Shown here in pieces: positions 1 through 64,000 of a stretch of 64,000 bases of DNA. The translations under genes were made by a program, and so were the position numbers. The first letter of the stretch is position 1. The number at the start of each line of letters is the position of its first letter. Below the pieces are notes generated by a model. It searched no databases, had not been told where the DNA came from, and saw nothing but the letters and a program-made list of their open reading frames with translations. The DNA is from Celeribacter litoreus (lineage in GTDB: Bacteria; Pseudomonadota; Alphaproteobacteria; Rhodobacterales; Rhodobacteraceae). The DNA is taken from the NCBI RefSeq assembly GCF_020165855.1, contig NZ_JAIUFY010000005.1, positions 1,033,403 through 1,097,402 on the forward strand, in the 5' to 3' direction.

Positions 1-115
1 GGTCAACGCCGGTCTCGCAGGCAGCTTGCCGGGGCAGGGCGAAACCCTCTCCCTCGGGTTCCGGCCCCTGAACGCCACCATCCTTCCCGTCGGTCACATG
101 GCGAGTGAAGCATGA
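1..115 (+). CDS. ABC transporter ATP-binding protein, C-terminal fragment (PotA-like)
   Basis: Only the last 37 codons are in the window; the frame runs from base 2 to a TGA at 113-115. The residues (GFRPLNATILPV and following) fit the C-terminal TOBE region of polyamine/thiamine/iron type importer ATPases, which often contains a G-x-R-P turn. The stop overlaps the ATG of the next permease (ATGA at 112-115), so the three genes form one operon. The family is inferred mainly from the two PotB/PotC-like permeases downstream; the nucleotide-binding motifs lie outside the window. Confidence 0.7.
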   Translation, partial: VNAGLAGSLPGQGETLSLGFRPLNATILPVGHMASEA

Positions 116-1035
116 AACATCTGAAAGCCGCCTATACGACGCTCGCCGCGCGTCACGGCATGGGGGCCGCGCTGTTCGTGGCCATTGCCGTCACGCTCTG
201 GGTCGTCGTCTTTATCACCCTGCCGCAGCTGTCGATGCTCGACTATTCCTTCCGCTTCAACCTGCCGGTCGACCAACTCGGCACCGATGCGGACCACTAC
301 ACGCTTGAGCAATACCGCAGTTTCTTCTTCAACAACGATGGCTCGATCAATACGCTCGACATCACGATCCTCGTGCGCACCTTGGTTGCGGCGCTGATCG
401 TCACGGCGATTGACGTGATCATCTGCTACCCCATCGCCTACATCCTCGCGCATGGGGCCAACGGCGTCGCTGCCCGCCTCATGGTGATTGGTCTGATCAT
501 TCCCTACTGGATCAACGAAATTTTGCGCGCTTTTGCGTTCCGTGTGCTTTTCGGTGCTACGGGCGTTGTGAACACATGGGGGATGCAGCTCGGCCTTTGG
601 GATGCGCCGATTGATTTCATCCGTGCCGATGTCGCGCTCTATTGCGGGTTGGCCTATGCCTATATCCTCCTGATGATCTTCCCGATCTACAACGCGGTCG
701 AAGCGCTCGATCATACGCAGGTCGAGGCCGCGCGCGATATGGGCGCACCGCTCTGGCGCGTGCACTGGCGTGTTGTCCTGCCGATGGCCAAGCCGGGGAT
801 CGCGTCCGGTGCGACGATGGTCTTTATGCTCACCGCCGGTGCGCTGGCCGCGCCGCAGATTTTGGGCGGGCCGTCGTCCCTCTGGTTCACGCAAGTCATC
901 TATCAGTGGTTCAATGAATCCTCGAACTGGCCGCGCGGCTCCGCCTATGCGGTCGTGCTTCTCGTGACCTGTATCTCCTTCGTCCTTCTGATGATGCGGG
1001 TGTTCAAGGTTTCTGTCGGGGAGATTGGCAAATGA
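112..1035 (+). CDS. ABC transporter permease, PotB-like
   Basis: A 307-residue integral membrane protein of the binding-protein-dependent inner membrane permease family. A first membrane helix lies near residues 20-45. The EAA loop is near residues 205-225 (EAARDMGAPLWRVHWRVVLP), where the permease docks on the ATPase. Length and architecture fit PotB/PotH, the first permease of spermidine/putrescine-type importers. It overlaps the ATPase stop by 4 bases and the next permease start by 4 bases, so translation is probably coupled. The substrate cannot be read from the permease: polyamines, or other small cationic or zwitterionic solutes, are possible. No binding-protein gene is visible; it may lie upstream of the window. 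Confidence 0.88.
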   Translation: MKHLKAAYTTLAARHGMGAALFVAIAVTLWVVVFITLPQLSMLDYSFRFNLPVDQLGTDADHYTLEQYRSFFFNNDGSINTLDITILVRTLVAALIVTAIDVIICYPIAYILAHGANGVAARLMVIGLIIPYWINEILRAFAFRVLFGATGVVNTWGMQLGLWDAPIDFIRADVALYCGLAYAYILLMIFPIYNAVEALDHTQVEAARDMGAPLWRVHWRVVLPMAKPGIASGATMVFMLTAGALAAPQILGGPSSLWFTQVIYQWFNESSNWPRGSAYAVVLLVTCISFVLLMMRVFKVSVGEIGK

Positions 1036-2222
1036 ACCGACACACGCTTTTCGGTGGCGCCTATGCCATCGCCTTTTTCTCCTTCCTGTTCGGCCCGCTG
1101 ATCATCATGTCGATGACCGCGTTCAACTCCTCGCGCTTTCCGCGGGTGTCTCCGTGGGAGTGTTTTACGACGGGCTGGTTCAACGAGTTGTTCGGCAATG
1201 CGCGCCTTATGGAGGGCTTGCTGAACTCCGTGATCATCGGTGTGGGCGTTGTGGCGCTCGCGGTGCCAATTGGTCTCGCCGGTGCGCTCGCGCTCTCTGA
1301 ACTGCCGGCTAAGCTCCGCGCTGCGCTCTATACGGTTCTGATCCTGCCGATCCTGATCCCGGGCGTTGTGCTTGGTATTTCGACCATCGTCCTTTGGGGC
1401 CAAATCTCTCGCGGGATGGGGGCGGGGTTCCTCTACAACGGTTACTTCCTCACCATCGTGGGTCAGATCACCTTTGTGTCGGCCTACGCGATGCTCGTCT
1501 TCATCGCGCGCTTGCAACGCTTTGACGCGACGCAGACCGAAGCCGCGCTCGACCTCGGCGCAACACCGGGGCAGGCGTTCCGCAAAATCCTGTTGCCGTT
1601 CATGGCGCCTGCGATTGGCTCTGCTGCGTTCATCACGCTGTTGGCGTCGTTCGAGAACTACAACACGACGGTGTTCACGGTTCTCTCGGAGAGCACATTC
1701 ACCACCGCACTGGCCTCCAAAGTCCGCCACGGCACGGACCCCTCCCTGTCCGCGCTCGCGGTGATCATCATCACGATCACACTCGTGGGGGCCCTGACCA
1801 ACGAGGCGCTGCAACGTCGCAAAGAGGCCGAGATGGGTGGGCGTGCCTCACGCTCTCCGCTCTATCTCAATCCGGTCACGCGGACACTCACGCACCCGGG
1901 TGTGGTCCTTGCGATCCTTGTGGCGGTGATTGGCGGGATTTCCTACGCAGGGTCGCAACATGACAGCTCTGTCTGCGAAGCCGGTGTCCTGCAAGAAAAG
2001 CTCGACCGTCAGGAAGAACTCCGCGCGGCGCAACGGGCCAAGATCGAAGCGATGGAAGCCGAGCAGGAAAAGACCCTGCCGAAGTCCAACTCCGCCTTCG
2101 GTGGCGCGTTTGGCGGTCTCGGAACGCCTGCGCCCGCGCCCGAGCCAGCGCCCAAACCGGAAAGCCCGTCCGCCTTTGGCGGCGCCTTCGGGGGCATCAC
2201 GGCCCCGAAAACCGACGAATAA
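1032..2222 (+). CDS. ABC transporter permease, PotC-like, with unusual C-terminal extension
   Basis: Residues 1 to about 265 form a standard PotC/PotI permease with an EAA loop near 175-195 (EAALDLGATPGQAFRKILLP). PotC proteins usually end near 260-280 residues, but this one runs to 396. The tail has a further hydrophobic helix near 290-310 (PGVVLAILVAVIGGISYAG), a charged helix likely to be a coiled coil (about 320-350, LQEKLDRQEELRAAQR), and a Pro/Ala-rich linker bracketed by two copies of SAFGGAFGG. It is the last gene of the operon and ends 2 bases before a strong terminator stem. The transport role follows from the family; the tail's role is unknown. Confidence 0.85.
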   Translation: MNRHTLFGGAYAIAFFSFLFGPLIIMSMTAFNSSRFPRVSPWECFTTGWFNELFGNARLMEGLLNSVIIGVGVVALAVPIGLAGALALSELPAKLRAALYTVLILPILIPGVVLGISTIVLWGQISRGMGAGFLYNGYFLTIVGQITFVSAYAMLVFIARLQRFDATQTEAALDLGATPGQAFRKILLPFMAPAIGSAAFITLLASFENYNTTVFTVLSESTFTTALASKVRHGTDPSLSALAVIIITITLVGALTNEALQRRKEAEMGGRASRSPLYLNPVTRTLTHPGVVLAILVAVIGGISYAGSQHDSSVCEAGVLQEKLDRQEELRAAQRAKIEAMEAEQEKTLPKSNSAFGGAFGGLGTPAPAPEPAPKPESPSAFGGAFGGITAPKTDE

Positions 2223-2223
2223 G

Positions 2224-2249
2224 AAAGGGGGCCAAATGGCCCCCTTTTT
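2224..2249. terminator. Rho-independent terminator, bidirectional
   Basis: Perfect stem GGGGGCC / GGCCCCC with loop AAAT, extended by AAA/TTT and followed by five T. It lies between the convergent PotC-like gene (stop at 2222) and the creatininase-family gene (stop at 2271). The A-run on the other side gives a U-tract for minus-strand transcripts as well. Confidence 0.9.
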
Positions 2250-2270
2250 CAATCCAGCGCTGCGGTCGGC

Positions 2271-3059
2271 TTAGTCCGGAATGGTCCGCGCGTAGCCGTC
2301 CGTTGGCAGGTCCCGCAACTCTTTGAGCATCTCGATAAAGCCCGCAACCTGATGTTCGCAGGTGGCGACGCCTTTCTCGGCGGTGGCCAGATGCGCTTCG
2401 CCGACGGTGCCTTTCGGGTTCAGGTCTTTGGAGACCCACGCGAGGTTCACCGGACCAATCGGAGAAATCGGCGCGGTCTCGGCGGTGGAGCGGAAGTCCT
2501 CGGCCATCTCCATATCCACCAGATGCGGTTTGAAGTGGAGCATCAGCGAGGTCTCGAGGTCACCACCGTGGATGCCGTAGCTGTTCTCTTGCGCGCTATA
2601 CATGCCCTCCGGCTTGCCGAAGTTGCCCCACTGGCATTTGACGACCATCATGCCTGCCTGCACGCGCAGCTCGCGGCCCAGAATGGAAATCAGATCGAGG
2701 TTCCCGCCGTGGGAGTTGACAATCACCATCTTCTTGAGACCGGCGCGCGCGACAGACAGACCGATCTCCGTCCACGCGTCGAGCGCGGTTTTGGCCGTGT
2801 AGGTCAGCGTGCCCTTGGCGTGGATGTGTTCGTTCGACTTGCCGACCGCCTGAACGGGCAGGATCAGGATGTCGACATCGTCGGGGCAGGTTGCGCGAAG
2901 TTGTGCGAGCATGCCTTCGTTGATGTAGGTATCGACGCCAACCGGCAGGTGCGGACCGTGCTGCTCTATGGCGGCCGTGGGCAGGATGACGATGGTTTTC
3001 TCGGGGTCGAAGTCGGCGAATTCCGTCGTGCGGTATTCGGCCCAATCGAAACGTCTCAT
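2271..3059 (-). CDS. Creatininase-family amidohydrolase
   Basis: A 262-residue protein of the creatinine amidohydrolase family (metal-dependent hydrolases that open cyclic amides, also FAPy and mycofactocin-type hydrolases). The N-terminal signature is intact: E32-Q-H34-G-x-H37 followed by D43, the first metal-binding cluster. Further ligands are probably in VNSHGGN (near 115) and in GIHGGDLETS (near 163-172). Length is normal for the family. It is the last gene of the minus-strand operon beginning at 10614 and overlaps the preceding dioxygenase-like gene by 4 bases. The neighbours suggest it hydrolyses a cyclic intermediate of a nitrogen-heterocycle pathway; creatinine itself is not implied. 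Confidence 0.85.
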   Translation of the reverse strand: MRRFDWAEYRTTEFADFDPEKTIVILPTAAIEQHGPHLPVGVDTYINEGMLAQLRATCPDDVDILILPVQAVGKSNEHIHAKGTLTYTAKTALDAWTEIGLSVARAGLKKMVIVNSHGGNLDLISILGRELRVQAGMMVVKCQWGNFGKPEGMYSAQENSYGIHGGDLETSLMLHFKPHLVDMEMAEDFRSTAETAPISPIGPVNLAWVSKDLNPKGTVGEAHLATAEKGVATCEHQVAGFIEMLKELRDLPTDGYARTIPD

Positions 3060-3982
3060 TGGATTTCCTTTGGTGTGTAGGTCGCGTCCAGCCGCGACCG
3101 CAGATAATCGGCACCCGTCACAGTCGGGTATTTCGGCTCACCCGTGCCCGGGAGGGCAGAGAGCACGCTGTCCGGATTGGGGTCGAGGAAGAAGGCGATG
3201 GAGCGACGCGCCTGTTTCGGGGGCAGGACGCGGTGCGGGGTCGAAACGTAGATGTCATTGGACCAACGCATGAGGCAGTCGCCGATATTGACCACAAAGG
3301 CCCCCGGCACATGCGGCACGTCAATCCAGTCTTTCCCGCGCGGTTTCACCTGAAGCCCGCCGACGCCATCGGTCCAGAGCATGGTGACAGATCCATAGTC
3401 CGTATGCGCGCCCGCGCCGATCCCCTCGCCATCAGGCGCTGCGGGATAGGACAGGACGCGGAGTGTGGCCATCGGTTCGGTAAAGTGCGGGGCGAAGTAG
3501 CCCTTCGGCAGTTCGAGGTCCATCTCGAACGCTTCATGAAGGTCGACGGAGAGCGCAAGAATGGCGTTGTAATAGGCGAGCATCGTGTCACGAAAGCCAT
3601 CGACCTCTGGCCAGATGTTGACGCCCCTGAACGGCTCTCCGGCAAGGACGCGCGGGTCGTCGGCAGGCAGGTCAAACCCGACATTGAACGCCTCTTTGCG
3701 GTCCATCAGGCCGGACGTCTCGTCAAGCGCCTCTGAGCCCTGACAGGCCCAGCCCCGATTGTGCGGGTTGTTGCGGATGTCGATTTTGGATTTTTCCGCG
3801 ACAGGGAGCGCAAAGAATTCATCGCCTTTCGCGAAGACGTCTGCGATGAGGTCTTCTGAAATGCCATGGCCGGAAATCAGGAAGAACCCTGTATCGCGGC
3901 AGGCGTGGCCGAGGTCTTTGACAAAGCCCTCAACGTCATTGCCGGAGGTAAAACGTTGCCAGTCGAGAACGGGGATCTCCAT
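3056..3982 (-). CDS. 2-oxoglutarate/Fe(II)-dependent dioxygenase, isopenicillin N synthase-like
   Basis: A 308-residue cytosolic non-haem iron oxygenase with an N-terminal DIOX_N-type region (FFLISGHGI near 33-41) and a C-terminal 2OG-Fe(II) domain. The iron triad is visible as H193-x-D195 and H250, and the 2-oxoglutarate-binding R-x-S motif as R259/S261. Such enzymes hydroxylate, demethylate or ring-open small molecules. It sits between a flavodoxin-fold reductase (3-base gap) and the creatininase-family gene (4-base overlap), so it is one step of the operon's pathway. Homologues next to uptake genes and cytosine-deaminase-like hydrolases often act on purine- or pyrimidine-like compounds, but the substrate cannot be told here. 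Confidence 0.88.
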   Translation of the reverse strand: MEIPVLDWQRFTSGNDVEGFVKDLGHACRDTGFFLISGHGISEDLIADVFAKGDEFFALPVAEKSKIDIRNNPHNRGWACQGSEALDETSGLMDRKEAFNVGFDLPADDPRVLAGEPFRGVNIWPEVDGFRDTMLAYYNAILALSVDLHEAFEMDLELPKGYFAPHFTEPMATLRVLSYPAAPDGEGIGAGAHTDYGSVTMLWTDGVGGLQVKPRGKDWIDVPHVPGAFVVNIGDCLMRWSNDIYVSTPHRVLPPKQARRSIAFFLDPNPDSVLSALPGTGEPKYPTVTGADYLRSRLDATYTPKEIQ

Positions 3983-3985
3983 CTC

Positions 3986-4606
3986 TTAGCCCTCCTTCGG
4001 CGCAGGGGCCGCAATGAGTTTGTCCAAACGCTTACCCACGTTCACAAGGTGCTTCGCGCGGCTTTCCGGCGTGGAGCTGTCCATGAGGTAGTGGGCGGCG
4101 AAGGCCGTCTTGCAGCGTTTTGCGAGGATGACCCGCAACCCGCGCATCAGTGTCCGCTTGCCCGGTGCGCCGACGAGGAACGTCAGCCATCGCGACGCGC
4201 CACAGGTCGTGAACACGCCGAGTTTGGTGATGTGCGTCAGGCCGGGTTTGATGTCATCCCCGTCCTTTTGCGGCATGATGAAGGCCACACCCGACACCAT
4301 CGTGCGGTCGAGCCAGCCCTTTAGCATCGCAGGCAGGCCATACCACCACGTCGGATAAACGAAGATGAGGCTGTCGCACCATTCCATATCGGCGCAGTCA
4401 CGCTCTACGAGCGCGCGATTTTCCGGCACATTTTCGTAAATCTCGTGATCATGCGCGGAGAGGACGGGATCGAAGCCTTCGGCATAGAGATCGCGCAGAC
4501 GATACTCGACGCCTGCGGTCTCCAGCCGTTCGACCACGAGGTCGCGAATGCCGCGATTGAACGAGGTGTCGCGCGGGTGACAATAGACGACGAGGGCGCG
4601 CTTCAT
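3986..4606 (-). CDS. NAD(P)H-dependent flavodoxin-fold oxidoreductase (Flavodoxin_2 family), copy 2
   Basis: A 206-residue FMN/FAD-binding flavodoxin-like protein of the NQO1/MdaB group. The first strand and phosphate loop are ALVVYCHPRDTSFNRGI (residues 4-20). The second flavin contact is in FVYPTWWYGLPAMLKGWLD (about 81-99). It is a paralogue of the next gene upstream (4606-5196): both have a loop of similar type and the LKG(W/F)LDR segment. The start overlaps the stop of its paralogue by one base. It probably passes two electrons from NAD(P)H to a quinone-like or heterocyclic substrate in the pathway; the substrate is unknown. Confidence 0.85.
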   Translation of the reverse strand: MKRALVVYCHPRDTSFNRGIRDLVVERLETAGVEYRLRDLYAEGFDPVLSAHDHEIYENVPENRALVERDCADMEWCDSLIFVYPTWWYGLPAMLKGWLDRTMVSGVAFIMPQKDGDDIKPGLTHITKLGVFTTCGASRWLTFLVGAPGKRTLMRGLRVILAKRCKTAFAAHYLMDSSTPESRAKHLVNVGKRLDKLIAAPAPKEG

Positions 4607-5196
4607 CAGAACGCCTCCATCGCCCGTCTCACCCGTTCGAGGTGGGCTTTGAGTTGCGGCTCTTGGTTGTTGTTCATGTCATAGAGACCGATGTATTTCT
4701 TCTTCGGCATCCCGCAGGCATACCACACAGCGCGTGTCACACATTTGCGCGGCGGGTCGCCGTTCATCATCGCGCGGAACCGCGTGCCGCCATAGGTCGT
4801 GCAGGCGTAAAGCTTTTTGATGTTCGTGAGCCCCGGACGAACGCCGCCGTCCTGAAGCTTGAAGGATACATCCGGCAGGAACACACGATCCAGAAACCCT
4901 TTGAGGATCGCGGGGTAGCCGAAGTTCCAGACGGGAAAGACCATGACGAGCGCATCTGCGGCCTGCACGCGTTCAACATATTCGCGCACAGGTTCGATGT
5001 TTTCTGGAATGTCGTGATAGGCACGACGCTCCGCCTCAGTGAGGACAGGGGAGAACCCCTCGACGTTGAGGTCGCAATCATCGACCTCCCAGCCGGATTT
5101 GGTGAGGGTCTCTACGACCACCTCATGCACTGCGGCGTTGAAGCTCTCGGGGCACGGGTGGGCGTAGAGGACCAGAACGCGTCCTTTCGAACTCAT
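4606..5196 (-). CDS. NAD(P)H-dependent flavodoxin-fold oxidoreductase (Flavodoxin_2 family), copy 1
   Basis: A 196-residue paralogue of the following gene. The N-terminal flavin loop is VLVLYAHPCPESFNAAV (8-24) and the second loop is VFPVWNFGYPAILKGFLDR (about 86-104). The fold and length match NQO1/MdaB-like reductases, which use NAD(P)H to reduce quinones or aromatics. It overlaps the FAD oxidase gene by 4 bases. Two adjacent, diverged copies suggest either a heterodimer or two successive reduction steps. Confidence 0.85.
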   Translation of the reverse strand: MSSKGRVLVLYAHPCPESFNAAVHEVVVETLTKSGWEVDDCDLNVEGFSPVLTEAERRAYHDIPENIEPVREYVERVQAADALVMVFPVWNFGYPAILKGFLDRVFLPDVSFKLQDGGVRPGLTNIKKLYACTTYGGTRFRAMMNGDPPRKCVTRAVWYACGMPKKKYIGLYDMNNNQEPQLKAHLERVRRAMEAF

Positions 5197-6608
5197 TCTG
5201 CGGTCTCCGGTTTCGGCAGGATCTTCGCGTAGGAATACATGTCGGCATAATCAAAGTCCGGCTCGTCCCATGCGATCATCTTGCCAGGGTTCAAGAGGCC
5301 CTTTGGATCAGACTCACGTTTGAAGTCGAGCTGGCGCTGGTCGGTGGACTGACGACCGCCTTCTTCGAGCGTGTAGCGGTGCGGGTTGAAGATCATGCAG
5401 TCGAGCGCCTCGTGACGGGCTACGAGATCGTTGAGCTCTTCCTTGTCTTTCGGGAAGACGATCGGGAGGCCGGCAAAGGACAGACCTGCGCCTTCGCGCA
5501 TGACTTCGAGGTGCATGTAGAGATCGTCTTTGAAGGTCTCGTAGGCGTTCATGATCTTTTCAATGTCATCGCCATAGCGGACCTGAAGATAGGTCAGGTC
5601 TTTCTCGAACTTCAGTGCGCGCAGCGTGGTGTGGTTCCAGCCGTATTCATAGACCGGACCCGGGTGACGGTCCCACTGCACATCGTCAGAGCGATAGATG
5701 ACCTCGCCATCTTCAAAACGGTCGAGGAGGGTTTTAAACCCGTCCATGTTGTGCGGCGCGACGATGAAGCCACAGAGGTGATCGTTCTCGGTCACGTGTG
5801 CTTTCACGCGCTGGAAGTATTTATGCGCGATCGGCGCGGCGTAGACGGAGGCCAGTTTCACGAGGATACCCGGTTCAGCCGTCAGAGCACCCGCAAACTC
5901 GGTCGCAGCGCGGAAGGTGTCGAAGCGCACGAACATTTCGACCCAGTCATAGGCCGGCGCGAGCGGCATTTCGATCTCGGTGATGATGCCGTTGGTGCCG
6001 TAGGCGTGGGACACGCGGTGGAGCTCTTCGCCGGTAAACTCATGGATTTGTGGCTCGGCTTCCATCGTCACGACGCGCAGTCGGTTGATGTTGCCGAGAT
6101 CACGCAGCGCGCCCCAGTTGGCGGACCCGATGCCACCGGAACCCCCTGCGATGAAGCCGCCGAGGGAGGCTTGGGAATAGGTGGACGGAAACATGCGCAG
6201 TTCCTGACCGGATTTCTCGCGCAGCTCGTCGTCCATCTCTTTGACGATGATGCCCGGTTCGGCAACTGCATAGCCTTTGCCGATTTCCTTGATCTTGTTC
6301 ATGCCGGTGAGGTGCATGACGCAGCCGCCTGCGAGGGGCATGGCCTGACCGTAGTTGCCGGTGCCGCCGCCGCGGCAGGTGACAGGCACGTCATGGGCGT
6401 AGCAGGTTTTGAGAACCTCGATCACTTCCTCTTCGGATTTCGGGTTCACGACAAAGTCGGCCTGAAGGTGATCCATCTCGGCCTTCAGGACCGGAGAATA
6501 CCAGAAGAAGTCCCGCGATTTGTTGCGGATCGTTGCGGGGTTTTCGTCGATTTCCAGATGGGACAGAGCAGCCTTGGCTGCGGCGACGTTCGGTTTCATG
6601 TCGGACAT
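5193..6608 (-). CDS. FAD-binding oxidoreductase (PCMH/VAO type, GlcD-like)
   Basis: A 471-residue flavoprotein. An FAD-binding PCMH domain spans about residues 40-225, with VTCRGGGTGNYGQ (near 75-88) contacting the FAD pyrophosphate and GGFIAGGSGGIGS (near 150-162) typical of the vanillyl-alcohol oxidase/D-lactate dehydrogenase superfamily. The C-terminal part resembles the FAD-oxidase C domain and ends in LLNPGKM. Members oxidise hydroxyacids, alcohols or amines. It lies in the operon between the amidohydrolase (4-base gap) and the flavodoxin-fold reductases (4-base overlap). The substrate is not identifiable. Confidence 0.85.
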   Translation of the reverse strand: MSDMKPNVAAAKAALSHLEIDENPATIRNKSRDFFWYSPVLKAEMDHLQADFVVNPKSEEEVIEVLKTCYAHDVPVTCRGGGTGNYGQAMPLAGGCVMHLTGMNKIKEIGKGYAVAEPGIIVKEMDDELREKSGQELRMFPSTYSQASLGGFIAGGSGGIGSANWGALRDLGNINRLRVVTMEAEPQIHEFTGEELHRVSHAYGTNGIITEIEMPLAPAYDWVEMFVRFDTFRAATEFAGALTAEPGILVKLASVYAAPIAHKYFQRVKAHVTENDHLCGFIVAPHNMDGFKTLLDRFEDGEVIYRSDDVQWDRHPGPVYEYGWNHTTLRALKFEKDLTYLQVRYGDDIEKIMNAYETFKDDLYMHLEVMREGAGLSFAGLPIVFPKDKEELNDLVARHEALDCMIFNPHRYTLEEGGRQSTDQRQLDFKRESDPKGLLNPGKMIAWDEPDFDYADMYSYAKILPKPETAE

Positions 6609-6612
6609 GGGA

Positions 6613-7887
6613 TTAGCTCACGATTTCATCGAGTTCAGAATAGGAGGGCAGGGTGCGGTCGATGGGATCTCCGTCCCTCAAGACCACCCGGTCAGATTGC
6701 GGGCGGGCGAATAGCTCCGTCCAGTTGCGTGCGTTACAGATGACGAGATCGGCGGGGGCGCCTTCTGTCAGTGTCGGGATGTCGAAACCGCAGGCTTTGG
6801 CGGGGTTCGACAGGAAGGCACTCACCCACGGCACCTCTGTATGGTCGAGATGGCAAATTCGCGTGGCTTCGCGCATCACTTCGATCATGTCGAGATCGCC
6901 ATAGGCGTAGAACGGGTCGCGGGTGTTGTCCGAGGAGAAGGATACGTTCACACCGGCGGCGTGAAGTTCATGCGCCATGGTCACACCACGCCACCGCGGT
7001 GTGCGGCCCTTGTAACGGTCCTGCAGATACATGTTGCACATCGGCAGGGACACGACGTTGAGACCGGCCTTGGCCACGAGGCCAATAATCTCGTCTGCGG
7101 TCTCTTCGGGCATCACGGAGATGGAGCAGCAGTGGCCCACAGTGACCGTGTTCTTGAAGCCAAGCTCCAGAACCGTCTCCGCAATGGTGCGCAGGGTGTC
7201 AGAGGTCGGATCGTCCGTCTCGTCCACGTGGAAGTCCACGTCGAGATCATAGAGCATCGCGTAGTGGAAGAAATCCAGCAGACGCTCTTTGAGATCCGGC
7301 ACCGGATAGGTGACGGAGCCGAGGATGTTGCCCGTGTCTGCCACGATCTTTGCCACGGCCGGGAAATCACCCTCGTCCTTGAAGACCTTGTCGATGGCGA
7401 CCAAACAGGACGCCTGCAGGTCGATCTTGCCCGCCCATTTCTCTTTCATGCGCTGAACAACGCCAAAGGAGGAGGAGGCGAGGTTGTCGAGGCTGTCGAT
7501 ATGGGTGCGGATCGCTTTAGTCCCGTGCGCATAGGCGCAACGGAGAGCGAAATCCATCCGCGCTTCGACGTCCTTCGCGGTCCAGTTGGCATGGTCCGCG
7601 CGCACGGTTTCGAGCGCGCCCATAAAGGAGCCGTCAGGGTTCGAGGCGCGGGGCCAGATGTGGCCTTTGTCGAGATGCGTGTGCATATCAACGAAGGCCG
7701 GAAACACCATGGCCCCTTTCATATCGATTGTAGTTTCGGCCGGTTGCCCAGCGTCCGTTTTTACAATCTTGCCGTCTGCAATAGTGAGGTCAGTCGTGAT
7801 GAGGTCTCCGGTTTGACCGAGTAGGCTGGCCGGAACTGTGACATTCAAAAGTGTCTTCGCGCCGCTGGGCAGAACGCAAAAGCTCAT
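6613..7887 (-). CDS. Amidohydrolase, cytosine deaminase-like (CodA family)
   Basis: A 424-residue metal-dependent hydrolase of the amidohydrolase superfamily, closest in pattern to cytosine deaminase and N-isopropylammelide hydrolase. The metal ligands are readable: DMHTHLDKGH (H-x-H near 67-69), FHVDETDD (near 221), GHCCS (near 255) and SSDNTRDPFYAYGD (near 318-331). The CodA-like layout points to deamination or ring hydrolysis of a cyclic N-containing substrate such as a pyrimidine, triazine or imidazolone. It follows the ABC permease gene by 8 bases, so it is probably the first cytosolic step after uptake. CodA versus other specificities cannot be decided from the sequence alone. Confidence 0.87.
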   Translation of the reverse strand: MSFCVLPSGAKTLLNVTVPASLLGQTGDLITTDLTIADGKIVKTDAGQPAETTIDMKGAMVFPAFVDMHTHLDKGHIWPRASNPDGSFMGALETVRADHANWTAKDVEARMDFALRCAYAHGTKAIRTHIDSLDNLASSSFGVVQRMKEKWAGKIDLQASCLVAIDKVFKDEGDFPAVAKIVADTGNILGSVTYPVPDLKERLLDFFHYAMLYDLDVDFHVDETDDPTSDTLRTIAETVLELGFKNTVTVGHCCSISVMPEETADEIIGLVAKAGLNVVSLPMCNMYLQDRYKGRTPRWRGVTMAHELHAAGVNVSFSSDNTRDPFYAYGDLDMIEVMREATRICHLDHTEVPWVSAFLSNPAKACGFDIPTLTEGAPADLVICNARNWTELFARPQSDRVVLRDGDPIDRTLPSYSELDEIVS

Positions 7888-7895
7888 ATAAGTCC

Positions 7896-8750
7896 TTAAG
7901 ACTCCCGTTTGATCGCGCTCTCATGCCATTTGTGCAAGAGGAAGTGGCTGAGAAGCGAGGCTGCAGTAAAGATCACCACCCCTGTGGCGGCGATCAGAAG
8001 AAGGGCCGCGAACATGCGCGGAATGTTGAGGCGGTAGCCCGCTTCCAGAATGCGGAAAGCGAGGCCGGAACCGATGCCGCCGGTGCCGGCGACATATTCG
8101 GCGACCACGGCCCCGATGAGGGACAGGCCACCTGCGATGCGCAGACCACCGAGGAAGTACGGCAGAGCCGTCGGCAGTTGCAAGTAACGAAGGCGTTGCC
8201 AACGGGTTGCGCCGTAAATCTTGTAGAGATCGCGCAGGTTGTGGTCCGTCGAGTTGAGGCCGAGCGTTGTGTTCGACAGGATCGGGAAGAACGCCACGAT
8301 CCACGCACAGAGCAGTAGGCCCGCGAGGCGGCTATCGACGTAGATGAAGATCAGCGGCGCGATGGAAACAACAGGCGTCACCTGTAGGATCACTGCGAAG
8401 GGGTAGAAGGACATCTCGAAATAGCGCGACTGTGTGAACAGAATCGCGAGGCCAACGCCACCGATCACGGCAACAGCAAGCGCCGCCAAGGTGATTTTGA
8501 CCGTGACCCAGAGAGCGGAGGAGAGCATCCCCCAGTCCTGGATGAGGGTTTCGAGAACAAGGCCTGGTCCAGGCAGGAGATAGTGCGGAATGTTGTTCCA
8601 GACGACGATCCGGTCCCAGAAGAAGATCGCGAGCGCAATCACGAGCACGGGCAGAACCCATTTACCGATCTTCTCACGCTTTTGGGCGCGGGCGTAGCGG
8701 AGCTCTTCCTCATCGACGATTGGAGCGGTGTTGATGTCTGTCGTGCTCAT
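7896..8750 (-). CDS. ABC transporter permease, SsuC/ThiX-like
   Basis: A 284-residue inner membrane permease with about six helices, the first near residues 32-50 (WVLPVLVIALAIFFW). The EAA-type loop is near 185-205, in the pattern LYKIYGATRWQRLRYLQLP. The family (nitrate/sulfonate/taurine/HMP type) pairs with NMT1/THI5-like binding proteins, one of which heads this operon. It overlaps the ATPase gene by 4 bases. With the two upstream genes it forms a full importer for an organonitrogen or other small organic compound. Confidence 0.88.
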   Translation of the reverse strand: MSTTDINTAPIVDEEELRYARAQKREKIGKWVLPVLVIALAIFFWDRIVVWNNIPHYLLPGPGLVLETLIQDWGMLSSALWVTVKITLAALAVAVIGGVGLAILFTQSRYFEMSFYPFAVILQVTPVVSIAPLIFIYVDSRLAGLLLCAWIVAFFPILSNTTLGLNSTDHNLRDLYKIYGATRWQRLRYLQLPTALPYFLGGLRIAGGLSLIGAVVAEYVAGTGGIGSGLAFRILEAGYRLNIPRMFAALLLIAATGVVIFTAASLLSHFLLHKWHESAIKRES

Positions 8751-9553
8751 GCCGAAGCCCTCGCGCCATGTTCGTTCATTGCTGCATGCAGCGCATCAGA
8801 CGCCTTGCGGCATAGTTCTGCGTAATCTGCGGATGTGCGGAATTCCTCGGTGCGCGGGTAGGGCGCATCGACCGTGACCTCGGAGGACACGCGCCCCGGA
8901 CGGGCCGCCATGACCACGATCCGGTCAGAGAGGAATACGGATTCAAACACCGAGTGCGTGACGAAAATCACCGTGCACTTGAGTTTTTCGCGGAGTTCCA
9001 ACAGGTCGTTGTTCAACTTGTGGCGCGTGATCTCGTCGAGCGCGGCGAAAGGTTCGTCCATGAGGATCAGGCGCGGCTCGGTCACGAGAGAGCGGGCAAT
9101 AGAGACGCGCATTTTCATGCCGCCGGAGAGCTCACGCGGATAACTTTTCTGGAATTTCTCCAGACCCACCATCTTGAGCGCCCACATAATTTCGTCTTGG
9201 ACGTCGGCCATCGACTTGCCGCGCAGGCGGAAAGGAAGCCAGACGTTCTGTTCGACCGTAGCCCAAGGCATCAGGGTCGGTTCTTGAAAGACAACACCGA
9301 GGTCGCCGGTCTTCATGCCGCCTTCCCACGCGATTTGCCCCGAGGTCGGGCGCATCAGGCCGGAAATCAGGCGCAGGGCCGTGGATTTGCCGCAGCCGGA
9401 CGGCCCCAAAAGCGAAATAAAATCGCCTTGGTTCACGGTCAGGTTCATGTCCTTCAGGGCGACAACATTGCCGTTGAAGATTTTGTCCACGCCGGACATC
9501 TCCAAGAGCTTTTCACGTTGCCCCATGGGCGGAATGGAGGAGGGAAGGGTCAT
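8747..9553 (-). CDS. ABC transporter ATP-binding protein, SsuB/TauB-like
   Basis: A 268-residue ATPase with all motifs: Walker A GPSGCGKST (near 51-59), Q-loop VVFQEP, signature LSGGMKMR (near 143) and Walker B LILMDEPFAALDE (near 160-172), followed by the switch His in FVTHSVFES. The type matches the sulfonate/taurine/pyrimidine-precursor importers. It sits 65 bases after the binding-protein gene and overlaps the permease gene by 4 bases. Confidence 0.9.
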   Translation of the reverse strand: MTLPSSIPPMGQREKLLEMSGVDKIFNGNVVALKDMNLTVNQGDFISLLGPSGCGKSTALRLISGLMRPTSGQIAWEGGMKTGDLGVVFQEPTLMPWATVEQNVWLPFRLRGKSMADVQDEIMWALKMVGLEKFQKSYPRELSGGMKMRVSIARSLVTEPRLILMDEPFAALDEITRHKLNNDLLELREKLKCTVIFVTHSVFESVFLSDRIVVMAARPGRVSSEVTVDAPYPRTEEFRTSADYAELCRKASDALHAAMNEHGARASA

Positions 9554-9618
9554 GTGCGTCTTTCAGATCAGGAGGTGCGAGGGCGGCTGACCGCCCCCGC
9601 AATGCGTTTTCGGGAACC

Positions 9619-10614
9619 TTATTTCAGGTCCATGCCGACTTTCATGTTGGTGAACTCGGTGGTGTAGGCTGCGGAGTAATCGAGACCTGCCTCGATCACG
9701 CCAGCTTCGACCATTTTGTTGTAGAAGTCTGCGATCTTCTCGTCGGTCATTGCGCCGATGCCAAGCTCAAGCGCGTCGCCGCTATCCACGATGCCTTCGG
9801 ATTTCATTTTCGAAATGGCGTAGTCGATCTTGTCCTGAGTCATGTCCGGGTTGTCGGCCATGATCATTTCGTTCGCAGCGCTGTTGTCGTTGTAGAGGTA
9901 GTTATACCAGCCGATCGCGGACCCATCGACGAAGCACTTCACGGCTTCCGGGTTTTCGTCGATCGTGTTCTGCATGGTCTCGATGGTGGTTGCGTAGGTG
10001 GAGTAACCTGCATCCGCGATCAGGAAGACGTCAGGGGTAAAGCCGCCTTCGGTTTCGATCACATACGGCTCGGAGGAGAGGTAGCCCTGCATGGACTTCA
10101 TCTCATCCGCGAGGAACGGAGCCGGGTTAAAGGTGTAGGGCTCACGCTGCTCCACGGTGAAGCCGTAGGCTGCGACCATCCACTGGTAGTAGGATGCGAA
10201 GCCGTTGTCGCCGATGAGGAGCGTGGTTTTCTTCAGGTCTTCAAAGGTTTCCGCGACGCCCGGGTGTGCAATGATCACCTGCGGGTGTTTCTGGAAGGTT
10301 GCGGCCACAGCCACAACAGGGATGCCTTCTTTGGCTGCGTTGAACGCCTGAAGCAGGTCGCCGCCCATGTGGAACTGGATTTTGTCCGCCATCATCAGGG
10401 CGCGGTTGTTCACCTGCGGTCCGCCCGGTTGGATGGTCACGTCGAGGCCGCAGGCTGCGTAGGTGCCGTCTGCGACTGCTTGGTAGTAGCCGCCGTGCTC
10501 AGCCTGAGCGAGCCAGTTGGTGCCGAAGGCAACCGGTGTCAGGTCAGATGCCAGTGCGGCGGTGGAAGTCGTCGCGGCAAGGGCAAGCCCCGCGAGAACG
10601 CGTGTCGTGGTCAT
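9619..10614 (-). CDS. ABC transporter substrate-binding protein, NMT1/THI5-like
   Basis: A 331-residue periplasmic binding protein. The start was placed at 10614, 60 codons inside the longest frame, because a signal peptide begins there (MTTTRVLAGLALAATTSTAALA, cleavage before SDLTP). The mature part has the NMT1 pattern (FGTNWLAQAEHGGYYQAVADG, then VTIQPGGPQVNNRALM). This fold binds thiamine precursors, riboflavin, pyrimidine-like and other heteroaromatic compounds. It shares the family with the binding protein at 58010, but the two are clearly diverged. It is the first gene of the catabolic operon that ends at 2271; the promoter must lie in 10615-10867, shared divergently with the RidA gene. 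Confidence 0.88.
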   Translation of the reverse strand: MTTTRVLAGLALAATTSTAALASDLTPVAFGTNWLAQAEHGGYYQAVADGTYAACGLDVTIQPGGPQVNNRALMMADKIQFHMGGDLLQAFNAAKEGIPVVAVAATFQKHPQVIIAHPGVAETFEDLKKTTLLIGDNGFASYYQWMVAAYGFTVEQREPYTFNPAPFLADEMKSMQGYLSSEPYVIETEGGFTPDVFLIADAGYSTYATTIETMQNTIDENPEAVKCFVDGSAIGWYNYLYNDNSAANEMIMADNPDMTQDKIDYAISKMKSEGIVDSGDALELGIGAMTDEKIADFYNKMVEAGVIEAGLDYSAAYTTEFTNMKVGMDLK

Positions 10615-10867
10615 GTAAAGTCTCCAAGGGTGAAATTCCGACCCCCACGATATCGTTGCAGACAGGGAGCGCACGGGGGCGCGGGCACGGCGTTTCTGCA
10701 CAGCGCCTGTTTGCTCAAATACAAGGCATTTTTTTGAGCATCGGGTCAAAAAATGATCAAATTGATTTGGGATCGGATGCGATATTGTGTACAAAATCCC
10801 CTTCGGCGTCGGTTCGTGTCATGCAATTTGGCGTAACTTCCCTCCGAATCTCGACAGGATGCTGATC
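10615..10867. promoter_or_regulatory. Divergent intergenic region between the uptake/catabolic operon and the RidA gene
   Basis: About 250 bases with no gene. An AT-rich part near 10729-10765 holds overlapping inverted-repeat pieces (TGATCA directly followed by an ATCAA-A-TTGAT element), a plausible operator for a regulator of both directions. I cannot assign a regulator: none is encoded beside the cluster. Confidence 0.4.
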
Positions 10868-11260
10868 ATGAAAACTGCATTGACCCCCGATAGTATTGCC
10901 GCGCCGTTTGGTGCGTATTCCCACGGTATCGATAGTGGACCAGCAGGACGCGTGATCGTCACCTCAGGACAGCTCGGGCTCTCTCCCGATGGCACCTGCC
11001 CAGAGGGCGTGACCGCGCAGGCAGAGCAATGCTTCGCGAATATTGATGCGATCCTCAAAGAGGCGGGTGTTGGCCGTGACCAGGTTGTGCGGGTCAGCGG
11101 GTTCGTCACGAAACGTGAGGATTTCGCGACCTACATGGCCGTTCGCGACGCGTGGCTTGCGGATGTCGAGGTAAAGCCTGCCTCGACACTGCTCATCGTC
11201 ACGGGGTTCACCCGTGAAGAATTTCTCGTCGAGGTCGAGGTGACCGCCGTCGCGCCGTAA
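10868..11260 (+). CDS. Rid-family (RidA/YjgF) enamine/imine deaminase-like protein
   Basis: A 130-residue single-domain Rid protein. ATG at 10868 was preferred because AGGA lies 8-9 bases upstream; an in-frame ATG 9 bases earlier is possible. The family's features are visible: FGAYSHGI (near 15-22), VTSGQLGLSPDG (near 33-44) and a C-terminal VEVEVTAVAP strand. RidA hydrolyses reactive enamine/imine intermediates; the Arg near residue 103 of RidA homologues is not obviously conserved here, so it may belong to another Rid subgroup. Its divergent placement next to a catabolic operon suggests clean-up of an imine made by that pathway. Confidence 0.85.
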   Translation: MKTALTPDSIAAPFGAYSHGIDSGPAGRVIVTSGQLGLSPDGTCPEGVTAQAEQCFANIDAILKEAGVGRDQVVRVSGFVTKREDFATYMAVRDAWLADVEVKPASTLLIVTGFTREEFLVEVEVTAVAP

Positions 11261-11276
11261 GTGGCGCTACCTGTCG

Positions 11277-11915
11277 TTAGTCCTTTGAAATCTTGAGGCC
11301 CATCTTTTTCAGAAGCGGGTGCCATTGCTCCTGAAGCTGACGATAGCGCGCTTGGGTCTGGTCAAAGACCGAAAGCCCCTCGCGCGCGAGGTCCACATAG
11401 GCTGCACGCTCGGAAATAAGCGTCACGAGCTTGTGCCCGTTGGCTTCCACAAAATCGCCCAAGAGCTTGGTGTCCTTCCGGCGCAGATCGACACGCGACC
11501 CGATCGGGAGGATATCAATCTTGTCTTTACGGACGCGCTTGAGATCTTGCAGGTCCTTGAGGAAGGACCGGATCGCCAATTCGTCAAAGAGCGACGCCAT
11601 GATTGGGGTGACGAGATAGTCTGCGTCCTTGACGAAGGGCTTCACGTCATCGGCTCCAACGCCCGCCCCACTGTCAATGATGAGCCAATCGGTCTTTTTC
11701 GGCACAGACGGCAGCGTCTCTTTCGACCAGTTCAGCACCGGAATATGTGCGGCATAGGCCGAGCGTCTCTTGCCCCACATACGCGCGGATTGTTGAGGAT
11801 CAGCATCCGCAAGAGCAACCCGATGGCCGAGGGACTTGAGCGCTCCGGCCAGTGTGATCGCTGTCATCGTTTTGCCTGCACCGCCTTTGCTGTTGGCAAC
11901 GAGAACAGTTTTCAT
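11277..11915 (-). CDS. ParA-family ATPase
   Basis: A 212-residue MinD/ParA/Soj-type ATPase. The deviant Walker A is SKGGAGKT (near residues 8-15, with the signature Lys before GG); Walker A' is ADADPQQSA and Walker B is WLIIDSGAGV (near 95-104). It lacks the N-terminal DNA-binding domain of type Ia plasmid ParAs, so it is the short Ib/orphan type. The ATG at 11915 shares one base with the TGA of the small ribbon-helix-helix gene upstream; a GTG at 11918 is an alternative start. Short ParAs usually partner a small RHH DNA-binding protein (ParG-like) or position large cytosolic assemblies. It converges on the RidA gene with a 16-base gap. Confidence 0.88.
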   Translation of the reverse strand: MKTVLVANSKGGAGKTMTAITLAGALKSLGHRVALADADPQQSARMWGKRRSAYAAHIPVLNWSKETLPSVPKKTDWLIIDSGAGVGADDVKPFVKDADYLVTPIMASLFDELAIRSFLKDLQDLKRVRKDKIDILPIGSRVDLRRKDTKLLGDFVEANGHKLVTLISERAAYVDLAREGLSVFDQTQARYRQLQEQWHPLLKKMGLKISKD

Positions 11916-12079
11916 CACGACCCTTTCTTGGCGTTCTTCTTCAAAAATTTCCGGATATGATCACGCAATTCGCGAGAGGCGGATGTGTCCATGTCCTCAC
12001 ACAATGCCACAAAGGCATCGCGATCCTCCTTCGGTAAGCGAATGATCAGACTGGCGTCTTTTTTGTTTTTCTGGCCCAT
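11915..12079 (-). CDS. Small ribbon-helix-helix (CopG/Arc-like) DNA-binding protein
   Basis: A 54-residue frame on the minus strand, ATG at 12077-12079 and TGA at 11915-11917. It starts MGQKNKKDASLIIRLPKEDR: a lysine-rich tip, a short beta strand (SLIIRLP), then two helices (DRDAFVALCEDM and SASRELRDHIRKFLKK), the classic Arc/CopG/ParG layout. The stop overlaps the parA start (TGATG), so the two are co-translated. By analogy with ParFG-type pairs it may bind its own promoter and a centromere-like site and stimulate the ATPase. The near-palindrome at 12094-12116 is the obvious candidate site. Confidence 0.82.
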   Translation of the reverse strand: MGQKNKKDASLIIRLPKEDRDAFVALCEDMDTSASRELRDHIRKFLKKNAKKGS

Positions 12080-12093
12080 GCGCGTGTCTCCTA

Positions 12094-12116
12094 GTGCCTA
12101 TACCGCGTATATACAC
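12094..12116. promoter_or_regulatory. Near-palindromic candidate operator upstream of the RHH-parA pair
   Basis: The pattern GTG-N2-TATAC-N3-GTATA-N2-CAC gives complementary arms over 23 bases, 15 bases before the RHH start codon. Its AT-rich core may also be the -10 region, so binding would block transcription. Autoregulation by the small RHH protein is inferred from the position and from how such pairs normally work. Confidence 0.6.
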
Positions 12117-12200
12117 AATCTGGGTGCGTCAAGGCCTTGGGTCTGACTTTCCTGCCGCCGCGTCAATCGCTTGAATATTGAGGTGGATAGCTGATAGCGC

Positions 12201-12695
12201 TCACACGCCGCCGGAGTGAACGATCTCGTAGTAGATTTTTTCGAGCTCCTCTTTGTGCTCTGCTTCTTCATTCGCAAGGAAGGTGAAAGCCTCTTTGAGC
12301 GGTCCTTCCGGCGCCGTCGTGGCGAGTTCGGTGTATTGCTCCATCGCTGCCGTTTCGCGCATCAGGGCGTATTGGAGGACTGTCTGGTCGTCGGGGTTTT
12401 CGCCCAGATCGGGCACCTGCACGCAGTCGGAGAATTTGCCATCCGCCACGGGGCGCTGGATTTTCTCCGCCATCGCCTCGGAGACTTTCGGATCGTTCGC
12501 GAGCTTGGTGAAGAGGTCCACGTGGCCTTGTTCCTCTTCCGCAAGTTCGTCCACCAGCCATCTGATATTCTTGGAGACTTTCGGCGCAAGGGCTGCGTAA
12601 AAATCGCGGGCAACGACCTCGAACGAGGTGGCGGTGTCCATGATCTCTTTGACCGTCGTCAGGCCAGAGAGTTTTTCCTTGTTCGCTTCACTCAT
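12201..12695 (-). CDS. Ferritin-like/rubrerythrin-family di-iron protein
   Basis: A 164-residue four-helix protein; the ATG at 12695 (MSEANKEKLSGLTT) was chosen because it overlaps the upstream stop as ATGA. Paired carboxylate-histidine motifs are present: EVVARDFY (near 26), EEEQGH (near 53-58), RETAAMEQY (near 115-123) and NEEAEHKEEL (near 145-154), the E-x-x-H pattern of rubrerythrin/bacterioferritin-like di-iron centres. There is no C-terminal rubredoxin domain. It is the last gene of the Mrp-Nuo operon, translationally coupled to the NAD(P)H flavoprotein. It could reduce peroxide or O2, or accept electrons from the complex; its true role is unknown. Confidence 0.85.
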   Translation of the reverse strand: MSEANKEKLSGLTTVKEIMDTATSFEVVARDFYAALAPKVSKNIRWLVDELAEEEQGHVDLFTKLANDPKVSEAMAEKIQRPVADGKFSDCVQVPDLGENPDDQTVLQYALMRETAAMEQYTELATTAPEGPLKEAFTFLANEEAEHKEELEKIYYEIVHSGGV

Positions 12696-14488
12696 TGCAG
12701 CGCCTCCCGTTTTGCTGTGAGCATTCTGCTGATCGAAACCGCAACACGGTGGCCGTCCGCGACGGCGTGAATGACGTCGGGACCAGAGACCGCATCGCCC
12801 GCTGCCCAGAGCCATGGCTCGGAGGTTTGGCCGTCCGCATCAATCATGATCCGCCCACGGTTCCATTCGAGCTGTTCGGTGAGTTCCGCGCCCAAGAGCG
12901 AAATATCGGCCATCTGTCCGATGGCCTCGACGACCATACCGGCAGGATGGACCATCTCGTCGTCCTCATCGTATTTCGGGGCAAAGCGTCCCTCTGCGTC
13001 AAAGATCGCATCGACCTTCCATGTGCGCAGTCCAGTGACGGTGTCGCCATCGACCAGAATTTCCTGCGGTCCGCGCGCGGGGAAGATATCGCAGCCCTCT
13101 TCGAGCGCTTCTTCGATCTCTTCCTTATCGGCGAGGAAGCGGTCGAGTTCTTCGAGCGCGGTCACTGTCACGCCGACCTTGCCGTGTTTGATCTTTTGCA
13201 GGCGGGCCATGGAACGAGCGATATCCATCGCCACGTTGCCGCCGCCGATGACCGCGACTTGTTCGGGCACAGGAACCTCTTCGCCCGCCGTGATCCGGCG
13301 CAGCAGGTCAATCGCAGCTTCGGCTTTCTCCGAACCCGGCACGCGGGTGGAGCGGCCTTGGTGTAGGCCGATGGAAAGGACGACTGCGTCATAGGCCGTT
13401 TTCAGTTGGTCCATCGAGATTTCCTGACCCACCCGCATGTTGCAGCGGATCTCGACGCCCATGCTCTCAATGACGGAAATCTCGTGGTCCAGCACGTGGT
13501 AGGGCAGGCGGTATTCGGGAATGCCGTAGCGCATCATGCCGCCGGGTTTGTCGAGAGCTTCGAAAACCACGACCTGATGCCCTTTGCGGGCGAGATCGTA
13601 GGCGGTGGTCAGTCCCGCAGGTCCCGCACCGATAATGGCGACCGATTGACCCGTCTCCGGCACATCGGGTTTCTGGATCAGGTCGAAATAGCGCTCACGC
13701 GGCACGCTGTCTGTGATTGAGCGTTTGAGCCAGCGGATGGCGATGGCGTCGCCCTCATGCATCGCGGCGCAAGTCGTTTCGCATTTGTGGGTACAGATGC
13801 GCCCGCAAGCCTGCGAGAACGGGTTGGTCTCATAGAGAAGCTGCAAACCGCCCTCATAATCGCCGTCCCGCACTTTGGAAATGTAGTCGGGGATATCCAT
13901 GTGGGCGGGGCAGGTGGCAACACACAGCCCGCATTCGACGCAGCGGTCGGCCTCGATGATGGCCTGCTCCGCCGTGAACCCATCAACGATTTCGTCAAAG
14001 TTTCCAATGCGATCCTCGGGGCAGGTTTCTCCCATCGGGGCGCGGACGGTGCCGGTCAGGCGACGCTCGTCCTCGCGTTGATAGCCCTTTGGCTCCAGGT
14101 CCCACGATTTGGCGTCCACACCAGGGACAAACCGGAACGCGTCAGGGTCGCTATCAACCCAGGTGTATTCGTTCGACATCGTGAGAGAACCGGTCATGCA
14201 GACATCGACACAGAGCGCACACCAGCAGCAGCGCCCGTAGTCGATCATCGGGCGCAGGCCCGAGTCTCCGGGACCGGCGTTCTGGCCCTCAACCGGCACC
14301 ATGTCGATGGCGGCGTTCTGGCAAATCTCTTCGCAGGAGCCGCAGCCGATGCATTTGTCCATATCGTTCTGGTGAAAGCCCCGATACCGGTCCGAGGCCT
14401 CGCGGCTGAACGGGTCTTTGATCGTCACGGGATCATTGATGACATGTTTCCATGCCGTGAATGGGGAGAGAACATCGCGAAGGGACAT
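12692..14488 (-). CDS. Fusion of NuoI-like 8Fe ferredoxin with GltD/NfnB-like NAD(P)H oxidoreductase
   Basis: A 598-residue protein, start at 14488 (MSLRDVLSPF), 5 bases after the NuoD-like gene. Residues about 40-100 form a NuoI/ferredoxin domain with two CxxCxxCxxxC clusters (C46/49/52/56 and C87/90/93/97). A GltD-type N-terminal region follows with C183/186/189/193 and C228/232/236/240, then an FAD site GAGPAGL (287-293) and an NAD(P)H site GGGNVAMD (415-422). In bacterial complex I the NADH-oxidising part is NuoEFG, which is missing here; this fusion would bring NAD(P)H-derived electrons straight onto the NuoI-like wire. Whether NADH or NADPH is used, and whether ferredoxin also docks, is unknown. 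Confidence 0.88.
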   Translation of the reverse strand: MSLRDVLSPFTAWKHVINDPVTIKDPFSREASDRYRGFHQNDMDKCIGCGSCEEICQNAAIDMVPVEGQNAGPGDSGLRPMIDYGRCCWCALCVDVCMTGSLTMSNEYTWVDSDPDAFRFVPGVDAKSWDLEPKGYQREDERRLTGTVRAPMGETCPEDRIGNFDEIVDGFTAEQAIIEADRCVECGLCVATCPAHMDIPDYISKVRDGDYEGGLQLLYETNPFSQACGRICTHKCETTCAAMHEGDAIAIRWLKRSITDSVPRERYFDLIQKPDVPETGQSVAIIGAGPAGLTTAYDLARKGHQVVVFEALDKPGGMMRYGIPEYRLPYHVLDHEISVIESMGVEIRCNMRVGQEISMDQLKTAYDAVVLSIGLHQGRSTRVPGSEKAEAAIDLLRRITAGEEVPVPEQVAVIGGGNVAMDIARSMARLQKIKHGKVGVTVTALEELDRFLADKEEIEEALEEGCDIFPARGPQEILVDGDTVTGLRTWKVDAIFDAEGRFAPKYDEDDEMVHPAGMVVEAIGQMADISLLGAELTEQLEWNRGRIMIDADGQTSEPWLWAAGDAVSGPDVIHAVADGHRVAVSISRMLTAKREALQ

Positions 14489-14493
14489 GGGGC

Positions 14494-15675
14494 TTACCTT
14501 TCGATCTCTGGCGGGTAGGTGTGGAGCGACACCATGAGTGCGGCGACATCGGAGATATTGGTGCCGGAGATCAGGTGTTCGAGCAAAGCCATGGCGTGCG
14601 TATAGCTCGGCCCGCGCACGTTGATCCGACGCGGATATCCGGTGCCGTCTGTAACGAGATAATAGCCATACTCCCCGCGCGAGCTTTCGCCTTTGATGTA
14701 GGTCTCGCCACGCGGAATTTTCCAATGGAGCACGTTGGGCAGGTTGCCCATGACCGGCCCCTCTTTCGGCATCTTTTTGAGGATTTGCCGGATGAGTTGG
14801 ATCGTCTCGTGCAGGTCTTTGAAACGCACCATCGTGCGGGCGTAGATGTCTGAGGCCTCTTCCGTGTGGACGGTGAAGTCGAGCTGATCGTAGACGAGGT
14901 AGGGGCTGTCCTTACGCACGTCTTTGGCGACGCCACCCGCGCGGGCGTTCGGGCCTGTGACGCCGTAGCGCTCGAAGAGGGCAGGGTCGATATAACCCAC
15001 GCCTTGCGTGCGGGTTTTAAACACAGAGCTATGGAACATGAGCTTTTCGGCGTCTGCCAGATAGCGTTCTGCCGTGCTCAGGACCTCTTCCATGCGGCCT
15101 TCGAACCCTTCGGGCAGATGCGCGCGCACGCCGCCCGGGAGGATGAACATGTGATAGATGCGGGCACCGGTGAGTTCTTCGAACCGATCCAGCATCAGAT
15201 CGCGGGTGTAGGTCATCCATTGGCCGACCACACCGAGACCCAGCGCGCCGGAAATCCCGCCCATAGCCATCATGTAGCTGTTGAAGCGGCCCATCTCGAG
15301 GATCAGGGTGCGGATCCAAGTGGCCATTTCCGGCACCTCGATCCCTGCGAGTTCCTCGACGGCGGCGGCGTAGCAATATTCGTTGAAATCCGGCTCCGGC
15401 ACGCAGACGCGGCAGACGATCGGGAAGACCTGAATGAACGTCCGGCGTTCCATCAGTTTCTCGAACCCGCGGTGGAGGTAGCCGACATGGGTTTTGCCTT
15501 CGACGACTTCGTCACCACACACCGTCAGTTCAACCGACATGTTGCCCGTGATACCGGGGTGGTTCGGGCCGTGCCAGAGCTTGAGATACTTGCCGGTTTC
15601 CAGATCGACTTCGACTTTCCCGTCGGGGCCGGGCTGGGGGTATTGGGAGCGGTCAGGGGAGAAGGAGAACATCAT
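14494..15675 (-). CDS. Complex I 49-kDa (NuoD)/hydrogenase large-subunit-like protein
   Basis: A 393-residue cytosolic subunit of the NuoD/[NiFe]-hydrogenase large-subunit family. Complex I-like regions are clear: GPNHPGITG (36-44), AAAVEELAGIEVP (103-115), GARIYHMFILPGGV, and the C-terminal PPEIER. By eye, the His of the quinone site (HPxxHG) is Thr43 and the quinone Tyr is Val92. The same stretch has C88-R-V-C91, resembling the first CxxC of hydrogenases; the second, C-terminal CxxC is absent. It is therefore neither a standard quinone reductase nor a NiFe hydrogenase. ATG at 15675 overlaps the NuoC-like stop (ATGA); ATG at 15672 is an alternative. Confidence 0.88.
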   Translation of the reverse strand: MMFSFSPDRSQYPQPGPDGKVEVDLETGKYLKLWHGPNHPGITGNMSVELTVCGDEVVEGKTHVGYLHRGFEKLMERRTFIQVFPIVCRVCVPEPDFNEYCYAAAVEELAGIEVPEMATWIRTLILEMGRFNSYMMAMGGISGALGLGVVGQWMTYTRDLMLDRFEELTGARIYHMFILPGGVRAHLPEGFEGRMEEVLSTAERYLADAEKLMFHSSVFKTRTQGVGYIDPALFERYGVTGPNARAGGVAKDVRKDSPYLVYDQLDFTVHTEEASDIYARTMVRFKDLHETIQLIRQILKKMPKEGPVMGNLPNVLHWKIPRGETYIKGESSRGEYGYYLVTDGTGYPRRINVRGPSYTHAMALLEHLISGTNISDVAALMVSLHTYPPEIER

Positions 15676-16217
15676 TTGGCTCCTTTCGGGTAATCCGCAT
15701 AGAGCACTTTCTGCATATGCGTTTTCGGATCATGGGTCTCACGGCCCGGACGGTCGTGATAGGTTTGCTGCGAATAGGCGAGCGTATCGAAATCGCGGCG
15801 GTAGGGCGGCAGGTCGGTCCAGCCTTCTAGGATGAATTCCTCATCCACGCGCGGGCTACCGGGGAAGTTGATGCCGAACATCTCGCGCAACTCGCGCTGA
15901 TAGGTGGCGGCAGTTGGCCAGAGATCGTGGATCGTGTCGCCGGTCGCATCCTCACGGTCGAGCATCACGCGCAGGGCCAGTGTCAGATTGGCCTCGCGGT
16001 TGTTGATCATGTAGGTGAGCTGAAACTGCTGCTCTTCGATCCAGTCCACGGCGGTGAGGAGCGTCAGGTGTGTGAACCCTTCGACGTCGCGCAGTTCTGT
16101 CAGGATCGCACGCAGTTCAGAGCGTTTGACGGTCACGAAACACAGGTCATCGCGCTGAAACGTCGGCGTGCCGAAGTGGTAGCGGTCTTTGAGGCGGTAT
16201 AGGAGTTCTCTCATCAT
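15672..16217 (-). CDS. Complex I 30-kDa (NuoC)-like subunit
   Basis: About 180 residues. The conserved NuoC signature is visible near the middle as ELREMFGINFPGSPRVDEEF, close to the family's E-R-E-x-x-D-x-F-G-I-x-F pattern, and a C-terminal tail follows as in complex I and in MbhK/MbxK-type subunits. The start is uncertain: ATG at 16217 has GGTGAG upstream, whereas a GTG at 16226 overlaps the NuoB-like stop by 4 bases as in most junctions of this operon. It stabilises the NuoB/NuoD-like catalytic interface in the peripheral arm. Confidence 0.85.
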   Translation of the reverse strand: MMRELLYRLKDRYHFGTPTFQRDDLCFVTVKRSELRAILTELRDVEGFTHLTLLTAVDWIEEQQFQLTYMINNREANLTLALRVMLDREDATGDTIHDLWPTAATYQRELREMFGINFPGSPRVDEEFILEGWTDLPPYRRDFDTLAYSQQTYHDRPGRETHDPKTHMQKVLYADYPKGAK

Positions 16218-16222
16218 AGCGC

Positions 16223-16912
16223 TCACCAATTGTAATCCGGCATGTCCCAGTCCTTGATCACCGCCTTCTGGTTGGCTTTGTACTGGGCAAAGTTTTCGGC
16301 GTATTTGTTGGCCCCTTCGGCTTCACCCTTGCGGATGATCTGCTTGAGTTCCATGAACCCATGCAAAAGCGCCTCGGGCCGCGGCATGCAGCCCGCGATG
16401 TAGAGATCGACGGGCAGGTAATCGTCGAGTCGTTTGATCGTGTTGTAGCTGTCCCAATACATCCCGCCGTTGATGGTGCAGGAGCCGAGGCCCATCACGT
16501 ATTTCGGCTGCGGCATCTGCTCATAGGCGCGGATGGCGCGTTTGAGGGTTTTGACCGAGAGATAGCCAGAGATCACGAGGAGGTTCGCCTGACGCGGGGT
16601 CGGGCGCCACTGGATACCGTAGCGGTAGGCGTCAAAGCGGGGCGTCATCAGAGGGCGCATTTCAATCGCGCCGCAGCCCGTGCCAAAGCCCAAAATCCAG
16701 AGCGAGTTGGACCGCGCCCAGTTGTAGAAATCTTCTACGATTTTCGAATAGGCCTTCGGATGCACCTTCGGCTGCGCTTCGCAGAAGTAGTCGCGGAGCG
16801 GCTCAATCTCGATTTCCTGCCCGTCGGGGGTGGTCACTTTGCGCGGGCGAAGCTCTTCGCGCAGGGGGACTTCTTTGTTCTTTTTGAGAAACTTGTCGTC
16901 AACGTCTTCCAT
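16223..16912 (-). CDS. Complex I 20-kDa (NuoB)-like iron-sulfur subunit with altered N2 ligands
   Basis: A 229-residue subunit that would carry the terminal N2-like [4Fe-4S] cluster. NuoB landmarks: GCGAIEM (79-85), GSCTINGGMYW (143-153) and PVDLYIAGCMPRPEAL (167-182). Canonical NuoB has two adjacent cysteines before xxEM; here the first is C80 and the second is Gly81, while C145 and C175 match the other two ligands. Hydrogenase-type homologues have CxxC instead, also not seen. The cluster would thus have three protein cysteines or an unusual fourth ligand. The N-terminal 45 residues are charged and include an extra C44. A 10-base gap separates it from the NuoH-like gene. Confidence 0.87.
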   Translation of the reverse strand: MEDVDDKFLKKNKEVPLREELRPRKVTTPDGQEIEIEPLRDYFCEAQPKVHPKAYSKIVEDFYNWARSNSLWILGFGTGCGAIEMRPLMTPRFDAYRYGIQWRPTPRQANLLVISGYLSVKTLKRAIRAYEQMPQPKYVMGLGSCTINGGMYWDSYNTIKRLDDYLPVDLYIAGCMPRPEALLHGFMELKQIIRKGEAEGANKYAENFAQYKANQKAVIKDWDMPDYNW

Positions 16913-16922
16913 GGTCTCACCC

Positions 16923-17840
16923 TCACACGGTCAGGATGGCGAGGACGCCAATCGGCAGCCCCCATTTGAGGAAAAAGCGGATGCTCTGCTCAACGCGGAA
17001 ACGCGGGTGCACGACGCCGATGACGACGGACACCATGTAGAGGCAGAACACTTTGATTGCGAACTCGGCCCAGGAGGTGGCGCCTCCGAAGAACAGGTTC
17101 ATGTAGATGACGGTTTTCGCGACCGGAAACAGCACGCGGTTCGTCTGCATCAGCGCCAGATAAGAGGAGTGGTATTCCGTCGGCGGGCCGATCGGAATTT
17201 CCTGCGGCGCGATCACCACGTCAAACGGAGAGCGCATCATGGTGCCCACAAAGGCAACCATAGCGGCGACAGTGGCGAGCGGGTTGGTGAACACGGTCCA
17301 GTTGAAGATGGAGCCCTGCTGCGCGGCGACGATTTCGGTGATGTCGAGCGTCTGATACTGGAGCGACAGAGCATAGACCCCAAGGGCGAGCGGTAGCTCG
17401 GCCATGGTCACTTGCGATAGGCCACGCGAGACGCCGATGGCGCTGTGGGGATGCCCGCTCTCGCCCGCGCCGAGGGCCATGCCCAGCGTGCCGAAGAAGA
17501 TGAAGTAGAGCGCGAGGATCAGGTCACCTGCGTAGGAAAAGTTTTGGTGCCATTCGGAGCCGTAGATCGTCGGAACGAACAACAGTAGGCCCACACCGCC
17601 CGTGAGACGAAACACTGGCCCGAGATAGAACATCACGCCGTGGGTGATTTTGGACCGCAGGGCGATGTTCTTGGCGAGGTCGATGTAGTTTTGCCAGACA
17701 GGGATGCCGTAGCGCCCTCCGACCCGCGCGCCGATCTTGCGCACGACGGCGGTCATCACCATCCCGTAGTTGATGACGATGAAGAGCGTCAGGAGGGCAT
17801 AGGCCACTTGGACCCATTCGAAGTTCGGAAGCGAATTCAT
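16923..17840 (-). CDS. NuoH-like membrane subunit
   Basis: A 305-residue protein with about eight membrane helices, of the NuoH/MbhM/EchB family that joins the peripheral redox arm to the ion-pumping arm. The family's charged loops appear as RSPFDVVIAPQEIPIGPPTEYHSS in the middle-to-late part, corresponding to the NuoH loop near the quinone tunnel entrance. It overlaps the fused antiporter gene by 4 bases. In the archaeal Mbx/MBS operon the corresponding subunit also lies between the MrpD-like and the NuoB-like genes. Confidence 0.87.
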   Translation of the reverse strand: MNSLPNFEWVQVAYALLTLFIVINYGMVMTAVVRKIGARVGGRYGIPVWQNYIDLAKNIALRSKITHGVMFYLGPVFRLTGGVGLLLFVPTIYGSEWHQNFSYAGDLILALYFIFFGTLGMALGAGESGHPHSAIGVSRGLSQVTMAELPLALGVYALSLQYQTLDITEIVAAQQGSIFNWTVFTNPLATVAAMVAFVGTMMRSPFDVVIAPQEIPIGPPTEYHSSYLALMQTNRVLFPVAKTVIYMNLFFGGATSWAEFAIKVFCLYMVSVVIGVVHPRFRVEQSIRFFLKWGLPIGVLAILTV

Positions 17841-20800
17841 GACAGGCCTCCCATGGCGATCAGGTAGACGGCAATGACGAAGAAAAGCAGTTGCACGGCG
17901 TAGGTCTGGCCGTTGCCTGTGTAGAGTTTGCGGGTGAAGTCCGCGGTGCCGTGGAGCATGTTCGAGACGCCGCTCCAGAAGCTCGTTGCGACAGGCGTTT
18001 CAAGGAACCCCATGGCCTTGCGGTATGGCGCAAAGAAGTTCCACGCAAAGTGCGTTGTCTGCGGTTTGAACGGGCGTTCGGCGGAGAAGACGATGTTGAA
18101 CTGCTTCACCTTCTGCGCGTTGTGGTTCATCCAGATGAGCAGGATGAAGACGACCACAAACACCGTGGCGATGACGCCCCAGATCGCGACGGGGTTCCAT
18201 GTGCCGTATTGGCTATCGACGATCTTGCCGGTCCAGACGAGCGGCGTATCCCCGAAGAGCGTGCCGATATAGCTGTCCACACGGCGCAAGATCATGCCGG
18301 GCAGGATCGCGAAGGACAGAAGGAAGCCCACGAAAAGCATCTGCGGCAGGAGGATCCAGAACGGAGCTTCTTTCGTGAGGCGCAACTCGTCTTTGAGTTG
18401 GCCGAGGAAGATCGTGTGGATCAGGCGGAACAGGTAGAGGAAGCCGACCGGACCCGCCATGAAGATCAGGATCATCGGCAGACGCAGGTCCGTGGACATG
18501 ATCGCGTTGTAGAAAATCCAGCGGCCCCCGAAACCGGAGAGCGGCGGGACGCCAGACATGGCGATGATGCCGACGAGCACGGAGACGAAGGTGAAGGGCA
18601 TGAGGGTGATCAGCCCGCCCATTTTGTACATGAGCTTCGTATGCGTGCGCTCTTTGACGCCGCCGACGGCGAGGAAGAGCATGCTTTTGTAGACGAAGTG
18701 GTTGATCGCGAACATGAGCGCGAGGAGCCATCCGAGGTGGTTCATGAGCGCGAGGCCAAAGACCGCATAGCCCATTTGCGAGATGGAGCTGTAGGCGAGC
18801 AGGCGTTTGGCATCCTCTTGGAAGGCAGAGAGCACCGCGCCGATGAAGGCGGAGAGTGCCCCGAGCCAGACGAGCACGATGGTGAGATCAACACCAAAGA
18901 GCTCCTGCCGCCCCATTTCCATCAGGAGAACGAAGAGACCGAACAAACCGGCTTTGAGCAGGATACCGGAGACCATCGGCGACACATCCGTCTCTGCCTC
19001 TGCGTGTGCGCCGGGGAGCCAGATGTGGAGGCCCATGACGGCGGTTTTCGTCAGGAAACCTGCGGCGAGGAGGACGAAGACATAGGGGGCGATCCTGGAC
19101 GGAACTTCGGACAGGTTCTCGATGGGAAAAGTCGGAGCGCCGTTTGCGGCAATGGCAAACCCTGCAAGGAGGGCAAAGGCCCCGCCGAGCGAGAAGGTGA
19201 TGTAAGAGAGCGCATGAGGCTCGCTATCCTGTCCGCGCAGGATGAGGAAATAGCTGCCAACCGTCAGGAATTCCCAAGCTGCGAAGAACTGGAAACTTGT
19301 CTCGGACGTCACGAGTAGGCCCATACCGGCGAACATCAGAAGAGCTGGCGTGTAGAAACCCATCCGACGCCCTGTTGCATGGAACGAGGCCAGCAAGAGG
19401 ATCGCGCCCCCCAAGACCATGATGATCAGGAAGACGTAGCGGAGTGGATCGAGGCCGTTTTTCGTCACCGCAAACCAGAACACGAGACCTGCGATGGCGA
19501 GGACGTTCTTGATCCGCGCGGGCAGGATGTCGAGTGGCAGGAACAGAAGGGCGAAGAGCAGGGGAACGAGTGTGATTAAGTTCTCTTGACCCGACAGGTT
19601 GCCCCAAACCCAGCTCACAGCGATTGCCAGCGCGGCGGCGATAAGTGCGATGGCCTCACCCGTCAGAGAAATATGGAGGCTATGCCCACTGCTGCGTTTG
19701 AGCGCCATCCCGAACCACCGAAAGAGCACAGTGGCCTCAATGAGCGCAGCGATGAGGAAGACGGCCATGAGGCTGTAGGCGCCATCGGTCGCGAGGACAT
19801 GCACGAAGGACCATTTCGCGTAGAAGGCGGGGAAGGGCGGCAGGCCCGTCAGCATCGCGATGAAGACGGCAAACAGAACCACAAGCACAGGGTTTTCCCG
19901 CAGCGCGGCCCAATCGGACAGGTCGCGCGCTTTCACCATGCCGGAGAGCCAGAAGAGGCCCGCCTTCGCAATCGCATGCGACACGAGAAGCCCACCGGCA
20001 ATGTAGAGGAAGCTGTCGCCCAGACGATCCGCGAACCCGATGACGAGCAGGATGAGACCGATCTGACCGACAGAGCTATATCCGAGCAGGCGGCGATCAT
20101 GTGTCTGCGCGAGGGCAAGAAGGTTCGCGCCGACAAAGGTCACGATGCCAATCCCAGCGGCGAGCAGGGCCCAATCGGGACCAGCCATGGCGAGAACTTT
20201 GTAGACCGCAAAGAGGGCTGCGCTGCCGGAGGCGGCGGAGAAGATGGCGGAAAACCCGGGATGGGCGGATTCATAGATGTCGAGCGCCCAGCCGTTCGCG
20301 GGGAAGGGTTTGAGTTCGAGGATCAGCGCGATCAACACGAGGAACATGGCAAGCGACGCGCCATTCGCGCCCATCGGGACTTCGGAGATGTCGTCGATAT
20401 TGAGCGAGCCGTTGGCGTGGTAGGTAAAGATTATGCCAATCAAGAGTAGGATCGAGATGACCTGCGACACGACGAGGTATTTGAACCCAGCGGCTAAGGC
20501 GCGCGTGTCTTTGGAGAGCAGCACGAGGCCCGCCGTCGCGATCACGATCAGTTCGAGGAAAACGAACATATTGAACAGGTCTCGGGTCATGATGAGGCCC
20601 GAAAGCGCCATGATGAGGACGAGCAGCACCGCCATGGCGCGTCGCCCGAGGCGGAGAAGATCTCGGCGCATGAAGAACGCAGAAAGGAGACCCGTGAGCG
20701 TCACGACCGAGGTCAACGCGGCTTCGGCAATGCCCGTCCGGAGATTGATGGCGAAGGGCGGTTTCGCCCCTGCCGTGAGCATTTCGACGGGGTCAGTTTG

Positions 20801-20962
20801 ACCCGAGGCGAGCGCGACGGTCCATGACAGGGCAACGAAGGCCATGACAGCCAGCGCGCCAACGGTTGTGTGAAAGGCCGCCCGTTCTGAGGTCTCGCGC
20901 AAAAGCCCGAGAAGGAAGGCCGCACCTAGACCTGCGGCGAGGATGAGGAGAGGATTTACCAT
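17837..20962 (-). CDS. Tandem-fused MrpD/NuoN-NuoM-like antiporter subunits, double length
   Basis: A 1041-residue membrane protein made of two proton-antiporter (Proton_antipo_M) units. Unit 1 (about 1-500) has E137 in TM5 and K218 in TM7, but the central TM8 Lys position is Ser247; K333 is in TM12. Unit 2 (about 505-890) keeps E564, K639, K670 and K759. A C-terminal part (about 890-1041) has a helix at 925-945, a polar stretch and a final helix at 1022-1038. Archaeal Mbx/MBS operons encode two adjacent MrpD paralogues (H and H') here; I see a fusion of them, with no internal stop. It overlaps the MrpC-like gene by 7 bases. It should translocate H+ or Na+. Confidence 0.9.
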   Translation of the reverse strand: MVNPLLILAAGLGAAFLLGLLRETSERAAFHTTVGALAVMAFVALSWTVALASGQTDPVEMLTAGAKPPFAINLRTGIAEAALTSVVTLTGLLSAFFMRRDLLRLGRRAMAVLLVLIMALSGLIMTRDLFNMFVFLELIVIATAGLVLLSKDTRALAAGFKYLVVSQVISILLLIGIIFTYHANGSLNIDDISEVPMGANGASLAMFLVLIALILELKPFPANGWALDIYESAHPGFSAIFSAASGSAALFAVYKVLAMAGPDWALLAAGIGIVTFVGANLLALAQTHDRRLLGYSSVGQIGLILLVIGFADRLGDSFLYIAGGLLVSHAIAKAGLFWLSGMVKARDLSDWAALRENPVLVVLFAVFIAMLTGLPPFPAFYAKWSFVHVLATDGAYSLMAVFLIAALIEATVLFRWFGMALKRSSGHSLHISLTGEAIALIAAALAIAVSWVWGNLSGQENLITLVPLLFALLFLPLDILPARIKNVLAIAGLVFWFAVTKNGLDPLRYVFLIIMVLGGAILLLASFHATGRRMGFYTPALLMFAGMGLLVTSETSFQFFAAWEFLTVGSYFLILRGQDSEPHALSYITFSLGGAFALLAGFAIAANGAPTFPIENLSEVPSRIAPYVFVLLAAGFLTKTAVMGLHIWLPGAHAEAETDVSPMVSGILLKAGLFGLFVLLMEMGRQELFGVDLTIVLVWLGALSAFIGAVLSAFQEDAKRLLAYSSISQMGYAVFGLALMNHLGWLLALMFAINHFVYKSMLFLAVGGVKERTHTKLMYKMGGLITLMPFTFVSVLVGIIAMSGVPPLSGFGGRWIFYNAIMSTDLRLPMILIFMAGPVGFLYLFRLIHTIFLGQLKDELRLTKEAPFWILLPQMLFVGFLLSFAILPGMILRRVDSYIGTLFGDTPLVWTGKIVDSQYGTWNPVAIWGVIATVFVVVFILLIWMNHNAQKVKQFNIVFSAERPFKPQTTHFAWNFFAPYRKAMGFLETPVATSFWSGVSNMLHGTADFTRKLYTGNGQTYAVQLLFFVIAVYLIAMGGLS

Positions 20963-21315
20963 TTCAGCTCCGTAAAATCAGAGATGTCGAGGCTCCCGCG
21001 GGCGCGGAACAGCCGGTAGGCATATGCGAGCATGAGGGCGGTGACCCCGAGGCCGATGACGATGGCTGTGAGGACGAGGGCCTGTGGGACCGGATCGGTG
21101 ATCCGTTCGGCGGCAGATGCAACGGGGATCGTGTCGAGGATCGGGGCTTCGCGTCCGGGGAGATAGCCGACCGCCACGAGCACGAGGTTCACGCCTGTGC
21201 TGGCTATCGTGAAGCTCACAATCATGCGCAGGATATTGCGATTGCTCAGCGCGCCGTAGAGGCCGAGGAAGATCAGGGCAAAGCCCGTGGCGAGAGAGAT
21301 TTGAACGAGGGTCAT
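20956..21315 (-). CDS. mrpC: MrpC/NuoK-like antiporter subunit
   Basis: A 119-residue protein with three membrane helices, the NuoK/MnhC fold. The family pattern is clear near the third helix: TDPVPQALVLTAIVIG (about 77-92). The position between the MnhB-like and MrpD-like genes is that of mrpC in Mrp operons and of mbhG/mbxG in archaeal complexes. It overlaps both neighbours (4 and 7 bases). Confidence 0.9.
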   Translation of the reverse strand: MTLVQISLATGFALIFLGLYGALSNRNILRMIVSFTIASTGVNLVLVAVGYLPGREAPILDTIPVASAAERITDPVPQALVLTAIVIGLGVTALMLAYAYRLFRARGSLDISDFTELKW

Positions 21316-22019
21316 TCTGCGTCCTCCGTCTCTTCGAGAGATGTCAGGATAGAGGAGAATTCCGCCCCGACCTTGAGACCCACGAGCACATAGATCAGCG
21401 GGATGGCTCCTGCGGAGAAGATCGATCCGAAGGTGCCAAGCGGCAGGATCTTGTTGTCGAGGAAGCCACCGGCAAAGAGCAGCCCGAGAAGACCGAGGAT
21501 GACGTAGGTCAGGCCCGCGGAGCTTTCGATTTTCGAGATCAGGCCATGTGAGAAGCGTTCAGCGGGATCAGCGAGCAGCATAAGCAGCATCGCGGAGGCG
21601 ACAATCGCCCCGCCTTGGAACCCGCCGCCGGGGGTCAGGTGCCCGTTAATGAAGACATAAGCGCCGAAGAGCAGGATCACAGGCACAAGCATCCGCGCGC
21701 CGGTCTGGAGCAACTCACCCGAGGGCAGGCCTCCTGCGCCTGCATGGGCGGAGGGGGCTTTGGACTGCGACAGCACAAGGCCGACGATGGCTGCGGTCAG
21801 GAACAGGACAGTGACTTCCCCGAGCGTATCAAGCCCGCGATAGGTCACGATAATCGCCGTCACGATGTTCTGAGCACCAGTTTCAGGAACGGTTTGATCC
21901 GCGTAATAGCTTGCTGTGAGATTTAGGCTGGCGTCGGGCGTGTAGCTGCTGAAGAGAGCGAAGAAGACGGTCCCGAGGAGTGCAACGAGCACCAATGGAA
22001 TGGCCATGCGTGTTGTCAT
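21312..22019 (-). CDS. MbhE/MnhB-like fused antiporter subunit
   Basis: A 235-residue membrane protein in two parts. Residues 1 to about 95 resemble the MbhE-type segment (NIVTAIIVTYRGLDTLGEVT near 51-70). Residues about 100-235 are MnhB-like (GAYVFINGHLTPGGGFQGGA near 119-138). In standard Mrp operons these sit at the end of MrpA and in MrpB; in archaeal Mbh they are separate genes E and F. It overlaps both neighbours by 4 bases. It belongs to the ion-translocating arm. Confidence 0.87.
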   Translation of the reverse strand: MTTRMAIPLVLVALLGTVFFALFSSYTPDASLNLTASYYADQTVPETGAQNIVTAIIVTYRGLDTLGEVTVLFLTAAIVGLVLSQSKAPSAHAGAGGLPSGELLQTGARMLVPVILLFGAYVFINGHLTPGGGFQGGAIVASAMLLMLLADPAERFSHGLISKIESSAGLTYVILGLLGLLFAGGFLDNKILPLGTFGSIFSAGAIPLIYVLVGLKVGAEFSSILTSLEETEDAE

Positions 22020-22267
22020 TGTGTGCCCTCCCGACGGATGCGGCCCATCACGAAGATGAACAGGAACGTGGTGAGGCCGGAGCCGATGGCGGCCTCGGTC
22101 ATGGCGACGTCTGGCGCGGCGAGGAGCAGGAACATCACGGAGGCGAAGAGCGACACGAGGCCCGCCGCGAGCACGGCGACGAGTGTCGATCTGGCGAGCA
22201 GGGCGAGCACGGCGGCGGAGAGTGATGCGAGCGCAAGCACCGCGCCGAGGATGGTGAGGCCGATCAT
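22016..22267 (-). CDS. MbhD-like small antiporter subunit (DUF4040)
   Basis: An 83-residue, three-helix protein. The start at 22267 (MIGLTILGAV) gives a 4-base ATGA overlap with the mrpG stop; the longer frame upstream is not needed. The conserved segment AAPDVAMTEAAIGSGLTT (about 49-66) is the hallmark of the MrpA C-terminal domain/MbhD family. Its appearance as a separate small gene fits the archaeal Mbh/Mbx-like layout, not a stand-alone Mrp antiporter with a large MrpA. Confidence 0.87.
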   Translation of the reverse strand: MIGLTILGAVLALASLSAAVLALLARSTLVAVLAAGLVSLFASVMFLLLAAPDVAMTEAAIGSGLTTFLFIFVMGRIRREGTQ

Positions 22268-22602
22268 GTCAGGTCCTCCATGTCGCGGGACAGGTAATCT
22301 GCATCGCCTTTTGGACGGACACCGGCGCGATGGGCGGCGCGGGCGAGGACCTGTGAGGACAGCGGGTTGGTAAACATCAGGAAGAGCATGATGAGCAACA
22401 GTTTGATCGCCCACGACGGCTCGATGAGCGCGGTGCCGACGAGGACGAGCAGCGTGCCGAGGGTGGTGGCTTTCGTGCCCGCCTGAATACGGTTGTAGAC
22501 GTCAGGCATCCGCACGAGGCCGAGGCCTCCTAGCGCGAGGAAAGCGGCGCCGGTCACGAAAACGAATGCGCCTAGAGTGTCGAGAAAACCGGAGAGGATC
22601 AT
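22264..22602 (-). CDS. mrpG: Mrp antiporter subunit MrpG
   Basis: A 112-residue protein with three helices and the MrpG/MbhC signature GLVRMPDVYNRIQAGTK (about 27-43), followed by TLGTLLVLVG. The C-terminal 30 residues are polar and cytosolic. It overlaps mrpF and the DUF4040 gene by 4 bases each. It is a structural part of the multi-subunit cation/proton antiporter arm. Confidence 0.9.
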   Translation of the reverse strand: MILSGFLDTLGAFVFVTGAAFLALGGLGLVRMPDVYNRIQAGTKATTLGTLLVLVGTALIEPSWAIKLLLIMLFLMFTNPLSSQVLARAAHRAGVRPKGDADYLSRDMEDLT

Positions 22603-22862
22603 TCTTCACCTCCTTCGATGTATCTGGCGGCGACGAGGACGCCGAGGAAGGACAGGAGCGCATAGACCAGTGCAACGTCGAGGTAGATTGCCCGCCCGCT
22701 GATGAGGGCGGCGAGGATGATTCCTGTGACGGAGACAATGGTCAGGGCGTCAAAGCCGACAATGCGGTCTGCGGCGGTTGGGCCTTTGAAGAACCGGTAG
22801 CCCGCCATTGCGAAGGTGAGCACCGTGAGGACGCCCGCGAGGATGAGGAACAGATCAGCCAT
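22599..22862 (-). CDS. mrpF: Mrp antiporter subunit MrpF
   Basis: An 87-residue protein with three helices and the MrpF/MbhB motif GPTAADRIVGFDALT (about 27-41). It overlaps mrpE by 8 bases and mrpG by 4. Order E-F-G is that of both Mrp and Mbh/Mbx operons. Confidence 0.9.
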   Translation of the reverse strand: MADLFLILAGVLTVLTFAMAGYRFFKGPTAADRIVGFDALTIVSVTGIILAALISGRAIYLDVALVYALLSFLGVLVAARYIEGGEE

Positions 22863-23406
22863 ACATCACCTCCAGATACCGCTCGAACCCGGCAACGATC
22901 TCTTGTGTGGCTTCGTCTAGGTCGGTGCTCTTGGTGACGACCCAGTGGATGTAGAGAAACTCGCCCTTAATCTCGCAGGTGAGCGTGCCGGGTGTGAGGG
23001 TGATCGCATTCGCGAGCAAAAGCCGCGCCACCGGATCGGTGAGCGTGGTGCGCACTTTGACGATGGCGGGAGAGATGGGGAGCGAGGGTTTCATGACCAG
23101 TGCGGCGAGTGAGAGGTTTGCCTTTACCAGTTCCTTGAGAAAATACCCGATGAATTGGAACGCCGCGAAGATGCCCGCTGGCGCGAGGTTAAAGCCTGAC
23201 AGGAAGGATAAATGCCGCCCGAAGGCCGCCGAGATGACGCCCGCGACGACAAGACCGGACAGGATTGTCGCGAATGACAGAGACGCATTGAGCAAAACCC
23301 AGAAGAGGAACAAAGTCGCGAACAGGCGTAGAGAGACGCCCCCGCTGAGACCGTCTAGGGGCGGCGGCGCAGTTTGACCTTTGTCTGCGAGATGTGTGTC
23401 GCTCAT
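22855..23406 (-). CDS. mrpE: Mrp antiporter subunit MrpE
   Basis: A 183-residue protein, first gene of the 11-kb operon. ATG at 23406 (MSDTHLADKG) was chosen because GGAG lies at a suitable distance upstream; a start at 23436 is possible. The MrpE/MbhA pattern is seen in two N-terminal helices, the LVKANLSLA segment and the C-terminal LANAITLTPGTLTCEI (about 131-146). No separate mrpA gene precedes it, consistent with an Mbx-like complex and not a free Mrp antiporter. Confidence 0.88.
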   Translation of the reverse strand: MSDTHLADKGQTAPPPLDGLSGGVSLRLFATLFLFWVLLNASLSFATILSGLVVAGVISAAFGRHLSFLSGFNLAPAGIFAAFQFIGYFLKELVKANLSLAALVMKPSLPISPAIVKVRTTLTDPVARLLLANAITLTPGTLTCEIKGEFLYIHWVVTKSTDLDEATQEIVAGFERYLEVMYG

Positions 23407-23726
23407 GAGAAGGATCTCCGTTTCTGGCGTGAGCATGCAGGCACCCGTTCGGAGCCGCAGACCTGCGGGTTCGGGTGGCCAAATGTCGGAGCAATTATCG
23501 GGACGAACCCGTTCGGGGTGAGGAGGTTAGCTATGTCTTGGGGACGGTTAGAGCACATATTCAAAGCTGCTTATTTGACTTCGAACAAAGAAACCGTTTT
23601 TTGTGAGGGGCTGGGCGGTTTTTTCTGGCCTTTTGCGGGGTAAAGTTCCCGCAAAACAATAAACCTGCAGTCAGCCCACGCGCGTCGAAAGTTAATTTCT
23701 TTACGGTCATAAAGAAGGTCCGAGCC
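23407..23726. promoter_or_regulatory. Divergent intergenic region upstream of the Mrp-Nuo operon
   Basis: 320 bases without a convincing gene. It must hold the promoter for the Mrp-Nuo operon (leftward) and for the hydroxyacid dehydrogenase (rightward). The half nearer mrpE has nested inverted repeats (23442-23511). An 8/10 match to an FNR box, TTGAC-N4-AACAA, is at 23575-23588. A short 89-residue frame at 23374-23643 has no family features. Confidence 0.5.
23442..23511 (-). repeat. Nested and alternative inverted repeats in the mrpE leader
   Basis: CACCCG (23442-23447) pairs with CGGGTG (23472-23477), enclosing the perfect CCGCAG-AC-CTGCGG (23455-23468). CGGGTTCG (23466-23473) can instead pair with CGAACCCG (23504-23511). 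The two folds share bases, so they exclude each other. ACCCGTTCGG also occurs twice (23443 and 23507). The block lies 36-105 bases before the mrpE start. Confidence 0.5.
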
Positions 23727-24692
23727 ATGACATCCGAAAACAAAAATCCCGCGATTCTCATTTCCTCAGCTTCGTTCGATGACGGGGAGTTGGCGCGGAT
23801 TGAGACGGTTGGAGAGACGATTCACGCGGCGACTGCAGAGGACCGTGCCGCATTGCCCGAAGAAGTGCGCCGCAAAGTTCGGGCAATCGCGAATAAGGGG
23901 CATCGCCCCATTGATGGTGCGCAGATGGACCTCTTTCCCAATCTGGAGATCATTTCCCAGTTCGGTGTCGGGTATGACGCGATTGATGTGGCGGCTGCAA
24001 CCGAGCGCGGTATTCGCGTAACCAACACGCCGGATGTGCTCAACGAAGACGTCGCCGATCTGGCTCTCGCGATGATGCTTGCGTGGTCCCGAGAAATCGT
24101 CCGCGGGGATGCCTGGGTTCGTGAGGGCACATGGGCGTCAGGGCGTGAGTTGCCGCTCAACAGGAAAATGTCGGGGGCGACTGTCGGAATCGCTGGCATG
24201 GGGCGTATCGGGCGCGCCATCGCAGACCGGTGTGCCGCGTTCGGGATGAAAGTGCACTATACCTCGCGTAGCGCAAAGGACACGCCTGCGGATTGGACCT
24301 ATCACGGAGAGAATGTGGTCGCGCTCGCGGATGCTGTCGAGTGGCTCGTGGTGGCTGTGGTCGGTGGCGAAAAGACGAAGGGCTATGTGTCAAAAGAGGC
24401 CATCTCCGCGGTTGGTCCGCGTGGCGTCGTGATCAACATCGCGCGCGGAACATGTATTGACGAGGAGGCGCTCATCGCTGCGCTTGAAGCGGGAGAGATT
24501 GCGGGCGCGGGGCTAGACGTCTTCTACAACGAACCAAACGTCGATCCGCGATTGATCGCGCTGCCGAACGTGCTCTTGCAACCGCACCAAGCGTCCTCAA
24601 CTGTTGAGACCCGCCGCGACATGAGCATCGCGCAATGTGCCAACCTGACGGCGTATTTTGAGGGGACGCCGCTCCCGACACCGGTCAATTGA
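23727..24692 (+). CDS. D-isomer-specific 2-hydroxyacid dehydrogenase (GhrB/hydroxypyruvate reductase-like)
   Basis: A 321-residue NAD(P)-dependent dehydrogenase. Rossmann motif GMGRIGRAIADR (about 153-164). Catalytic residues are visible: Arg in NIARGTCID (near 236), Glu in VFYNEP (near 270) and His in QPHQASS (near 290). VGYDAIDVAAATERGI and TPDVLNEDVADLA are typical of the family. It probably interconverts glyoxylate or hydroxypyruvate with glycolate or glycerate in the cytosol; exact specificity is open. The stop is followed after about 100 bases by a lipoprotein gene. Confidence 0.87.
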   Translation: MTSENKNPAILISSASFDDGELARIETVGETIHAATAEDRAALPEEVRRKVRAIANKGHRPIDGAQMDLFPNLEIISQFGVGYDAIDVAAATERGIRVTNTPDVLNEDVADLALAMMLAWSREIVRGDAWVREGTWASGRELPLNRKMSGATVGIAGMGRIGRAIADRCAAFGMKVHYTSRSAKDTPADWTYHGENVVALADAVEWLVVAVVGGEKTKGYVSKEAISAVGPRGVVINIARGTCIDEEALIAALEAGEIAGAGLDVFYNEPNVDPRLIALPNVLLQPHQASSTVETRRDMSIAQCANLTAYFEGTPLPTPVN

Positions 24693-24790
24693 ACGGGAGT
24701 GGATGCAGAAATGCTTTACGTGACGGCGGTTTATCTTACATGGATAGGGGACGTGCTCCGGTGATGAATGACGCGAAAGGGAATTTTCGG

Positions 24791-25063
24791 ATGAGATATG
24801 CTTGGATTTTGGGCGGCTGTTTTGCGCTCGCGGGGTGTGCTGCCCCCATGACGCAGGACGGGTATCTAAAAGAAGTTCCTGAAAGTGTCGTGTCATTGGC
24901 GGACCCGTCGCAAGATCTCACCGTTGTTCAGCTCAACCCTACGGACAACTGTTTCTGGTATCAGCATCGCGGACCGGTGGAAACGACGATGCTGCCATTG
25001 CGTACGACGTCAGGCCGCCCGATCTGTGCACAATCGCCCGGAGTGCTTGAAACAGCGATGTAA
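24791..25063 (+). CDS. Small lipoprotein, unknown function
   Basis: A 90-residue protein; ATG at 24791 was chosen because the signal peptide starts there (MRYAWILGGCFALAGC) and AAGGGA lies upstream. LAGC is a lipobox, so it should be lipidated at Cys16 and anchored in the envelope. The mature part is about 75 residues with two later cysteines (near 55 and 79) that may form a disulfide. I recognise no family beyond that; similar small lipoproteins are common in Rhodobacterales. Confidence 0.7.
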   Translation: MRYAWILGGCFALAGCAAPMTQDGYLKEVPESVVSLADPSQDLTVVQLNPTDNCFWYQHRGPVETTMLPLRTTSGRPICAQSPGVLETAM

Positions 25064-25070
25064 GGGGTCG

Positions 25071-25092
25071 GGGCGCGCCTTGTCGCGCGCCC
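25071..25092. terminator. GC-rich hairpin between convergent genes
   Basis: GGGCGCGC and GCGCGCCC form a perfect 8-bp stem with loop CTTGTC, between the lipoprotein stop (25063) and the L,D-transpeptidase stop (25099). There is no clear T-tract, so termination is inferred from position. Confidence 0.55.
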
Positions 25093-25098
25093 GTTCAC

Positions 25099-25758
25099 TC
25101 AGCTTTGCGCCGTGACGTAGTTCTCTGCGGGATAGAGATGAGCCGTCGCGCCTGTATTCACACGATCATAGAGATCGATGACATGGGCCATCACCATCCG
25201 CACGCATCCGGAACTCGCACGCGTTCCGATTGAGCGCGGGTAGGGCGTTCCGTGAATGCGCAGGTATGTGTCACGGTTGCCGACGTAGAGATACAGCGCG
25301 CGGGAGCCGAGCGCATTGCGCGGACCCGGAGGCATCCCGTCGGCGTATTTCTCATAAACCTCGGGTTCGCGGGCGATCATCGCAGCCGTTGGGGTCCATG
25401 ACGGCCACTTGGCTTTGCGGTTGATAGTGTATGTGCCGGGCTCATAAAGACCATCGCGCCCGATCGCCACGCCATAGCGCATTGCAGTGCCACCTTCTTC
25501 GATCAGGTAAAGATAGCGGGCCACGGCATCGACGTGAATATCGCCGGGAATGAGTCCCGAATTCGCCTCGACGCGGCGCGGAAGGAAGCGGTCGTGGAGG
25601 CCCCACGGATTCGTTGTTCTGATATCAAACGCGGCTGGTGTGACCTGTGCGTCCCACCGATCCCAATCGCTTTTGGTGGCTGCCATCGCAGGGAGGCCAA
25701 CTGCGGTTGTCGAGAACAACGCGGTGGATGTCCGGATAAAGTGTCTTCTCGTTAGCAT
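25099..25758 (-). CDS. L,D-transpeptidase (YkuD family)
   Basis: A 219-residue periplasmic enzyme. ATG at 25758 (MLTRRHFIRTSTALFS) is preceded by GAAAGG; the N-terminus has a twin-arginine-like RRHFIR and a hydrophobic stretch ending in AMAA. The YkuD catalytic motif is present: H in IHGTPYPRSIG (near 172), then SSGCVRM with the nucleophile Cys near 187. It cross-links peptidoglycan (3-3 links) or attaches protein to it. It converges on the lipoprotein gene; no functional link is evident. Confidence 0.9.
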   Translation of the reverse strand: MLTRRHFIRTSTALFSTTAVGLPAMAATKSDWDRWDAQVTPAAFDIRTTNPWGLHDRFLPRRVEANSGLIPGDIHVDAVARYLYLIEEGGTAMRYGVAIGRDGLYEPGTYTINRKAKWPSWTPTAAMIAREPEVYEKYADGMPPGPRNALGSRALYLYVGNRDTYLRIHGTPYPRSIGTRASSGCVRMVMAHVIDLYDRVNTGATAHLYPAENYVTAQS

Positions 25759-25897
25759 GTCGGACCTTTCAACGCATGGGGTCATTCATATCTGGGACAA
25801 AGCCCTCGGAAATCAAATCTATTAGAGATGAAGCTAAGGTGAAAAGCGACGCACAAACGCGTGTTCGAGGCTGCGTCGCTGTCCACAAGGCCCGGCC

Positions 25898-26323
25898 TTA
25901 GTCGAGCGGCGGGCCGGTAAAGGTCATGTTGAACTTCTCACCTTCCTCTATGACTTTCGGCATGTCCTCGGGGATTTTGCACTGATCTTTGGCCATGGCG
26001 GCAAAGAACCCTTCAAATCCACCCGGAGTTAGAATGACGAGGTGCCGGCAGGGCTCTTCGCTGACGACTTTGAATGTGTGTTCTGTGCCGCGCGGAATGA
26101 ACGCCGTTTCGCCAGCCTTCACGATGGTCTCCTCGCCTGCGATCCAGACCTTGCACGCGCCTGTGAGGATCACGAAGGCCTCGTCCTCGTTGTGATGGAT
26201 GTGACGCGGCGGGCCGCTTTGGGGCGGAGAGGTGCTGTCGACGATGGACATGGCGCCGCCGCTGCCTTCGGGGCTGAGAATTGTTTTGTAGCTGGTGCCG
26301 AGCCATTCAAGCGTTTCTGGCAT
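25898..26323 (-). CDS. Cupin-domain protein
   Basis: A 141-residue single-domain cupin. Motif 1 is PPRHIHHNEDEAFVILTG (about 37-54), with three His and one Glu as probable metal ligands; motif 2 follows as PRGTEHTFKV. It may be an oxygenase, isomerase or binding protein; nothing in the neighbourhood identifies a substrate. It ends about 110 bases from the transpeptidase gene. Confidence 0.82.
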   Translation of the reverse strand: MPETLEWLGTSYKTILSPEGSGGAMSIVDSTSPPQSGPPRHIHHNEDEAFVILTGACKVWIAGEETIVKAGETAFIPRGTEHTFKVVSEEPCRHLVILTPGGFEGFFAAMAKDQCKIPEDMPKVIEEGEKFNMTFTGPPLD

Positions 26324-26481
26324 AGGGTCCTCCCGTGTCTCTTTTCATTTTGAAAATTGATATGCGTTTATTTTCGCCACCCTCTGACGGAGTGGTTTCA
26401 GATATTCGGTCAGAGAGGTGACCTCGCGTCAATAGTCAGGTGGGGGGAAGGTTTCGCGCCATGTCCCCGTTTCTGAAAAGG

Positions 26482-26511
26482 AAACGCCCGCTCGGGCGGG
26501 AGCGGGCGTTT
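26482..26511 (-). terminator. Rho-independent terminator of the PFOR operon
   Basis: AAACGCCCGCT pairs perfectly with AGCGGGCGTTT over 11 bp with an 8-base loop; read on the minus strand a T-rich stretch follows. It lies 26 bases beyond the PFOR stop codon (26537). Confidence 0.85.
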
Positions 26512-26536
26512 GTGTCGTCCTTGTCTGTTGCATGGT

Positions 26537-29500
26537 CTAGAAAGAGCCGGTTCCCATCACGCGGCTCGGGTCTGGCCCTTTCTCCATCTCCGCGAACTCC
26601 TCGTAGGTGCGGTATTTGTCGAGGATACCGTCCTGCGCCATTTTCAGAAGTTCGGCGGCCTCCTCGGGGCGCGTCTGGCTCAGTTGCCTGTAGCGCAATT
26701 CCCCATAGGCGTAGTCCTTGAACGGCAGGGACGGGCGTGGACTGTCGAGCATGAAGGGCGGTGTGCCCGTGCCGTGCAGCGCCGGATCATAGCGCAGGAG
26801 TGGCCAGTAGCCCGATTTCACCGCTTTGCCCTGTTGATCGAGGCCTTTCGACATGTCGATCCCGTGCGCGATGCAGTGACTATAGGCGAGGATGATCGAG
26901 GGACCGTCCCACGCCTCGGCTTCGCGGAAAGCGCGGAGCGTTTGCTGCGGATTCGCGCCGAGTGCGACCTGCGCCACGTAGACGTTGCCATAGGCGATTG
27001 CTTGGAGCGCCATATCCTTGCGGTTGGTGCGTTTGCCTGCGGCGGCGAATTTGGCGATGGCGCCGAGCGGCGTGGCTTTGGAGGCCTGACCGCCGGTGTT
27101 GGAGTAGACTTCTGTGTCCATCACGAGGATATTGACGTTCCGGCCCGAGGCGAGGACGTGGTCCAGCCCTCCATAGCCAATATCATAGGCCCAGCCGTCA
27201 CCGCCCACGAGCCAGATCGCCCGTTTGACGAGGTGATCGCAGAGGGAGAGAAGGTGGTCGGTATCTGCGGAACGCGGGAGCGAGAGGAGCTTTGTCTTAA
27301 GCTGTCCCACACGCTCGCGCTGTCTGCGGATTTCTGACTCGCGGACCTGCGGTGCAGTGAGAATGGCCTCGACCAAGTTCTCGCCGACCTCTGGGGCCAG
27401 CTTGCGGAGAAGGTCTTGTGCGAGAGCCGTCTGTTTGTCTGCCGCGAGACGGAAGCCGAGGCCAAACTCTGCGTTGTCCTCAAAGAGAGAGTTCGCCCAT
27501 GCAGGCCCGCGTCCTTCTGCGTTTCTCGTCCACGGTGTCACAGGCAGGTTGCCGCCGTAGATCGACGAACACCCTGTGGCATTGGCGACCATAAGGCGAT
27601 CCCCGAAGAGTTGGCTTAGAAGCTTCACATAGGGGGTCTCGCCACAGCCCGCGCAAGCGCCGGGGAACTCAAAGAGCGGCTCGAGGAATTGCACGCCCCG
27701 CACATTCGCGAAATCGACGCGGGAGCGGTCATTCACGGGCAGGCTCTCGAAGAAGGCGATGTTCTCGCGTTCTTTCTCCGGCAGATCGGCTTTCGGATGC
27801 AGGTTGATGGCTTTCTGTGTCGGGTCGGACTCCGATACTGCGGGACAGGCTTCGACACAGAGACTGCAACCCGTGCAGTCCTCCAAATAGAACTCCAGCG
27901 CGAATTCCGCCCCCGGATAGCCCCGCGCATTGACCGGCGCGTGTTTGAAGCCCTCGGGTGCACCGTCGAGCAACTCTTCATCGAAATACTTCGCGCGGAT
28001 CACAGAGTGCGGGCAGACGAAGGAACACTGGCCGCACTGGATACAGTCCTCCGCGATCCAAACCGGCACATCCTCCGCGACATTGCGTTTCTCCCACGCA
28101 GCCGTGCCAGAGGGGAAGGTACCGTCAACAGGGAGGGCGGAGACAGGGATATCGTCACCCAGACCTGCCATCATCTTCGCCGTCACGTCGCGCACGAAGT
28201 CGGGCGCATCCTGCGGAACGAGGGAGGGACGTTCGATGATACTTGTTGGCTCGGAGGGGACCGCAATCTCGTGGAGACCCGCAAGCGCTCCATCCACAGC
28301 CGCAAAGTTCATATCGACAACGGCCTGACCCTTCTTCTGATAGGTCTTTTTGATTGCTGCTTTGATTTTCGCGATGGCGTCGTCGCGGGGGAGGACATTT
28401 GAGAGCGCAAAGAAACAGGTTTGCAGGATCGTGTTCGTCCGCGCCCCGAGGCCAACCGCGCGGGCGGCCTGAGAAGCGTCGATCACGTAAAATTTGAGGT
28501 CCTTGTCTATGATCGACTGCTGAACGGAGCGCGGGAGACGGTCCCATGTGGCTTCTGGACCATAAGGGGAGTTGAGAAGGAACGTCGCGCCTTTTGCAGC
28601 CAACTTGAGCACATCCATCTTCATCAGGAAGTGGAACTGGTGACAGGCGACGAAGTTCGCGGAGTGGATCAGATAGGGGGCTTCGATCGGCTCGGGGCCG
28701 AACCGCAGATGGCTTTCCGTCACCGCGCCGGATTTGTGGCTGTCATAGACAAAGTAGCCCTGCGCATAGTGACCAGGTTCATCGGCGATGATCTTCACCG
28801 AGTTCTTGTTGGCCCCGACCGTGCCGTCTGCGCCGAGGCCATAGAACACGGCACGGACCACGTTGTCTTTTTCGATGTCATAGGTCTGGTCGACGGCCAG
28901 AGAGGTGTGGGACACGTCGTCCGTGATGCCAACGGTAAAGCCCGTTTTGGGGGTCTCTTTAGCGAGGTTGTCGAAGACGGCTTTGACCTGTGCGGGAGTG
29001 AAGTCTTTGGACGACAGGCCATACCGCCCGCCAATCACACGCGGCATTGTCGCCCTCGCACCCGTCGCAAAGGCCTCTGACAATGCGGAGACCACATCGA
29101 GATACATCGTTTCCCCCGTCGTGCCAGGTTCTTTGGAACGGTCGAGAACAGCGATTTTCGAGACACTTTCGGGAAGGACGGCGAGCAGGTGTTTGACGGA
29201 GAAGGGGCGATAGAGACGGACAATGATGAGGCCGATCTTCTCGCCTTTCGCGACGAGGTCCTCGACGGTGGCTTTGATCACTTCGACACCGGACCCCATG
29301 GCGATCACCACCCGTTCGGCATCAGGGACGCCGACATAGTCGAACGGTTGGTAATGGCGGCCTGTCATTGCACCGAGCTTTTCCATTTCCTCGGCCACGA
29401 TATCAGGCACGGCGGCATAGAACGGGTTGGACGCCTCGCGCCCTTGGAAGAACACGTCAGGGTTCTGCGCGGTGCCGCGAATAAACGGGTTTTCGGGCGA

Positions 29501-30154
29501 CAATGCCCGCTTGCGATGGGCGCGGACCAGATCATCGTCAATCATCGCACGGATTTGCGCATCGGGAATGAGCGTCGCTGTGTTCACCTCATGCGAGGTG
29601 CGGAACCCGTCGAAGAAATGCATGAACGGAATGCGGGCGCGGAGCGTGGCGGCGTGGGACACGAGCGCGAGATCGTGGGCTTCCTGCACGGACGCGGAGG
29701 CCAGCATCGCGAACCCTGTGGAGCGCGCGGCCATGACGTCCGAGTGGTCGCCAAAGATCGAAAGCGCATGGGTCGCCAAGGCGCGTGCGGCGACGTGGAA
29801 CACCGTCGGCGTCAGTTCCCCAGCGATTTTAAACATATTAGGCAACATGAGCATGAGGCCCTGAGACGCGGTGAAGGTCGTCGTCAACGCCCCCGCTTGA
29901 AGGCTGCCGTGCACGGTGCCGGCAGCGCCCGCCTCTGATTGCATTTCCTGAATGACCGGTTGATCGCCCCAAATGTTTTTGACACCTGCGGCGGTCCAGT
30001 CATCAGCGAGTTCTGCCATCGGTGAGGACGGTGTGATCGGATAGATCGAACACACCTCATTCACGCGGTAGGCAATATGGGCGACCGCTGTGTTGCCGTC
30101 GAGCGTGGCTTGCACGGGCGCATTCGCCGGATTGTTTTGGCCGTGATCAAGCAT
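26537..30154 (-). CDS. nifJ: Pyruvate:ferredoxin (flavodoxin) oxidoreductase
   Basis: A 1205-residue single-chain PFOR, the normal length. Domains: N-terminal domain I (YPITPSSPMAE near 39-49), domain II, the gamma domain (GLGADGTVGANKNSVKII near 441-458), two ferredoxin-type clusters (CIQCGQCSFVC near 703 and CTGCSLCVEAC near 760), a proximal cluster region CAGCGETPYVK, and the C-terminal thiamine-diphosphate site GDGWAYDIGYGG with DTEVYSNTGGQ. It converts pyruvate, CoA and oxidised ferredoxin to acetyl-CoA, CO2 and reduced ferredoxin in the cytosol. It overlaps the GltD-like gene upstream by 8 bases and is preceded, at the operon head, by an FNR box, implying low-oxygen expression. Confidence 0.93.
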   Translation of the reverse strand: MLDHGQNNPANAPVQATLDGNTAVAHIAYRVNEVCSIYPITPSSPMAELADDWTAAGVKNIWGDQPVIQEMQSEAGAAGTVHGSLQAGALTTTFTASQGLMLMLPNMFKIAGELTPTVFHVAARALATHALSIFGDHSDVMAARSTGFAMLASASVQEAHDLALVSHAATLRARIPFMHFFDGFRTSHEVNTATLIPDAQIRAMIDDDLVRAHRKRALSPENPFIRGTAQNPDVFFQGREASNPFYAAVPDIVAEEMEKLGAMTGRHYQPFDYVGVPDAERVVIAMGSGVEVIKATVEDLVAKGEKIGLIIVRLYRPFSVKHLLAVLPESVSKIAVLDRSKEPGTTGETMYLDVVSALSEAFATGARATMPRVIGGRYGLSSKDFTPAQVKAVFDNLAKETPKTGFTVGITDDVSHTSLAVDQTYDIEKDNVVRAVFYGLGADGTVGANKNSVKIIADEPGHYAQGYFVYDSHKSGAVTESHLRFGPEPIEAPYLIHSANFVACHQFHFLMKMDVLKLAAKGATFLLNSPYGPEATWDRLPRSVQQSIIDKDLKFYVIDASQAARAVGLGARTNTILQTCFFALSNVLPRDDAIAKIKAAIKKTYQKKGQAVVDMNFAAVDGALAGLHEIAVPSEPTSIIERPSLVPQDAPDFVRDVTAKMMAGLGDDIPVSALPVDGTFPSGTAAWEKRNVAEDVPVWIAEDCIQCGQCSFVCPHSVIRAKYFDEELLDGAPEGFKHAPVNARGYPGAEFALEFYLEDCTGCSLCVEACPAVSESDPTQKAINLHPKADLPEKERENIAFFESLPVNDRSRVDFANVRGVQFLEPLFEFPGACAGCGETPYVKLLSQLFGDRLMVANATGCSSIYGGNLPVTPWTRNAEGRGPAWANSLFEDNAEFGLGFRLAADKQTALAQDLLRKLAPEVGENLVEAILTAPQVRESEIRRQRERVGQLKTKLLSLPRSADTDHLLSLCDHLVKRAIWLVGGDGWAYDIGYGGLDHVLASGRNVNILVMDTEVYSNTGGQASKATPLGAIAKFAAAGKRTNRKDMALQAIAYGNVYVAQVALGANPQQTLRAFREAEAWDGPSIILAYSHCIAHGIDMSKGLDQQGKAVKSGYWPLLRYDPALHGTGTPPFMLDSPRPSLPFKDYAYGELRYRQLSQTRPEEAAELLKMAQDGILDKYRTYEEFAEMEKGPDPSRVMGTGSF

Positions 30155-31808
30155 GGGAAACCTCCGGGATCATCTCGAGCGCGTGGCAGGGGCATTGGTC
30201 GAAACAGGACTGGCAGCCGGTGCATTTGGCGGCGTCGATGGTGTAGCCGTTGCCTGCGCCGTTCTTCTGGATCGCGTCCTCAGGGCAGGCGGCGTAGCAG
30301 TTGTCGCATTCGTAACAAGACCCGCAGGAATAGCAGCGCGAGGCCTCATAGCGGGCTTCTTTCTCGGTGAGGCCGAGCAGGACTTCGTCAAAGCTCGCTT
30401 CGCGTCGGACCTTTGCGATAGAGGCCTGTTCCTTCGGGTCCACATCCGAGTAGACGGGCAGGTGGAGCATATCGGCGGTCACGAGGGCGGGCGGTTCATC
30501 TGCCTCATAAGTCCGCCCGTCGAGCCACGCGTCGATGTGACGGGCGGCAAGCTTGCCGTGTCCCGTGGCGATTGTGACGCTCTGCTGGTCGGGCACCATG
30601 TCGCCGCCCGCGAAGACGCCTTCACAGCCGGTCATCCGGTTCTCTCCGACCTCCACCGTCCCATTCCAGCTAAACGTTAGGCCCGGCACGGATTGCAAGA
30701 AACTGCTGTCGGTTTCCTGACCGAGCGCGAGGACGACCGCATCGGCGGCGAGGGTCTCGAATTCTCCCGTCGGCTTGGCGCGTCCGTTCGCGTCGATCTC
30801 CATCCGCTCGACCTTGAGCGCGTCGCCCTCGATCTCTTTGATCGAGGTGAGCCATTTGATTTTGACACCCTCGGCCATGGCCTCGTCCGCTTCGAACTCA
30901 TGTGCGGGCATGTGCTCGCGGTCGCGGCGATAGACGATGAGGGTCTCTGTCGCTCCGAGGCGCTTGGCGGTGCGGGCGGCGTCCATGGCGGTATTGCCGC
31001 CGCCGTAAACAACGACCCGACGACCGAGAAGAGGGGCATCGCCTTTCGAGGCCTCGGAGAGCAGGGTCACGGCATTGAGGATTTTCGGCGCTTCCTTCGC
31101 GGGGATATCAACATGTTTGCCCGCACCTGCGCCGATGGCGAGATAGACGGCGTCGAAACCGCCCGCCGTTTTCTCCGCCATCAGATCGGTAACTTTGTGG
31201 TTCAGCGTGATCTTCACGCCGAGCGCCTCAATTCGCGCGACGTCGTGGGCTAGCTCCGCGCGGGGCATCCGGTACGCCGGAATGCCGAAATGCATCATAC
31301 CGCCTGCGATGGGGCCTGCTTCACGGATTTCGACACTGTGGCCCAACCGGGCGAGGTGATAGGCGCAGGACATGCCGGATGGACCGGCCCCCACGACGAG
31401 CACCTTTTTGCCGGAGGGAGGCTGGGTTGCGGTGAAGGTCCAGCCTTTTTCATTTGCCATGTCGCCAAGGAACCGTTCCACCGCATGGATGGACACAGAG
31501 GCGTCAACCTCCCCACGGTTACAGCCTCCTTCGCAGGGGTGATAACAGACGCGACCGTGCACGGCGGGCATCGGGTTCTCAGCGGTCAGGATTTCCCACG
31601 CGGTCCGGTAATCTCCGTCTAATGCAGCCGCGAGCCATTCGCGGATGTTTTCCCCCGCCGGACAGGCCGCAGCGCAGGGTGGGGTGAGGGTGACATAGCT
31701 CGGGATTTGGCTGCGGATCGGACCTGTGCCTGCGGTCTTCGTCTGGTCAACGAGCGGCGTAAAATCGGCGCGTTTGGTGCCTTTTGAGGTATTCGCGGAG
31801 TTGGGCAT
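30147..31808 (-). CDS. GltD-like NAD(P)H:ferredoxin oxidoreductase with C-terminal ferredoxin domain
   Basis: A 553-residue flavoprotein. The N-terminal GltD region has PPCAAACPAGENI and CYHPCEGGC cysteine clusters (near 44 and 88-96). The FAD site is VGAGPSGMS (near 139) and the NAD(P)H site YGGGNTAMDAA (near 270). From about residue 492 two further clusters occur: CYSCGSCYECDNCYAAC and CTGCQSCFDQC. It resembles the beta subunit of glutamate synthase-like/NfnB enzymes joined to a ferredoxin, and would pass electrons between PFOR-reduced ferredoxin and NADP+. It is the first gene of the PFOR operon (8-base overlap). Confidence 0.88.
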   Translation of the reverse strand: MPNSANTSKGTKRADFTPLVDQTKTAGTGPIRSQIPSYVTLTPPCAAACPAGENIREWLAAALDGDYRTAWEILTAENPMPAVHGRVCYHPCEGGCNRGEVDASVSIHAVERFLGDMANEKGWTFTATQPPSGKKVLVVGAGPSGMSCAYHLARLGHSVEIREAGPIAGGMMHFGIPAYRMPRAELAHDVARIEALGVKITLNHKVTDLMAEKTAGGFDAVYLAIGAGAGKHVDIPAKEAPKILNAVTLLSEASKGDAPLLGRRVVVYGGGNTAMDAARTAKRLGATETLIVYRRDREHMPAHEFEADEAMAEGVKIKWLTSIKEIEGDALKVERMEIDANGRAKPTGEFETLAADAVVLALGQETDSSFLQSVPGLTFSWNGTVEVGENRMTGCEGVFAGGDMVPDQQSVTIATGHGKLAARHIDAWLDGRTYEADEPPALVTADMLHLPVYSDVDPKEQASIAKVRREASFDEVLLGLTEKEARYEASRCYSCGSCYECDNCYAACPEDAIQKNGAGNGYTIDAAKCTGCQSCFDQCPCHALEMIPEVSHA

Positions 31809-31866
31809 GGCGAGGCTTTCTCATCCTGAGGTTGATGCACCATGGCGGGGAAAAGGGCTTTGGGCG

Positions 31867-31880
31867 TTGATATACATCAA
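31867..31880 (-). promoter_or_regulatory. Perfect FNR/FnrL-type binding site
   Basis: TTGAT-ATAC-ATCAA matches the FNR consensus TTGAT-N4-ATCAA at all ten defined bases. Its centre is about 65 bases before the start of the GltD-like/PFOR operon, a distance compatible with class II activation if the leader is short. It implies induction of PFOR at low oxygen by FnrL or a related CRP/FNR protein. Confidence 0.8.
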
Positions 31881-32038
31881 GGATTGCGCATGTGAGATTT
31901 GCCTCGCAACGCTATGATTTTCAGTGTGTTTCTTTTGAAATTTTCTGAGGTTCAGGATTGGCTCGACTGAGGGCCTTGATCGATTGTTGCTCTGTCTGGT
32001 GCCGCCGGACATCATCTTTACTTCTGGCTCGAAATTAG

Positions 32039-32058
32039 ATAAATGACTGGTCAGTTAT
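32039..32058. promoter_or_regulatory. Palindromic candidate operator before the tetR-hlyD-ABC operon
   Basis: ATAA-A-TGAC-TG-GTCA-G-TTAT: 9-base arms with one mismatch, about 33 bases before the tetR start. It overlaps the probable promoter, the usual place for TetR autoregulation; binding by the adjacent regulator is inferred. Confidence 0.6.
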
Positions 32059-32090
32059 TTATTTTGGGCGCGACTCATCCGAGGTGCAAC

Positions 32091-32753
32091 ATGTCCGACG
32101 AGACAGCCGATTCAGGTCAAACTCCGGAGCCGAAATTCCGCCGCCGCAAAGAGGCGCGGCCGGATGAAATTCTCGATGCGGCGTTATCTTTGTTCGTCGA
32201 GAAGAGTTTCGCCGGAACGCGGGTCGAAGACATCGCCCGCCGTGCAGGGGTCTCGAAAGGGGCGGTTTATCTCTACTTCCCCTCGAAAGACGCCATCGCG
32301 GCCGCCCTCGTCGATCGGGCCGTCGGGGGCATGGCGGATGAGGTCATCGCCGCGATCCGTGCTCACACCGGAGATCCGCGCCCGTTGATCCGCCGTTTGG
32401 CCGGACTGATTGCAGCGGGGATCGGTGATGAAAAGATTCTCGCAGTGCCGAAATTCATCATCCATGAAGCCAACAGCCAGCCGCAACTTGCGAAGATTTA
32501 CGCGGATCGGGTGTTGTCCCGTCTCCTTCCCGAACTCTCGGCGCTCTTCGGGCGCGCCATGGATGAGGGGCATATCCGACGCCTCGATCCCGAGATGCTC
32601 ACGCGGTCTCTCATCGGGCCGATATTCGTTCATATGCTTCTGGCTGAGGTCTTCGGCATTACCCCTGAACAAGGGCTTGATCTCAACGGATTGTTTGAAA
32701 CGCATCTGAGTGTCTTCTTTGCAGGCCTCGATCCGGAAAAAGGAGTGTCCTGA
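32091..32753 (+). CDS. TetR-family transcriptional regulator
   Basis: A 220-residue repressor. ATG at 32091 (MSDETADSGQ) has GAGG 6 bases upstream and was preferred over a frame start 48 bases earlier that lies inside the candidate operator. The DNA-binding helix-turn-helix is near residues 25-65 (VEDIARRAGVSKGAVYLYFP). The C-terminal part resembles the TetR_C domain of efflux regulators. It is followed, with a one-base TGATG overlap, by an exporter operon and probably represses it until a toxic ligand binds. Confidence 0.9.
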   Translation: MSDETADSGQTPEPKFRRRKEARPDEILDAALSLFVEKSFAGTRVEDIARRAGVSKGAVYLYFPSKDAIAAALVDRAVGGMADEVIAAIRAHTGDPRPLIRRLAGLIAAGIGDEKILAVPKFIIHEANSQPQLAKIYADRVLSRLLPELSALFGRAMDEGHIRRLDPEMLTRSLIGPIFVHMLLAEVFGITPEQGLDLNGLFETHLSVFFAGLDPEKGVS

Positions 32754-33715
32754 TGACTGATCTTCCTAGCTGGCTCGTGTCGATCATCGCGTCGATTTAT
32801 CCGGGTATCGTGCCGCCGACACCGTATGTGTATGACGGTTATGTCGAAGGCGACTTCACCTACGCCGCGCCTGCGACCGCGGGGCGGATCGAGGAAATTG
32901 CGGTGGTCGAGGGCGGAGAGGTGTCAGAGGGCGCTTTGATATTTGCGCTCCGCGATGCGCAGTATGCGGCCGCGTTGAGGGCGGCAGAGGCGCAACTGGC
33001 GCAGGCCGAGGCGACTTTGGTCAATCTCTCGACAGGCTCGCGCGATGCGGAGACTGCCGTTATTCGCGCATCGTTGGATCAGGCGCGCGTGGCGCTCGAT
33101 ATTGCGCGAACGCGGCTGGAGCGGTCCGAGGCGCTTCTGGATCGAGGCGCAACGACGCAGGCGGCTGTCGACGATCAGAGGGCGGCGGTGGATGAGGCGA
33201 AGGCGTCAGTCGCGCAGCTCGAAGCGGAGTTGTCAGTTGCCGAATTGCCCGCCCGCGACGCGGAGCGACGTGCGGCTGAGGCAGTGGTTGAGGCCGCGCG
33301 GGCACAGGTTGATCTGGCGCGTTCGGACCTTGAAGATCGCAAAGTCTTTGCGCCCGTGTCCGGTCGGGTCGAGAAGGTTTATTTCACAGAAGGCGAAGTG
33401 GCCTCGGCTGGCACGCCTGTCGTGTCGATCCTGCCGCCGGACGGTCGGATTGCGCTGTTCTTTGTGCCGGAAGCAGAGCGCGCGGATTTGGAAGTCGGGG
33501 ATGAGGTGGCGTTGTCGTGCGAAGGATGTGCGCCCGACCTGACCGCGACCATCACGCGGCTGGCCTCTGATCCGCAGTACACGCCACCCATCCTCTACAC
33601 GCGGGAGGCGCGGGGGCGTTTGGTGTACCGCGTTGAAGCGACGGTCGAGGGGGCCGCGAACCTGCGTCCGGGGCAGCCTGTGACCGTTGATGCCTCAACC
33701 GCTGCGGAGGAGTAG
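32753..33715 (+). CDS. HlyD-family periplasmic adaptor protein (YbhG-like)
   Basis: A 320-residue membrane-fusion-type protein. A biotinyl-lipoyl-like half-motif is near 38-65 (PATAGRIEEIAVVEGGEVSEG) and its second half near 200-230 (APVSGRVEKVYFTEGEVASAG), separated by a long coiled-coil hairpin rich in Ala, Glu and Arg (about 75-190). The N-terminal hydrophobic stretch (LVSIIASIYPGIV) is weak for an anchor. It links an inner membrane ABC exporter to the periplasm or an outer membrane channel. It overlaps tetR by one base. Confidence 0.85.
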   Translation: MTDLPSWLVSIIASIYPGIVPPTPYVYDGYVEGDFTYAAPATAGRIEEIAVVEGGEVSEGALIFALRDAQYAAALRAAEAQLAQAEATLVNLSTGSRDAETAVIRASLDQARVALDIARTRLERSEALLDRGATTQAAVDDQRAAVDEAKASVAQLEAELSVAELPARDAERRAAEAVVEAARAQVDLARSDLEDRKVFAPVSGRVEKVYFTEGEVASAGTPVVSILPPDGRIALFFVPEAERADLEVGDEVALSCEGCAPDLTATITRLASDPQYTPPILYTREARGRLVYRVEATVEGAANLRPGQPVTVDASTAAEE

Positions 33716-33718
33716 GAC

Positions 33719-34669
33719 ATGGCCGAAGGCAAAGGCGATCCTGCCATTTCTGTCCGTGGCCTGACCAAAATCTTCGGTGAGCGGACCGTGGTGGACGGGT
33801 TCGACATGGAGGTCGCGAAGGGGGCGATCTATGGCTTTCTCGGGCCGAACGGGTCGGGCAAAACCACCACCATCCGCATGATGTGCGGGCTGCTGACACC
33901 TGATGGTGGGGAGGGACATTGCCTCGGGCTCGATATCGTCAATGACAGCCGCGAGATCAAAAAGCGCGTCGGATACATGACGCAGAAGTTTTCGCTCTAC
34001 GAAGACATGACCATCGCGGAGAACCTTGATTTCGTGGCCCGTATGTTCGGCGTCCCGAACCGAAAGGCACGGGTGGTTGAGGCCGTGCGCGATCTGGGCC
34101 TTGAGGGGCGGGCAGGGCAGTTGGCAGGCACGCTGTCGGGCGGGTGGAAGCAGCGGCTCGCACTCGCGGCCTGTATGATCCACGATCCGGATTTGCTACT
34201 CCTCGATGAGCCGACTGCAGGTGTGGATCCGAAGGCGCGGCGCGATTTCTGGGATGAAATCAGGAGGCTGGCCGCACGGGGTGTGACGGTCCTCGTGTCC
34301 ACACACTATATGGACGAAGCCGTCCAATGCGACCACATCGCCTATATCGCCTACGGGAAAAAGCTCATTGACGGAGCAGCGGGCGAGATTCCGCGCCAGA
34401 TCGGGTTGCATACCTATGTGGTGACGGGGCCTGACCTGAGCGCCTTGGAGGATTATCTCGCAGATGCGGAGGGCGCGGGGCAGGTGATCCGATTCGGGGC
34501 GGAGTTGCATGTCTCCGGCACGGATCAGGCGGCGCTCGATGCCTTGGCCGCGCGTGAGAGGGCGCGCGGCGTGCATGAGTGGACGGCGAAGCGTGCGGGT
34601 CTCGAAGAGGCGTTCATCTACCTCATGGCGGGCGCGAAGGACAACTTTCTAACGGAGGGCGCGGCATGA
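33719..34669 (+). CDS. ABC exporter ATP-binding protein (YbhF/CcmA-like)
   Basis: A 316-residue ATPase with one nucleotide-binding domain: Walker A GPNGSGKTTT (near 41-50), signature LSGGWKQR (near 139-146), Walker B LLLLDEPTAGVDP (near 159-171) and a switch His in STHYMDEA. The last 80 residues form the accessory domain usual in drug-export ATPases. It overlaps the permease gene (ATGA). YbhF of Escherichia coli has two NBDs; here there is one. Confidence 0.9.
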   Translation: MAEGKGDPAISVRGLTKIFGERTVVDGFDMEVAKGAIYGFLGPNGSGKTTTIRMMCGLLTPDGGEGHCLGLDIVNDSREIKKRVGYMTQKFSLYEDMTIAENLDFVARMFGVPNRKARVVEAVRDLGLEGRAGQLAGTLSGGWKQRLALAACMIHDPDLLLLDEPTAGVDPKARRDFWDEIRRLAARGVTVLVSTHYMDEAVQCDHIAYIAYGKKLIDGAAGEIPRQIGLHTYVVTGPDLSALEDYLADAEGAGQVIRFGAELHVSGTDQAALDALAARERARGVHEWTAKRAGLEEAFIYLMAGAKDNFLTEGAA

Positions 34670-35811
34670 AACGGATGTCCGACGTCTTTTCCTTCGCACG
34701 CTTCCTCGCGGTTCTGGTCAAAGAGTTCATCCAGATGCGCCGTGATCGTGTCACCTTTGGCATGATGATCGGCATTCCGGTGATGCAACTTTTGCTCTTC
34801 GGATACGCCATTGATACCGACCCGCATAACCTGCCGACCCTCGTGGAAATGAACGATGAAGCCGTCGTGGTGCGGGCGCTGACGGCGGCGATGGATACCT
34901 CGGACTATTTCGACTTTATCGGGATTTCAACGTCGGAAACGGAGAGCGCAGAGGCGCTTCAGGACGGCACCGCGCAGGTGGTTCTGACGGTGCCGGAAGG
35001 GTTCGAGCGCGACATGATCCGCGGCCTCCATCCTCAAATCCTGCTCACAGTGGATGCCTCTGATCCCGTTGCAGCGGCGGGGGCGATCGGTGCGATCAAC
35101 GGGGTTGTCGAAACTGCGATAGAGCAAAGCCTGACCGGCCCGCATGCATCTTCGGCGAGCTCGCAAGCGCCGTTCGACGTGGTCATCCACCGCGCCTACA
35201 ATCCGGCGCAGGAAACCTCCATCAATATCGTGCCCGGACTTTTGGCGATCATTCTGTCCATGACGATGATCCTCATTACCGCTGTAGCGATTGTCCGCGA
35301 GAGTGAAAAAGGGACAATGGAGAGCCTCATCGCGACGCCTGTGACCGCCGCCGAGGTGATGCTTGGGAAAATCCTGCCCTATGTGTTTGTCGGCTACGTG
35401 CAGACGGTGGTGTTCCTCGTGGCCGCGCGGGTGCTGTTTTCGGTGCCTTTTTCCGGCTCCTTTGGGGCGTTCTTTGTTGGCTTCAATCTCTACATCATTG
35501 TGAACCTCGCCATCGGTTTTCTCGTATCGACTGTGGCGCAGAATCAGTTGCAGGCGATGCAACTGTCCTTTTTCACGATCCTGCCGACCGTCCTCCTGTC
35601 CGGCTTCATGTTTCCGTTTGCCGCCATGCCCGTCTGGGCGCAGACCCTCGGGACGGCCATCCCTGCCACGCATTTCCTCCGCCTCGTGCGTAAGGTGATG
35701 CTCAAAGGGGCAGGGTTTCAGGAGGTGCTCCCCAACATGGGGGCAATCGTCGTGATTCTTCTCGTGGTCATCGTCATCGCGCTCAAGCGGTATCGGCAGA
35801 CACTCGATTGA
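34666..35811 (+). CDS. ABC-2 type permease (YbhS/YbhR-like)
   Basis: A 381-residue exporter permease. ATG at 34666 overlaps the ATPase stop by 4 bases. One helix lies near 35-55 (FGMMIGIPVMQLLLFGYAID), then a large periplasmic domain (about 60-190), then about five helices with the ABC-2 pattern (GTMESLIATPVTAAEVMLGK near 217-236). Only one permease gene is present, so it presumably forms a homodimer, unlike the two-permease YbhRS system. Likely exports drugs, cationic compounds or a metabolite. Confidence 0.9.
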   Translation: MKRMSDVFSFARFLAVLVKEFIQMRRDRVTFGMMIGIPVMQLLLFGYAIDTDPHNLPTLVEMNDEAVVVRALTAAMDTSDYFDFIGISTSETESAEALQDGTAQVVLTVPEGFERDMIRGLHPQILLTVDASDPVAAAGAIGAINGVVETAIEQSLTGPHASSASSQAPFDVVIHRAYNPAQETSINIVPGLLAIILSMTMILITAVAIVRESEKGTMESLIATPVTAAEVMLGKILPYVFVGYVQTVVFLVAARVLFSVPFSGSFGAFFVGFNLYIIVNLAIGFLVSTVAQNQLQAMQLSFFTILPTVLLSGFMFPFAAMPVWAQTLGTAIPATHFLRLVRKVMLKGAGFQEVLPNMGAIVVILLVVIVIALKRYRQTLD

Positions 35812-35842
35812 GCCCAGCTACGGTGCAATGCGCGCGGGTCAA

Positions 35843-35894
35843 AATCCTATTAAAATAATCAGGATTGACATAACCAAGTAATTCGCTCAGTTAT
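35843..35894 (+). promoter_or_regulatory. Promoter region of the imelysin operon with inverted repeat
   Basis: A perfect -35 hexamer TTGACA (35865-35870) is followed after 17-18 bases by CAGTTA/AGTTAT. An inverted repeat AATCCT-N12-AGGATT (35843-35866) overlaps the -35. The operon is of the iron-regulated type, so this may be an iron-responsive operator (RirA, Irr or Mur/Fur), but it does not match a consensus I can state with confidence. Confidence 0.5.
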
Positions 35895-35997
35895 TGGCGC
35901 ATGCCAAATGCAGCCCCTTGGGGCGGCATGGGTCTATGCAAATCGAGAGACTGAGGGCCGACGCACAGGCCGACCAAACCAAAAGGGACACGAGTTC

Positions 35998-37248
35998 ATG
36001 AAACGCATGATGACGGCCATGATCGCCGCCGCTCTGCCAGCCACCGCCTTCGCCGGAGAAGCCGAAGTGGTGGCCAACTACGCCGATATCGCAGAAGCAA
36101 TCTACGGAGACTCGCTGATCAAGGCGAAGCACCTGGACGCTGCGATTGAAGCTTTTGTTGCTGCTCCGTCCGATCAAACGCTGACGGCTGCCAAATCCGC
36201 GTGGCTTGCCGCCCGTGTGCCGTATCAGCAATCCGAGGTGTTCCGTTTCGGCAACCCGATCGTTGATGATTGGGAAGGCAAGGTGAACGCATGGCCGCTC
36301 GATGAGGGGCTGATCGACTATGTTGACGCTGTGTATGGCGGCGCCACCGACGAGAACCCGCTGGCCGCGCTCAACGTGATTGCGAACCCGACGTTCGAAA
36401 TCTCGGGCGAAACGATTGATGCGTCTGTGATCACGCCGGAGCTGCTCGGCGAGACGCTGCATGAGGCGGACGAAGTCGAGGCCAACGTCGCCACCGGCTA
36501 TCATGCCATCGAATTTCTGCTGTGGGGGCAAGACCTAAATGGCACCGACCATGGCGCGGGCAACCGTCCATACACCGACTACGTTGTGGGCGAGGGCTGC
36601 ACCGGCGGTGCGTGTGATCGCCGTGCTCAGTACCTGACGGCAGCGACGAAACTGTTGGTTTCCGATCTCGAGTATATGGCTGCGCAATGGGCCGACGGCG
36701 GTGAAGCACGTGAAACCGTTCTGGCCGATCCGTCTGCAGGCATCACCGCGATGCTGACCGGCATGGGCTCCTTGTCCTATGGTGAGCAAGCGGGTGAGCG
36801 CATGAAGCTTGGCCTGATGCTCAACGATCCGGAAGAAGAGCACGACTGTTTCTCCGACAACACCCACAACTCGCACTATTACGACGGACTGGGTATCCAT
36901 AACGTTTACGTCGGTCAGTACGTCCGCGTCGATGGAACGCTCGTGTCCGGTGAGAGCCTTCAGGACCTGCTCGAAGCCGCCGATCCGGCGCTTGCAGCCG
37001 ACCTGACAGCGGCTGTCGATCACACAGTTGCCGAACTTGGCCAGATCAAGGCCGCTGCAGAAGCAGGGTTTTCCTATGACCAAATGCTCGAAGCAGGCAA
37101 CGAAGCCGGTGAAGAACTGATCATGTCTGCGGTTGACGCACTTGTCGCGCAGACCCGTGAGATCGAGCGCGCAGTTGCCGCACTGTCTACCGAGATCGAG
37201 GTGGAAGGGTCCGACAGCCTCGATAATCCCGACGCTGTATTCCAGTGA
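35998..37248 (+). CDS. Imelysin-family (peptidase M75, IrpA-like) periplasmic protein
   Basis: A 416-residue secreted protein; the start at 35998 gives a signal peptide (MKRMMTAMIAAALPATAFAG, cleavage near 19-20). Imelysin features: the GxHxxE motif as G167-Y-H169-A-I-E172, AWLAARVPYQQSE (near 68-80) and the duplicated helical bundle. Homologues are called iron-regulated protein A and resemble the periplasmic EfeO M75 domain, thought to bind metal. It heads the four-gene operon and likely handles iron in the periplasm; peptidase activity is doubtful for the family. Confidence 0.88.
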   Translation: MKRMMTAMIAAALPATAFAGEAEVVANYADIAEAIYGDSLIKAKHLDAAIEAFVAAPSDQTLTAAKSAWLAARVPYQQSEVFRFGNPIVDDWEGKVNAWPLDEGLIDYVDAVYGGATDENPLAALNVIANPTFEISGETIDASVITPELLGETLHEADEVEANVATGYHAIEFLLWGQDLNGTDHGAGNRPYTDYVVGEGCTGGACDRRAQYLTAATKLLVSDLEYMAAQWADGGEARETVLADPSAGITAMLTGMGSLSYGEQAGERMKLGLMLNDPEEEHDCFSDNTHNSHYYDGLGIHNVYVGQYVRVDGTLVSGESLQDLLEAADPALAADLTAAVDHTVAELGQIKAAAEAGFSYDQMLEAGNEAGEELIMSAVDALVAQTREIERAVAALSTEIEVEGSDSLDNPDAVFQ

Positions 37249-37301
37249 TTTTGTGGCGGGCTGGATCATCCGGCCCGCCTTTTCATGACCGGGAAAGCGC
37301 A

Positions 37302-38909
37302 ATGCCCGTATTCCTCCGCAGCGTGAAAAATCTTCGCAAGCGTCACGCCATTGGTGTGACGCTTGTGCTTTTGCTCCCGACGACCTTTGCAACGGACCTG
37401 ACCGCGCAATCGCTCTCCGATGTGCACCTCAATGTCGTGCCGCGCACGGATGTGGAGCGGGACCGGATTGCCGGTGTTCTGTCTGCTCCGAAGTCCTTCG
37501 ATACCCCACAACCCTTCGAAGCCTTGTCTGCCGGCGCGGCCAGCACCGAGCGCACCGAGGAAGATGGTGTTTTCAGAAAACCATCTGGCGGGTTTGATAA
37601 GGCCACGGAACTTGATTTTCTGCTTGGAGAGGCGCTTTTTGACAAGCTTTGGGTGTCCTCGCCGTCCTCGACAAAAGCGTCTGACGGTCTCGGGCCACTC
37701 TATAATGCGCGGGCCTGCCTGCGTTGCCATCCGGGAAACGGTCGTGGTCGCCCGCCTGAGGGGGAAGCCGCTCTCGGCGGATTGAAGACCTCCATGTTCC
37801 TTAAACTTTCGGTGCCTGCCGCACCCGAAGCGCCACTGACCGAGATTGAGGCCTATTTGCAGGCGCTAGACGGGGACGCCGCCACGCCGCGCGCACGCCC
37901 TGTGCCGGCATATGGTGGTCAGCTTCAGGATCGTGCGGTTCTGGGGCTGGAACCCGAGGCGAAATGGACGGTCAACTACGAAGAGATAGAAGTCCTACTT
38001 GCCGGCGGAGAAACCGCGTTCCTGCGCAAACCGACGTTTGACATTGGTGATCTGCGTTCAGGACCGCTCCCCGATGATCTTCAGGTCTCTCCGCGCGTCG
38101 CCAATCCGATGATCGGCCTAGGACTTCTGGAGGCCATTCCGGTCGATGACATACTCGCGCTTGCCGATCCTCATGACGAAGACGGGGACGGGATCTCCGG
38201 TCGCCCGAATATCGTCTGGTCACGGGAATTCGACACGCCAATGCTCGGCCGGTTCGGGTGGAAGGCGTTCAATCCAACCGTTGAACAACAATCGGCCTCC
38301 GCACTCTCGTCAGACATCGGCATCTCCTCGCCGCTTTTTCCCGCCGCATGGGGCGATTGCACAGTGGAGCAAGCCGACTGCATCGCAGCGCCACATGGAG
38401 ACGGAGATGTGCGGGGCACGGAGATCGACCAGACCGGTCTCGATCTCCTGACGCTCTACGCGACCCACATCGGAGTGCCCCGCCGGACGGAGGCGGGGGA
38501 TGCAGAAGTTCTCCTCGGTAAGGAAGTGTTCCATGACATCGGCTGCGCGGCCTGCCATCAGCCGAATTTCGTGACCCACCGCCTCGCGGACGAACAAGAC
38601 GCGCCGCTCTCGTTCCAACTGATCTGGCCCTACACCGATCTGCTGCTCCACGATATGGGGGAGGGTCTCGCAGATAACCGGCCCGAGGGGCGCGCGACCG
38701 GCGCAGAGTGGCGCACAGCCCCTTTGTGGGGTCTCGGTTTGACGGCGCAGGTTTCTGGCCATACATACCTTCTCCATGACGGACGAGCGCGCTCTGTTCT
38801 TGAGGCTATTCTGTGGCATGGTGGCGAAGCCGAGGCGGCGCGCGATGCTGTCGTCCACCTCCAGCCGGAGCGTCGCGCCGCACTCCTCCGTTTCCTGAAC
38901 TCACTTTGA
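37302..38909 (+). CDS. Di-haem cytochrome c oxidoreductase (DUF1111 'thiol oxidoreductase' family)
   Basis: A 535-residue exported protein; ATG at 37302 gives an N-terminal helix (HAIGVTLVLLLPTTFA). Two c-type haem sites are present, C139-L-R-C142-H143 and C415-A-A-C418-H419. The family, often labelled thiol oxidoreductase, is related to di-haem peroxidases (MauG/CcpA). Found between two imelysin genes, it may oxidise or reduce iron or a protein partner at the periplasmic face; no direct evidence for thiols. Confidence 0.88.
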   Translation: MPVFLRSVKNLRKRHAIGVTLVLLLPTTFATDLTAQSLSDVHLNVVPRTDVERDRIAGVLSAPKSFDTPQPFEALSAGAASTERTEEDGVFRKPSGGFDKATELDFLLGEALFDKLWVSSPSSTKASDGLGPLYNARACLRCHPGNGRGRPPEGEAALGGLKTSMFLKLSVPAAPEAPLTEIEAYLQALDGDAATPRARPVPAYGGQLQDRAVLGLEPEAKWTVNYEEIEVLLAGGETAFLRKPTFDIGDLRSGPLPDDLQVSPRVANPMIGLGLLEAIPVDDILALADPHDEDGDGISGRPNIVWSREFDTPMLGRFGWKAFNPTVEQQSASALSSDIGISSPLFPAAWGDCTVEQADCIAAPHGDGDVRGTEIDQTGLDLLTLYATHIGVPRRTEAGDAEVLLGKEVFHDIGCAACHQPNFVTHRLADEQDAPLSFQLIWPYTDLLLHDMGEGLADNRPEGRATGAEWRTAPLWGLGLTAQVSGHTYLLHDGRARSVLEAILWHGGEAEAARDAVVHLQPERRAALLRFLNSL

Positions 38910-38919
38910 GAGAAATTCG

Positions 38920-39954
38920 ATGCGTTTCACCCTCGCTGCTCTTCTGACCACCGCCATGTGTTCCCCGCTCTTCGCGCAGTCGGAGCCGAGTTTGGCGGAG
39001 ATACAGGCGCGGTCACTCGAGCGGGCCGTCATGGAGCACACGGTTCCCGCCGTGGAGCGCTTTGATGATGCTGCACGCGACCTGGTTCTAGCGAGCGCAG
39101 CGGATTGCACACCCGCAGCCATGCAGCCGGCCTATCATGCTGCTTTTGATGCGTGGATGGGGCTGCAACACCTCCATATGGGGCCGGTCGAGGAAAACGG
39201 ACGCATCCTCGCAATCGCATTCTGGCCGGACAAAAAGGGCATGATCCCCCGAACGCTCGCCCGCGCGATCGCGGACGAGGACGCGGTGGTCAATGACGCA
39301 GAGGGTTTCTCGGATGCGTCAATCGCTCTGCGCGGGTTGTTCGCACTCGAATACATGCTCTTTGATCCGCAGTTCGACGACTATGACGCGGGCTCCTATT
39401 CCTGTGCGCTCGTTCAGGCGATTTCTAACGATCTCGGTCGGATGGCGCATGCGATTGATATGGAGTGGACCGAAGATGGCGGGTTCAAGGATACGCTCCT
39501 TTTGGCCGGTGAGGCGGAGAGCCCAATTTACCTGAGCCAGATGGAGAGCGTTCAGGCGCTGTACACCATGCTGAATTCGTCCCTCGAGAACACCAAGGAT
39601 CAGCGCATCGGTCGTCCGATCGGAACGTTTGAGCGTCCGCGCCCGACCCGTGCAGAGGCCTACCGCTCGGCGCGGTCAGAGCGCAACGTGATCCTGCAAC
39701 TCGAAGCAGCGCGCGACCTGGCGCACAAGCTGGCCCCTGGCGAGACACCGAAAACCGACGACGCCTTTGAACAGACTTTGGCCTTGGCGGAGGCGCTTGA
39801 TGATCCCGATTTCTCCGGTGCGGCCGACCCGATGAGGCGTCTGAAGATCGAGATTGTGGGGCAAAACATCGATACGATCCTCGGGCATATCGCGAATGAG
39901 GTCGGTGCGTCGTTGGGTGTGTCCGCTGGGTTCAACGCGTCTGACGGAGACTAA
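38920..39954 (+). CDS. Second imelysin-family periplasmic protein, degenerate motif
   Basis: A 344-residue protein with signal peptide (MRFTLAALLTTAMCSPLFAQ). It shares the imelysin helical layout with the gene at 35998, including AYHAAFDAWMGLQHLHMGP (near 71-89), but the GxHxxE position reads G139-L-F141-A-L-E144, so the His is lost. It starts 10 bases after the di-haem gene. It probably pairs with the first imelysin or serves as a structural or binding partner. Confidence 0.85.
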   Translation: MRFTLAALLTTAMCSPLFAQSEPSLAEIQARSLERAVMEHTVPAVERFDDAARDLVLASAADCTPAAMQPAYHAAFDAWMGLQHLHMGPVEENGRILAIAFWPDKKGMIPRTLARAIADEDAVVNDAEGFSDASIALRGLFALEYMLFDPQFDDYDAGSYSCALVQAISNDLGRMAHAIDMEWTEDGGFKDTLLLAGEAESPIYLSQMESVQALYTMLNSSLENTKDQRIGRPIGTFERPRPTRAEAYRSARSERNVILQLEAARDLAHKLAPGETPKTDDAFEQTLALAEALDDPDFSGAADPMRRLKIEIVGQNIDTILGHIANEVGASLGVSAGFNASDGD

Positions 39955-40002
39955 GGCAAATTGCCGGAACGTCTCGAAGCCCCATAATTTGAAAGCAGCC
40001 AA

Positions 40003-41097
40003 ATGACCACCTCCTCCCGCCGCACCTTCCTCAAAGCCGCTCTTGCTGCCGCTGTCATTCCGCGTGTGAGTTGGGCGGATGCCGGATCGCCCGCTTATCT
40101 CGGGGCGGCGAAGGACGCGTCCGGGGATTATGCGCTTTACGGTCTCGATGAAGCCGCGCAGATTCTGTTCCGTGTGCCGCTCCCCGCGCGGGGGCATGCC
40201 GCTGCCGCGCATCCGGAAAAGCCGGAGGCCGTTGCCTTCGCACGCCGTCCTGGCACATTTGCCGTCGTTCTGAACTGTGTGACCGGTGACGTCACGCATC
40301 GGCTCACGGCACCGGAAGGGCGCCACTTCATGGGGCATGGGCTTTTCGTGGATGGCGGAGAGACGCTACTCACGCCAGAGAACAACTATGCTGAGAAGAA
40401 GGGTGTTCTCGGGATTTGGAAGCGCTCTGCGGGGTATGCGCGCGTCGGTGAGGTCGATACGCACGGGATCGGTCCGCATGATGTAAAACAGCTGTCCGAC
40501 GGCTCTCTCGTGATCGCCAACGGCGGGATATTCACTCATCCGGAAATCGGGGAAGGGCGGGAAAAGCTCAATATCCCTGACATGGTCGGATCCCTAGTCT
40601 ACCTGTCATCTTCTTATACTTTTACGGAAAAGCACGAACTTGCCTCCGAACTGCACCAGAACTCCATCCGCCACCTGTCGCTCGGCGCGGACGATCAGGT
40701 CGGGTTCGCGATGCAATGGGAGGGCGATCCTCTTGATACCGTTCCTCTGCTCGGTCTGCATCGCCGTGGCGAGGAGGTCGTCCTTTGCGAGGCAGATCTC
40801 GCGGAGCAGATGGCGATGAGGGGCTACGCAGGCTCTGTGGCCTTCTCCGGTGACGGGGCGGAAATCGCGATTACATCTCCTCGTGGCGGGCGGATGCATC
40901 GCTTTGCGCCTGACGGAACCTTCCTCGGGTCCGTGATGCGTGGCGATATTTGTGGTCTCGCCCCAATGGGCAATGGTTATCTTGGTTCCGACGGGTTTGG
41001 AGCTTTGCTCGCACTCACAGACACGATGCGCCCGCTCAACGCCGTTCCGGGGCTCGCTTGGGACAATCACCTCGTTGCTTTGCCGTCACTGGTCTGA
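40003..41097 (+). CDS. DUF1513 protein, Tat-exported beta-propeller-like
   Basis: A 364-residue protein with a twin-arginine leader (SSRRTFLKAALAAAVIP). The body has repeated short beta-sheet segments (for example LYGLDEAAQILFRVPLP and GIGPHDVKQLSDGSLVIANGG) typical of DUF1513, which is predicted to be a propeller. It is the last gene of the imelysin operon; Tat export suggests it folds, perhaps with a cofactor, before crossing the membrane. Confidence 0.87.
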   Translation: MTTSSRRTFLKAALAAAVIPRVSWADAGSPAYLGAAKDASGDYALYGLDEAAQILFRVPLPARGHAAAAHPEKPEAVAFARRPGTFAVVLNCVTGDVTHRLTAPEGRHFMGHGLFVDGGETLLTPENNYAEKKGVLGIWKRSAGYARVGEVDTHGIGPHDVKQLSDGSLVIANGGIFTHPEIGEGREKLNIPDMVGSLVYLSSSYTFTEKHELASELHQNSIRHLSLGADDQVGFAMQWEGDPLDTVPLLGLHRRGEEVVLCEADLAEQMAMRGYAGSVAFSGDGAEIAITSPRGGRMHRFAPDGTFLGSVMRGDICGLAPMGNGYLGSDGFGALLALTDTMRPLNAVPGLAWDNHLVALPSLV

Positions 41098-41401
41098 GCG
41101 TCGGGCGCAAGCCTTTCAAACATCCCAAAATTTTTACCGCGCCGGATTTTGTGGCCATCAAGTGACGTCAATTTCTCGTTGGTGTTGCACTCTGGCTGGC
41201 TGTGATGAAATTCCGGCAGGCATTTGTTTCAAAAGTAAAAATTCAGACCCTGTGCGTTTTTCTTCACGGGTTTTTCAAAAGAACAGGGGATCATCTAGCC
41301 CGATGTTGCACGGGATCGCTTGCAGCCCCTGAGGACGAACACTAACATCCAAGTAACACTTACGCGTTACACACGACGCACCGCAGCAACAGGCAGGACA
41401 T
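41098..41401 (+). promoter_or_regulatory. Intergenic region before clpP
   Basis: 304 bases with no gene. It holds the clpP promoter. GGATCGCTTGCAG (41313-41325) occurs again before clpX. No clear terminator for the imelysin operon is seen. Confidence 0.5.
41313..41325 (+). promoter_or_regulatory. 13-base element shared by clpP and clpX leaders (copy 1)
   Basis: GGATCGCTTGCAG, 77 bases before the clpP start. It contains CTTG, the core of alphaproteobacterial heat-shock (sigma-32) -35 elements; the -10 match is poor. Confidence 0.45.
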
Positions 41402-42025
41402 ATGAAAGATCCGATTGATACCTACATGAACACTCTCGTGCCGATGGTCGTTGAGCAGACCAGCCGGGGCGAGCGCGCCTACGACATCTTTTCCCGTCTC
41501 CTGAAAGAGCGCATCATTTTCCTCAACGGACCCGTTCATGACGGCATGTCCTCGCTGATCTGTGCGCAGCTGCTGTTTCTCGAAGCTGAAAACCCGAACA
41601 AAGAAATCGCGATGTATATCAACAGCCCGGGTGGTGTCGTGACCTCCGGTCTCTCGATCTACGACACGATGCAATACATCCGTCCGAAGGTCTCCACCCT
41701 CGTGATGGGTCAGGCGGCATCCATGGGCTCGCTCCTTCTGACCGCTGGTGAAAAGGGCATGCGCTTCTCGCTCCCGAACTCCCGCGTGATGGTCCACCAG
41801 CCGTCCGGCGGCTATCAGGGGCAGGCGACGGACATCATGATCCACGCTCAAGAAACCCAGAAGCTCAAGGATCGTCTGAACCAGATCTACGTGAAGCACA
41901 CCGGTCAGGAATTCCAGACCATTGTGGACGCGCTCGAGCGTGACAACTTTATGTCTCCGGAAGATGCAAAAGAGTTCGGTCTGATCGACGAAATCGTCGA
42001 AAGCCGCGCTGTTCCGGAAAGCTGA
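41402..42025 (+). CDS. clpP: ATP-dependent Clp protease proteolytic subunit
   Basis: A 207-residue serine protease. Catalytic triad S107 (GQAASMG), H132 (MVHQPSGG) and D181 (ERDNFMS). It forms the barrel that degrades unfolded and SsrA-tagged proteins with ClpX or ClpA. No propeptide is obvious beyond the first 12 residues. clpX follows after 262 bases and has its own leader. Confidence 0.97.
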
Positions 42026-42190
42026 GACTAAGCTGCGGCCTCGGGGCGATGCCTTGGGGCCGCAGACCACCCCGCCAAGGGGTTAAAATTTGGGCAAACT
42101 CTGAATTGGATTTTGCCATTGTGCCCGAAAAATCGCTGACCTACACTTGGTCGAAACAGGGCGGTGCGCTGCGGAAAATGTTGATCCTCC

Positions 42191-42203
42191 GGATCGCTTG
42201 CAG
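42191..42203 (+). promoter_or_regulatory. 13-base element shared by clpP and clpX leaders (copy 2)
   Basis: GGATCGCTTGCAG, identical to the copy before clpP and at a similar distance from the start (85 bases). It suggests a separate, co-regulated clpX promoter. Confidence 0.45.
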
Positions 42204-42287
42204 ATGTAGCAAATCCACAAATGGCGGGGCGTTAAGCCGCGCTGAAACGCAAGTAGGTCTCGCGACTGTAGACCTTAGGGGAATGTG

Positions 42288-43547
42288 ATGAGCAATTCGT
42301 CCAGCGACAGCAAGAACACGCTTTATTGTTCCTTCTGCGGCAAGAGCCAGCATGAAGTCCGTAAACTGATCGCGGGACCGACCGTGTTCATCTGCGACGA
42401 ATGCGTCGAACTTTGCATGGATATCATTCGTGAAGAGACCAAAAGCTCCGGATTGAAATCGTCCGAAGGCGTGCCGTCTCCGAAAGAAATCTGTCAGGTT
42501 CTCGATGATTATGTCATCGGTCAGGCAACCGCGAAACGTGTGCTGTCTGTCGCGGTGCACAACCACTACAAGCGCCTCAATCACGCCGCCAAAGGCGCGG
42601 GTGATATTGAGCTTGCGAAATCCAACATCCTGCTCATCGGTCCGACCGGTTGCGGTAAAACGCTTTTGGCTCAGACCCTTGCACGCATTCTCGATGTGCC
42701 GTTCACCATGGCTGACGCGACCACGCTCACCGAGGCCGGTTATGTCGGTGAGGATGTCGAGAACATCATCCTGAAACTGCTTCAGGCCTCTGAATATAAC
42801 GTCGAACGCGCGCAGCGTGGTATTGTCTACATTGACGAGGTCGACAAAATCACCCGCAAGTCTGACAACCCGTCGATCACCCGTGACGTGTCCGGTGAGG
42901 GCGTTCAGCAGGCACTGCTGAAGATCATGGAAGGCACTGTTGCGTCTGTGCCGCCGCAGGGCGGGCGTAAGCATCCGCAGCAGGAATTCCTGCAAGTGGA
43001 CACGACGAATATTCTCTTCATCTGTGGTGGGGCTTTTGCCGGTCTCGACCGCATCATCTCGCAGCGCAACAAAGGCACGGCCATTGGTTTCGGCGCTGAT
43101 GTGAAGAACGATGATGACCGCGGTGTGGGTGAACTGTTCAAAGAGCTTGAGCCCGAAGATCTGCTGAAATTCGGCCTGATCCCGGAATTCGTCGGTCGTC
43201 TGCCGGTTCTGGCCACGCTCGAAGACCTCGATGAGGATGCGCTTGTGACGATCCTGACCGAGCCGAAGAACGCGCTCGTGAAACAGTATCAGCGTCTTTT
43301 CGAACTCGAAGACGTTCAGCTGAACTTCACTGAGGAAGCTCTCGCATCGATCGCCAAGCGTGCGATCGAACGGAAAACCGGTGCGCGCGGTCTGCGTTCC
43401 ATCCTTGAGGACATCCTGCTCGACACGATGTTCGAACTTCCGGGCATGGACAACGTGACCGAGGTGGTTGTGAACGAAGAGGCCGTGACCTCTGATGCCA
43501 AGCCGCTGATGATCTATTCCGAGGAAAAAGAAGCGACAGCTTCCTGA
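42288..43547 (+). CDS. clpX: Clp protease ATP-binding subunit ClpX
   Basis: A 419-residue AAA+ unfoldase. The ATG at 42288 has AGGGG upstream; a GTG one codon earlier is less likely. The N-terminal zinc domain has C14/C17 and C36/C39. The AAA+ core has Walker A GPTGCGKT (near 119), Walker B YIDEVDK and the pore loop GYVGEDVE. It recognises and threads substrates into ClpP. Confidence 0.97.
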
Positions 43548-43581
43548 TCCTGTGATGATCTAAGTCGATAAATATTCACCC

Positions 43582-43608
43582 AAAACCCCGCTTTCACGGC
43601 GGGGTTTT
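43582..43608 (+). terminator. Rho-independent terminator after clpX
   Basis: AAAACCCCGC pairs with GCGGGGTTTT (10 bp, 7-base loop), followed by GATTTT; 34 bases after the clpX stop. Confidence 0.9.
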
Positions 43609-43725
43609 GATTTTGTGGCCTCTGATGGCTGAAAACCGCGTGAAGCCCCGCGCTCCCTCTGGACGTTTTGCTGCGGATCGGTCATAGAGAAAACGACCCA
43701 AGACTTTGAAGAAGGTGACATCCAT

Positions 43726-44109
43726 ATGGGTATTGTGAACTCGGCTCTGCGTGCACTTATTTGGTGGAAAGACCAGACGTTAGGCTTGCAAATCTTCACC
43801 TGGCGTCACGGCATCAAAGTTGGCGAAGATGCTCAGGGCAACGTCTTCTACCGTAACGAGAATGATACCCGCCGCTGGGTGGTCTACAACGGTGAGGTTG
43901 AGGCCTCCCGCGTGTCTCCCGATTGGCATGGCTGGCTGCACCACACCTTCGCAAACCACCCGGGCCACGAGCCGCTTGAGCACAAGACTTGGGAAAAAGG
44001 TCACGTGGAAAACCTCACGGGCACGATTGCGGCCTATGCACCTGCTGGTTCGATCCGTCAGGCGCAACCGGTGGAGCGTCGTGACTACGAGGCTTGGCAG
44101 CCCGAATAA
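43726..44109 (+). CDS. NDUFA12-family complex I accessory subunit
   Basis: A 127-residue protein of the B17.2/NDUFA12 family that mitochondria inherited from alphaproteobacteria. Family features include IWWKDQTLG (near 11-19), [27 protein letters not shown] (near 49-68) and a C-terminal PW/PE-rich part. It belongs to the cell's normal complex I, which is encoded elsewhere, not to the Mrp-Nuo operon. It overlaps the MlaD-like gene by one base. Confidence 0.92.
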
Positions 44110-44561
44110 TGTCCGAGAATCCGACAGAAGTGGCCGTTGGCGCGGGCGTGATTGCGCTCGCCCTCGGCTTTTTGGTCTATGCTGGGCAAGTGTCCGGTTT
44201 CTCCGGTGGTGGTTCCGATCGCTACGCACTGACTGCTTCTTTTCGCTCTGCAGAAGGCATCAGCGCAGGCACAGATGTGCGTCTCGCCGGTGTGAAAGTC
44301 GGTTCCGTGACGTCTCTCGACCTGAACCCCGAAACCTTCCGCGCGGAAGCATCGCTTTCGCTTTATTCCGACATTTTGTTGCCGGATGACACAGCGGCTC
44401 TGATTTCCTCAGAAGGCCTGCTCGGCGGCAACTTCGTTGAGTTGGTGCCTGGCGGATCCATGTTCAATTTCGAAGACGGACAGGTCATCGCGGATACGCA
44501 AGGTTCTGTCAGCCTCGTGAACCTCATGCTCAAGTTTGTGACCGGGAGCGGCGAGGAATGA
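44109..44561 (+). CDS. mlaD: MlaD-like MCE-domain lipid-transport protein
   Basis: A 150-residue protein with one N-terminal helix (VAVGAGVIALALGFLVYAG) and one MCE domain (about 38-125: GISAGTDVRLAGVKVGSV). Periplasmic ring-forming subunit of the Mla phospholipid transporter. ATG at 44109 overlaps the NDUFA12 stop. The other mla genes are not in the window. Confidence 0.9.
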   Translation: MSENPTEVAVGAGVIALALGFLVYAGQVSGFSGGGSDRYALTASFRSAEGISAGTDVRLAGVKVGSVTSLDLNPETFRAEASLSLYSDILLPDDTAALISSEGLLGGNFVELVPGGSMFNFEDGQVIADTQGSVSLVNLMLKFVTGSGEE

Positions 44562-45118
44562 TCCCGCGCGCGGTTGTCACGGCTGCGCTGTTGGTGACGG
44601 TGAGCGCGGTTCAGGCCCAAGAGGCCGGCGGGTTTAATGACGACCTTCAGACCGGCCTCGACCAGATCACGATCCAGCCGCTTGATGACGACGATACCTT
44701 CGGTTTCGGTACGGGCGGGTTAACGCTTGAAGATCTTCAGAACCTTCCGAATGGCGGGTTTCTCGACGAACTTCGCGATATCACCACCGAGATTCAGGAA
44801 AATGTGACTTCCGCGTCTGGCGGCACTTTGCGCGCACTCGACAAATTGACCGGCGAGGTGGCCGATCTGAACCTTGCTGTGGGCGAGACGCAAACTTTTG
44901 GTCGTATTGATGTGATCTTGGGCGATTGCCGGTATCCGGATGATAACCCCTCGGGCAACGCCTACGCCTATGTGACCGTTCGTTTGCATGACACGCAGGA
45001 GGCTGCCTTCGCCGGATGGATGGTCGCGGCGAGCCCTGCGCTCAATGCCATGGATCACCAGCGCTACGATCTGTGGCCTCTTACCTGTCAATTGCCTGAA
45101 TCACTTGCTCAGGAGTGA
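44558..45118 (+). CDS. DUF2155 exported protein
   Basis: A 186-residue protein with a signal peptide (AVVTAALLVTVSAVQA). The DUF2155 domain occupies the last 90 residues, with TFGRIDVILGDCRYPDDNP near its start and FAGWMVAASPALNAMDHQRYD near the end. It overlaps mlaD by 4 bases, a pairing usual in Rhodobacterales, suggesting an envelope role. Its 3' end overlaps the convergent aat gene by 38 bases. Confidence 0.88.
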   Translation: MIPRAVVTAALLVTVSAVQAQEAGGFNDDLQTGLDQITIQPLDDDDTFGFGTGGLTLEDLQNLPNGGFLDELRDITTEIQENVTSASGGTLRALDKLTGEVADLNLAVGETQTFGRIDVILGDCRYPDDNPSGNAYAYVTVRLHDTQEAAFAGWMVAASPALNAMDHQRYDLWPLTCQLPESLAQE

Positions 45119-45716
45119 GCGGCACTGAGGCGTTGAACGTCGCGACGGTCTCTAGCGCCTCTTCTAGCCTCTCATGATATTCCGCACGCGGGATTTCGAT
45201 CGCTCCGAGGGACGCGAGGTGGTCTGTCAGGAATTGCGTGTCAAAGAGAGTGAAGCCGTCGCGCTTGAGCCGAGCGACGAGAAACGCGAGCGCGAGTTTT
45301 GAGGTGTTCGAGCGCCGAGAGAACATGCTCTCGCCAAAGTAAGCCGTTCCGAGCGCCAATCCGTAAGACCCGCCGACGAGTGTCTCGCCCTCCCACACCT
45401 CAACGGAGTGCCCGAAGCCGAGATCGAAAATCTGCCCGTAGAGGTCGAAAATCGTGTCGTTGATCCATGTTTCTTCACGGTCTGCACATCCCTCCATCAC
45501 TGCATCGAATGCGGTGTCGAATGTTACCTGATAGCGGTCTTGGCGGATGAGCCGTTTGAGAGAGCGCGAGAGGTGAAAGCCGTCCAGCGGAATAATGCCG
45601 CGGTGCTTCGGGTCGACCCAGAACAGCCGGTCATCGTCGCGTGTCTCCGCCATCGGGAAGACTCCGTTTGCGTAGGCCTGCAAGAGCAGTTCTGGCGAGA
45701 GCGCGAGATGATCCAT
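45081..45716 (-). CDS. aat: Leucyl/phenylalanyl-tRNA-protein transferase
   Basis: A 211-residue enzyme that adds Leu or Phe to proteins with N-terminal Arg or Lys, marking them for ClpS/ClpA. Family patterns: LLLQAYANGVFPMAE (near 10-24), WVDPKHRGIIPLD (near 33-45) and EVWEGETLVGGSYGLALG (about 101-118). It overlaps the 3' end of the DUF2155 gene tail-to-tail by 38 bases. Confidence 0.95.
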   Translation of the reverse strand: MDHLALSPELLLQAYANGVFPMAETRDDDRLFWVDPKHRGIIPLDGFHLSRSLKRLIRQDRYQVTFDTAFDAVMEGCADREETWINDTIFDLYGQIFDLGFGHSVEVWEGETLVGGSYGLALGTAYFGESMFSRRSNTSKLALAFLVARLKRDGFTLFDTQFLTDHLASLGAIEIPRAEYHERLEEALETVATFNASVPLTPEQVIQAIDR

Positions 45717-45759
45717 GGTGTGAGTTTGGTGCGTGCGTCAGTCAAAGGGAAGGGGAATG

Positions 45760-45783
45760 AAAAAGGCCGCCCGAAAGGCGGCC
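45760..45783 (-). terminator. Rho-independent terminator of accBC
   Basis: GGCCGCC-CGAAA-GGCGGCC, with five T following on the minus strand, 23 bases beyond the accC stop. Confidence 0.9.
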
Positions 45784-45805
45784 TGTCTCAAACTCTGCGG
45801 CAGGT

Positions 45806-47152
45806 TTAGCCGAGATTTTTCTCAAGCCACTTTTCGAGCCAGTGAATGTTGTAGTTGCCGGTGAGGATGTCCTCTTCCTGCAACAACGCATCAAAGAGCG
45901 GAAGCGTGGTATCGATGCCGTCGACGATCAATTCGCCCAGAGCGCGGCTCAGACGCGCGAGAGCCTCCGGACGGTCGCGACCGTGCACGATCAGCTTGCC
46001 GATCAAGCTGTCGTAGTAGGGCGGGATCGAGTAGCCGTCGTAAAGGGCGCTATCCATACGGACACCGAGGCCACCCGGGGCGTGATACTGGGTGATCTTG
46101 CCGGGGCAGGGGGCGAAGTTCGGCAGTTTCTCTGCGTTGATCCGCACTTCGATGGCGTGACCTTTGAGTTCCAGGTCGTCTTGGGTGAACGAGAGTTTCT
46201 CGCCCGCCGCAACACGAATCTGTTCGCGCACGAGGTCCTGATCAAAGATCGCTTCAGTCACCGGATGTTCAACCTGCAGGCGGGTGTTCATCTCGATGAA
46301 GTAGAAGTTGCCGTCCTCATAGAGGAATTCGATTGTGCCTGCGCCTCTGTAGCCCATCTCTGCGATTGCGTTCGCACAGATGCTACCGATTTCGGCGCGC
46401 TCTTCCGGCGTGATGGACGGGCCAGGGGCCTCTTCAAACACCTTCTGGTGACGACGCTGGAGCGAACAATCGCGTTCACCGAGGTGAACACCGCCGCCTT
46501 GGCCGTCTCCGAAGACCTGAACTTCGATGTGGCGCGGTTTCTGGAGGTATTTCTCCATGTACACTTCGTCGTTGCCAAAGGCCGCTTTGGCCTCGGACCG
46601 CGCGGTGCGGAACGCCATTTCAAGCTCCGCTTCGTCTTTCGCGACCTTCATCCCGCGACCGCCGCCACCGGCGGTTGCCTTGATGATGACCGGATAGCCC
46701 ATCTCGGCGGCCGTTTTCTTGGCCGTGTCGACATCAGGCACGCCGCCTTTGGAGCCCGGAACGACCGGAATGCCGAGACGTTCTGCGGTTTCTTTGGCGG
46801 TGATCTTGTCGCCCATCTGGCGAATGTGCTCTGCGGACGGGCCGATAAAGGTCAGATCGTGATCTTCGACGATCTGAACAAAGGCCGCGTTCTCGGACAG
46901 AAAGCCATAGCCGGGGTGAATCGCTTGGGCGCCCGTGATCTCACAGGCGGCGATGATCGCCGGAAACGACAGGTAGGACTGTGCCGAAGAGTTCGGGCCG
47001 ATACAGACGGCTTCGTCAGCCATGCGCACGTGCATCGCGTCGGCGTCAGCGGTGGAGTGCACTGCGACGGATTTGATGCCCATCTCGCGACAGGCGCGGA
47101 TCACGCGCAGAGCAATCTCGCCCCGGTTGGCAATGAGGATTTTATCGAACAT
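45806..47152 (-). CDS. accC: Acetyl-CoA carboxylase biotin carboxylase subunit
   Basis: A 448-residue ATP-grasp enzyme that carboxylates the biotin of AccB. Features: N-terminal [16 protein letters not shown], glycine-rich loop [12 protein letters not shown] (near 159-170), [17 protein letters not shown] (near 226-242) and [14 protein letters not shown] (near 288-301). First step of fatty acid synthesis. 11-base gap from accB. Confidence 0.97.
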
Positions 47153-47163
47153 CGGGGCGCCCC

Positions 47164-47652
47164 TTATTCGATGACCATCAGAGGCGCACCGAATTCGACC
47201 GGCTGGCCGTCTTCCACGAAAATACGTTTCACAGTGCCGGATTTCGGCGCCGGAATGTGGTTCATGGTTTTCATGGCTTCAACAATCATAAGCGTCTGGC
47301 CTTCAGAGACCTGGTCGCCGACCTTTACGAAACGCGCAGCGCCCGGTTCCGGTGCGAGGTAGGCGGTGCCCACCATCGGGGACGGAACTGCGTTCGGGTC
47401 ATTTGCCGGGTCGCTCGTGTCGACAGCAGCAGGTGCCGGAGCGGCAGCAGCGGCAGGTGCCGCAGCCGGCGCTGCTGCAGGGGCAGGGGCTGCAACAGTC
47501 TGGACGATCTCTTGAGCTTTGGAGACGCGCACGTTCAGACGGTCGTTCTCACCATATTCACGCTTTACTTCCAGTTCCGTCAGGTCGTTGGCGGCGAGCA
47601 GTTCGGCCAGTGCCTGAATGAAGGCCACGTCGGCGTCGTTTTTGTTGGTCAT
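47164..47652 (-). CDS. accB: Acetyl-CoA carboxylase biotin carboxyl carrier protein
   Basis: A 162-residue protein: N-terminal dimerisation region, a 25-residue Ala/Pro linker (about 60-85) and a C-terminal biotinyl domain with the biotin Lys128 in EAMKTMN. The order accB-accC on one transcript is standard. Confidence 0.96.
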
Positions 47653-47962
47653 AATGTCTCAACTCGTTTTGCCGCCCGGTTCTTGTATGGCCCGGGCTGA
47701 TTGATCTTCTTCAGGATATATAGGCCCTGTCACCCTGCGTGAAAACCCGATTTCGGGCCTGTATTTTGCGAGGCGTGCACAAACTCTGCACATGTTTTGG
47801 GCGCTTGCGCATGAATATTTGGCGTGACGCGCCGGTTTCGTTCGAAAATATCACGCGGCAAAAATTTACCACTTGATAAAAAATTCAAAGACACTGCACT
47901 CTGTAACTCAAGATACGCAAGCCAGGGGTGATCCCACCCCAATAAAGCACGGAGCAAGCAAG
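47653..47962. promoter_or_regulatory. Divergent region between accBC and preTA
   Basis: 310 bases with no gene. A 6-bp perfect hairpin GGGGTG-ATCC-CACCCC lies at 47925-47940, 22 bases before preT. No RutR-type box is seen here. Confidence 0.5.
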
Positions 47963-49300
47963 ATGTCGAATACACCGATGACGCCCGGGATCGCGCCCGG
48001 ACGCCTGCCGGAGACGAGTTACGCGGATCATTTTTCCGATCTGCACCCGCCATTGGATCATCACGAAGCGCTTGTAGCGGCGGACCGCTGCTATTTCTGC
48101 CACGATGCTCCCTGCATGACGGCTTGTCCGACATCAATCGATATTCCGCTGTTCATCCGTCAGATCATGACGGGCACGCCGGAAGCGGCGGCAAAGACCA
48201 TTTTCGACCAGAACATCCTCGGCGGCATGTGCGCCCGCGTGTGTCCGACCGAGACACTCTGTGAAGAGGTCTGTGTCCGCGAAGTAGCAGAGGGCAAACC
48301 GGTCGAAATCGGTCGTCTTCAGCGTTATGCGACAGATACTCTGATCGCCGATGGCACGCATCCCTACACCCGTGCCGCGTCCACCGGTAAAAAGATTGCC
48401 GTTGTTGGCGCTGGTCCGGCTGGTCTTTCCGCAGCTCACCGTTTGGCCATGCTTGGCCATGATGTCGTGATCTTTGATGCGCGCGCGAAAACCGGTGGTC
48501 TCAACGAATACGGGATTGCATCCTATAAGGCGCCGGGCGGCTACGCCCAGTCCGAGATTGACTGGCTCATGAAAATCGGCGGGATCACCGTCGAGACGGG
48601 CAAGATGCTGGGCAAAGACCTGACCCTTGATGCGCTGAAAGCCGACTATGACGCCGTGTTCCTGTCCATCGGTCTCGCTGGTGTGAACGCGCTTCGCGCC
48701 GATGGCGTCGAGAAAGAGGGCGTTGTGGATGCGGTTGATTTCATCGCAGAGCTTCGCCAGACCGAAGACCTTTCGACCCTCCCGATCGGGCGCAATGTCG
48801 TCGTGATCGGTGGCGGTATGACCGCTGTTGACGCGGCTGTTCAGGCGAAACTTCTCGGCGCGCAGAACGTGTCGATGGTCTACCGCCGCAGCCGCGCCCG
48901 CATGAGCGCCTCTGACTACGAACAGGACCTCGCCGCCTCGAAAGGCGTTCAGATTTTCTACAATGCGGCACCGGTTGGTGTGTTCGGTGAGGGCGCTGCC
49001 CAAGAGATTGAATTCGAATACACCGTTGAGGAAAACGGACGCCTGACCAACACGGGCGAGACATTCCGCCTGCCGGCCGATCAAGTGTTCAAAGCGATTG
49101 GTCAGAGCCTCGAAGGTGTGCCGGAAGGCCTCACTCTCGAAGGTGGAAAGATCGCCGTTGACGCGGTTGGTCGCACCTCGCTTGAGGGCGTCTGGGCCGG
49201 TGGTGACTGTGCCACAGGCGGCGAAGACCTCACCGTGACCGCTGTCGCAGAAGGGCGCGATGCCGCCGAAGATATCCACGCCAAGCTGATGGAGAGCTGA
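47963..49300 (+). CDS. preT: NAD-dependent dihydropyrimidine dehydrogenase subunit PreT
   Basis: A 445-residue GltD-like flavoprotein; ATG at 47963 removes a 30-codon extension. N-terminal cysteine motifs (CYFCHDAPCMTACP near 37-50 and CARVCPTETLCEEVC near 80-94), FAD site VGAGPAGLS (near 146) and NADH site IGGGMTAVDAA (near 282). With PreA it reduces uracil and thymine to dihydro forms, first step of the reductive pyrimidine pathway. preA starts 3 bases later. Confidence 0.92.
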   Translation: MSNTPMTPGIAPGRLPETSYADHFSDLHPPLDHHEALVAADRCYFCHDAPCMTACPTSIDIPLFIRQIMTGTPEAAAKTIFDQNILGGMCARVCPTETLCEEVCVREVAEGKPVEIGRLQRYATDTLIADGTHPYTRAASTGKKIAVVGAGPAGLSAAHRLAMLGHDVVIFDARAKTGGLNEYGIASYKAPGGYAQSEIDWLMKIGGITVETGKMLGKDLTLDALKADYDAVFLSIGLAGVNALRADGVEKEGVVDAVDFIAELRQTEDLSTLPIGRNVVVIGGGMTAVDAAVQAKLLGAQNVSMVYRRSRARMSASDYEQDLAASKGVQIFYNAAPVGVFGEGAAQEIEFEYTVEENGRLTNTGETFRLPADQVFKAIGQSLEGVPEGLTLEGGKIAVDAVGRTSLEGVWAGGDCATGGEDLTVTAVAEGRDAAEDIHAKLMES

Positions 49301-49303
49301 GCC

Positions 49304-50605
49304 ATGGCCGATTTGACAAGCAACTTCTGTGGCATCAAGAGCCCGAACCCGTTCTGGCTGGCGTCTGCGCCGCCGACCGACAAAGAATACAACGTCCGCC
49401 GTGCCTTTGAGGCCGGTTGGGGTGGTGTCGTCTGGAAGACCCTCGGTGAGGCTGGCCCGCCCGTTGTGAACGTGAACGGCCCGCGCTATGGCGCGATGCA
49501 CGGCGCAGACCGTCGCCTTCTCGCGCTCAACAACATCGAACTGATCACCGACCGTCCTCTCGAAGTGAACCTCGAAGAGATGACCCGCGTGAAAAAGGAC
49601 TATCCGGATCGTGCCTTGATCGCGTCTGTCATGGTGCCCTGTGATGCGGAGAGCTGGAAAACCATCATTCCGCGCGTCGCGGAAACCGGTTGTGACGGGT
49701 TTGAGCTGAACTTCGGTTGTCCGCACGGCATGGCCGAGCGCGGTATGGGCTCTGCTGTTGGTCAGGTTCCGGAATACATCGAGATGGTGACACGTTGGTG
49801 TAAAGAGTCCACGGACCTGCCGGTGATCGTCAAACTCACGCCGAACATCACCAACATTCTCTATCCTGCCGAGGCCGCGCTTCGCGGTGGTGCGGATGCG
49901 GTGTCCCTGATCAACACGATCAACTCCATCACCTCCGTGAACCTCGACGATTTTGCTCCGGAGCCGACGATTGACGGCAAAGGTACGCACGGCGGCATGT
50001 GTGGCCCGGCGGTCAAGCCGATTGCCCTCAACATGGTGGCCGAAATCGCGCGCAACGCAGAGACGGCCAACTTGCCGATCTCCGGTATCGGTGGTGTGAC
50101 CACATGGCGTGATGCAGCCGAGTTCCTCGCGCTTGGTGCGTCCAACGTGCAGGTCTGCACCGCAGCGATGACCTACGGTTTCAAGGTCGTTCAGGAAATG
50201 ATCTCCGGTCTCAGCCAGTACATGGATGAGAAGGGCTTCACCTCGGTCGACCAACTGTCCCGCCGCGCGGTTCCGAACGTGACCGATTGGCAGTTCCTGA
50301 ACCTGAACCACGTCACGAAAGCCGTGATCAATCAAGATGATTGTATCAAGTGCGGCCGCTGCTACGCCGCCTGTGAGGATACCTCTCACCAGGCGATCGA
50401 GATGTCCGAGGATCGCGTCTTCACTGTGAAAGACGATGAATGCGTGGCCTGTAACCTCTGCGTTAACGTCTGCCCGATTGAGGACTGCATCACCATGAAA
50501 ACGCTTGAAAAAGGCGAAGTGGACGAGCGCACGGGTCAACCGGTCGGCGATTACGCAAACTGGACCCAGCACCCGAACAACGTTGCTGCTGTGTCTGCCG
50601 AATAA
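49304..50605 (+). CDS. preA: Dihydropyrimidine dehydrogenase subunit PreA
   Basis: A 433-residue protein: an FMN-binding TIM barrel of the dihydroorotate/dihydropyrimidine dehydrogenase family (residues about 5-320; NFGCPHGM near 143-150 and NTINSI near 205) and two C-terminal [4Fe-4S] clusters (CIKCGRCYAAC near 346-356 and CVACNLCVNVCP near 383-394). It performs the pyrimidine reduction with electrons from PreT. Followed by a strong bidirectional terminator. Confidence 0.94.
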   Translation: MADLTSNFCGIKSPNPFWLASAPPTDKEYNVRRAFEAGWGGVVWKTLGEAGPPVVNVNGPRYGAMHGADRRLLALNNIELITDRPLEVNLEEMTRVKKDYPDRALIASVMVPCDAESWKTIIPRVAETGCDGFELNFGCPHGMAERGMGSAVGQVPEYIEMVTRWCKESTDLPVIVKLTPNITNILYPAEAALRGGADAVSLINTINSITSVNLDDFAPEPTIDGKGTHGGMCGPAVKPIALNMVAEIARNAETANLPISGIGGVTTWRDAAEFLALGASNVQVCTAAMTYGFKVVQEMISGLSQYMDEKGFTSVDQLSRRAVPNVTDWQFLNLNHVTKAVINQDDCIKCGRCYAACEDTSHQAIEMSEDRVFTVKDDECVACNLCVNVCPIEDCITMKTLEKGEVDERTGQPVGDYANWTQHPNNVAAVSAE

Positions 50606-50680
50606 GTGACGAAACTGCGCGCGTGTAGTCCCTGACGCGCGCGCAGCGTTCCCACATCGCTCTTATTCCATCGACACGAA

Positions 50681-50718
50681 AAAAAGATCCCCGTGACCAA
50701 CGTCGCGGGGATCTTTTT
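50681..50718. terminator. Bidirectional terminator between preA and rutR
   Basis: AAAAAGATCCCCG pairs with CGGGGATCTTTTT (13 bp), T-runs on both strands. It serves both preA and the convergent regulator gene. Confidence 0.93.
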
Positions 50719-50747
50719 ATGGATGACTTCGCAGGTGTTGATCTGCC

Positions 50748-51365
50748 TTAGGGCGTCAGAAGTTTGCGATACATCGTGTCGAGATAGGCGTGGGCATCGT
50801 CGAAATGTGTATCGCCCTCGGGCTTAAGGATCGCGCGCACCTGTGCATCGAAATCTGCGTAATGCTGCGTATTCGCCCAGATCGAGAAAATCAGGTGATA
50901 GGGGTCAACGGGTGCAAGTTTGCCCTCCGCGATCCAGCCGCGAATGGTTTCCGCTTTCTCGTTGACGAGGGTCGCAAGTTCCCCCTCGATCTTGTCCATG
51001 ATGTTCGGAGCGCCTTGCACGATCTCGTTGGCAAAGAGGCGGCTCTCGCGCGGATACTCACGCGCCATGTCGAGTTTGCGCCAGACGTAGCCCAAAATCT
51101 CTTCGACGGGGTCGCCGTCGTCCTGCATCTTCTTCAGCGGATCAAGCCAGGTCTTGAGTAGGGTGTCGATCAGAGACCGGTGAATGGCAACTTTCGACGG
51201 GAAATAATAGAGCAGATTGGGCTTCGAAAGACCGGCAGCTTTTGCGATCTGGTCAAGCGTAGACCCGCGAAATCCGTTCTGGGAAAACACGTCAAGTGCA
51301 GCTTCCAGAATGGTTTCGGTGTTCTTTTTCTGAATTCTCGTCTGTGGTTGCCGTCCTGCCACCAT
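50748..51365 (-). CDS. rutR: RutR-like TetR-family pyrimidine regulator
   Basis: A 205-residue regulator. The helix-turn-helix is near 30-55 (LDQIAKAAGLSKPNLLYYFP). The body matches Escherichia coli RutR in several places: LLYYFPSK, WLDPLK, EYPRESRLFANEI, GWIAEGKLAPVDPYHLIF and IWANTQHYADF. RutR binds uracil/thymine and releases DNA at TTGACCA-N2-TGGTCAA, exactly the site found at 52428-52447. It likely controls this pyrimidine cluster. Confidence 0.88.
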   Translation of the reverse strand: MVAGRQPQTRIQKKNTETILEAALDVFSQNGFRGSTLDQIAKAAGLSKPNLLYYFPSKVAIHRSLIDTLLKTWLDPLKKMQDDGDPVEEILGYVWRKLDMAREYPRESRLFANEIVQGAPNIMDKIEGELATLVNEKAETIRGWIAEGKLAPVDPYHLIFSIWANTQHYADFDAQVRAILKPEGDTHFDDAHAYLDTMYRKLLTP

Positions 51366-51506
51366 CCGTTCCTGTCCTGCTAAATAAACCGATCTCTCTG
51401 AGTTATCTTATTGTGAAACCCAACAAAAGCGCCAATCCGTATTTTTAGGTAGGAAGTCTGAATTGTCCCGGGTCTGGGTGCGGAAAAATATGGCTCTCGA
51501 AATATA

Positions 51507-51534
51507 AAACGGCCCGCGAGTTGGCGGGCCGTTT
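51507..51534 (-). terminator. Rho-independent terminator of doxX
   Basis: AAACGGCCCGC pairs with GCGGGCCGTTT (11 bp, 6-base loop), T-rich on the minus strand; 32 bases beyond the DoxX stop. A run of nine G follows at 51535-51543. Confidence 0.88.
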
Positions 51535-51565
51535 GGGGGGGGGATGCTGAATGGGGTGTGAGAGA

Positions 51566-52138
51566 TCAGAACTCTTTTTTCAGTTTGTGATCGACCGAGA
51601 AGTATCCACCACCGAAGGCTGCGATGAGAGCGGCACCTGCTGCCCAGAAGAGGGAGGCGTAGATGGCTTTCTCTTGGATACGCATACCGAACATGGCTCC
51701 GTTGTCAGCGAGGAGTGCTTTTGCAGCTTCCGGTGTCAACATGTCAGGGTTCGCCTGCAAGAAGGCGAGACCTTCGACGGAGAAGAAGGCTTCTGGATAC
51801 GGGTTTGCCATGTGGAACCAGAGCGTGATCAGGAGCATGATGGCGTTCGCAAATGCGATCGGGCGTGTCAGGATGCCGATGGCGATCATAAAGCCGCCGA
51901 AGAATTGCATCGCTGCGAGAAGCGGGGAGAAGAGCCAACCGGGTGCCATGCCGAGGGATTCAACGAAACCGGCCTGTGCGAGCGGGGCCTGAATCTTCGG
52001 CCAACCGGCAACGATCAGCGAGACGCCGATGGTGACACGGAACGCTGCCCAACCGAGAGGTTCAGCAAAACCGCTGTAGAATTTTTCCAGAAAGGGCAGG
52101 ATCAGACGTTGGCGTTCGGGAACAAAGATATCAGACAT
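51566..52138 (-). CDS. DoxX-family membrane protein
   Basis: A 190-residue protein with four helices. Family patterns: EPLGWAAFRVTIGVSLIVAGWPK (about 26-48) and GWLFSPLLAAMQFFGGFMIAIGILTR (about 68-93). DoxX proteins are linked to quinone or sulfur redox chemistry in some organisms, but function is usually unknown. It lies between the pyrimidine genes; an FNR-like site is upstream. Confidence 0.85.
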   Translation of the reverse strand: MSDIFVPERQRLILPFLEKFYSGFAEPLGWAAFRVTIGVSLIVAGWPKIQAPLAQAGFVESLGMAPGWLFSPLLAAMQFFGGFMIAIGILTRPIAFANAIMLLITLWFHMANPYPEAFFSVEGLAFLQANPDMLTPEAAKALLADNGAMFGMRIQEKAIYASLFWAAGAALIAAFGGGYFSVDHKLKKEF

Positions 52139-52264
52139 GTGTGCCTCCTATTGCGGGCTGTCGGCGTTGATATGCTGATATTTTTTGCGTTTTTGGAACG
52201 ATTTGCCAATTCGGAAACTGCGGACCAAGACTGTGCGCTGCGGCGCAGAAGTAACGGAAAACTC

Positions 52265-52278
52265 TTGATTTGGATCAT
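52265..52278. promoter_or_regulatory. FNR-like site (9 of 10 positions)
   Basis: TTGAT-TTGG-ATCAT differs from TTGAT-N4-ATCAA by one base. It lies 127 bases before doxX (leftward) and 185 before the carbamoyl amidohydrolase (rightward). Confidence 0.4.
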
Positions 52279-52427
52279 TTTGGGCTCTGCGGTGGCGCGG
52301 GCTATATTAGGCGGTGATGTCTTCTTTGGCGATTATGCCTAATTTTTGCGCAACCCTTCGTGAAGTCGGCGAAAGGACGTGGCGCGTCGGGAAAATCTTT
52401 GCAATCCTGATCAAGAGAGCGTCAATG

Positions 52428-52447
52428 TATTGACCAAATGGTCAATA
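52428..52447. promoter_or_regulatory. rutR box: Perfect RutR-type operator
   Basis: TATTGACCA-AA-TGGTCAATA is a perfect palindrome around two central bases and contains the Escherichia coli RutR consensus TTGACCA-N2-TGGTCAA. It ends 15 bases before the amidohydrolase ATG, so binding would block the transcription start. The rutR-like gene is 1.1 kb away. Confidence 0.85.
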
Positions 52448-52462
52448 TCTCTGGAGGGTCAA

Positions 52463-53710
52463 ATGAACACGGAGCACAATCTCAAAATCAACTCGGAGCG
52501 TCTTTGGGACAGTCTGATGGAGATGGCAAAGGTCGGGCCCGGTGTCGCTGGTGGCTGTAACCGCCAGACCCTGACAGACGAAGATGCAGACGGTCGCAAG
52601 CTTTTCCAGAAATGGTGCGAAGAGGCCGGCATGACGATGGGTGTCGATGCCATGGGCACCATGTTTATGACGCGCGAAGGCACCGATCCGGAGGCTCTTC
52701 CGGTCTACATGGGTTCGCACCTCGATACCCAGCCGACCGGCGGCAAATATGACGGTGTGCTCGGCGTGCTTGGCGCGCTTGAAGCCGTGCGCACGATGAA
52801 TGATCTCGACATCAAGACAAAGCACCCGATCGTTATCACGAACTGGGCGAACGAAGAGGGCGCGCGTTTTGCACCTGCCATGCTGGCCTCTGGCGTGTTT
52901 GCAGGTAAACACACGCTTGACTACGCCTACGGTCGCACCGATCTTGAGGGGAAAACCTATGGCGAGGAACTCGCGCGGATCGGTTGGAAAGGCGACGAAG
53001 AGGTCGGCGCCCGGAAGATGCACGCGTATTACGAGCTTCATATCGAACAGGGCCCGATCCTCGAGGCCGAGGGCAAAGACATTGGTGTTGTGACCCACTG
53101 TCAGGGCCTGTGGTGGCTCGAATTCACGCTGACCGGCAAAGAGGCGCACACCGGCTCCACCCCGATGGCGATGCGCACCAACGCGGGTCTTGCCATGGCG
53201 CGTATTCTGGAAATGGTGCAAGAGGTTGCCATGGATCACCAGCCGAACGCGGTGGGCGGTGTCGGCCAGATGCAATTCAGCCCGAACTCGCGCAATGTGC
53301 TGCCGGGGACGGTTGTCTTCACGGTCGATATCCGGACGCCGAGCATCGACAAGCTGACGTCCATGCGGAGCCAAATCGAAGCGCGTGCAGAGAAAATCTG
53401 TGAAGAACTCGGCGTCGGCTATGCGGTTGAGGCCGTGGGTCACTTTGATCCGGTGACCTTCACGCCGGAGCTTGTGTCGAACGTGCGCAATGCGGCGGAG
53501 ACTTTGGGCTATTCCTACATGGATCTCGTCTCTGGGGCGGGCCACGACGCCTGCTGGGCCGCCGCTGTTGCGCCGACTACGATGATCATGTGTCCCTGTG
53601 TGGATGGTCTGTCGCACAATGAGGCCGAAGAGATCAGCCCGGAATGGGCGGCGGCGGGCACCGATGTGCTGCTCCATGCTGTGCTTGAAACTGCTGAAAT
53701 CGTAGAGTGA
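52463..53710 (+). CDS. N-carbamoyl-beta-alanine amidohydrolase-like Zn hydrolase (M20 family)
   Basis: A 415-residue enzyme; ATG at 52463 has GGAGGG upstream. Metal-binding motifs of the M20/hydantoinase-carbamoylase group: GSHLDTQPTGGKYDG (near 84-98), ANEEGARF (near 128-135) and GAGHDACW (near 358-365), with a dimerisation domain between about 210 and 330. It cleaves N-carbamoyl-beta-alanine to beta-alanine, CO2 and ammonia, the third step of reductive pyrimidine breakdown. Allantoate or other carbamoyl substrates are possible, but hydA and preTA nearby favour this. Confidence 0.9.
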   Translation: MNTEHNLKINSERLWDSLMEMAKVGPGVAGGCNRQTLTDEDADGRKLFQKWCEEAGMTMGVDAMGTMFMTREGTDPEALPVYMGSHLDTQPTGGKYDGVLGVLGALEAVRTMNDLDIKTKHPIVITNWANEEGARFAPAMLASGVFAGKHTLDYAYGRTDLEGKTYGEELARIGWKGDEEVGARKMHAYYELHIEQGPILEAEGKDIGVVTHCQGLWWLEFTLTGKEAHTGSTPMAMRTNAGLAMARILEMVQEVAMDHQPNAVGGVGQMQFSPNSRNVLPGTVVFTVDIRTPSIDKLTSMRSQIEARAEKICEELGVGYAVEAVGHFDPVTFTPELVSNVRNAAETLGYSYMDLVSGAGHDACWAAAVAPTTMIMCPCVDGLSHNEAEEISPEWAAAGTDVLLHAVLETAEIVE

Positions 53711-53815
53711 GATGAAAGGGGCGAGGGGCCAGCCCCTCGCGCTCCCCGGGATATTTAAGGACAAAAGAAGGTGTGGGCCCAAGGTGCCCGCGCCTCACCG
53801 ACAAGGAGAGACAAC

Positions 53816-55270
53816 ATGAGCAAGGTGATCAAAGGCGGAACGGTTGTAACCGCTGACCTTACTTACAAGGCAGATGTGAAAATCGAGGACGGAGTTATTG
53901 TCGAGATCGGCCCTGATTTGACGGGTGACGAGATTCTCGATGCGGAAGGCTGCTATGTGATGCCGGGCGGGATCGACCCGCACACGCACCTCGAGATGCC
54001 GTTCATGGGCACTTATTCCGCCGACGATTTCGCCTCTGGCACGCGCGCGGCGCTTGCTGGCGGGACGACGATGGTCGTGGACTTTGCTCTGCCTGATCCG
54101 GGTGAAAGCCTGTTGGACGCGCTCAAGAAGTGGGACAACAAATCTGGCCAAGCCTCCTGTGACTATTCCTATCACATGGCGATCACATGGTGGGATGAAC
54201 AGGTCTTTGACGAGATGAAGGTGATCACCGACGAAAAAGGGATCAACACCTTCAAGCATTTCATGGCGTACAAAGGCTCTCTCATGGTCAATGACGATGA
54301 GCTCTTTGCGTCGTTCAAACGCTGCGCGGAACTCGGTGCAACGCCGCTCGTCCACGCGGAAAACGGCGATGTGGTTGCTGAGCTGACTGCGAAACTCCTC
54401 GCCGAGGGCAACAATGGTCCTGAGGGGCACGCCTATTCGCGTCCTCCACAGGTTGAGGGCGAAGCCACCAACCGTGCGATCATGATTGCCGACATGGCTG
54501 GCGCACCGCTTTATGTCGTGCACACGTCTTGCGAGGAGGCTCACGAGGCCATCCGCCGTGCCAAGATGCAGGGCAAGCGCGTTTGGGGTGAGCCGCTCAT
54601 CCAGCACCTTGTTCTCGACGAGAGCGAATACTTCAACGAGGACTGGGACCATGCGGCCCGCCGAGTGATGTCGCCGCCGTTCCGTAACAAGCAGCATCAG
54701 GATAGCCTCTGGGCGGGTCTGGCCTCTGGCACGCTGTCGTGTGTGGCGACCGACCACTGTGCGTTCACGACCGATCAGAAGCGTTACGGCGTTGGCGACT
54801 TTTCGAAGATCCCGAACGGCACAGGTGGTCTCGAAGACCGTCTTCCGGTCCTTTGGACCTATGGTGTTGAAACAGGCCGCATCACGATGAACGAGTTCGT
54901 CGCTGTGACCTCCACCAACATTGCGAAAATCCTCAACTGTTACCCGAAAAAAGGTGCGATCCTTGTGGGTGCGGACGCGGATATCGTTGTGATGGACCCG
55001 TCGATGAGCAAAACGATCACTGCCGAGAGCCAGGCCTCTGCGATTGACTACAACGTCTTTGAGGGCGTCGAGGTCAAAGCGCTGCCGCGTTATGTTCTGA
55101 GCCGTGGCTATGTGGCGGTCGATAAGGGCGAGCTCAAGGCCAAGGAAGGCCATGGCGAGTTCGTTGCCCGCGACCCGAATGCGACGGTCAACAAGGCGCT
55201 GTCGAAGTGGAAGGAACTCACCTCTCCGCGTCCGGTCGAACGTGCCGGTATTCCGGCGACGGGCGTCTAA
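53816..55270 (+). CDS. hydA: Dihydropyrimidinase (hydantoinase)
   Basis: A 484-residue amidohydrolase; start at 53816 (MSKVIKGGTVVTADLTYKAD) with AAGGAG upstream. Metal site: H56-T-H58, carboxylated K153 in FMAYKGS, later His in VHAENGD and VHTSCEEAHEA, Asp in ATDHCAFT. It opens dihydrouracil/dihydrothymine to N-carbamoyl-beta-amino acids, second step of the pathway. Confidence 0.94.
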   Translation: MSKVIKGGTVVTADLTYKADVKIEDGVIVEIGPDLTGDEILDAEGCYVMPGGIDPHTHLEMPFMGTYSADDFASGTRAALAGGTTMVVDFALPDPGESLLDALKKWDNKSGQASCDYSYHMAITWWDEQVFDEMKVITDEKGINTFKHFMAYKGSLMVNDDELFASFKRCAELGATPLVHAENGDVVAELTAKLLAEGNNGPEGHAYSRPPQVEGEATNRAIMIADMAGAPLYVVHTSCEEAHEAIRRAKMQGKRVWGEPLIQHLVLDESEYFNEDWDHAARRVMSPPFRNKQHQDSLWAGLASGTLSCVATDHCAFTTDQKRYGVGDFSKIPNGTGGLEDRLPVLWTYGVETGRITMNEFVAVTSTNIAKILNCYPKKGAILVGADADIVVMDPSMSKTITAESQASAIDYNVFEGVEVKALPRYVLSRGYVAVDKGELKAKEGHGEFVARDPNATVNKALSKWKELTSPRPVERAGIPATGV

Positions 55271-55327
55271 GATAAAGCATTGATACGGGGTCGAATTTCG
55301 GCCCCGTGTTCAGACGAGGGGACAAGA

Positions 55328-55346
55328 CCTTGTGACCAACACAAGG
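55328..55346. promoter_or_regulatory. Perfect 7-bp-arm palindrome before the importer operon
   Basis: CCTTGTG-ACCAA-CACAAGG, 20 bases before the ATPase start. It could be an operator or an mRNA hairpin near the ribosome-binding site; no regulator is assigned. Upstream, ACGGGG...CCCCGT (55285-55307) is a weaker stem after hydA. Confidence 0.55.
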
Positions 55347-55366
55347 CCGATTGAAGAACGAGCCAA

Positions 55367-56143
55367 ATGAAAAAGCCAGTGATTGATGCGCGTGGGGTGG
55401 ACCTGACGTTCCAGACGAACGACGGGCCGGTGCATGCGCTCAAGGATGTCAATCTTGAGATTAACAAGGGAGATTTTGTCTCCTTCATCGGACCGTCGGG
55501 CTGTGGCAAGACGACGTTCCTGCGCTGTATCGCGGCGCTGGAGACGCCGACGGGCGGGGCGCTCACCGTGAATGGTTTGACGCCGGATGAGGCGCGTAAA
55601 GCGCGCTCCTACGGCTACGTGTTTCAGGCCGCAGGGCTTTACCCGTGGCGCACGATTGCGGGCAACATTCGCCTACCTCTGGAGATCATGGATTTCCCGA
55701 AAGACGAGATCGCGGGCCGCGTTGAGAAAGTGCTGGAACTCGTTGATCTCAAAGGGTTTGGCAAGAAATTTCCGTGGCAGCTTTCGGGCGGGATGCAGCA
55801 ACGTGCGTCGATTGCCCGCGCGCTCGCGTTCGATGCCGAAATCCTGCTGATGGACGAGCCGTTCGGCGCGCTCGATGAGATCGTGCGTGACAAGCTCAAC
55901 GAAGAACTTCTCAAGCTCTGGGCGCGCACGAACAAGACGATTGGCTTTGTGACGCACTCCATTCCGGAGGCGGTTTACCTCTCCACGAAGATCGTCGTGA
56001 TGAGCCCTCGTCCGGGCCGGATCACTGATGTGATCGAGAGCACTCTGCCGAAAGAACGCCCGCTCGAAATTCGTGACAGCGAGGAATTTATCAAGATCGC
56101 CCACCGTGTTCGCGAGGGTCTCAGAGCGGGGCACGACGCATGA
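55367..56143 (+). CDS. ABC transporter ATP-binding protein, SsuB/TauB-like
   Basis: A 258-residue ATPase: Walker A GPSGCGKTT (near 42-50), signature LSGGMQQR (near 139-146), Walker B ILLMDEPFGALDE (near 157-169), switch His in FVTHSIPEA. First gene of the ATPase-permease-permease-binding protein operon placed after the pyrimidine genes. Confidence 0.92.
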   Translation: MKKPVIDARGVDLTFQTNDGPVHALKDVNLEINKGDFVSFIGPSGCGKTTFLRCIAALETPTGGALTVNGLTPDEARKARSYGYVFQAAGLYPWRTIAGNIRLPLEIMDFPKDEIAGRVEKVLELVDLKGFGKKFPWQLSGGMQQRASIARALAFDAEILLMDEPFGALDEIVRDKLNEELLKLWARTNKTIGFVTHSIPEAVYLSTKIVVMSPRPGRITDVIESTLPKERPLEIRDSEEFIKIAHRVREGLRAGHDA

Positions 56144-56246
56144 GTTTTGGGGTGAATTTGGCTGTCGGCAAATCGTCGGACAAGTGTCGGACTTTTGTCG
56201 GGCACGTCTGCGGAGTGCGGGCGGCGACCTGCGCGCGAGGTGCGGC

Positions 56247-57110
56247 ATGAACAAGATCATTCCCGTTCTCACCATGCTCGCTGTCATCGTGGTCCTTTGG
56301 TACGCGGCGGCGGTGAAGATGAATAGCCAGTGGGCGATGGATCAGGCCGCGCGTGCGGAGGTCGAACTGACCTTTGGCGAGTTGGTGAAAGACACGCTCT
56401 CCCAAGACCGCCCAAAGTTGCCCGCGCCGCATCAGGTCGTGGCTGAACTCTGGGAAACCACGGTCGAGAAAAAGATCACCTCGAAACGGAGCCTCGTTTA
56501 TCACGGGTGGATCACCCTGTCGGCGACGATGCTCGGCTTCGGGATCGGCACGGTTGCGGGGATCGCGCTTGCCGTCGGGATCGTGCACAACAAGGCCATG
56601 GATTTGGGGGTTATGCCTTGGGCGATTGCGTCCCAGACCATTCCCATTCTGGCGATTGCGCCGATGATTATCGTGGTGCTCAACTCGATGGGCATTTCGG
56701 GTCTCATCCCGAAAGCGATCATCGCGGCCTATCTGTCCTTCTTCCCCGTCGTTGTGGGGATGGTGAAGGGTCTACGCGCGCCGGATGCGATGCAGCTTGA
56801 TCTCATGAAAACCTACAACGCCTCTGGTGGGGAGACCTTCTGGAAACTGCGTCTGCCGTCGTCGATGCCATATCTCTTTGCCTCGCTCAAAGTCGCGGTT
56901 GCCGCAGCTTTGGTCGGGACCATTGTGGCGGAGCTTCCGTCTGGTGCGGTGCGTGGCCTCGGGGCGCGTCTTTTGTCCGGCTCTTACTACGGTCAAACGA
57001 TCCAGATCTGGTCCGCGCTCTTCGCAGCGGCCGCACTTGCAGCCGCGCTCGTGATCATCGTGGGTATCCTTGAAAAGGTTGTTCTCAAACGGATGGGGAT
57101 GGCGAAATGA
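56247..57110 (+). CDS. ABC transporter permease (first of two)
   Basis: A 287-residue inner membrane permease of the nitrate/sulfonate/HMP type. Start at 56247 (MNKIIPVLTMLAVIVVLW). EAA-like loop MKTYNASGGETFWKLRLPSS (about 188-207). A 103-base gap from the ATPase stop contains no other gene. Unlike usual homologues it has an N-terminal helix followed by about 50 polar residues. Confidence 0.87.
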   Translation: MNKIIPVLTMLAVIVVLWYAAAVKMNSQWAMDQAARAEVELTFGELVKDTLSQDRPKLPAPHQVVAELWETTVEKKITSKRSLVYHGWITLSATMLGFGIGTVAGIALAVGIVHNKAMDLGVMPWAIASQTIPILAIAPMIIVVLNSMGISGLIPKAIIAAYLSFFPVVVGMVKGLRAPDAMQLDLMKTYNASGGETFWKLRLPSSMPYLFASLKVAVAAALVGTIVAELPSGAVRGLGARLLSGSYYGQTIQIWSALFAAAALAAALVIIVGILEKVVLKRMGMAK

Positions 57111-57943
57111 CGTTTCTCTATACACTCCTCGTTCTCGCCGTCTGGCTCGGGCTTTGGTGGCTCAACACCCGCTTTGCGGCGCGCCGCAAAACCCAGTGGG
57201 TCGTGCCGGTTCTGTTCGGCATCACGTTGATCCTGATCTGGGAAATGGTCGTGCGCCTATTCGGAGTCTCGCCCGTGATCCTGCCGGCGCCAACCTCGAT
57301 TGGCGCGAAGATCGTGACGTCTGTGCCGACACTTTGGGAAGACTTTGTGCAGACCATCGTTAAGGGCGCTCTGAGTGGCTACCTGATGGGCTGCGGCGCG
57401 GCCTTTGTCACCGCTGTGCTCATCGACCGCTCTCCGTTCCTACAGCGCGGGCTTCTGCCCATCGGGAACTTTGTCGCGGCGCTGCCGATTGTCGGGATCG
57501 CACCGATCCTCGTCATGTGGTTCGGGTTTGACTGGCAATCCAAAGCCGCCGTGGTCGTTGTGATGGTGTTCTTCCCTGTGCTTGTGAACACAGTTGCGGG
57601 TTTGGCGGCCACGGATACGATGCAGCGGGATTTGATGCGCACCTATTCGGCCTCCTATGGTCAGACGCTCCTCAAATTGCGCCTGCCTGCGGCCATGCCG
57701 TTTGTTTTCAACGGGCTTAAAATTGCGACAACGCTGGCGCTTATTGGTGCGATTGTCGCAGAGTTTTTCGGTTCCCCAATCAAAGGGATGGGGTTTCGGA
57801 TTTCCACCGAAGTCGGACGTCTCGGACTTGATATGGTCTGGGCAGAGATTGCGGTGGCAGCTATCACGGGATCAGCCTTTTACGGGCTGGTGTCGCTGAT
57901 CGAAAAAGGGGTCACATTTTGGCACCCGTCCCAACGCGGATAA
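57107..57943 (+). CDS. ABC transporter permease (second of two)
   Basis: A 278-residue permease overlapping the previous gene by 4 bases. Related to its neighbour: EAA-like loop MRTYSASYGQTLLKLRLPAA (near 178-197). The two permeases probably form a heterodimer, unlike the single permease of the 7896-8750 system. Confidence 0.88.
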   Translation: MTFLYTLLVLAVWLGLWWLNTRFAARRKTQWVVPVLFGITLILIWEMVVRLFGVSPVILPAPTSIGAKIVTSVPTLWEDFVQTIVKGALSGYLMGCGAAFVTAVLIDRSPFLQRGLLPIGNFVAALPIVGIAPILVMWFGFDWQSKAAVVVVMVFFPVLVNTVAGLAATDTMQRDLMRTYSASYGQTLLKLRLPAAMPFVFNGLKIATTLALIGAIVAEFFGSPIKGMGFRISTEVGRLGLDMVWAEIAVAAITGSAFYGLVSLIEKGVTFWHPSQRG

Positions 57944-58009
57944 CACCGCATCTACTAAACGGCTAAGGGAAAAACCCTGCCATTTCGACAACTTGGAGGT
58001 TGTATTACT

Positions 58010-58993
58010 ATGAAAAAGCTACTGACGAGCGCCGCCGCTCTGGCCGCTATGGCAACCGGTGCCTTCGCCGCTGACGAGGTGACGCTGCAGCTCAAGTGGG
58101 TGACACAGGCTCAATTTGCGGGCTACTACGTGGCGCTTGAAAAAGGCTTCTACGAAGAGGCTGATCTGGACGTGACGATCAAACCGGGTGGCCCGGATAT
58201 CGCACCGGTTCAGGTTCTTCTCGGTGGTGGCGCCGATGTCATGGTTGACTGGATGCCGTCCGCTCTGGCTGCCCGTGAAAACGGCGCGCCTGTGGTGAAC
58301 ATCGCCCAGCCGTTCAAATCCTCCGGCATGATGCTGACCTGTCTCAAAGAGAGCGGCGTTGCGTCTCCTGAAGATTTCCCGGGCAAGACGCTCGGCGTTT
58401 GGTTCTTCGGCAACGAGTACCCGTTCCTGTCCTGGATGGGCAAACTCGACATCCCGACCGATGGCTCCGAGGGCGGCGTGACCGTTCTAAAGCAGGGTTT
58501 CAACGTTGATCCGCTCCTGCAGAAACAGGCGGCCTGTATCTCCACCATGACCTACAACGAATACTGGCAGGTCATTGACGCCGGTATCTCCGCCGACGAT
58601 CTGATCACCTTCAAATACGAAGATCAGGGCGTCGCGACCCTCGAAGACGGTCTTTACGTCCTCGAAGAGAGCCTCGCTGACGAAGCCTTCAAAGAGAAGA
58701 TGGTTCGTTTCGTTGCCGCCTCCATGGAAGGCTGGAAATACGCAGAGGCAAACCCGGAAGAAGCTGCTGAAATCGTGCTCGAGTACGATGAAACCGGTGC
58801 GCAGACCATGGAACATCAGGTTCGCATGATGTCTGAAGTTGCCAAACTGACCGCTGGTTCCGCTGGCGCTCTGGATGTGGCCGATTACGAGCGCACCGTT
58901 GCGTCCCTTCTCGCAGGTGGCTCCGATCCGGTCATCACCAAAGAGCCGGAAGGTGCCTACACCCTCGAAATCACCGACGCAGCTCTGAAGTAA
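58010..58993 (+). CDS. ABC transporter substrate-binding protein, NMT1/THI5-like
   Basis: A 327-residue periplasmic protein with signal peptide (MKKLLTSAAALAAMATGAFA). NMT1 features: LQLKWVTQAQFAGYYVALEK (about 25-44) and VTIKPGGPDIAPVQ. Good ribosome site GGAGG. By position it probably delivers a pyrimidine-like or hydantoin-like compound to the hydA/amidohydrolase pathway; HMP or riboflavin are alternatives. Terminator follows. Confidence 0.89.
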   Translation: MKKLLTSAAALAAMATGAFAADEVTLQLKWVTQAQFAGYYVALEKGFYEEADLDVTIKPGGPDIAPVQVLLGGGADVMVDWMPSALAARENGAPVVNIAQPFKSSGMMLTCLKESGVASPEDFPGKTLGVWFFGNEYPFLSWMGKLDIPTDGSEGGVTVLKQGFNVDPLLQKQAACISTMTYNEYWQVIDAGISADDLITFKYEDQGVATLEDGLYVLEESLADEAFKEKMVRFVAASMEGWKYAEANPEEAAEIVLEYDETGAQTMEHQVRMMSEVAKLTAGSAGALDVADYERTVASLLAGGSDPVITKEPEGAYTLEITDAALK

Positions 58994-59014
58994 GCGTCGC
59001 GTGAAACGATAAAA

Positions 59015-59044
59015 CCCGCCCCGGGGACTAAAATCCGGGGCGGG
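59015..59044 (+). terminator. Hairpin after the importer operon
   Basis: CCCGCCCCGG pairs with CCGGGGCGGG (10 bp, 10-base loop); no long T-run on the plus strand, AAAA upstream gives a U-tract for the minus strand (but the PRC-barrel gene ends at 59084, so it may serve both). Confidence 0.75.
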
Positions 59045-59083
59045 CCTCACGCTCAATGGGGGGGAGCGTGATACACGGTTGGA

Positions 59084-59710
59084 TTAGGACGCCATTGCGT
59101 CTTCGATGCTCATCTCGCCATCAATTTCCGTATAGTCCGCGAGATCGACCTCTGGCATGGATTCAATCTCGCTCTCGGTCGCACCATCGAGCATCACGCT
59201 GTTTTCGCCGACCATGGCAAACTGATCCATCTCGATCAGGACGTCGTGCTCGCCGATGCCGAGAAAGCCGCCAACACCAACGATCGCTTTGGCTTCACCG
59301 TCGACCTCTACGAGGGCGTCGATCTCACCGATGTCTTCGCCGGTCTGCGACATCACGCGAGTGCCGACGATCTCGGACACGGTTTCCTTGCCGAAATCTT
59401 TCGCGGCGGCGGCAATGGTTTTCGCACCTTCTTTGGTGGTGTCCCAGAGATCTCCAGCAGTGCGTTCGGTGGCCTCTGCCACGTCGGTTGCCATCTCTTC
59501 GGTCGCGTCGATGGCGTCCTCAGTCTCGGTCTCCGCGGTCTCAACAGTGTCCTCGACAACATTGGTCTCGACGCTCGTCTCGCTCTGCATCGTCACGCCG
59601 TCGTCAGAGATCGAAGCATCCGCCTCAGTCGTCATCTCTGCGAAGAGTGGGGTCGCAGCAACGGTGATCATCGCGGCGGTGGTCATCAGGGTGTTCTTGA
59701 TAGAAATCAT
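59084..59710 (-). CDS. PRC-barrel domain exported protein
   Basis: A 208-residue acidic protein; start at 59710 (MISIKNTLMTTAAMITVAATPLFA signal region) with AGAGGA upstream. Residues 25-100 are Thr/Glu-rich and helical; the PRC-barrel follows (ETVSEIVGTRVMSQTGEDIG near 108-127, then GGFLGIGEHDVLIEM). Such proteins are envelope-associated or stress-induced in alphaproteobacteria; function unknown. Confidence 0.83.
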   Translation of the reverse strand: MISIKNTLMTTAAMITVAATPLFAEMTTEADASISDDGVTMQSETSVETNVVEDTVETAETETEDAIDATEEMATDVAEATERTAGDLWDTTKEGAKTIAAAAKDFGKETVSEIVGTRVMSQTGEDIGEIDALVEVDGEAKAIVGVGGFLGIGEHDVLIEMDQFAMVGENSVMLDGATESEIESMPEVDLADYTEIDGEMSIEDAMAS

Positions 59711-60007
59711 TGTGTGGTCCTCTCTCATGCGTTTGCATTCGGTATGGGGTCTCAATGAAGAAGGGCCCTCTGATGTTCCGAGAAAGTTTCTTGGGGTGCA
59801 TGGGTTGAGATTTAAAATATAATAAAAACAGTGCTTTACTTCTGTTTTGTTTTTTTCCATTAGAGACTTTTCCCCGAGCCGGGCCAGATGCGGTCGGGAT
59901 GTGGATTTTTGCGAATGCTTGCCAGCACCCGTCCGATCCACCAAGCTGTAAGTCATAGATTGAATTATTTCCAATGCACGTGAAGTGGCCATTTGGGGAG
60001 GGACGCT

Positions 60008-62887
60008 ATGTATTTCGGGTTCGGAGGTTTGACGACCGTGTTTGTCCTGCTTTTGGGCGTTGCTTTCTTCGTGGTTCTGGCGCGGCTCTCACGGCTTCAG
60101 GAAAGACAGCGCAGTCTGGAGGACAAAGTCGAGCAACTCGAAGCGCGGTTGTCCGTGCTCGCGCGACGCGCTGTGCGAACGGATGAGACGGACGCGCGGC
60201 CTGCCTCTGCGCCAGATAAGACAGACGTGGCGCCGGAGGCCGAACTGTCCCCAAGCGACGACCTCGTCGCAGCGGATGAGCGGACTGAAACGCCTGAAGA
60301 GCGCGTTGACGCGCAGAGCGCAGCAAAGGGCCCGTGGGACGTCGCCGCGACAGAGGCCGATGACATTTCTCTGCGTCAGATCATCACGCGCGAACCGGCC
60401 CCGACTGCGATAAAAGAGCGCCCGACACCCTATTTCCTCAGCGAAGAAAACTCCGCCGCGCTCATGGCCTGGCTCAGGGCCAACTGGACCCTCGCCATTG
60501 CGGCTGTGTCTTTCGTTCTGGGCGGGCTGTTTATGGTCCAATACGGGATCGAAAAGGGAATTCTGACCCCGGCGATGCGTGTGATTGGTGCGTTGATCCT
60601 CGGAGCGGGGCTGGTCGGTGGGGGCGAATATCTGCGCCGCAAGTTCGGCGATGAAGCCACGCCCGCCACGCGGCACCTGCCCTCAACCTTCGCAGGCGCG
60701 GGGGTTGTGGTGCTCTTTATCGGCATTCTCTCTGCACATGCACTCTATGGTTTGGTGTCCGCACTCACGGCCCTCATTGGCGTCGTGATCGTCGCCGCAG
60801 GGGCTGTGCTCATGGGGTGGCTTTATGCGGGTGTCCTGCCCGCAATTGGTCTCATCGGGGCAGGGATCGCCCCGTTCCTCGTGTCCTCGCCGGATGCTGA
60901 CCCGAGACCATTCTATGCCTATTTTGCCGTGATCGCCCTTGCTGGTCTACTCATTGACAGCTTCCGCAGATGGGCGTGGGTCTCGGCGCTCTCTCTCGTG
61001 ATTGCCTCAGGGGGCTTGGCGCTCTTGCATTTCGACGCCGATTTCGCACCGGGATTGATCGCGGCGACGCTGGCCTTGGCGCTCGGAGCCCTGATCATTC
61101 CGGAACGGCGTCTCATTCCGGAACTTACTGGCGCGCCCCTCTCCGGCGCAAGCGGTCAGGATCGCCCTGCTTTCCCGACCTATCTCGGATATTTCGGCAT
61201 TCTGATCCCGACGTTTTCGGCTGTTTGGGTCGGGTTGCCCGACAGTGCCTACGCGACCGAAGTCTGGATGGCGCTCGCGACCTGTGTTGTGCTGTTTCTG
61301 GCCGTGTCCCTCTGGCTCGTCCGCTCGCCCGCGCTCTTTGAGGCTGCGGCGCTGCCGGTGATCGGGTTCTTCATTCTTTTGATCTTGCAGGCCCTTGAGC
61401 ATGGGAAGGTCTATGTTGAATTCCGCAATTTTCTGGATGCAATGCCGGAAACCCCGCTTCCCACGACGCTTTGGTGGCTGTTGGGGGCGGCAGCGGTCAT
61501 GGGGGGCGCTGCGTTTTGGCGGCTCAAGCAGGAAGGGCAGTCCTCTGATGAGGACAGAGCGAAGCAGTCGCTTTTCTGGGTTATCCTCTCCGCCGGTTTC
61601 GTGCCTGCCACCGTGTTCCTGCTCGAATTCCTCTGGGCACCGAGAAGTGTGATTGGGGCAAGCCCGTGGGCCTTTGCGGTTATGGCGGGCGCAGCGTTCC
61701 TCGTGGTGCTCACCCAGCGGCGGACGGCGTTCGAGGGTGTGGACCGTCATCAGGACGTTGGCCTTTTTGCGAGCGCGGCCATCCTGCTCATCGCTCTGGC
61801 GCTCTTCCTGCTGCTCTCCAAAGCAGCGCTGACGCTGGGTCTGGCACTACTGGTGGCATTGAGCGTGCTGCTTGACCGCCGGTTTGACCTGAAAGTCCTG
61901 ACATGGGTCACGCATCTCGGGGCCGCGGTGATCGGATATCGGTTACTTATAGATCCGGGGGCTTTCTACGCGATTGATCGCGCGTCTTGGCCTGCGTTCG
62001 GTCTGACGCATGTTTCTGCGCTCGGAGCGTTCGCAGTTATGGCAAAACTCGGTCGGGACGAGCGTGAAAGCATTCGTGCGACCGGTGAGTCTGCGTTTCT
62101 ATCGACGGCGGGTCTCTTCGCGATGCTTCTGATAGCCCGTGTGTTCGAAGACACTCACACAGAAAATTGGTTCTCTGGCCTCGGTGCCGCCATCTGGGCG
62201 AGTTCCACGCTTGCGCAGATCTGGCGTTTGACCGCGAGCAAGGGGCACTTCCGCAAGCTGCGCTGGGTTTTCATCGGCTTCACGGGCCTCGCGGCTGTGG
62301 GGTTTGCCACACTCCAAGTCATTCTCACCTACGAATTGTTGGAGTGGCACGGGAGTGTTCAGGGGCCTCCGATCTTCGACGTTCTTGCCCTCGCGTATCT
62401 GCCACTCGCGGCGGTTCTTGGGGGTGGGGCATATCTCTATTATCGCAAGCGTCCTCATACCTCGCGGATGTTCCTGCGCGCCTTGACGATCCTCTCCTCC
62501 CTGTCCGCGCTCTTCTGGGGCTATCTCGAAATCCGGCGCTTGTGGCGCGGGCCGAAGCTCTCGGCGCCCGGTCCGTCGGATGGGGAGCTTTACACCTACA
62601 CCGTCGCCATGCTCCTGCTGTCGCTCGGGGTGCTGGCCGTCGCGGTGTTCAGGCGCTCTGATCTGCTCCGCAGGATCGCGATGACGGGGGTGGCGCTGAC
62701 GATTGTCAAAGTGTTCCTCGTGGATATGGGCGGGCTGTCCGGTCTGACGCGGGTCGTGTCTTTTGTCGGGCTGGGGCTCGCTCTCGCGGGCCTCGCGTGG
62801 CTCAACCGCAAAATCGACAGCCTCTGGCCGGATCGCTCGAAACCGGAGGAGACAGAGGTTCCGATGCCTGAAGAGGACGAGACCTAA
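60008..62887 (+). CDS. DUF2339 large multi-pass membrane protein
   Basis: A 959-residue protein; ATG at 60008 with GGAGGG upstream. N-terminal helix (about 7-27), a coiled-coil (30-60: LSRLQERQRSLEDKVEQLEA), a polar linker of about 90 residues, then more than 20 membrane helices from about 155 on (ANWTLAIAAVSFVLGGLFMVQ). Fits DUF2339; function unknown. It overlaps the convergent FemAB-like gene by 4 bases at the 3' end. Confidence 0.87.
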   Translation: MYFGFGGLTTVFVLLLGVAFFVVLARLSRLQERQRSLEDKVEQLEARLSVLARRAVRTDETDARPASAPDKTDVAPEAELSPSDDLVAADERTETPEERVDAQSAAKGPWDVAATEADDISLRQIITREPAPTAIKERPTPYFLSEENSAALMAWLRANWTLAIAAVSFVLGGLFMVQYGIEKGILTPAMRVIGALILGAGLVGGGEYLRRKFGDEATPATRHLPSTFAGAGVVVLFIGILSAHALYGLVSALTALIGVVIVAAGAVLMGWLYAGVLPAIGLIGAGIAPFLVSSPDADPRPFYAYFAVIALAGLLIDSFRRWAWVSALSLVIASGGLALLHFDADFAPGLIAATLALALGALIIPERRLIPELTGAPLSGASGQDRPAFPTYLGYFGILIPTFSAVWVGLPDSAYATEVWMALATCVVLFLAVSLWLVRSPALFEAAALPVIGFFILLILQALEHGKVYVEFRNFLDAMPETPLPTTLWWLLGAAAVMGGAAFWRLKQEGQSSDEDRAKQSLFWVILSAGFVPATVFLLEFLWAPRSVIGASPWAFAVMAGAAFLVVLTQRRTAFEGVDRHQDVGLFASAAILLIALALFLLLSKAALTLGLALLVALSVLLDRRFDLKVLTWVTHLGAAVIGYRLLIDPGAFYAIDRASWPAFGLTHVSALGAFAVMAKLGRDERESIRATGESAFLSTAGLFAMLLIARVFEDTHTENWFSGLGAAIWASSTLAQIWRLTASKGHFRKLRWVFIGFTGLAAVGFATLQVILTYELLEWHGSVQGPPIFDVLALAYLPLAAVLGGGAYLYYRKRPHTSRMFLRALTILSSLSALFWGYLEIRRLWRGPKLSAPGPSDGELYTYTVAMLLLSLGVLAVAVFRRSDLLRRIAMTGVALTIVKVFLVDMGGLSGLTRVVSFVGLGLALAGLAWLNRKIDSLWPDRSKPEETEVPMPEEDET

Positions 62888-63735
62888 AGCAAACTCGCGG
62901 GCGCGTAGGTTTCGGCCACCGCGCCCGTCCGTAGCTTGAAACGCGCGAGGTCGGGCGCTTTAGACGGGTTGAGCGTCCCTAGCTCGAGCCTCTTCACGCC
63001 CTCATCATGGAAGTATTTGACCGCGGACCAGAGCAGCAGATTGTGCGCGTTGGTCTTGCGTCCATGTGGGCCGGAATGGCCGATGTGGTAGGTGGCCGTA
63101 TTCCCGTGCCGCAGAAAGAGCATGCCGGCGTCGTCTGTGGCGAAGAGGTGGAAGGCTGTCGCGTCCGCAGCATGGAGCGCCAACGCGAATTCGGGCGGGA
63201 GCGCGCGGTAGTGACGCTCGCTCTGTCTCTCTTTCTCCAGCTGTAGGAGGGGCATGAGTTCGTCTGCAGTCGGGCTCGTGTGTTGGACGTCGAGTACCGC
63301 GCGTTCAGCCTTCACAAGCGCATTGCGCCATTTGCCGTGAAACGTGCTTCGGATGGTCGGGAGGGACGGTGTAAGGTCGAGCGTCGCGAGTTGTGGCGGC
63401 GCGGAGAGCGGGAGCCGACGTAGGCGCTTGCGTGGGGTCATGACGTGAAAGCCAAGGGGCAGGTGATGTCTGAGCGCGCGGAGGGCAGGGCGTGTGTTGT
63501 CCGTAAAAAAGAGGGGGCCTTGGGATGTGAGGCCGACATTGAAGCCGAGGACCGTTTTTCCAACAACCTGCGTGATGGCCAGCGGCTGCCCGTCCTTGAA
63601 GACGCCGAGACGCATGCAATCGCGCCCGCACAATTCTGCCGCCGCGCCGTAAAGCCAGCGTTGCGTGAGAGGGGCGGTGGCCTGATCCGTGAGGGCGTCC
63701 CACTCGGCTTTTGAGATGATTTCGCGGACTTCCAT
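62884..63735 (-). CDS. GNAT/FemAB-like acyltransferase
   Basis: A 283-residue cytosolic protein. The second half has a GNAT-like region (GMLFLRHGNTATYHIGHSGP near 203-222, then NAHNLLLWSAVKYFHDEGVKRLELG near 228-252) as in the FemAB/peptidoglycan-bridge and BioF2-like families. Substrate unknown; an aminoacyl-tRNA- or acyl-CoA-dependent transfer is possible. Converges on DUF2339. Confidence 0.72.
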   Translation of the reverse strand: MEVREIISKAEWDALTDQATAPLTQRWLYGAAAELCGRDCMRLGVFKDGQPLAITQVVGKTVLGFNVGLTSQGPLFFTDNTRPALRALRHHLPLGFHVMTPRKRLRRLPLSAPPQLATLDLTPSLPTIRSTFHGKWRNALVKAERAVLDVQHTSPTADELMPLLQLEKERQSERHYRALPPEFALALHAADATAFHLFATDDAGMLFLRHGNTATYHIGHSGPHGRKTNAHNLLLWSAVKYFHDEGVKRLELGTLNPSKAPDLARFKLRTGAVAETYAPASLL

Positions 63736-63787
63736 GGCGGAAATCTGCGCCCAACATGGTTACCAAACCTTGAACGCTGGATGAGAA

Positions 63788-63815
63788 AAAGGCCGCCCCG
63801 AAAGGAGCGGCCTTT
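63788..63815. terminator. Rho-independent terminator of acs
   Basis: AAAGGCCGC pairs with GCGGCCTTT, with inner CC/GG and a GAAA loop; T-rich on the minus strand. 21 bases beyond the acetyl-CoA synthetase stop. Confidence 0.85.
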
Positions 63816-63835
63816 AAAGGTCGAAACTGTTGCAG

Positions 63836-64000
63836 TTACTTTTTCAGGCTATACAGCGAATTAGCGATGAGTTCGTCGACGACGGCTGGTTCTGCGAGTG
63901 TTGATGTGTCGCCGAGGGAGCCAGTGTCGTTTTCCGCGATTTTGCGGAGGATGCGGCGCATGATTTTGCCGGAGCGTGTTTTCGGCAGGCCCGGGGCCCA
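63836..64000 (-). CDS. acs: Acetyl-CoA synthetase, C-terminal fragment
   Basis: The last 54 codons; the gene continues beyond the window. The minus-strand frame reads [19 protein letters not shown], the conserved C-terminal motif of Acs with the catalytic/acetylated Lys in PKTRSGK, then a typical LADP-like stretch. It activates acetate to acetyl-CoA. Confidence 0.93.

What the first reader, a model, noticed from the sequence alone, without database searches (positions are those of the whole stretch)
12201..23406. Bacterial Mbx/MBS-like membrane complex: Mrp antiporter arm joined to NuoHBCD and an NAD(P)H flavoprotein
Seen: 13 tightly overlapping genes in the order MrpE, F, G, MbhD-like, MbhE/MnhB-like, MrpC, MrpD-D', NuoH, NuoB, NuoC, NuoD, NuoI-GltD fusion, di-iron protein. 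Known: this is the order of archaeal Mbh/Mbx (MBS) operons (A-B-C-D-E/F-G-H-M-J-K-L-N), not of bacterial nuo operons or seven-gene mrp operons; as far as I recall, Thermotogales have an Mbx-like cluster with a GltD-like gene. Inferred: a Na+- or H+-pumping oxidoreductase in an otherwise ordinary alphaproteobacterium, taking electrons from NAD(P)H or ferredoxin. Its acceptor is unknown: sulfane sulfur, a quinone at an altered site, protein di-iron, or reverse operation to make reduced ferredoxin or NADPH. The host also has an NDUFA12 gene, implying a separate normal complex I.
Basis: partly seen in the sequence, partly recalled or inferred. Interest (0 to 1): 0.95.

Follow-up and report, generated by a model that had tools for sequence, protein, structure and literature searches.

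The report
NADH-linked bacterial MBS-type sulfur complex
Besides its ordinary complex I, a bacterium close to Celeribacter carries a 13-gene cluster for a relative of the archaeal sulfur-reducing complex MBS, which likely passes electrons between NAD(P)H and sulfur chains and would move protons or sodium ions across the membrane as it does so; the same core cluster, with the same three cysteines at the predicted reaction site, occurs in several bacterial phyla.

Summary
Confirmed. Thirteen packed minus-strand genes (12201-23436) read MrpE-F-G-MbhD-MbhE/MnhB-MrpC-(MbsH+MbsH' fused)-NuoH-B-C-D-(NuoI+GltD fused)-di-iron protein. Five genes match P. furiosus MBS (6u8y) better than complex I or Mbh; the NuoD tree joins MBS (100/99) and an AU test rejects complex I (p 0.0005; NuoB undecided). 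The NuoB-like subunit keeps exactly the three MBS cluster cysteines (74 of 74 rows); quinone residues and most NiFe ligands are gone. The host's nuoABCDEFG lies elsewhere. All 80 relatives examined keep the order (50 complete, 30 cut), in Proteobacteria, Bacteroidetes, Spirochaetes and Neomarinimicrobia. The kind is known: MBX in T. maritima, which also rings for the NuoI-GltD family, and a putative Mrp-Mbx in the Riftia symbiont. Not found described in my searches: the NADH-type input in Proteobacteria; a fused pump pair lacking the first TM8 lysine (60 of 60 rows); a di-iron protein in 48 of 53 loci with room (L004-L062), but one weak hit in 16 others; block loss at one site within the genus. 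Most likely a reversible, ion-translocating NAD(P)H:sulfane-sulfur oxidoreductase; substrate, direction and stoichiometry are untested.

The parts
22855..23436 (-). MrpE-like subunit (193 aa; a second ATG at 23406)
   Evidence: PF01899 7.4e-36
22599..22862 (-). MrpF-like subunit
   Evidence: PF04066 2.8e-16
22264..22602 (-). MrpG-like subunit
   Evidence: PF03334 1.2e-25
22016..22267 (-). MbhD/MbsD-like subunit (83 aa), Glu58 conserved
   Evidence: PF13244 1.3e-16; E58 in 53 of 53 aligned rows
21312..22019 (-). MbhE+MnhB-like subunit
   Evidence: PF20501 1.3e-9 and PF04039 5.9e-26
20956..21315 (-). MrpC/NuoK-like subunit
   Evidence: PF00420 7.1e-25
17837..20962 (-). MbsH and MbsH' fused in one 1041-residue antiporter-like subunit; first half lacks the TM8 lysine (MbsH K250)
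   Evidence: 6u8y_H on residues 6-314 and 6u8y_X on 443-1038; K250 column T/A/S/G in 60 of 60 rows, column checked against MbsH, HycC, HyfD, HyfF
16923..17840 (-). NuoH/MbsM-like membrane anchor
   Evidence: 6u8y_M 126.8 bits, next 6cfw_M 48.5
16223..16912 (-). NuoB/MbsJ-like subunit; C80, C145, C175 = three-Cys ligation of the proximal 4Fe-4S cluster
   Evidence: 6u8y_J 216.4 bits, next 139.3; three Cys in 74 of 74 rows
15672..16229 (-). NuoC/MbsK-like subunit (TTG at 16229; ATG codons just inside)
   Evidence: PF00329 1.8e-25
14494..15675 (-). NuoD/MbsL-like subunit; quinone residues and most NiFe ligands lost
   Evidence: 6u8y_L 302.1 bits, next Nqo4 221.1; tree and AU test
12692..14488 (-). 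NuoI/MbsN-like ferredoxin domain fused to a GltD/NfnL-type FAD, NAD(P)H and 2x[4Fe-4S] domain (598 aa)
   Evidence: 6u8y_N 83.7 bits on residues 7-123 of the submitted frame and GltD/NfnL-type chains on about 150-597; PRK13984 852 bits, below its cut-off of 946
12201..12695 (-). Ferritin-like di-iron protein (164 aa) with conserved C-terminal tail, last gene of the unit
   Evidence: PF02915 1.6e-13; model pLDDT 92, helical bundle; conservation in 30 sequences

Best explanation
The 13 genes encode a bacterial complex of the MBS (Mbx) type that likely carries electrons between NAD(P)H and sulfane sulfur (polysulfide, persulfide or organic trisulfide) and is predicted to couple this, reversibly, to proton and sodium movement. 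Shown by sequence: the subunit set and order of MBS, a GltD/NfnL-type NAD(P)H module fused to the NuoI/MbsN subunit, the MBS three-cysteine cluster site, loss of the quinone residues and of most NiFe ligands, and an Mrp-type membrane arm. Inferred path: NAD(P)H (NADH more likely) gives a hydride to FAD, electrons pass two [4Fe-4S] clusters of the GltD part and two of the NuoI part to the proximal cluster in the NuoB-like subunit, whose iron without a cysteine ligand binds and splits an S-S bond. Redox change at this cluster would drive the fused H-H' subunit and the Mrp-like Na+/H+ module. Because NADH gives far less energy than ferredoxin with this acceptor, I infer a geared-down pump (fitting the lost TM8 lysine) that works near equilibrium and can run backwards. 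The di-iron protein likely protects, or re-supplies iron to, the exposed cluster in hosts that meet oxygen.
For: Five genes (six MBS chains) match the MBS structure 6u8y best: L 302 vs 221 bits, J 216 vs 139, the NuoI part 84 vs 44 for the next NuoI-type chain, X 185 and H 147 vs MbhH 128, M 127 vs 48. NuoD tree: MBX plus MbxL 100/99; placing MBX with complex I apart from MBS rejected, p 0.0005. Cys80/145/175, aligned to MbsJ C28/C93/C123, in 74 of 74 rows; Gly in the window protein where MbsJ has C25, which the MBS paper found dispensable (PMC7684303 passages). GP[NQI]HPGxTGN in 82 of 82 NuoD rows puts Thr where Nqo4 has His38. All 16 cluster cysteines of the fusion in 73 or 74 of 74 rows; the NAD(P)-site motif reads xLE in 19 of the 21 rows printed, against YRR in the three PDB relatives printed. 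SoxB in 28 of 30 proteobacterial carriers searched against 93 of 149 genomes of the family (this set includes 2 carriers). T. maritima mbxA rises 4.36-fold with S0 (PMC9431562 passages); the Riftia symbiont's putative Mrp-Mbx shares co-expression neighbours with the rTCA cycle, as do sulfur globule proteins (PMC11636981 passages).
Against: I saw no activity, complex or transcript data for this organism. SoxB enrichment is not corrected for kinship: Rhodobacterales carriers 8 of 9 vs 93 of 149 (Fisher p 0.16), genus carriers 7 of 7 vs 9 of 13 (p 0.25); none of the 9 carriers searched from other phyla, nor the unclassified L038, has SoxB. With the MBS figure of 41 kJ per 2e and recalled potentials, NADH to polysulfide yields only about 2-10 kJ per 2e, too little for one proton at an ordinary pmf, so forward pumping is doubtful unless NADPH, ferredoxin or a better acceptor is used. 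Apart from the di-iron gene no neighbouring gene family recurs in more than 7 of 80 loci (families not named there), so context does not point to sulfur. NADH rather than NADPH rests on one motif, and two printed rows (L006, L040) carry basic residues there. The NuoB AU test does not reject complex I (p 0.30).
Confidence: 0.55

Rival explanations
1. The complex mainly runs backwards: it takes electrons from sulfide or persulfide and, driven by proton or sodium influx, reduces NAD(P)+, a reverse electron transport that by-passes the quinone pool.
For: Energetics near zero for NADH/polysulfide (from 41 kJ); 28 of 30 proteobacterial carriers searched have SoxB, and many bear names of sulfur or iron oxidisers (physiology recalled); in the Riftia symbiont the putative Mrp-Mbx shares neighbours with the rTCA cycle.
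Against: Carriers also include Spirochaetes, Bacteroidetes and a Neomarinimicrobium without SoxB. The MBS precedent runs as a reductase. The host is not shown to be autotrophic.
Confidence: 0.25
2. It is a ferredoxin-NAD(P)H exchanger: the NuoI part docks ferredoxin, the GltD part handles NAD(P)H, and the membrane arm drives or is driven by that exchange.
For: Mbx was called a ferredoxin:NADP+ oxidoreductase in PMC6349859 (passage); NuoI and GltD parts each keep eight cluster cysteines; no RnfC at 1e-60 in any of 20 genomes of the genus.
Against: Both partners would use the same input arm, leaving the conserved open cluster site and chamber without a job. Nitrogenase, a major ferredoxin user, is over the cut-off in only 16 of 40 carriers and not in the host or the three named Celeribacter genomes.
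Confidence: 0.1
3. It is a quinone reductase with an altered quinone site, in effect an alternative complex I.
For: General complex I architecture, and a chamber similar in size in MBS and complex I (PMC7684303 passages).
Against: Thr at the Nqo4 His38 place in 82 of 82 rows, and Val at the Tyr87 place in the row variants printed; one cysteine where complex I has the tandem pair.
Confidence: 0.05
4. The di-iron protein is the acceptor: NAD(P)H electrons pass through the complex to reduce peroxide or O2 there.
For: Linked in 48 of 53 loci of L004-L062 with room; gone or a relic, with the unit, in the six non-carriers fetched; conserved tail.
Against: Among 16 other loci with room only one weak hit, while the core subunits remain, all 12 of them for instance in L064, L066 and L072, so it is an add-on. 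No rubredoxin domain.
Confidence: 0.04

Closest known systems
MBS (Mbx) of Pyrococcus furiosus, PDB 6u8y
   Same: Subunit set and Mrp-type arm, MbsJ three-Cys cluster, loss of the quinone residues, two antiporter-like units, NuoD tree position.
   Different: GltD-type NAD(P)H module fused to the N subunit; H and H' fused in one gene; TM8 lysine of H lost; one of the two NiFe cysteines left in MbsL also lost in all but 2 rows; di-iron protein. P. furiosus MBS uses ferredoxin (passages).
MBX of Thermotoga maritima
   Same: Described as a 13-subunit MBS homologue in a bacterium, raised by S0 (PMC9431562 passages); T. maritima rings over the cut-off for the NuoI-GltD family PRK13984.
   Different: Its sequences were not fetched here, so pump lysine, H-H' fusion and the di-iron protein could not be compared. 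That paper models ferredoxin as the donor.
Putative Mrp-Mbx of the Riftia endosymbiont
   Same: Noted in a sulfur-oxidising symbiont, with direction and function listed as unknown (PMC11636981 passages).
   Different: The passages seen give no subunit analysis; its locus was not compared here.
Respiratory complex I (NuoA-N)
   Same: Homologous H, B, C, D, I, K and antiporter subunits.
   Different: No NuoEFG, no tandem Cys, no quinone residues; the host has a separate nuo cluster.
Mbh and group 4 hydrogenases (Hyc, Hyf)
   Same: Antiporter-type membrane arm and common ancestry.
   Different: Of four NiFe ligands one is usually kept, rarely two; separate in the tree.

Membership tests
MBS/Mbx | Proximal cluster held by only three cysteines of the J subunit | tested here: met
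   By sequence only: C80, C145, C175 aligned to MbsJ C28/C93/C123, 74 of 74 rows
MBS/Mbx | No quinone-site His/Tyr and no full NiFe ligand set in the L subunit | tested here: met
   Thr at the His38 place in 82 of 82; NiFe-type cysteine C91 in 71 of 82; Tyr at the Cys385 place in 79, Cys in 2, gap in 1
MBS/Mbx | L subunit groups with MbxL apart from complex I and hydrogenases | tested here: met
   100/99 support; AU p 0.0005; long branches flagged
MBS/Mbx | J subunit groups with MbxJ apart from complex I | tested here: inconclusive
   Support 100/100, AU p 0.30
MBS/Mbx | Mrp-type Na+/H+ module and two antiporter-like units | tested here: met
   the two units are fused and one lacks the TM8 Lys
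MBS/Mbx | Reduces sulfane sulfur and pumps ions | not testable with these tools
   Needs biochemistry
Complex I | NuoEFG module linked | tested here: not met
   0 of 80 loci and none in the window by tblastn; the host's own EFG is on contig C13
Complex I | Tandem Cys for cluster N2 and quinone His/Tyr | tested here: not met
Group 4 [NiFe] hydrogenase | Four Cys ligands (two CxxC) in the large subunit | tested here: not met
Rubrerythrin (gene at 12201-12695) | Ferritin-like four-helix bundle with E/ExxH di-iron ligands | tested here: met
Rubrerythrin (gene at 12201-12695) | Rubredoxin domain and the extra Glu of the ExxE motif (recalled) | tested here: not met
   164 aa with a single Cys, so no rubredoxin domain; Ala at the ExxE place in the window sequence

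The most novel reading that the evidence does not exclude
A widespread bacterial branch of MBS works as a reversible sulfide/persulfide:NAD+ ion-coupled oxidoreductase, geared down to a single working proton pump by loss of the TM8 lysine, which lets sulfur-oxidising Proteobacteria make NAD(P)H from sulfane sulfur without the quinone pool, with a dedicated di-iron protein that keeps the open [4Fe-4S] catalyst alive in air.
Probability: 0.2. Interest if true: 0.85.

Novelty: new variant of a known kind. Interest (0 to 1): 0.62.

Why it matters
The MBS authors ask how different free energies (12-81 kJ per 2e) are matched to different numbers of pumped protons, and discuss adding or inactivating one pump. 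This family looks like a natural case: an MBS site fed by NAD(P)H, with one pump half lacking a central lysine in each of the 60 rows checked. It sits in culturable Proteobacteria, including Celeribacter species that differ in having or lacking it, so the question becomes testable outside hyperthermophiles. If it runs in reverse it would add a route for making NAD(P)H in sulfur oxidisers. It would also show a site-differentiated [4Fe-4S] catalyst in organisms that meet oxygen, together with a candidate protector.

Tried and rejected
Nitrogen fixation as the purpose: nifH over the cut-off in 16 of 40 carriers searched, not in the host or the three Celeribacter genomes. Rnf partnership: RnfC at 1e-60 in 0 of 20 genomes of the genus. 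Recurring neighbours: besides the di-iron gene (43 loci) the largest flank clusters are two of 7 loci each; one lies antisense to the di-iron gene or at flank edges, the other 0.6-6 kb away on either strand and was not identified. Viral carriers: one pattern match, no relative. Finer family of the di-iron protein: no Foldseek match at E 0.001 or better, and VIA-align only re-ranks Foldseek's own 1000 chains, so none is claimed. The complex of Ca. Symbiobacter that PMC4053972 compares with Mbx is a six-gene Hyf-like set, set aside (passage). Print: searches found bacterial MBX in T. maritima and the Riftia symbiont but, in the listings and passages seen, no account of the NADH-type fusion in Proteobacteria, the lost lysine or the di-iron partner; most subscription papers are not in that library, so this is no proof of absence. 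The 520 relatives may include some complex I genes; only the best 80 were kept and used.

Rows dropped: the alignments leave out fragments shorter than 60% (J, L, I), 70% (MbhD, MrpC, NuoH) or 80% (H-H', di-iron) of the window protein, giving J 74, L 82, I 74, H-H' 60 rows, window included; L085 of the family search was added to the 80 loci. Of the 80 loci I chose 40 for the whole-genome searches; one (L011) was not held, so 39 plus the host were searched. The NuoD tree used 25 of 80 loci plus the window, the NuoB tree 24; L106 gave no complex I rows. A2 used 29 of 48 related di-iron sequences; L010 was left out because its frame lacked an ATG.


Full report
Anatomy. The minus-strand unit runs from 23436 to 12201. 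Two genes are fusions. The 1041-residue antiporter-like gene matches 6u8y_H (MbsH) over residues 6-314 and 6u8y_X (MbsH') over 443-1038. The 598-residue gene matches MbsN over residues 7-123 and GltD/NfnL-type flavoproteins over about 150-597; it fits NCBI family PRK13984 over nearly its whole length with 852 bits, below the curated 946.

Which family. Against PDB sequences, the best relative of the NuoD-, NuoB-, NuoH- and antiporter-like genes, and the best NuoI-type relative of the fusion, is in each case the P. furiosus MBS structure: 302 vs 221 bits, 216 vs 139, 127 vs 48, 185 and 147 vs 128, 84 vs 44. The small Mrp-type subunits were not compared this way. In a tree with complex I from the host and six other carriers, E. 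coli, Thermus, Mycolicibacterium and Aquifex, and with Mbh, Hyc and Hyf as outgroup, the 26 bacterial NuoD rows join MbxL (100/99); complex I is separate (91/92). Placing bacterial MBX with complex I apart from MBS is rejected (p 0.0005). The shorter NuoB protein gives MBX plus MbxJ 100/100 but its AU test is undecided (p 0.30). Long branches are flagged in both trees.

Reaction site. The MBS paper (PMC7684303; outline with abstract, passages, and sections 11 and 12 read) reports that the proximal cluster is held by MbsJ C28, C93 and C123, that C25 and MbsL C85/C385 are not needed, that Nqo4 His38 and Tyr87 are absent in MBS, and that the iron without cysteine is the proposed site that splits polysulfide. 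Aligned to that, the window protein has C80, C145 and C175, present in 74 of 74 rows; Gly stands where MbsJ has C25. NuoD has Thr at the His38 place in 82 of 82 rows; of the NiFe-type cysteines C91 (MbsL C85) remains in 71 of 82, and the Cys385 place is Tyr in 79, Cys in 2 and a gap in 1. So the quinone and hydrogenase readings lose their residues, and the MBS reading keeps what the MBS experiments found necessary.

Electron input. The eight NuoI-type and eight GltD-type cluster cysteines are kept in 73 or 74 of 74 rows. At the end of the second strand of the NAD(P) fold the three PDB relatives printed read YRR, whereas 19 of the 21 family rows printed read xLE (ALE, CLE or SLE); by general Rossmann knowledge (recalled) an acidic residue favours NADH. 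L006 and L040 carry basic residues there. T. maritima is the one of 14 control genomes that rings for PRK13984, over the cut-off, so the fusion is not confined to the groups seen here.

Membrane arm. MbsD E58 is kept in 53 of 53. In the second half (MbsH'), E128, K248 and H336 are kept in 60 of 60, K217 in 59 with one unread residue, and K399 is R in 49 and K in 11. In the first half (MbsH), E138 (58, two gaps), E219 (E 56, D 4), H330 and K393 are kept, but the TM8 lysine K250 is T, A, S or G in 60 of 60; a separate alignment with MbsH, HycC, HyfD and HyfF confirms the column and shows Asn there in HyfF. I infer an altered or idle first pump. The MBS paper gives 41 kJ per 2e for its reaction and ties it to two protons. 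With recalled potentials for ferredoxin, NADPH and NADH this becomes about 20 kJ with NADPH and 2-10 kJ with NADH, so a geared-down, reversible machine is what energetics would ask for. This link is inference.

Distribution. The named genome scan kept the 80 best relatives: Celeribacter and other Rhodobacterales, Chromatiaceae, Thiothrix, Sedimenticola, Magnetovibrio, Magnetospirillum, Gallionella and Rhodoferax among them, then Bacteroidetes, Neomarinimicrobia, Spirochaetes and others at 61-67% identity. All 12 core genes in the same order are seen in 50 of 80, eight of these outside L004-L062; the other 30 are contiguous parts; none deviates. NuoE, F and G are found in none of the 80; NuoE of the canonical kind is over the cut-off in 32 of 40 carriers searched. 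It is rare and patchy: 2 of 149 genomes of the family at 1e-75, 2 of 385 of the class by PRK13984 at 1e-100 (the second a divergent copy), 7 of 20 in the genus.

Gain and loss in the genus. In the two other carriers fetched the unit lies between the ParA-like gene and the 2-hydroxyacid dehydrogenase gene, as in the window; in the remaining four carriers the dehydrogenase gene is about 8 kb from NuoD, as in the window. In the six non-carriers fetched (of 13) those two genes are neighbours, with gaps of about 400-610 bases. One gap (L129) holds a relic of about 200 bases of NuoD at 87% identity to a carrier, another (L126) a 52-residue relic of the di-iron protein's end. This suggests at least two losses of the unit as a block; a formal reconstruction was not made.

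The di-iron protein. Of 53 loci of L004-L062 (Proteobacteria and a few unclassified) with room, 48 have it at about 50% identity or more (45 directly downstream, 3 upstream of MrpE), one has a 27% relative (L038) and 4 have none (L020, L045, L047, L059). Of 16 further loci (L063-L083) with 700 bases of room one has a 31% relative (L069). Six di-iron ligand positions and the tail (H[SR]GG..) are conserved; the model is a confident helical bundle. Loci without it can hold all 12 core genes (L045, L064, L072), so it is an accessory. Protection or iron re-supply of the open cluster is my best guess; it is untested.

Sulfur link. SoxB is over the cut-off in 28 of 40 carriers searched: 28 of 30 Proteobacteria, 0 of 10 others; in 93 of 149 genomes of the family, carriers included; and in 7 of 7 carriers vs 9 of 13 non-carriers in the genus. 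Fisher p is 0.0005 for 28/30 vs 93/149, but the taxa differ and kinship is not corrected; within Rhodobacterales (8 of 9) and the genus it is not significant. In print, T. maritima mbxA rises with S0 (PMC9431562) and the Riftia symbiont's putative Mrp-Mbx shares neighbours with the rTCA cycle (PMC11636981); both were seen as passages only, as were PMC6349859, PMC6085437 and PMC4053972.

Verdict. A real, conserved, MBS-type complex; the kind is known, the variant (NADH-type input, fused and altered pump pair, di-iron partner, spread through Proteobacteria) appears undescribed in what I could search.

Noticed in passing
L105:6485-8452 (-): In a divergent alphaproteobacterial relative (G529, NuoD about 49% identical) the C-terminal part of the di-iron protein is in frame with the end of the GltD part in one 656-residue frame, without its first half; the NuoI and GltD parts lie in different frames there, so the copy may be decaying or misassembled.
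   Followed up: partly
L006, I-GltD gene downstream of 10001-11179: Celeribacter ethanolicus has a much more diverged NuoI-GltD (70%) than its NuoD (92%), with basic residues at the NAD(P) site: possible gene replacement or switch of coenzyme.
   Followed up: no
window 23631-23656: An inverted repeat (TTTTGCGGG...CCCCGCAAAA) lies between the divergent MrpE and 2-hydroxyacid dehydrogenase genes; possible operator (by eye).
   Followed up: no
window 11277-11918: A ParA/CbiA-like ATPase gene forms the left border of the unit in the two carriers and six non-carriers of the genus that were fetched.
   Followed up: no
L063, L064, L070, L072, L081, L082 downstream flank: In some relatives outside Proteobacteria, genes that look by eye like CBS-domain or dihydroorotate-dehydrogenase-like proteins follow the unit (clusters 3 and 7; names by eye).
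   Followed up: no
L085 (G003): The second carrier in the family sample has NuoD only 74% identical, about as far as Magnetovibrio (76%); the family may have acquired the unit more than once.
   Followed up: no
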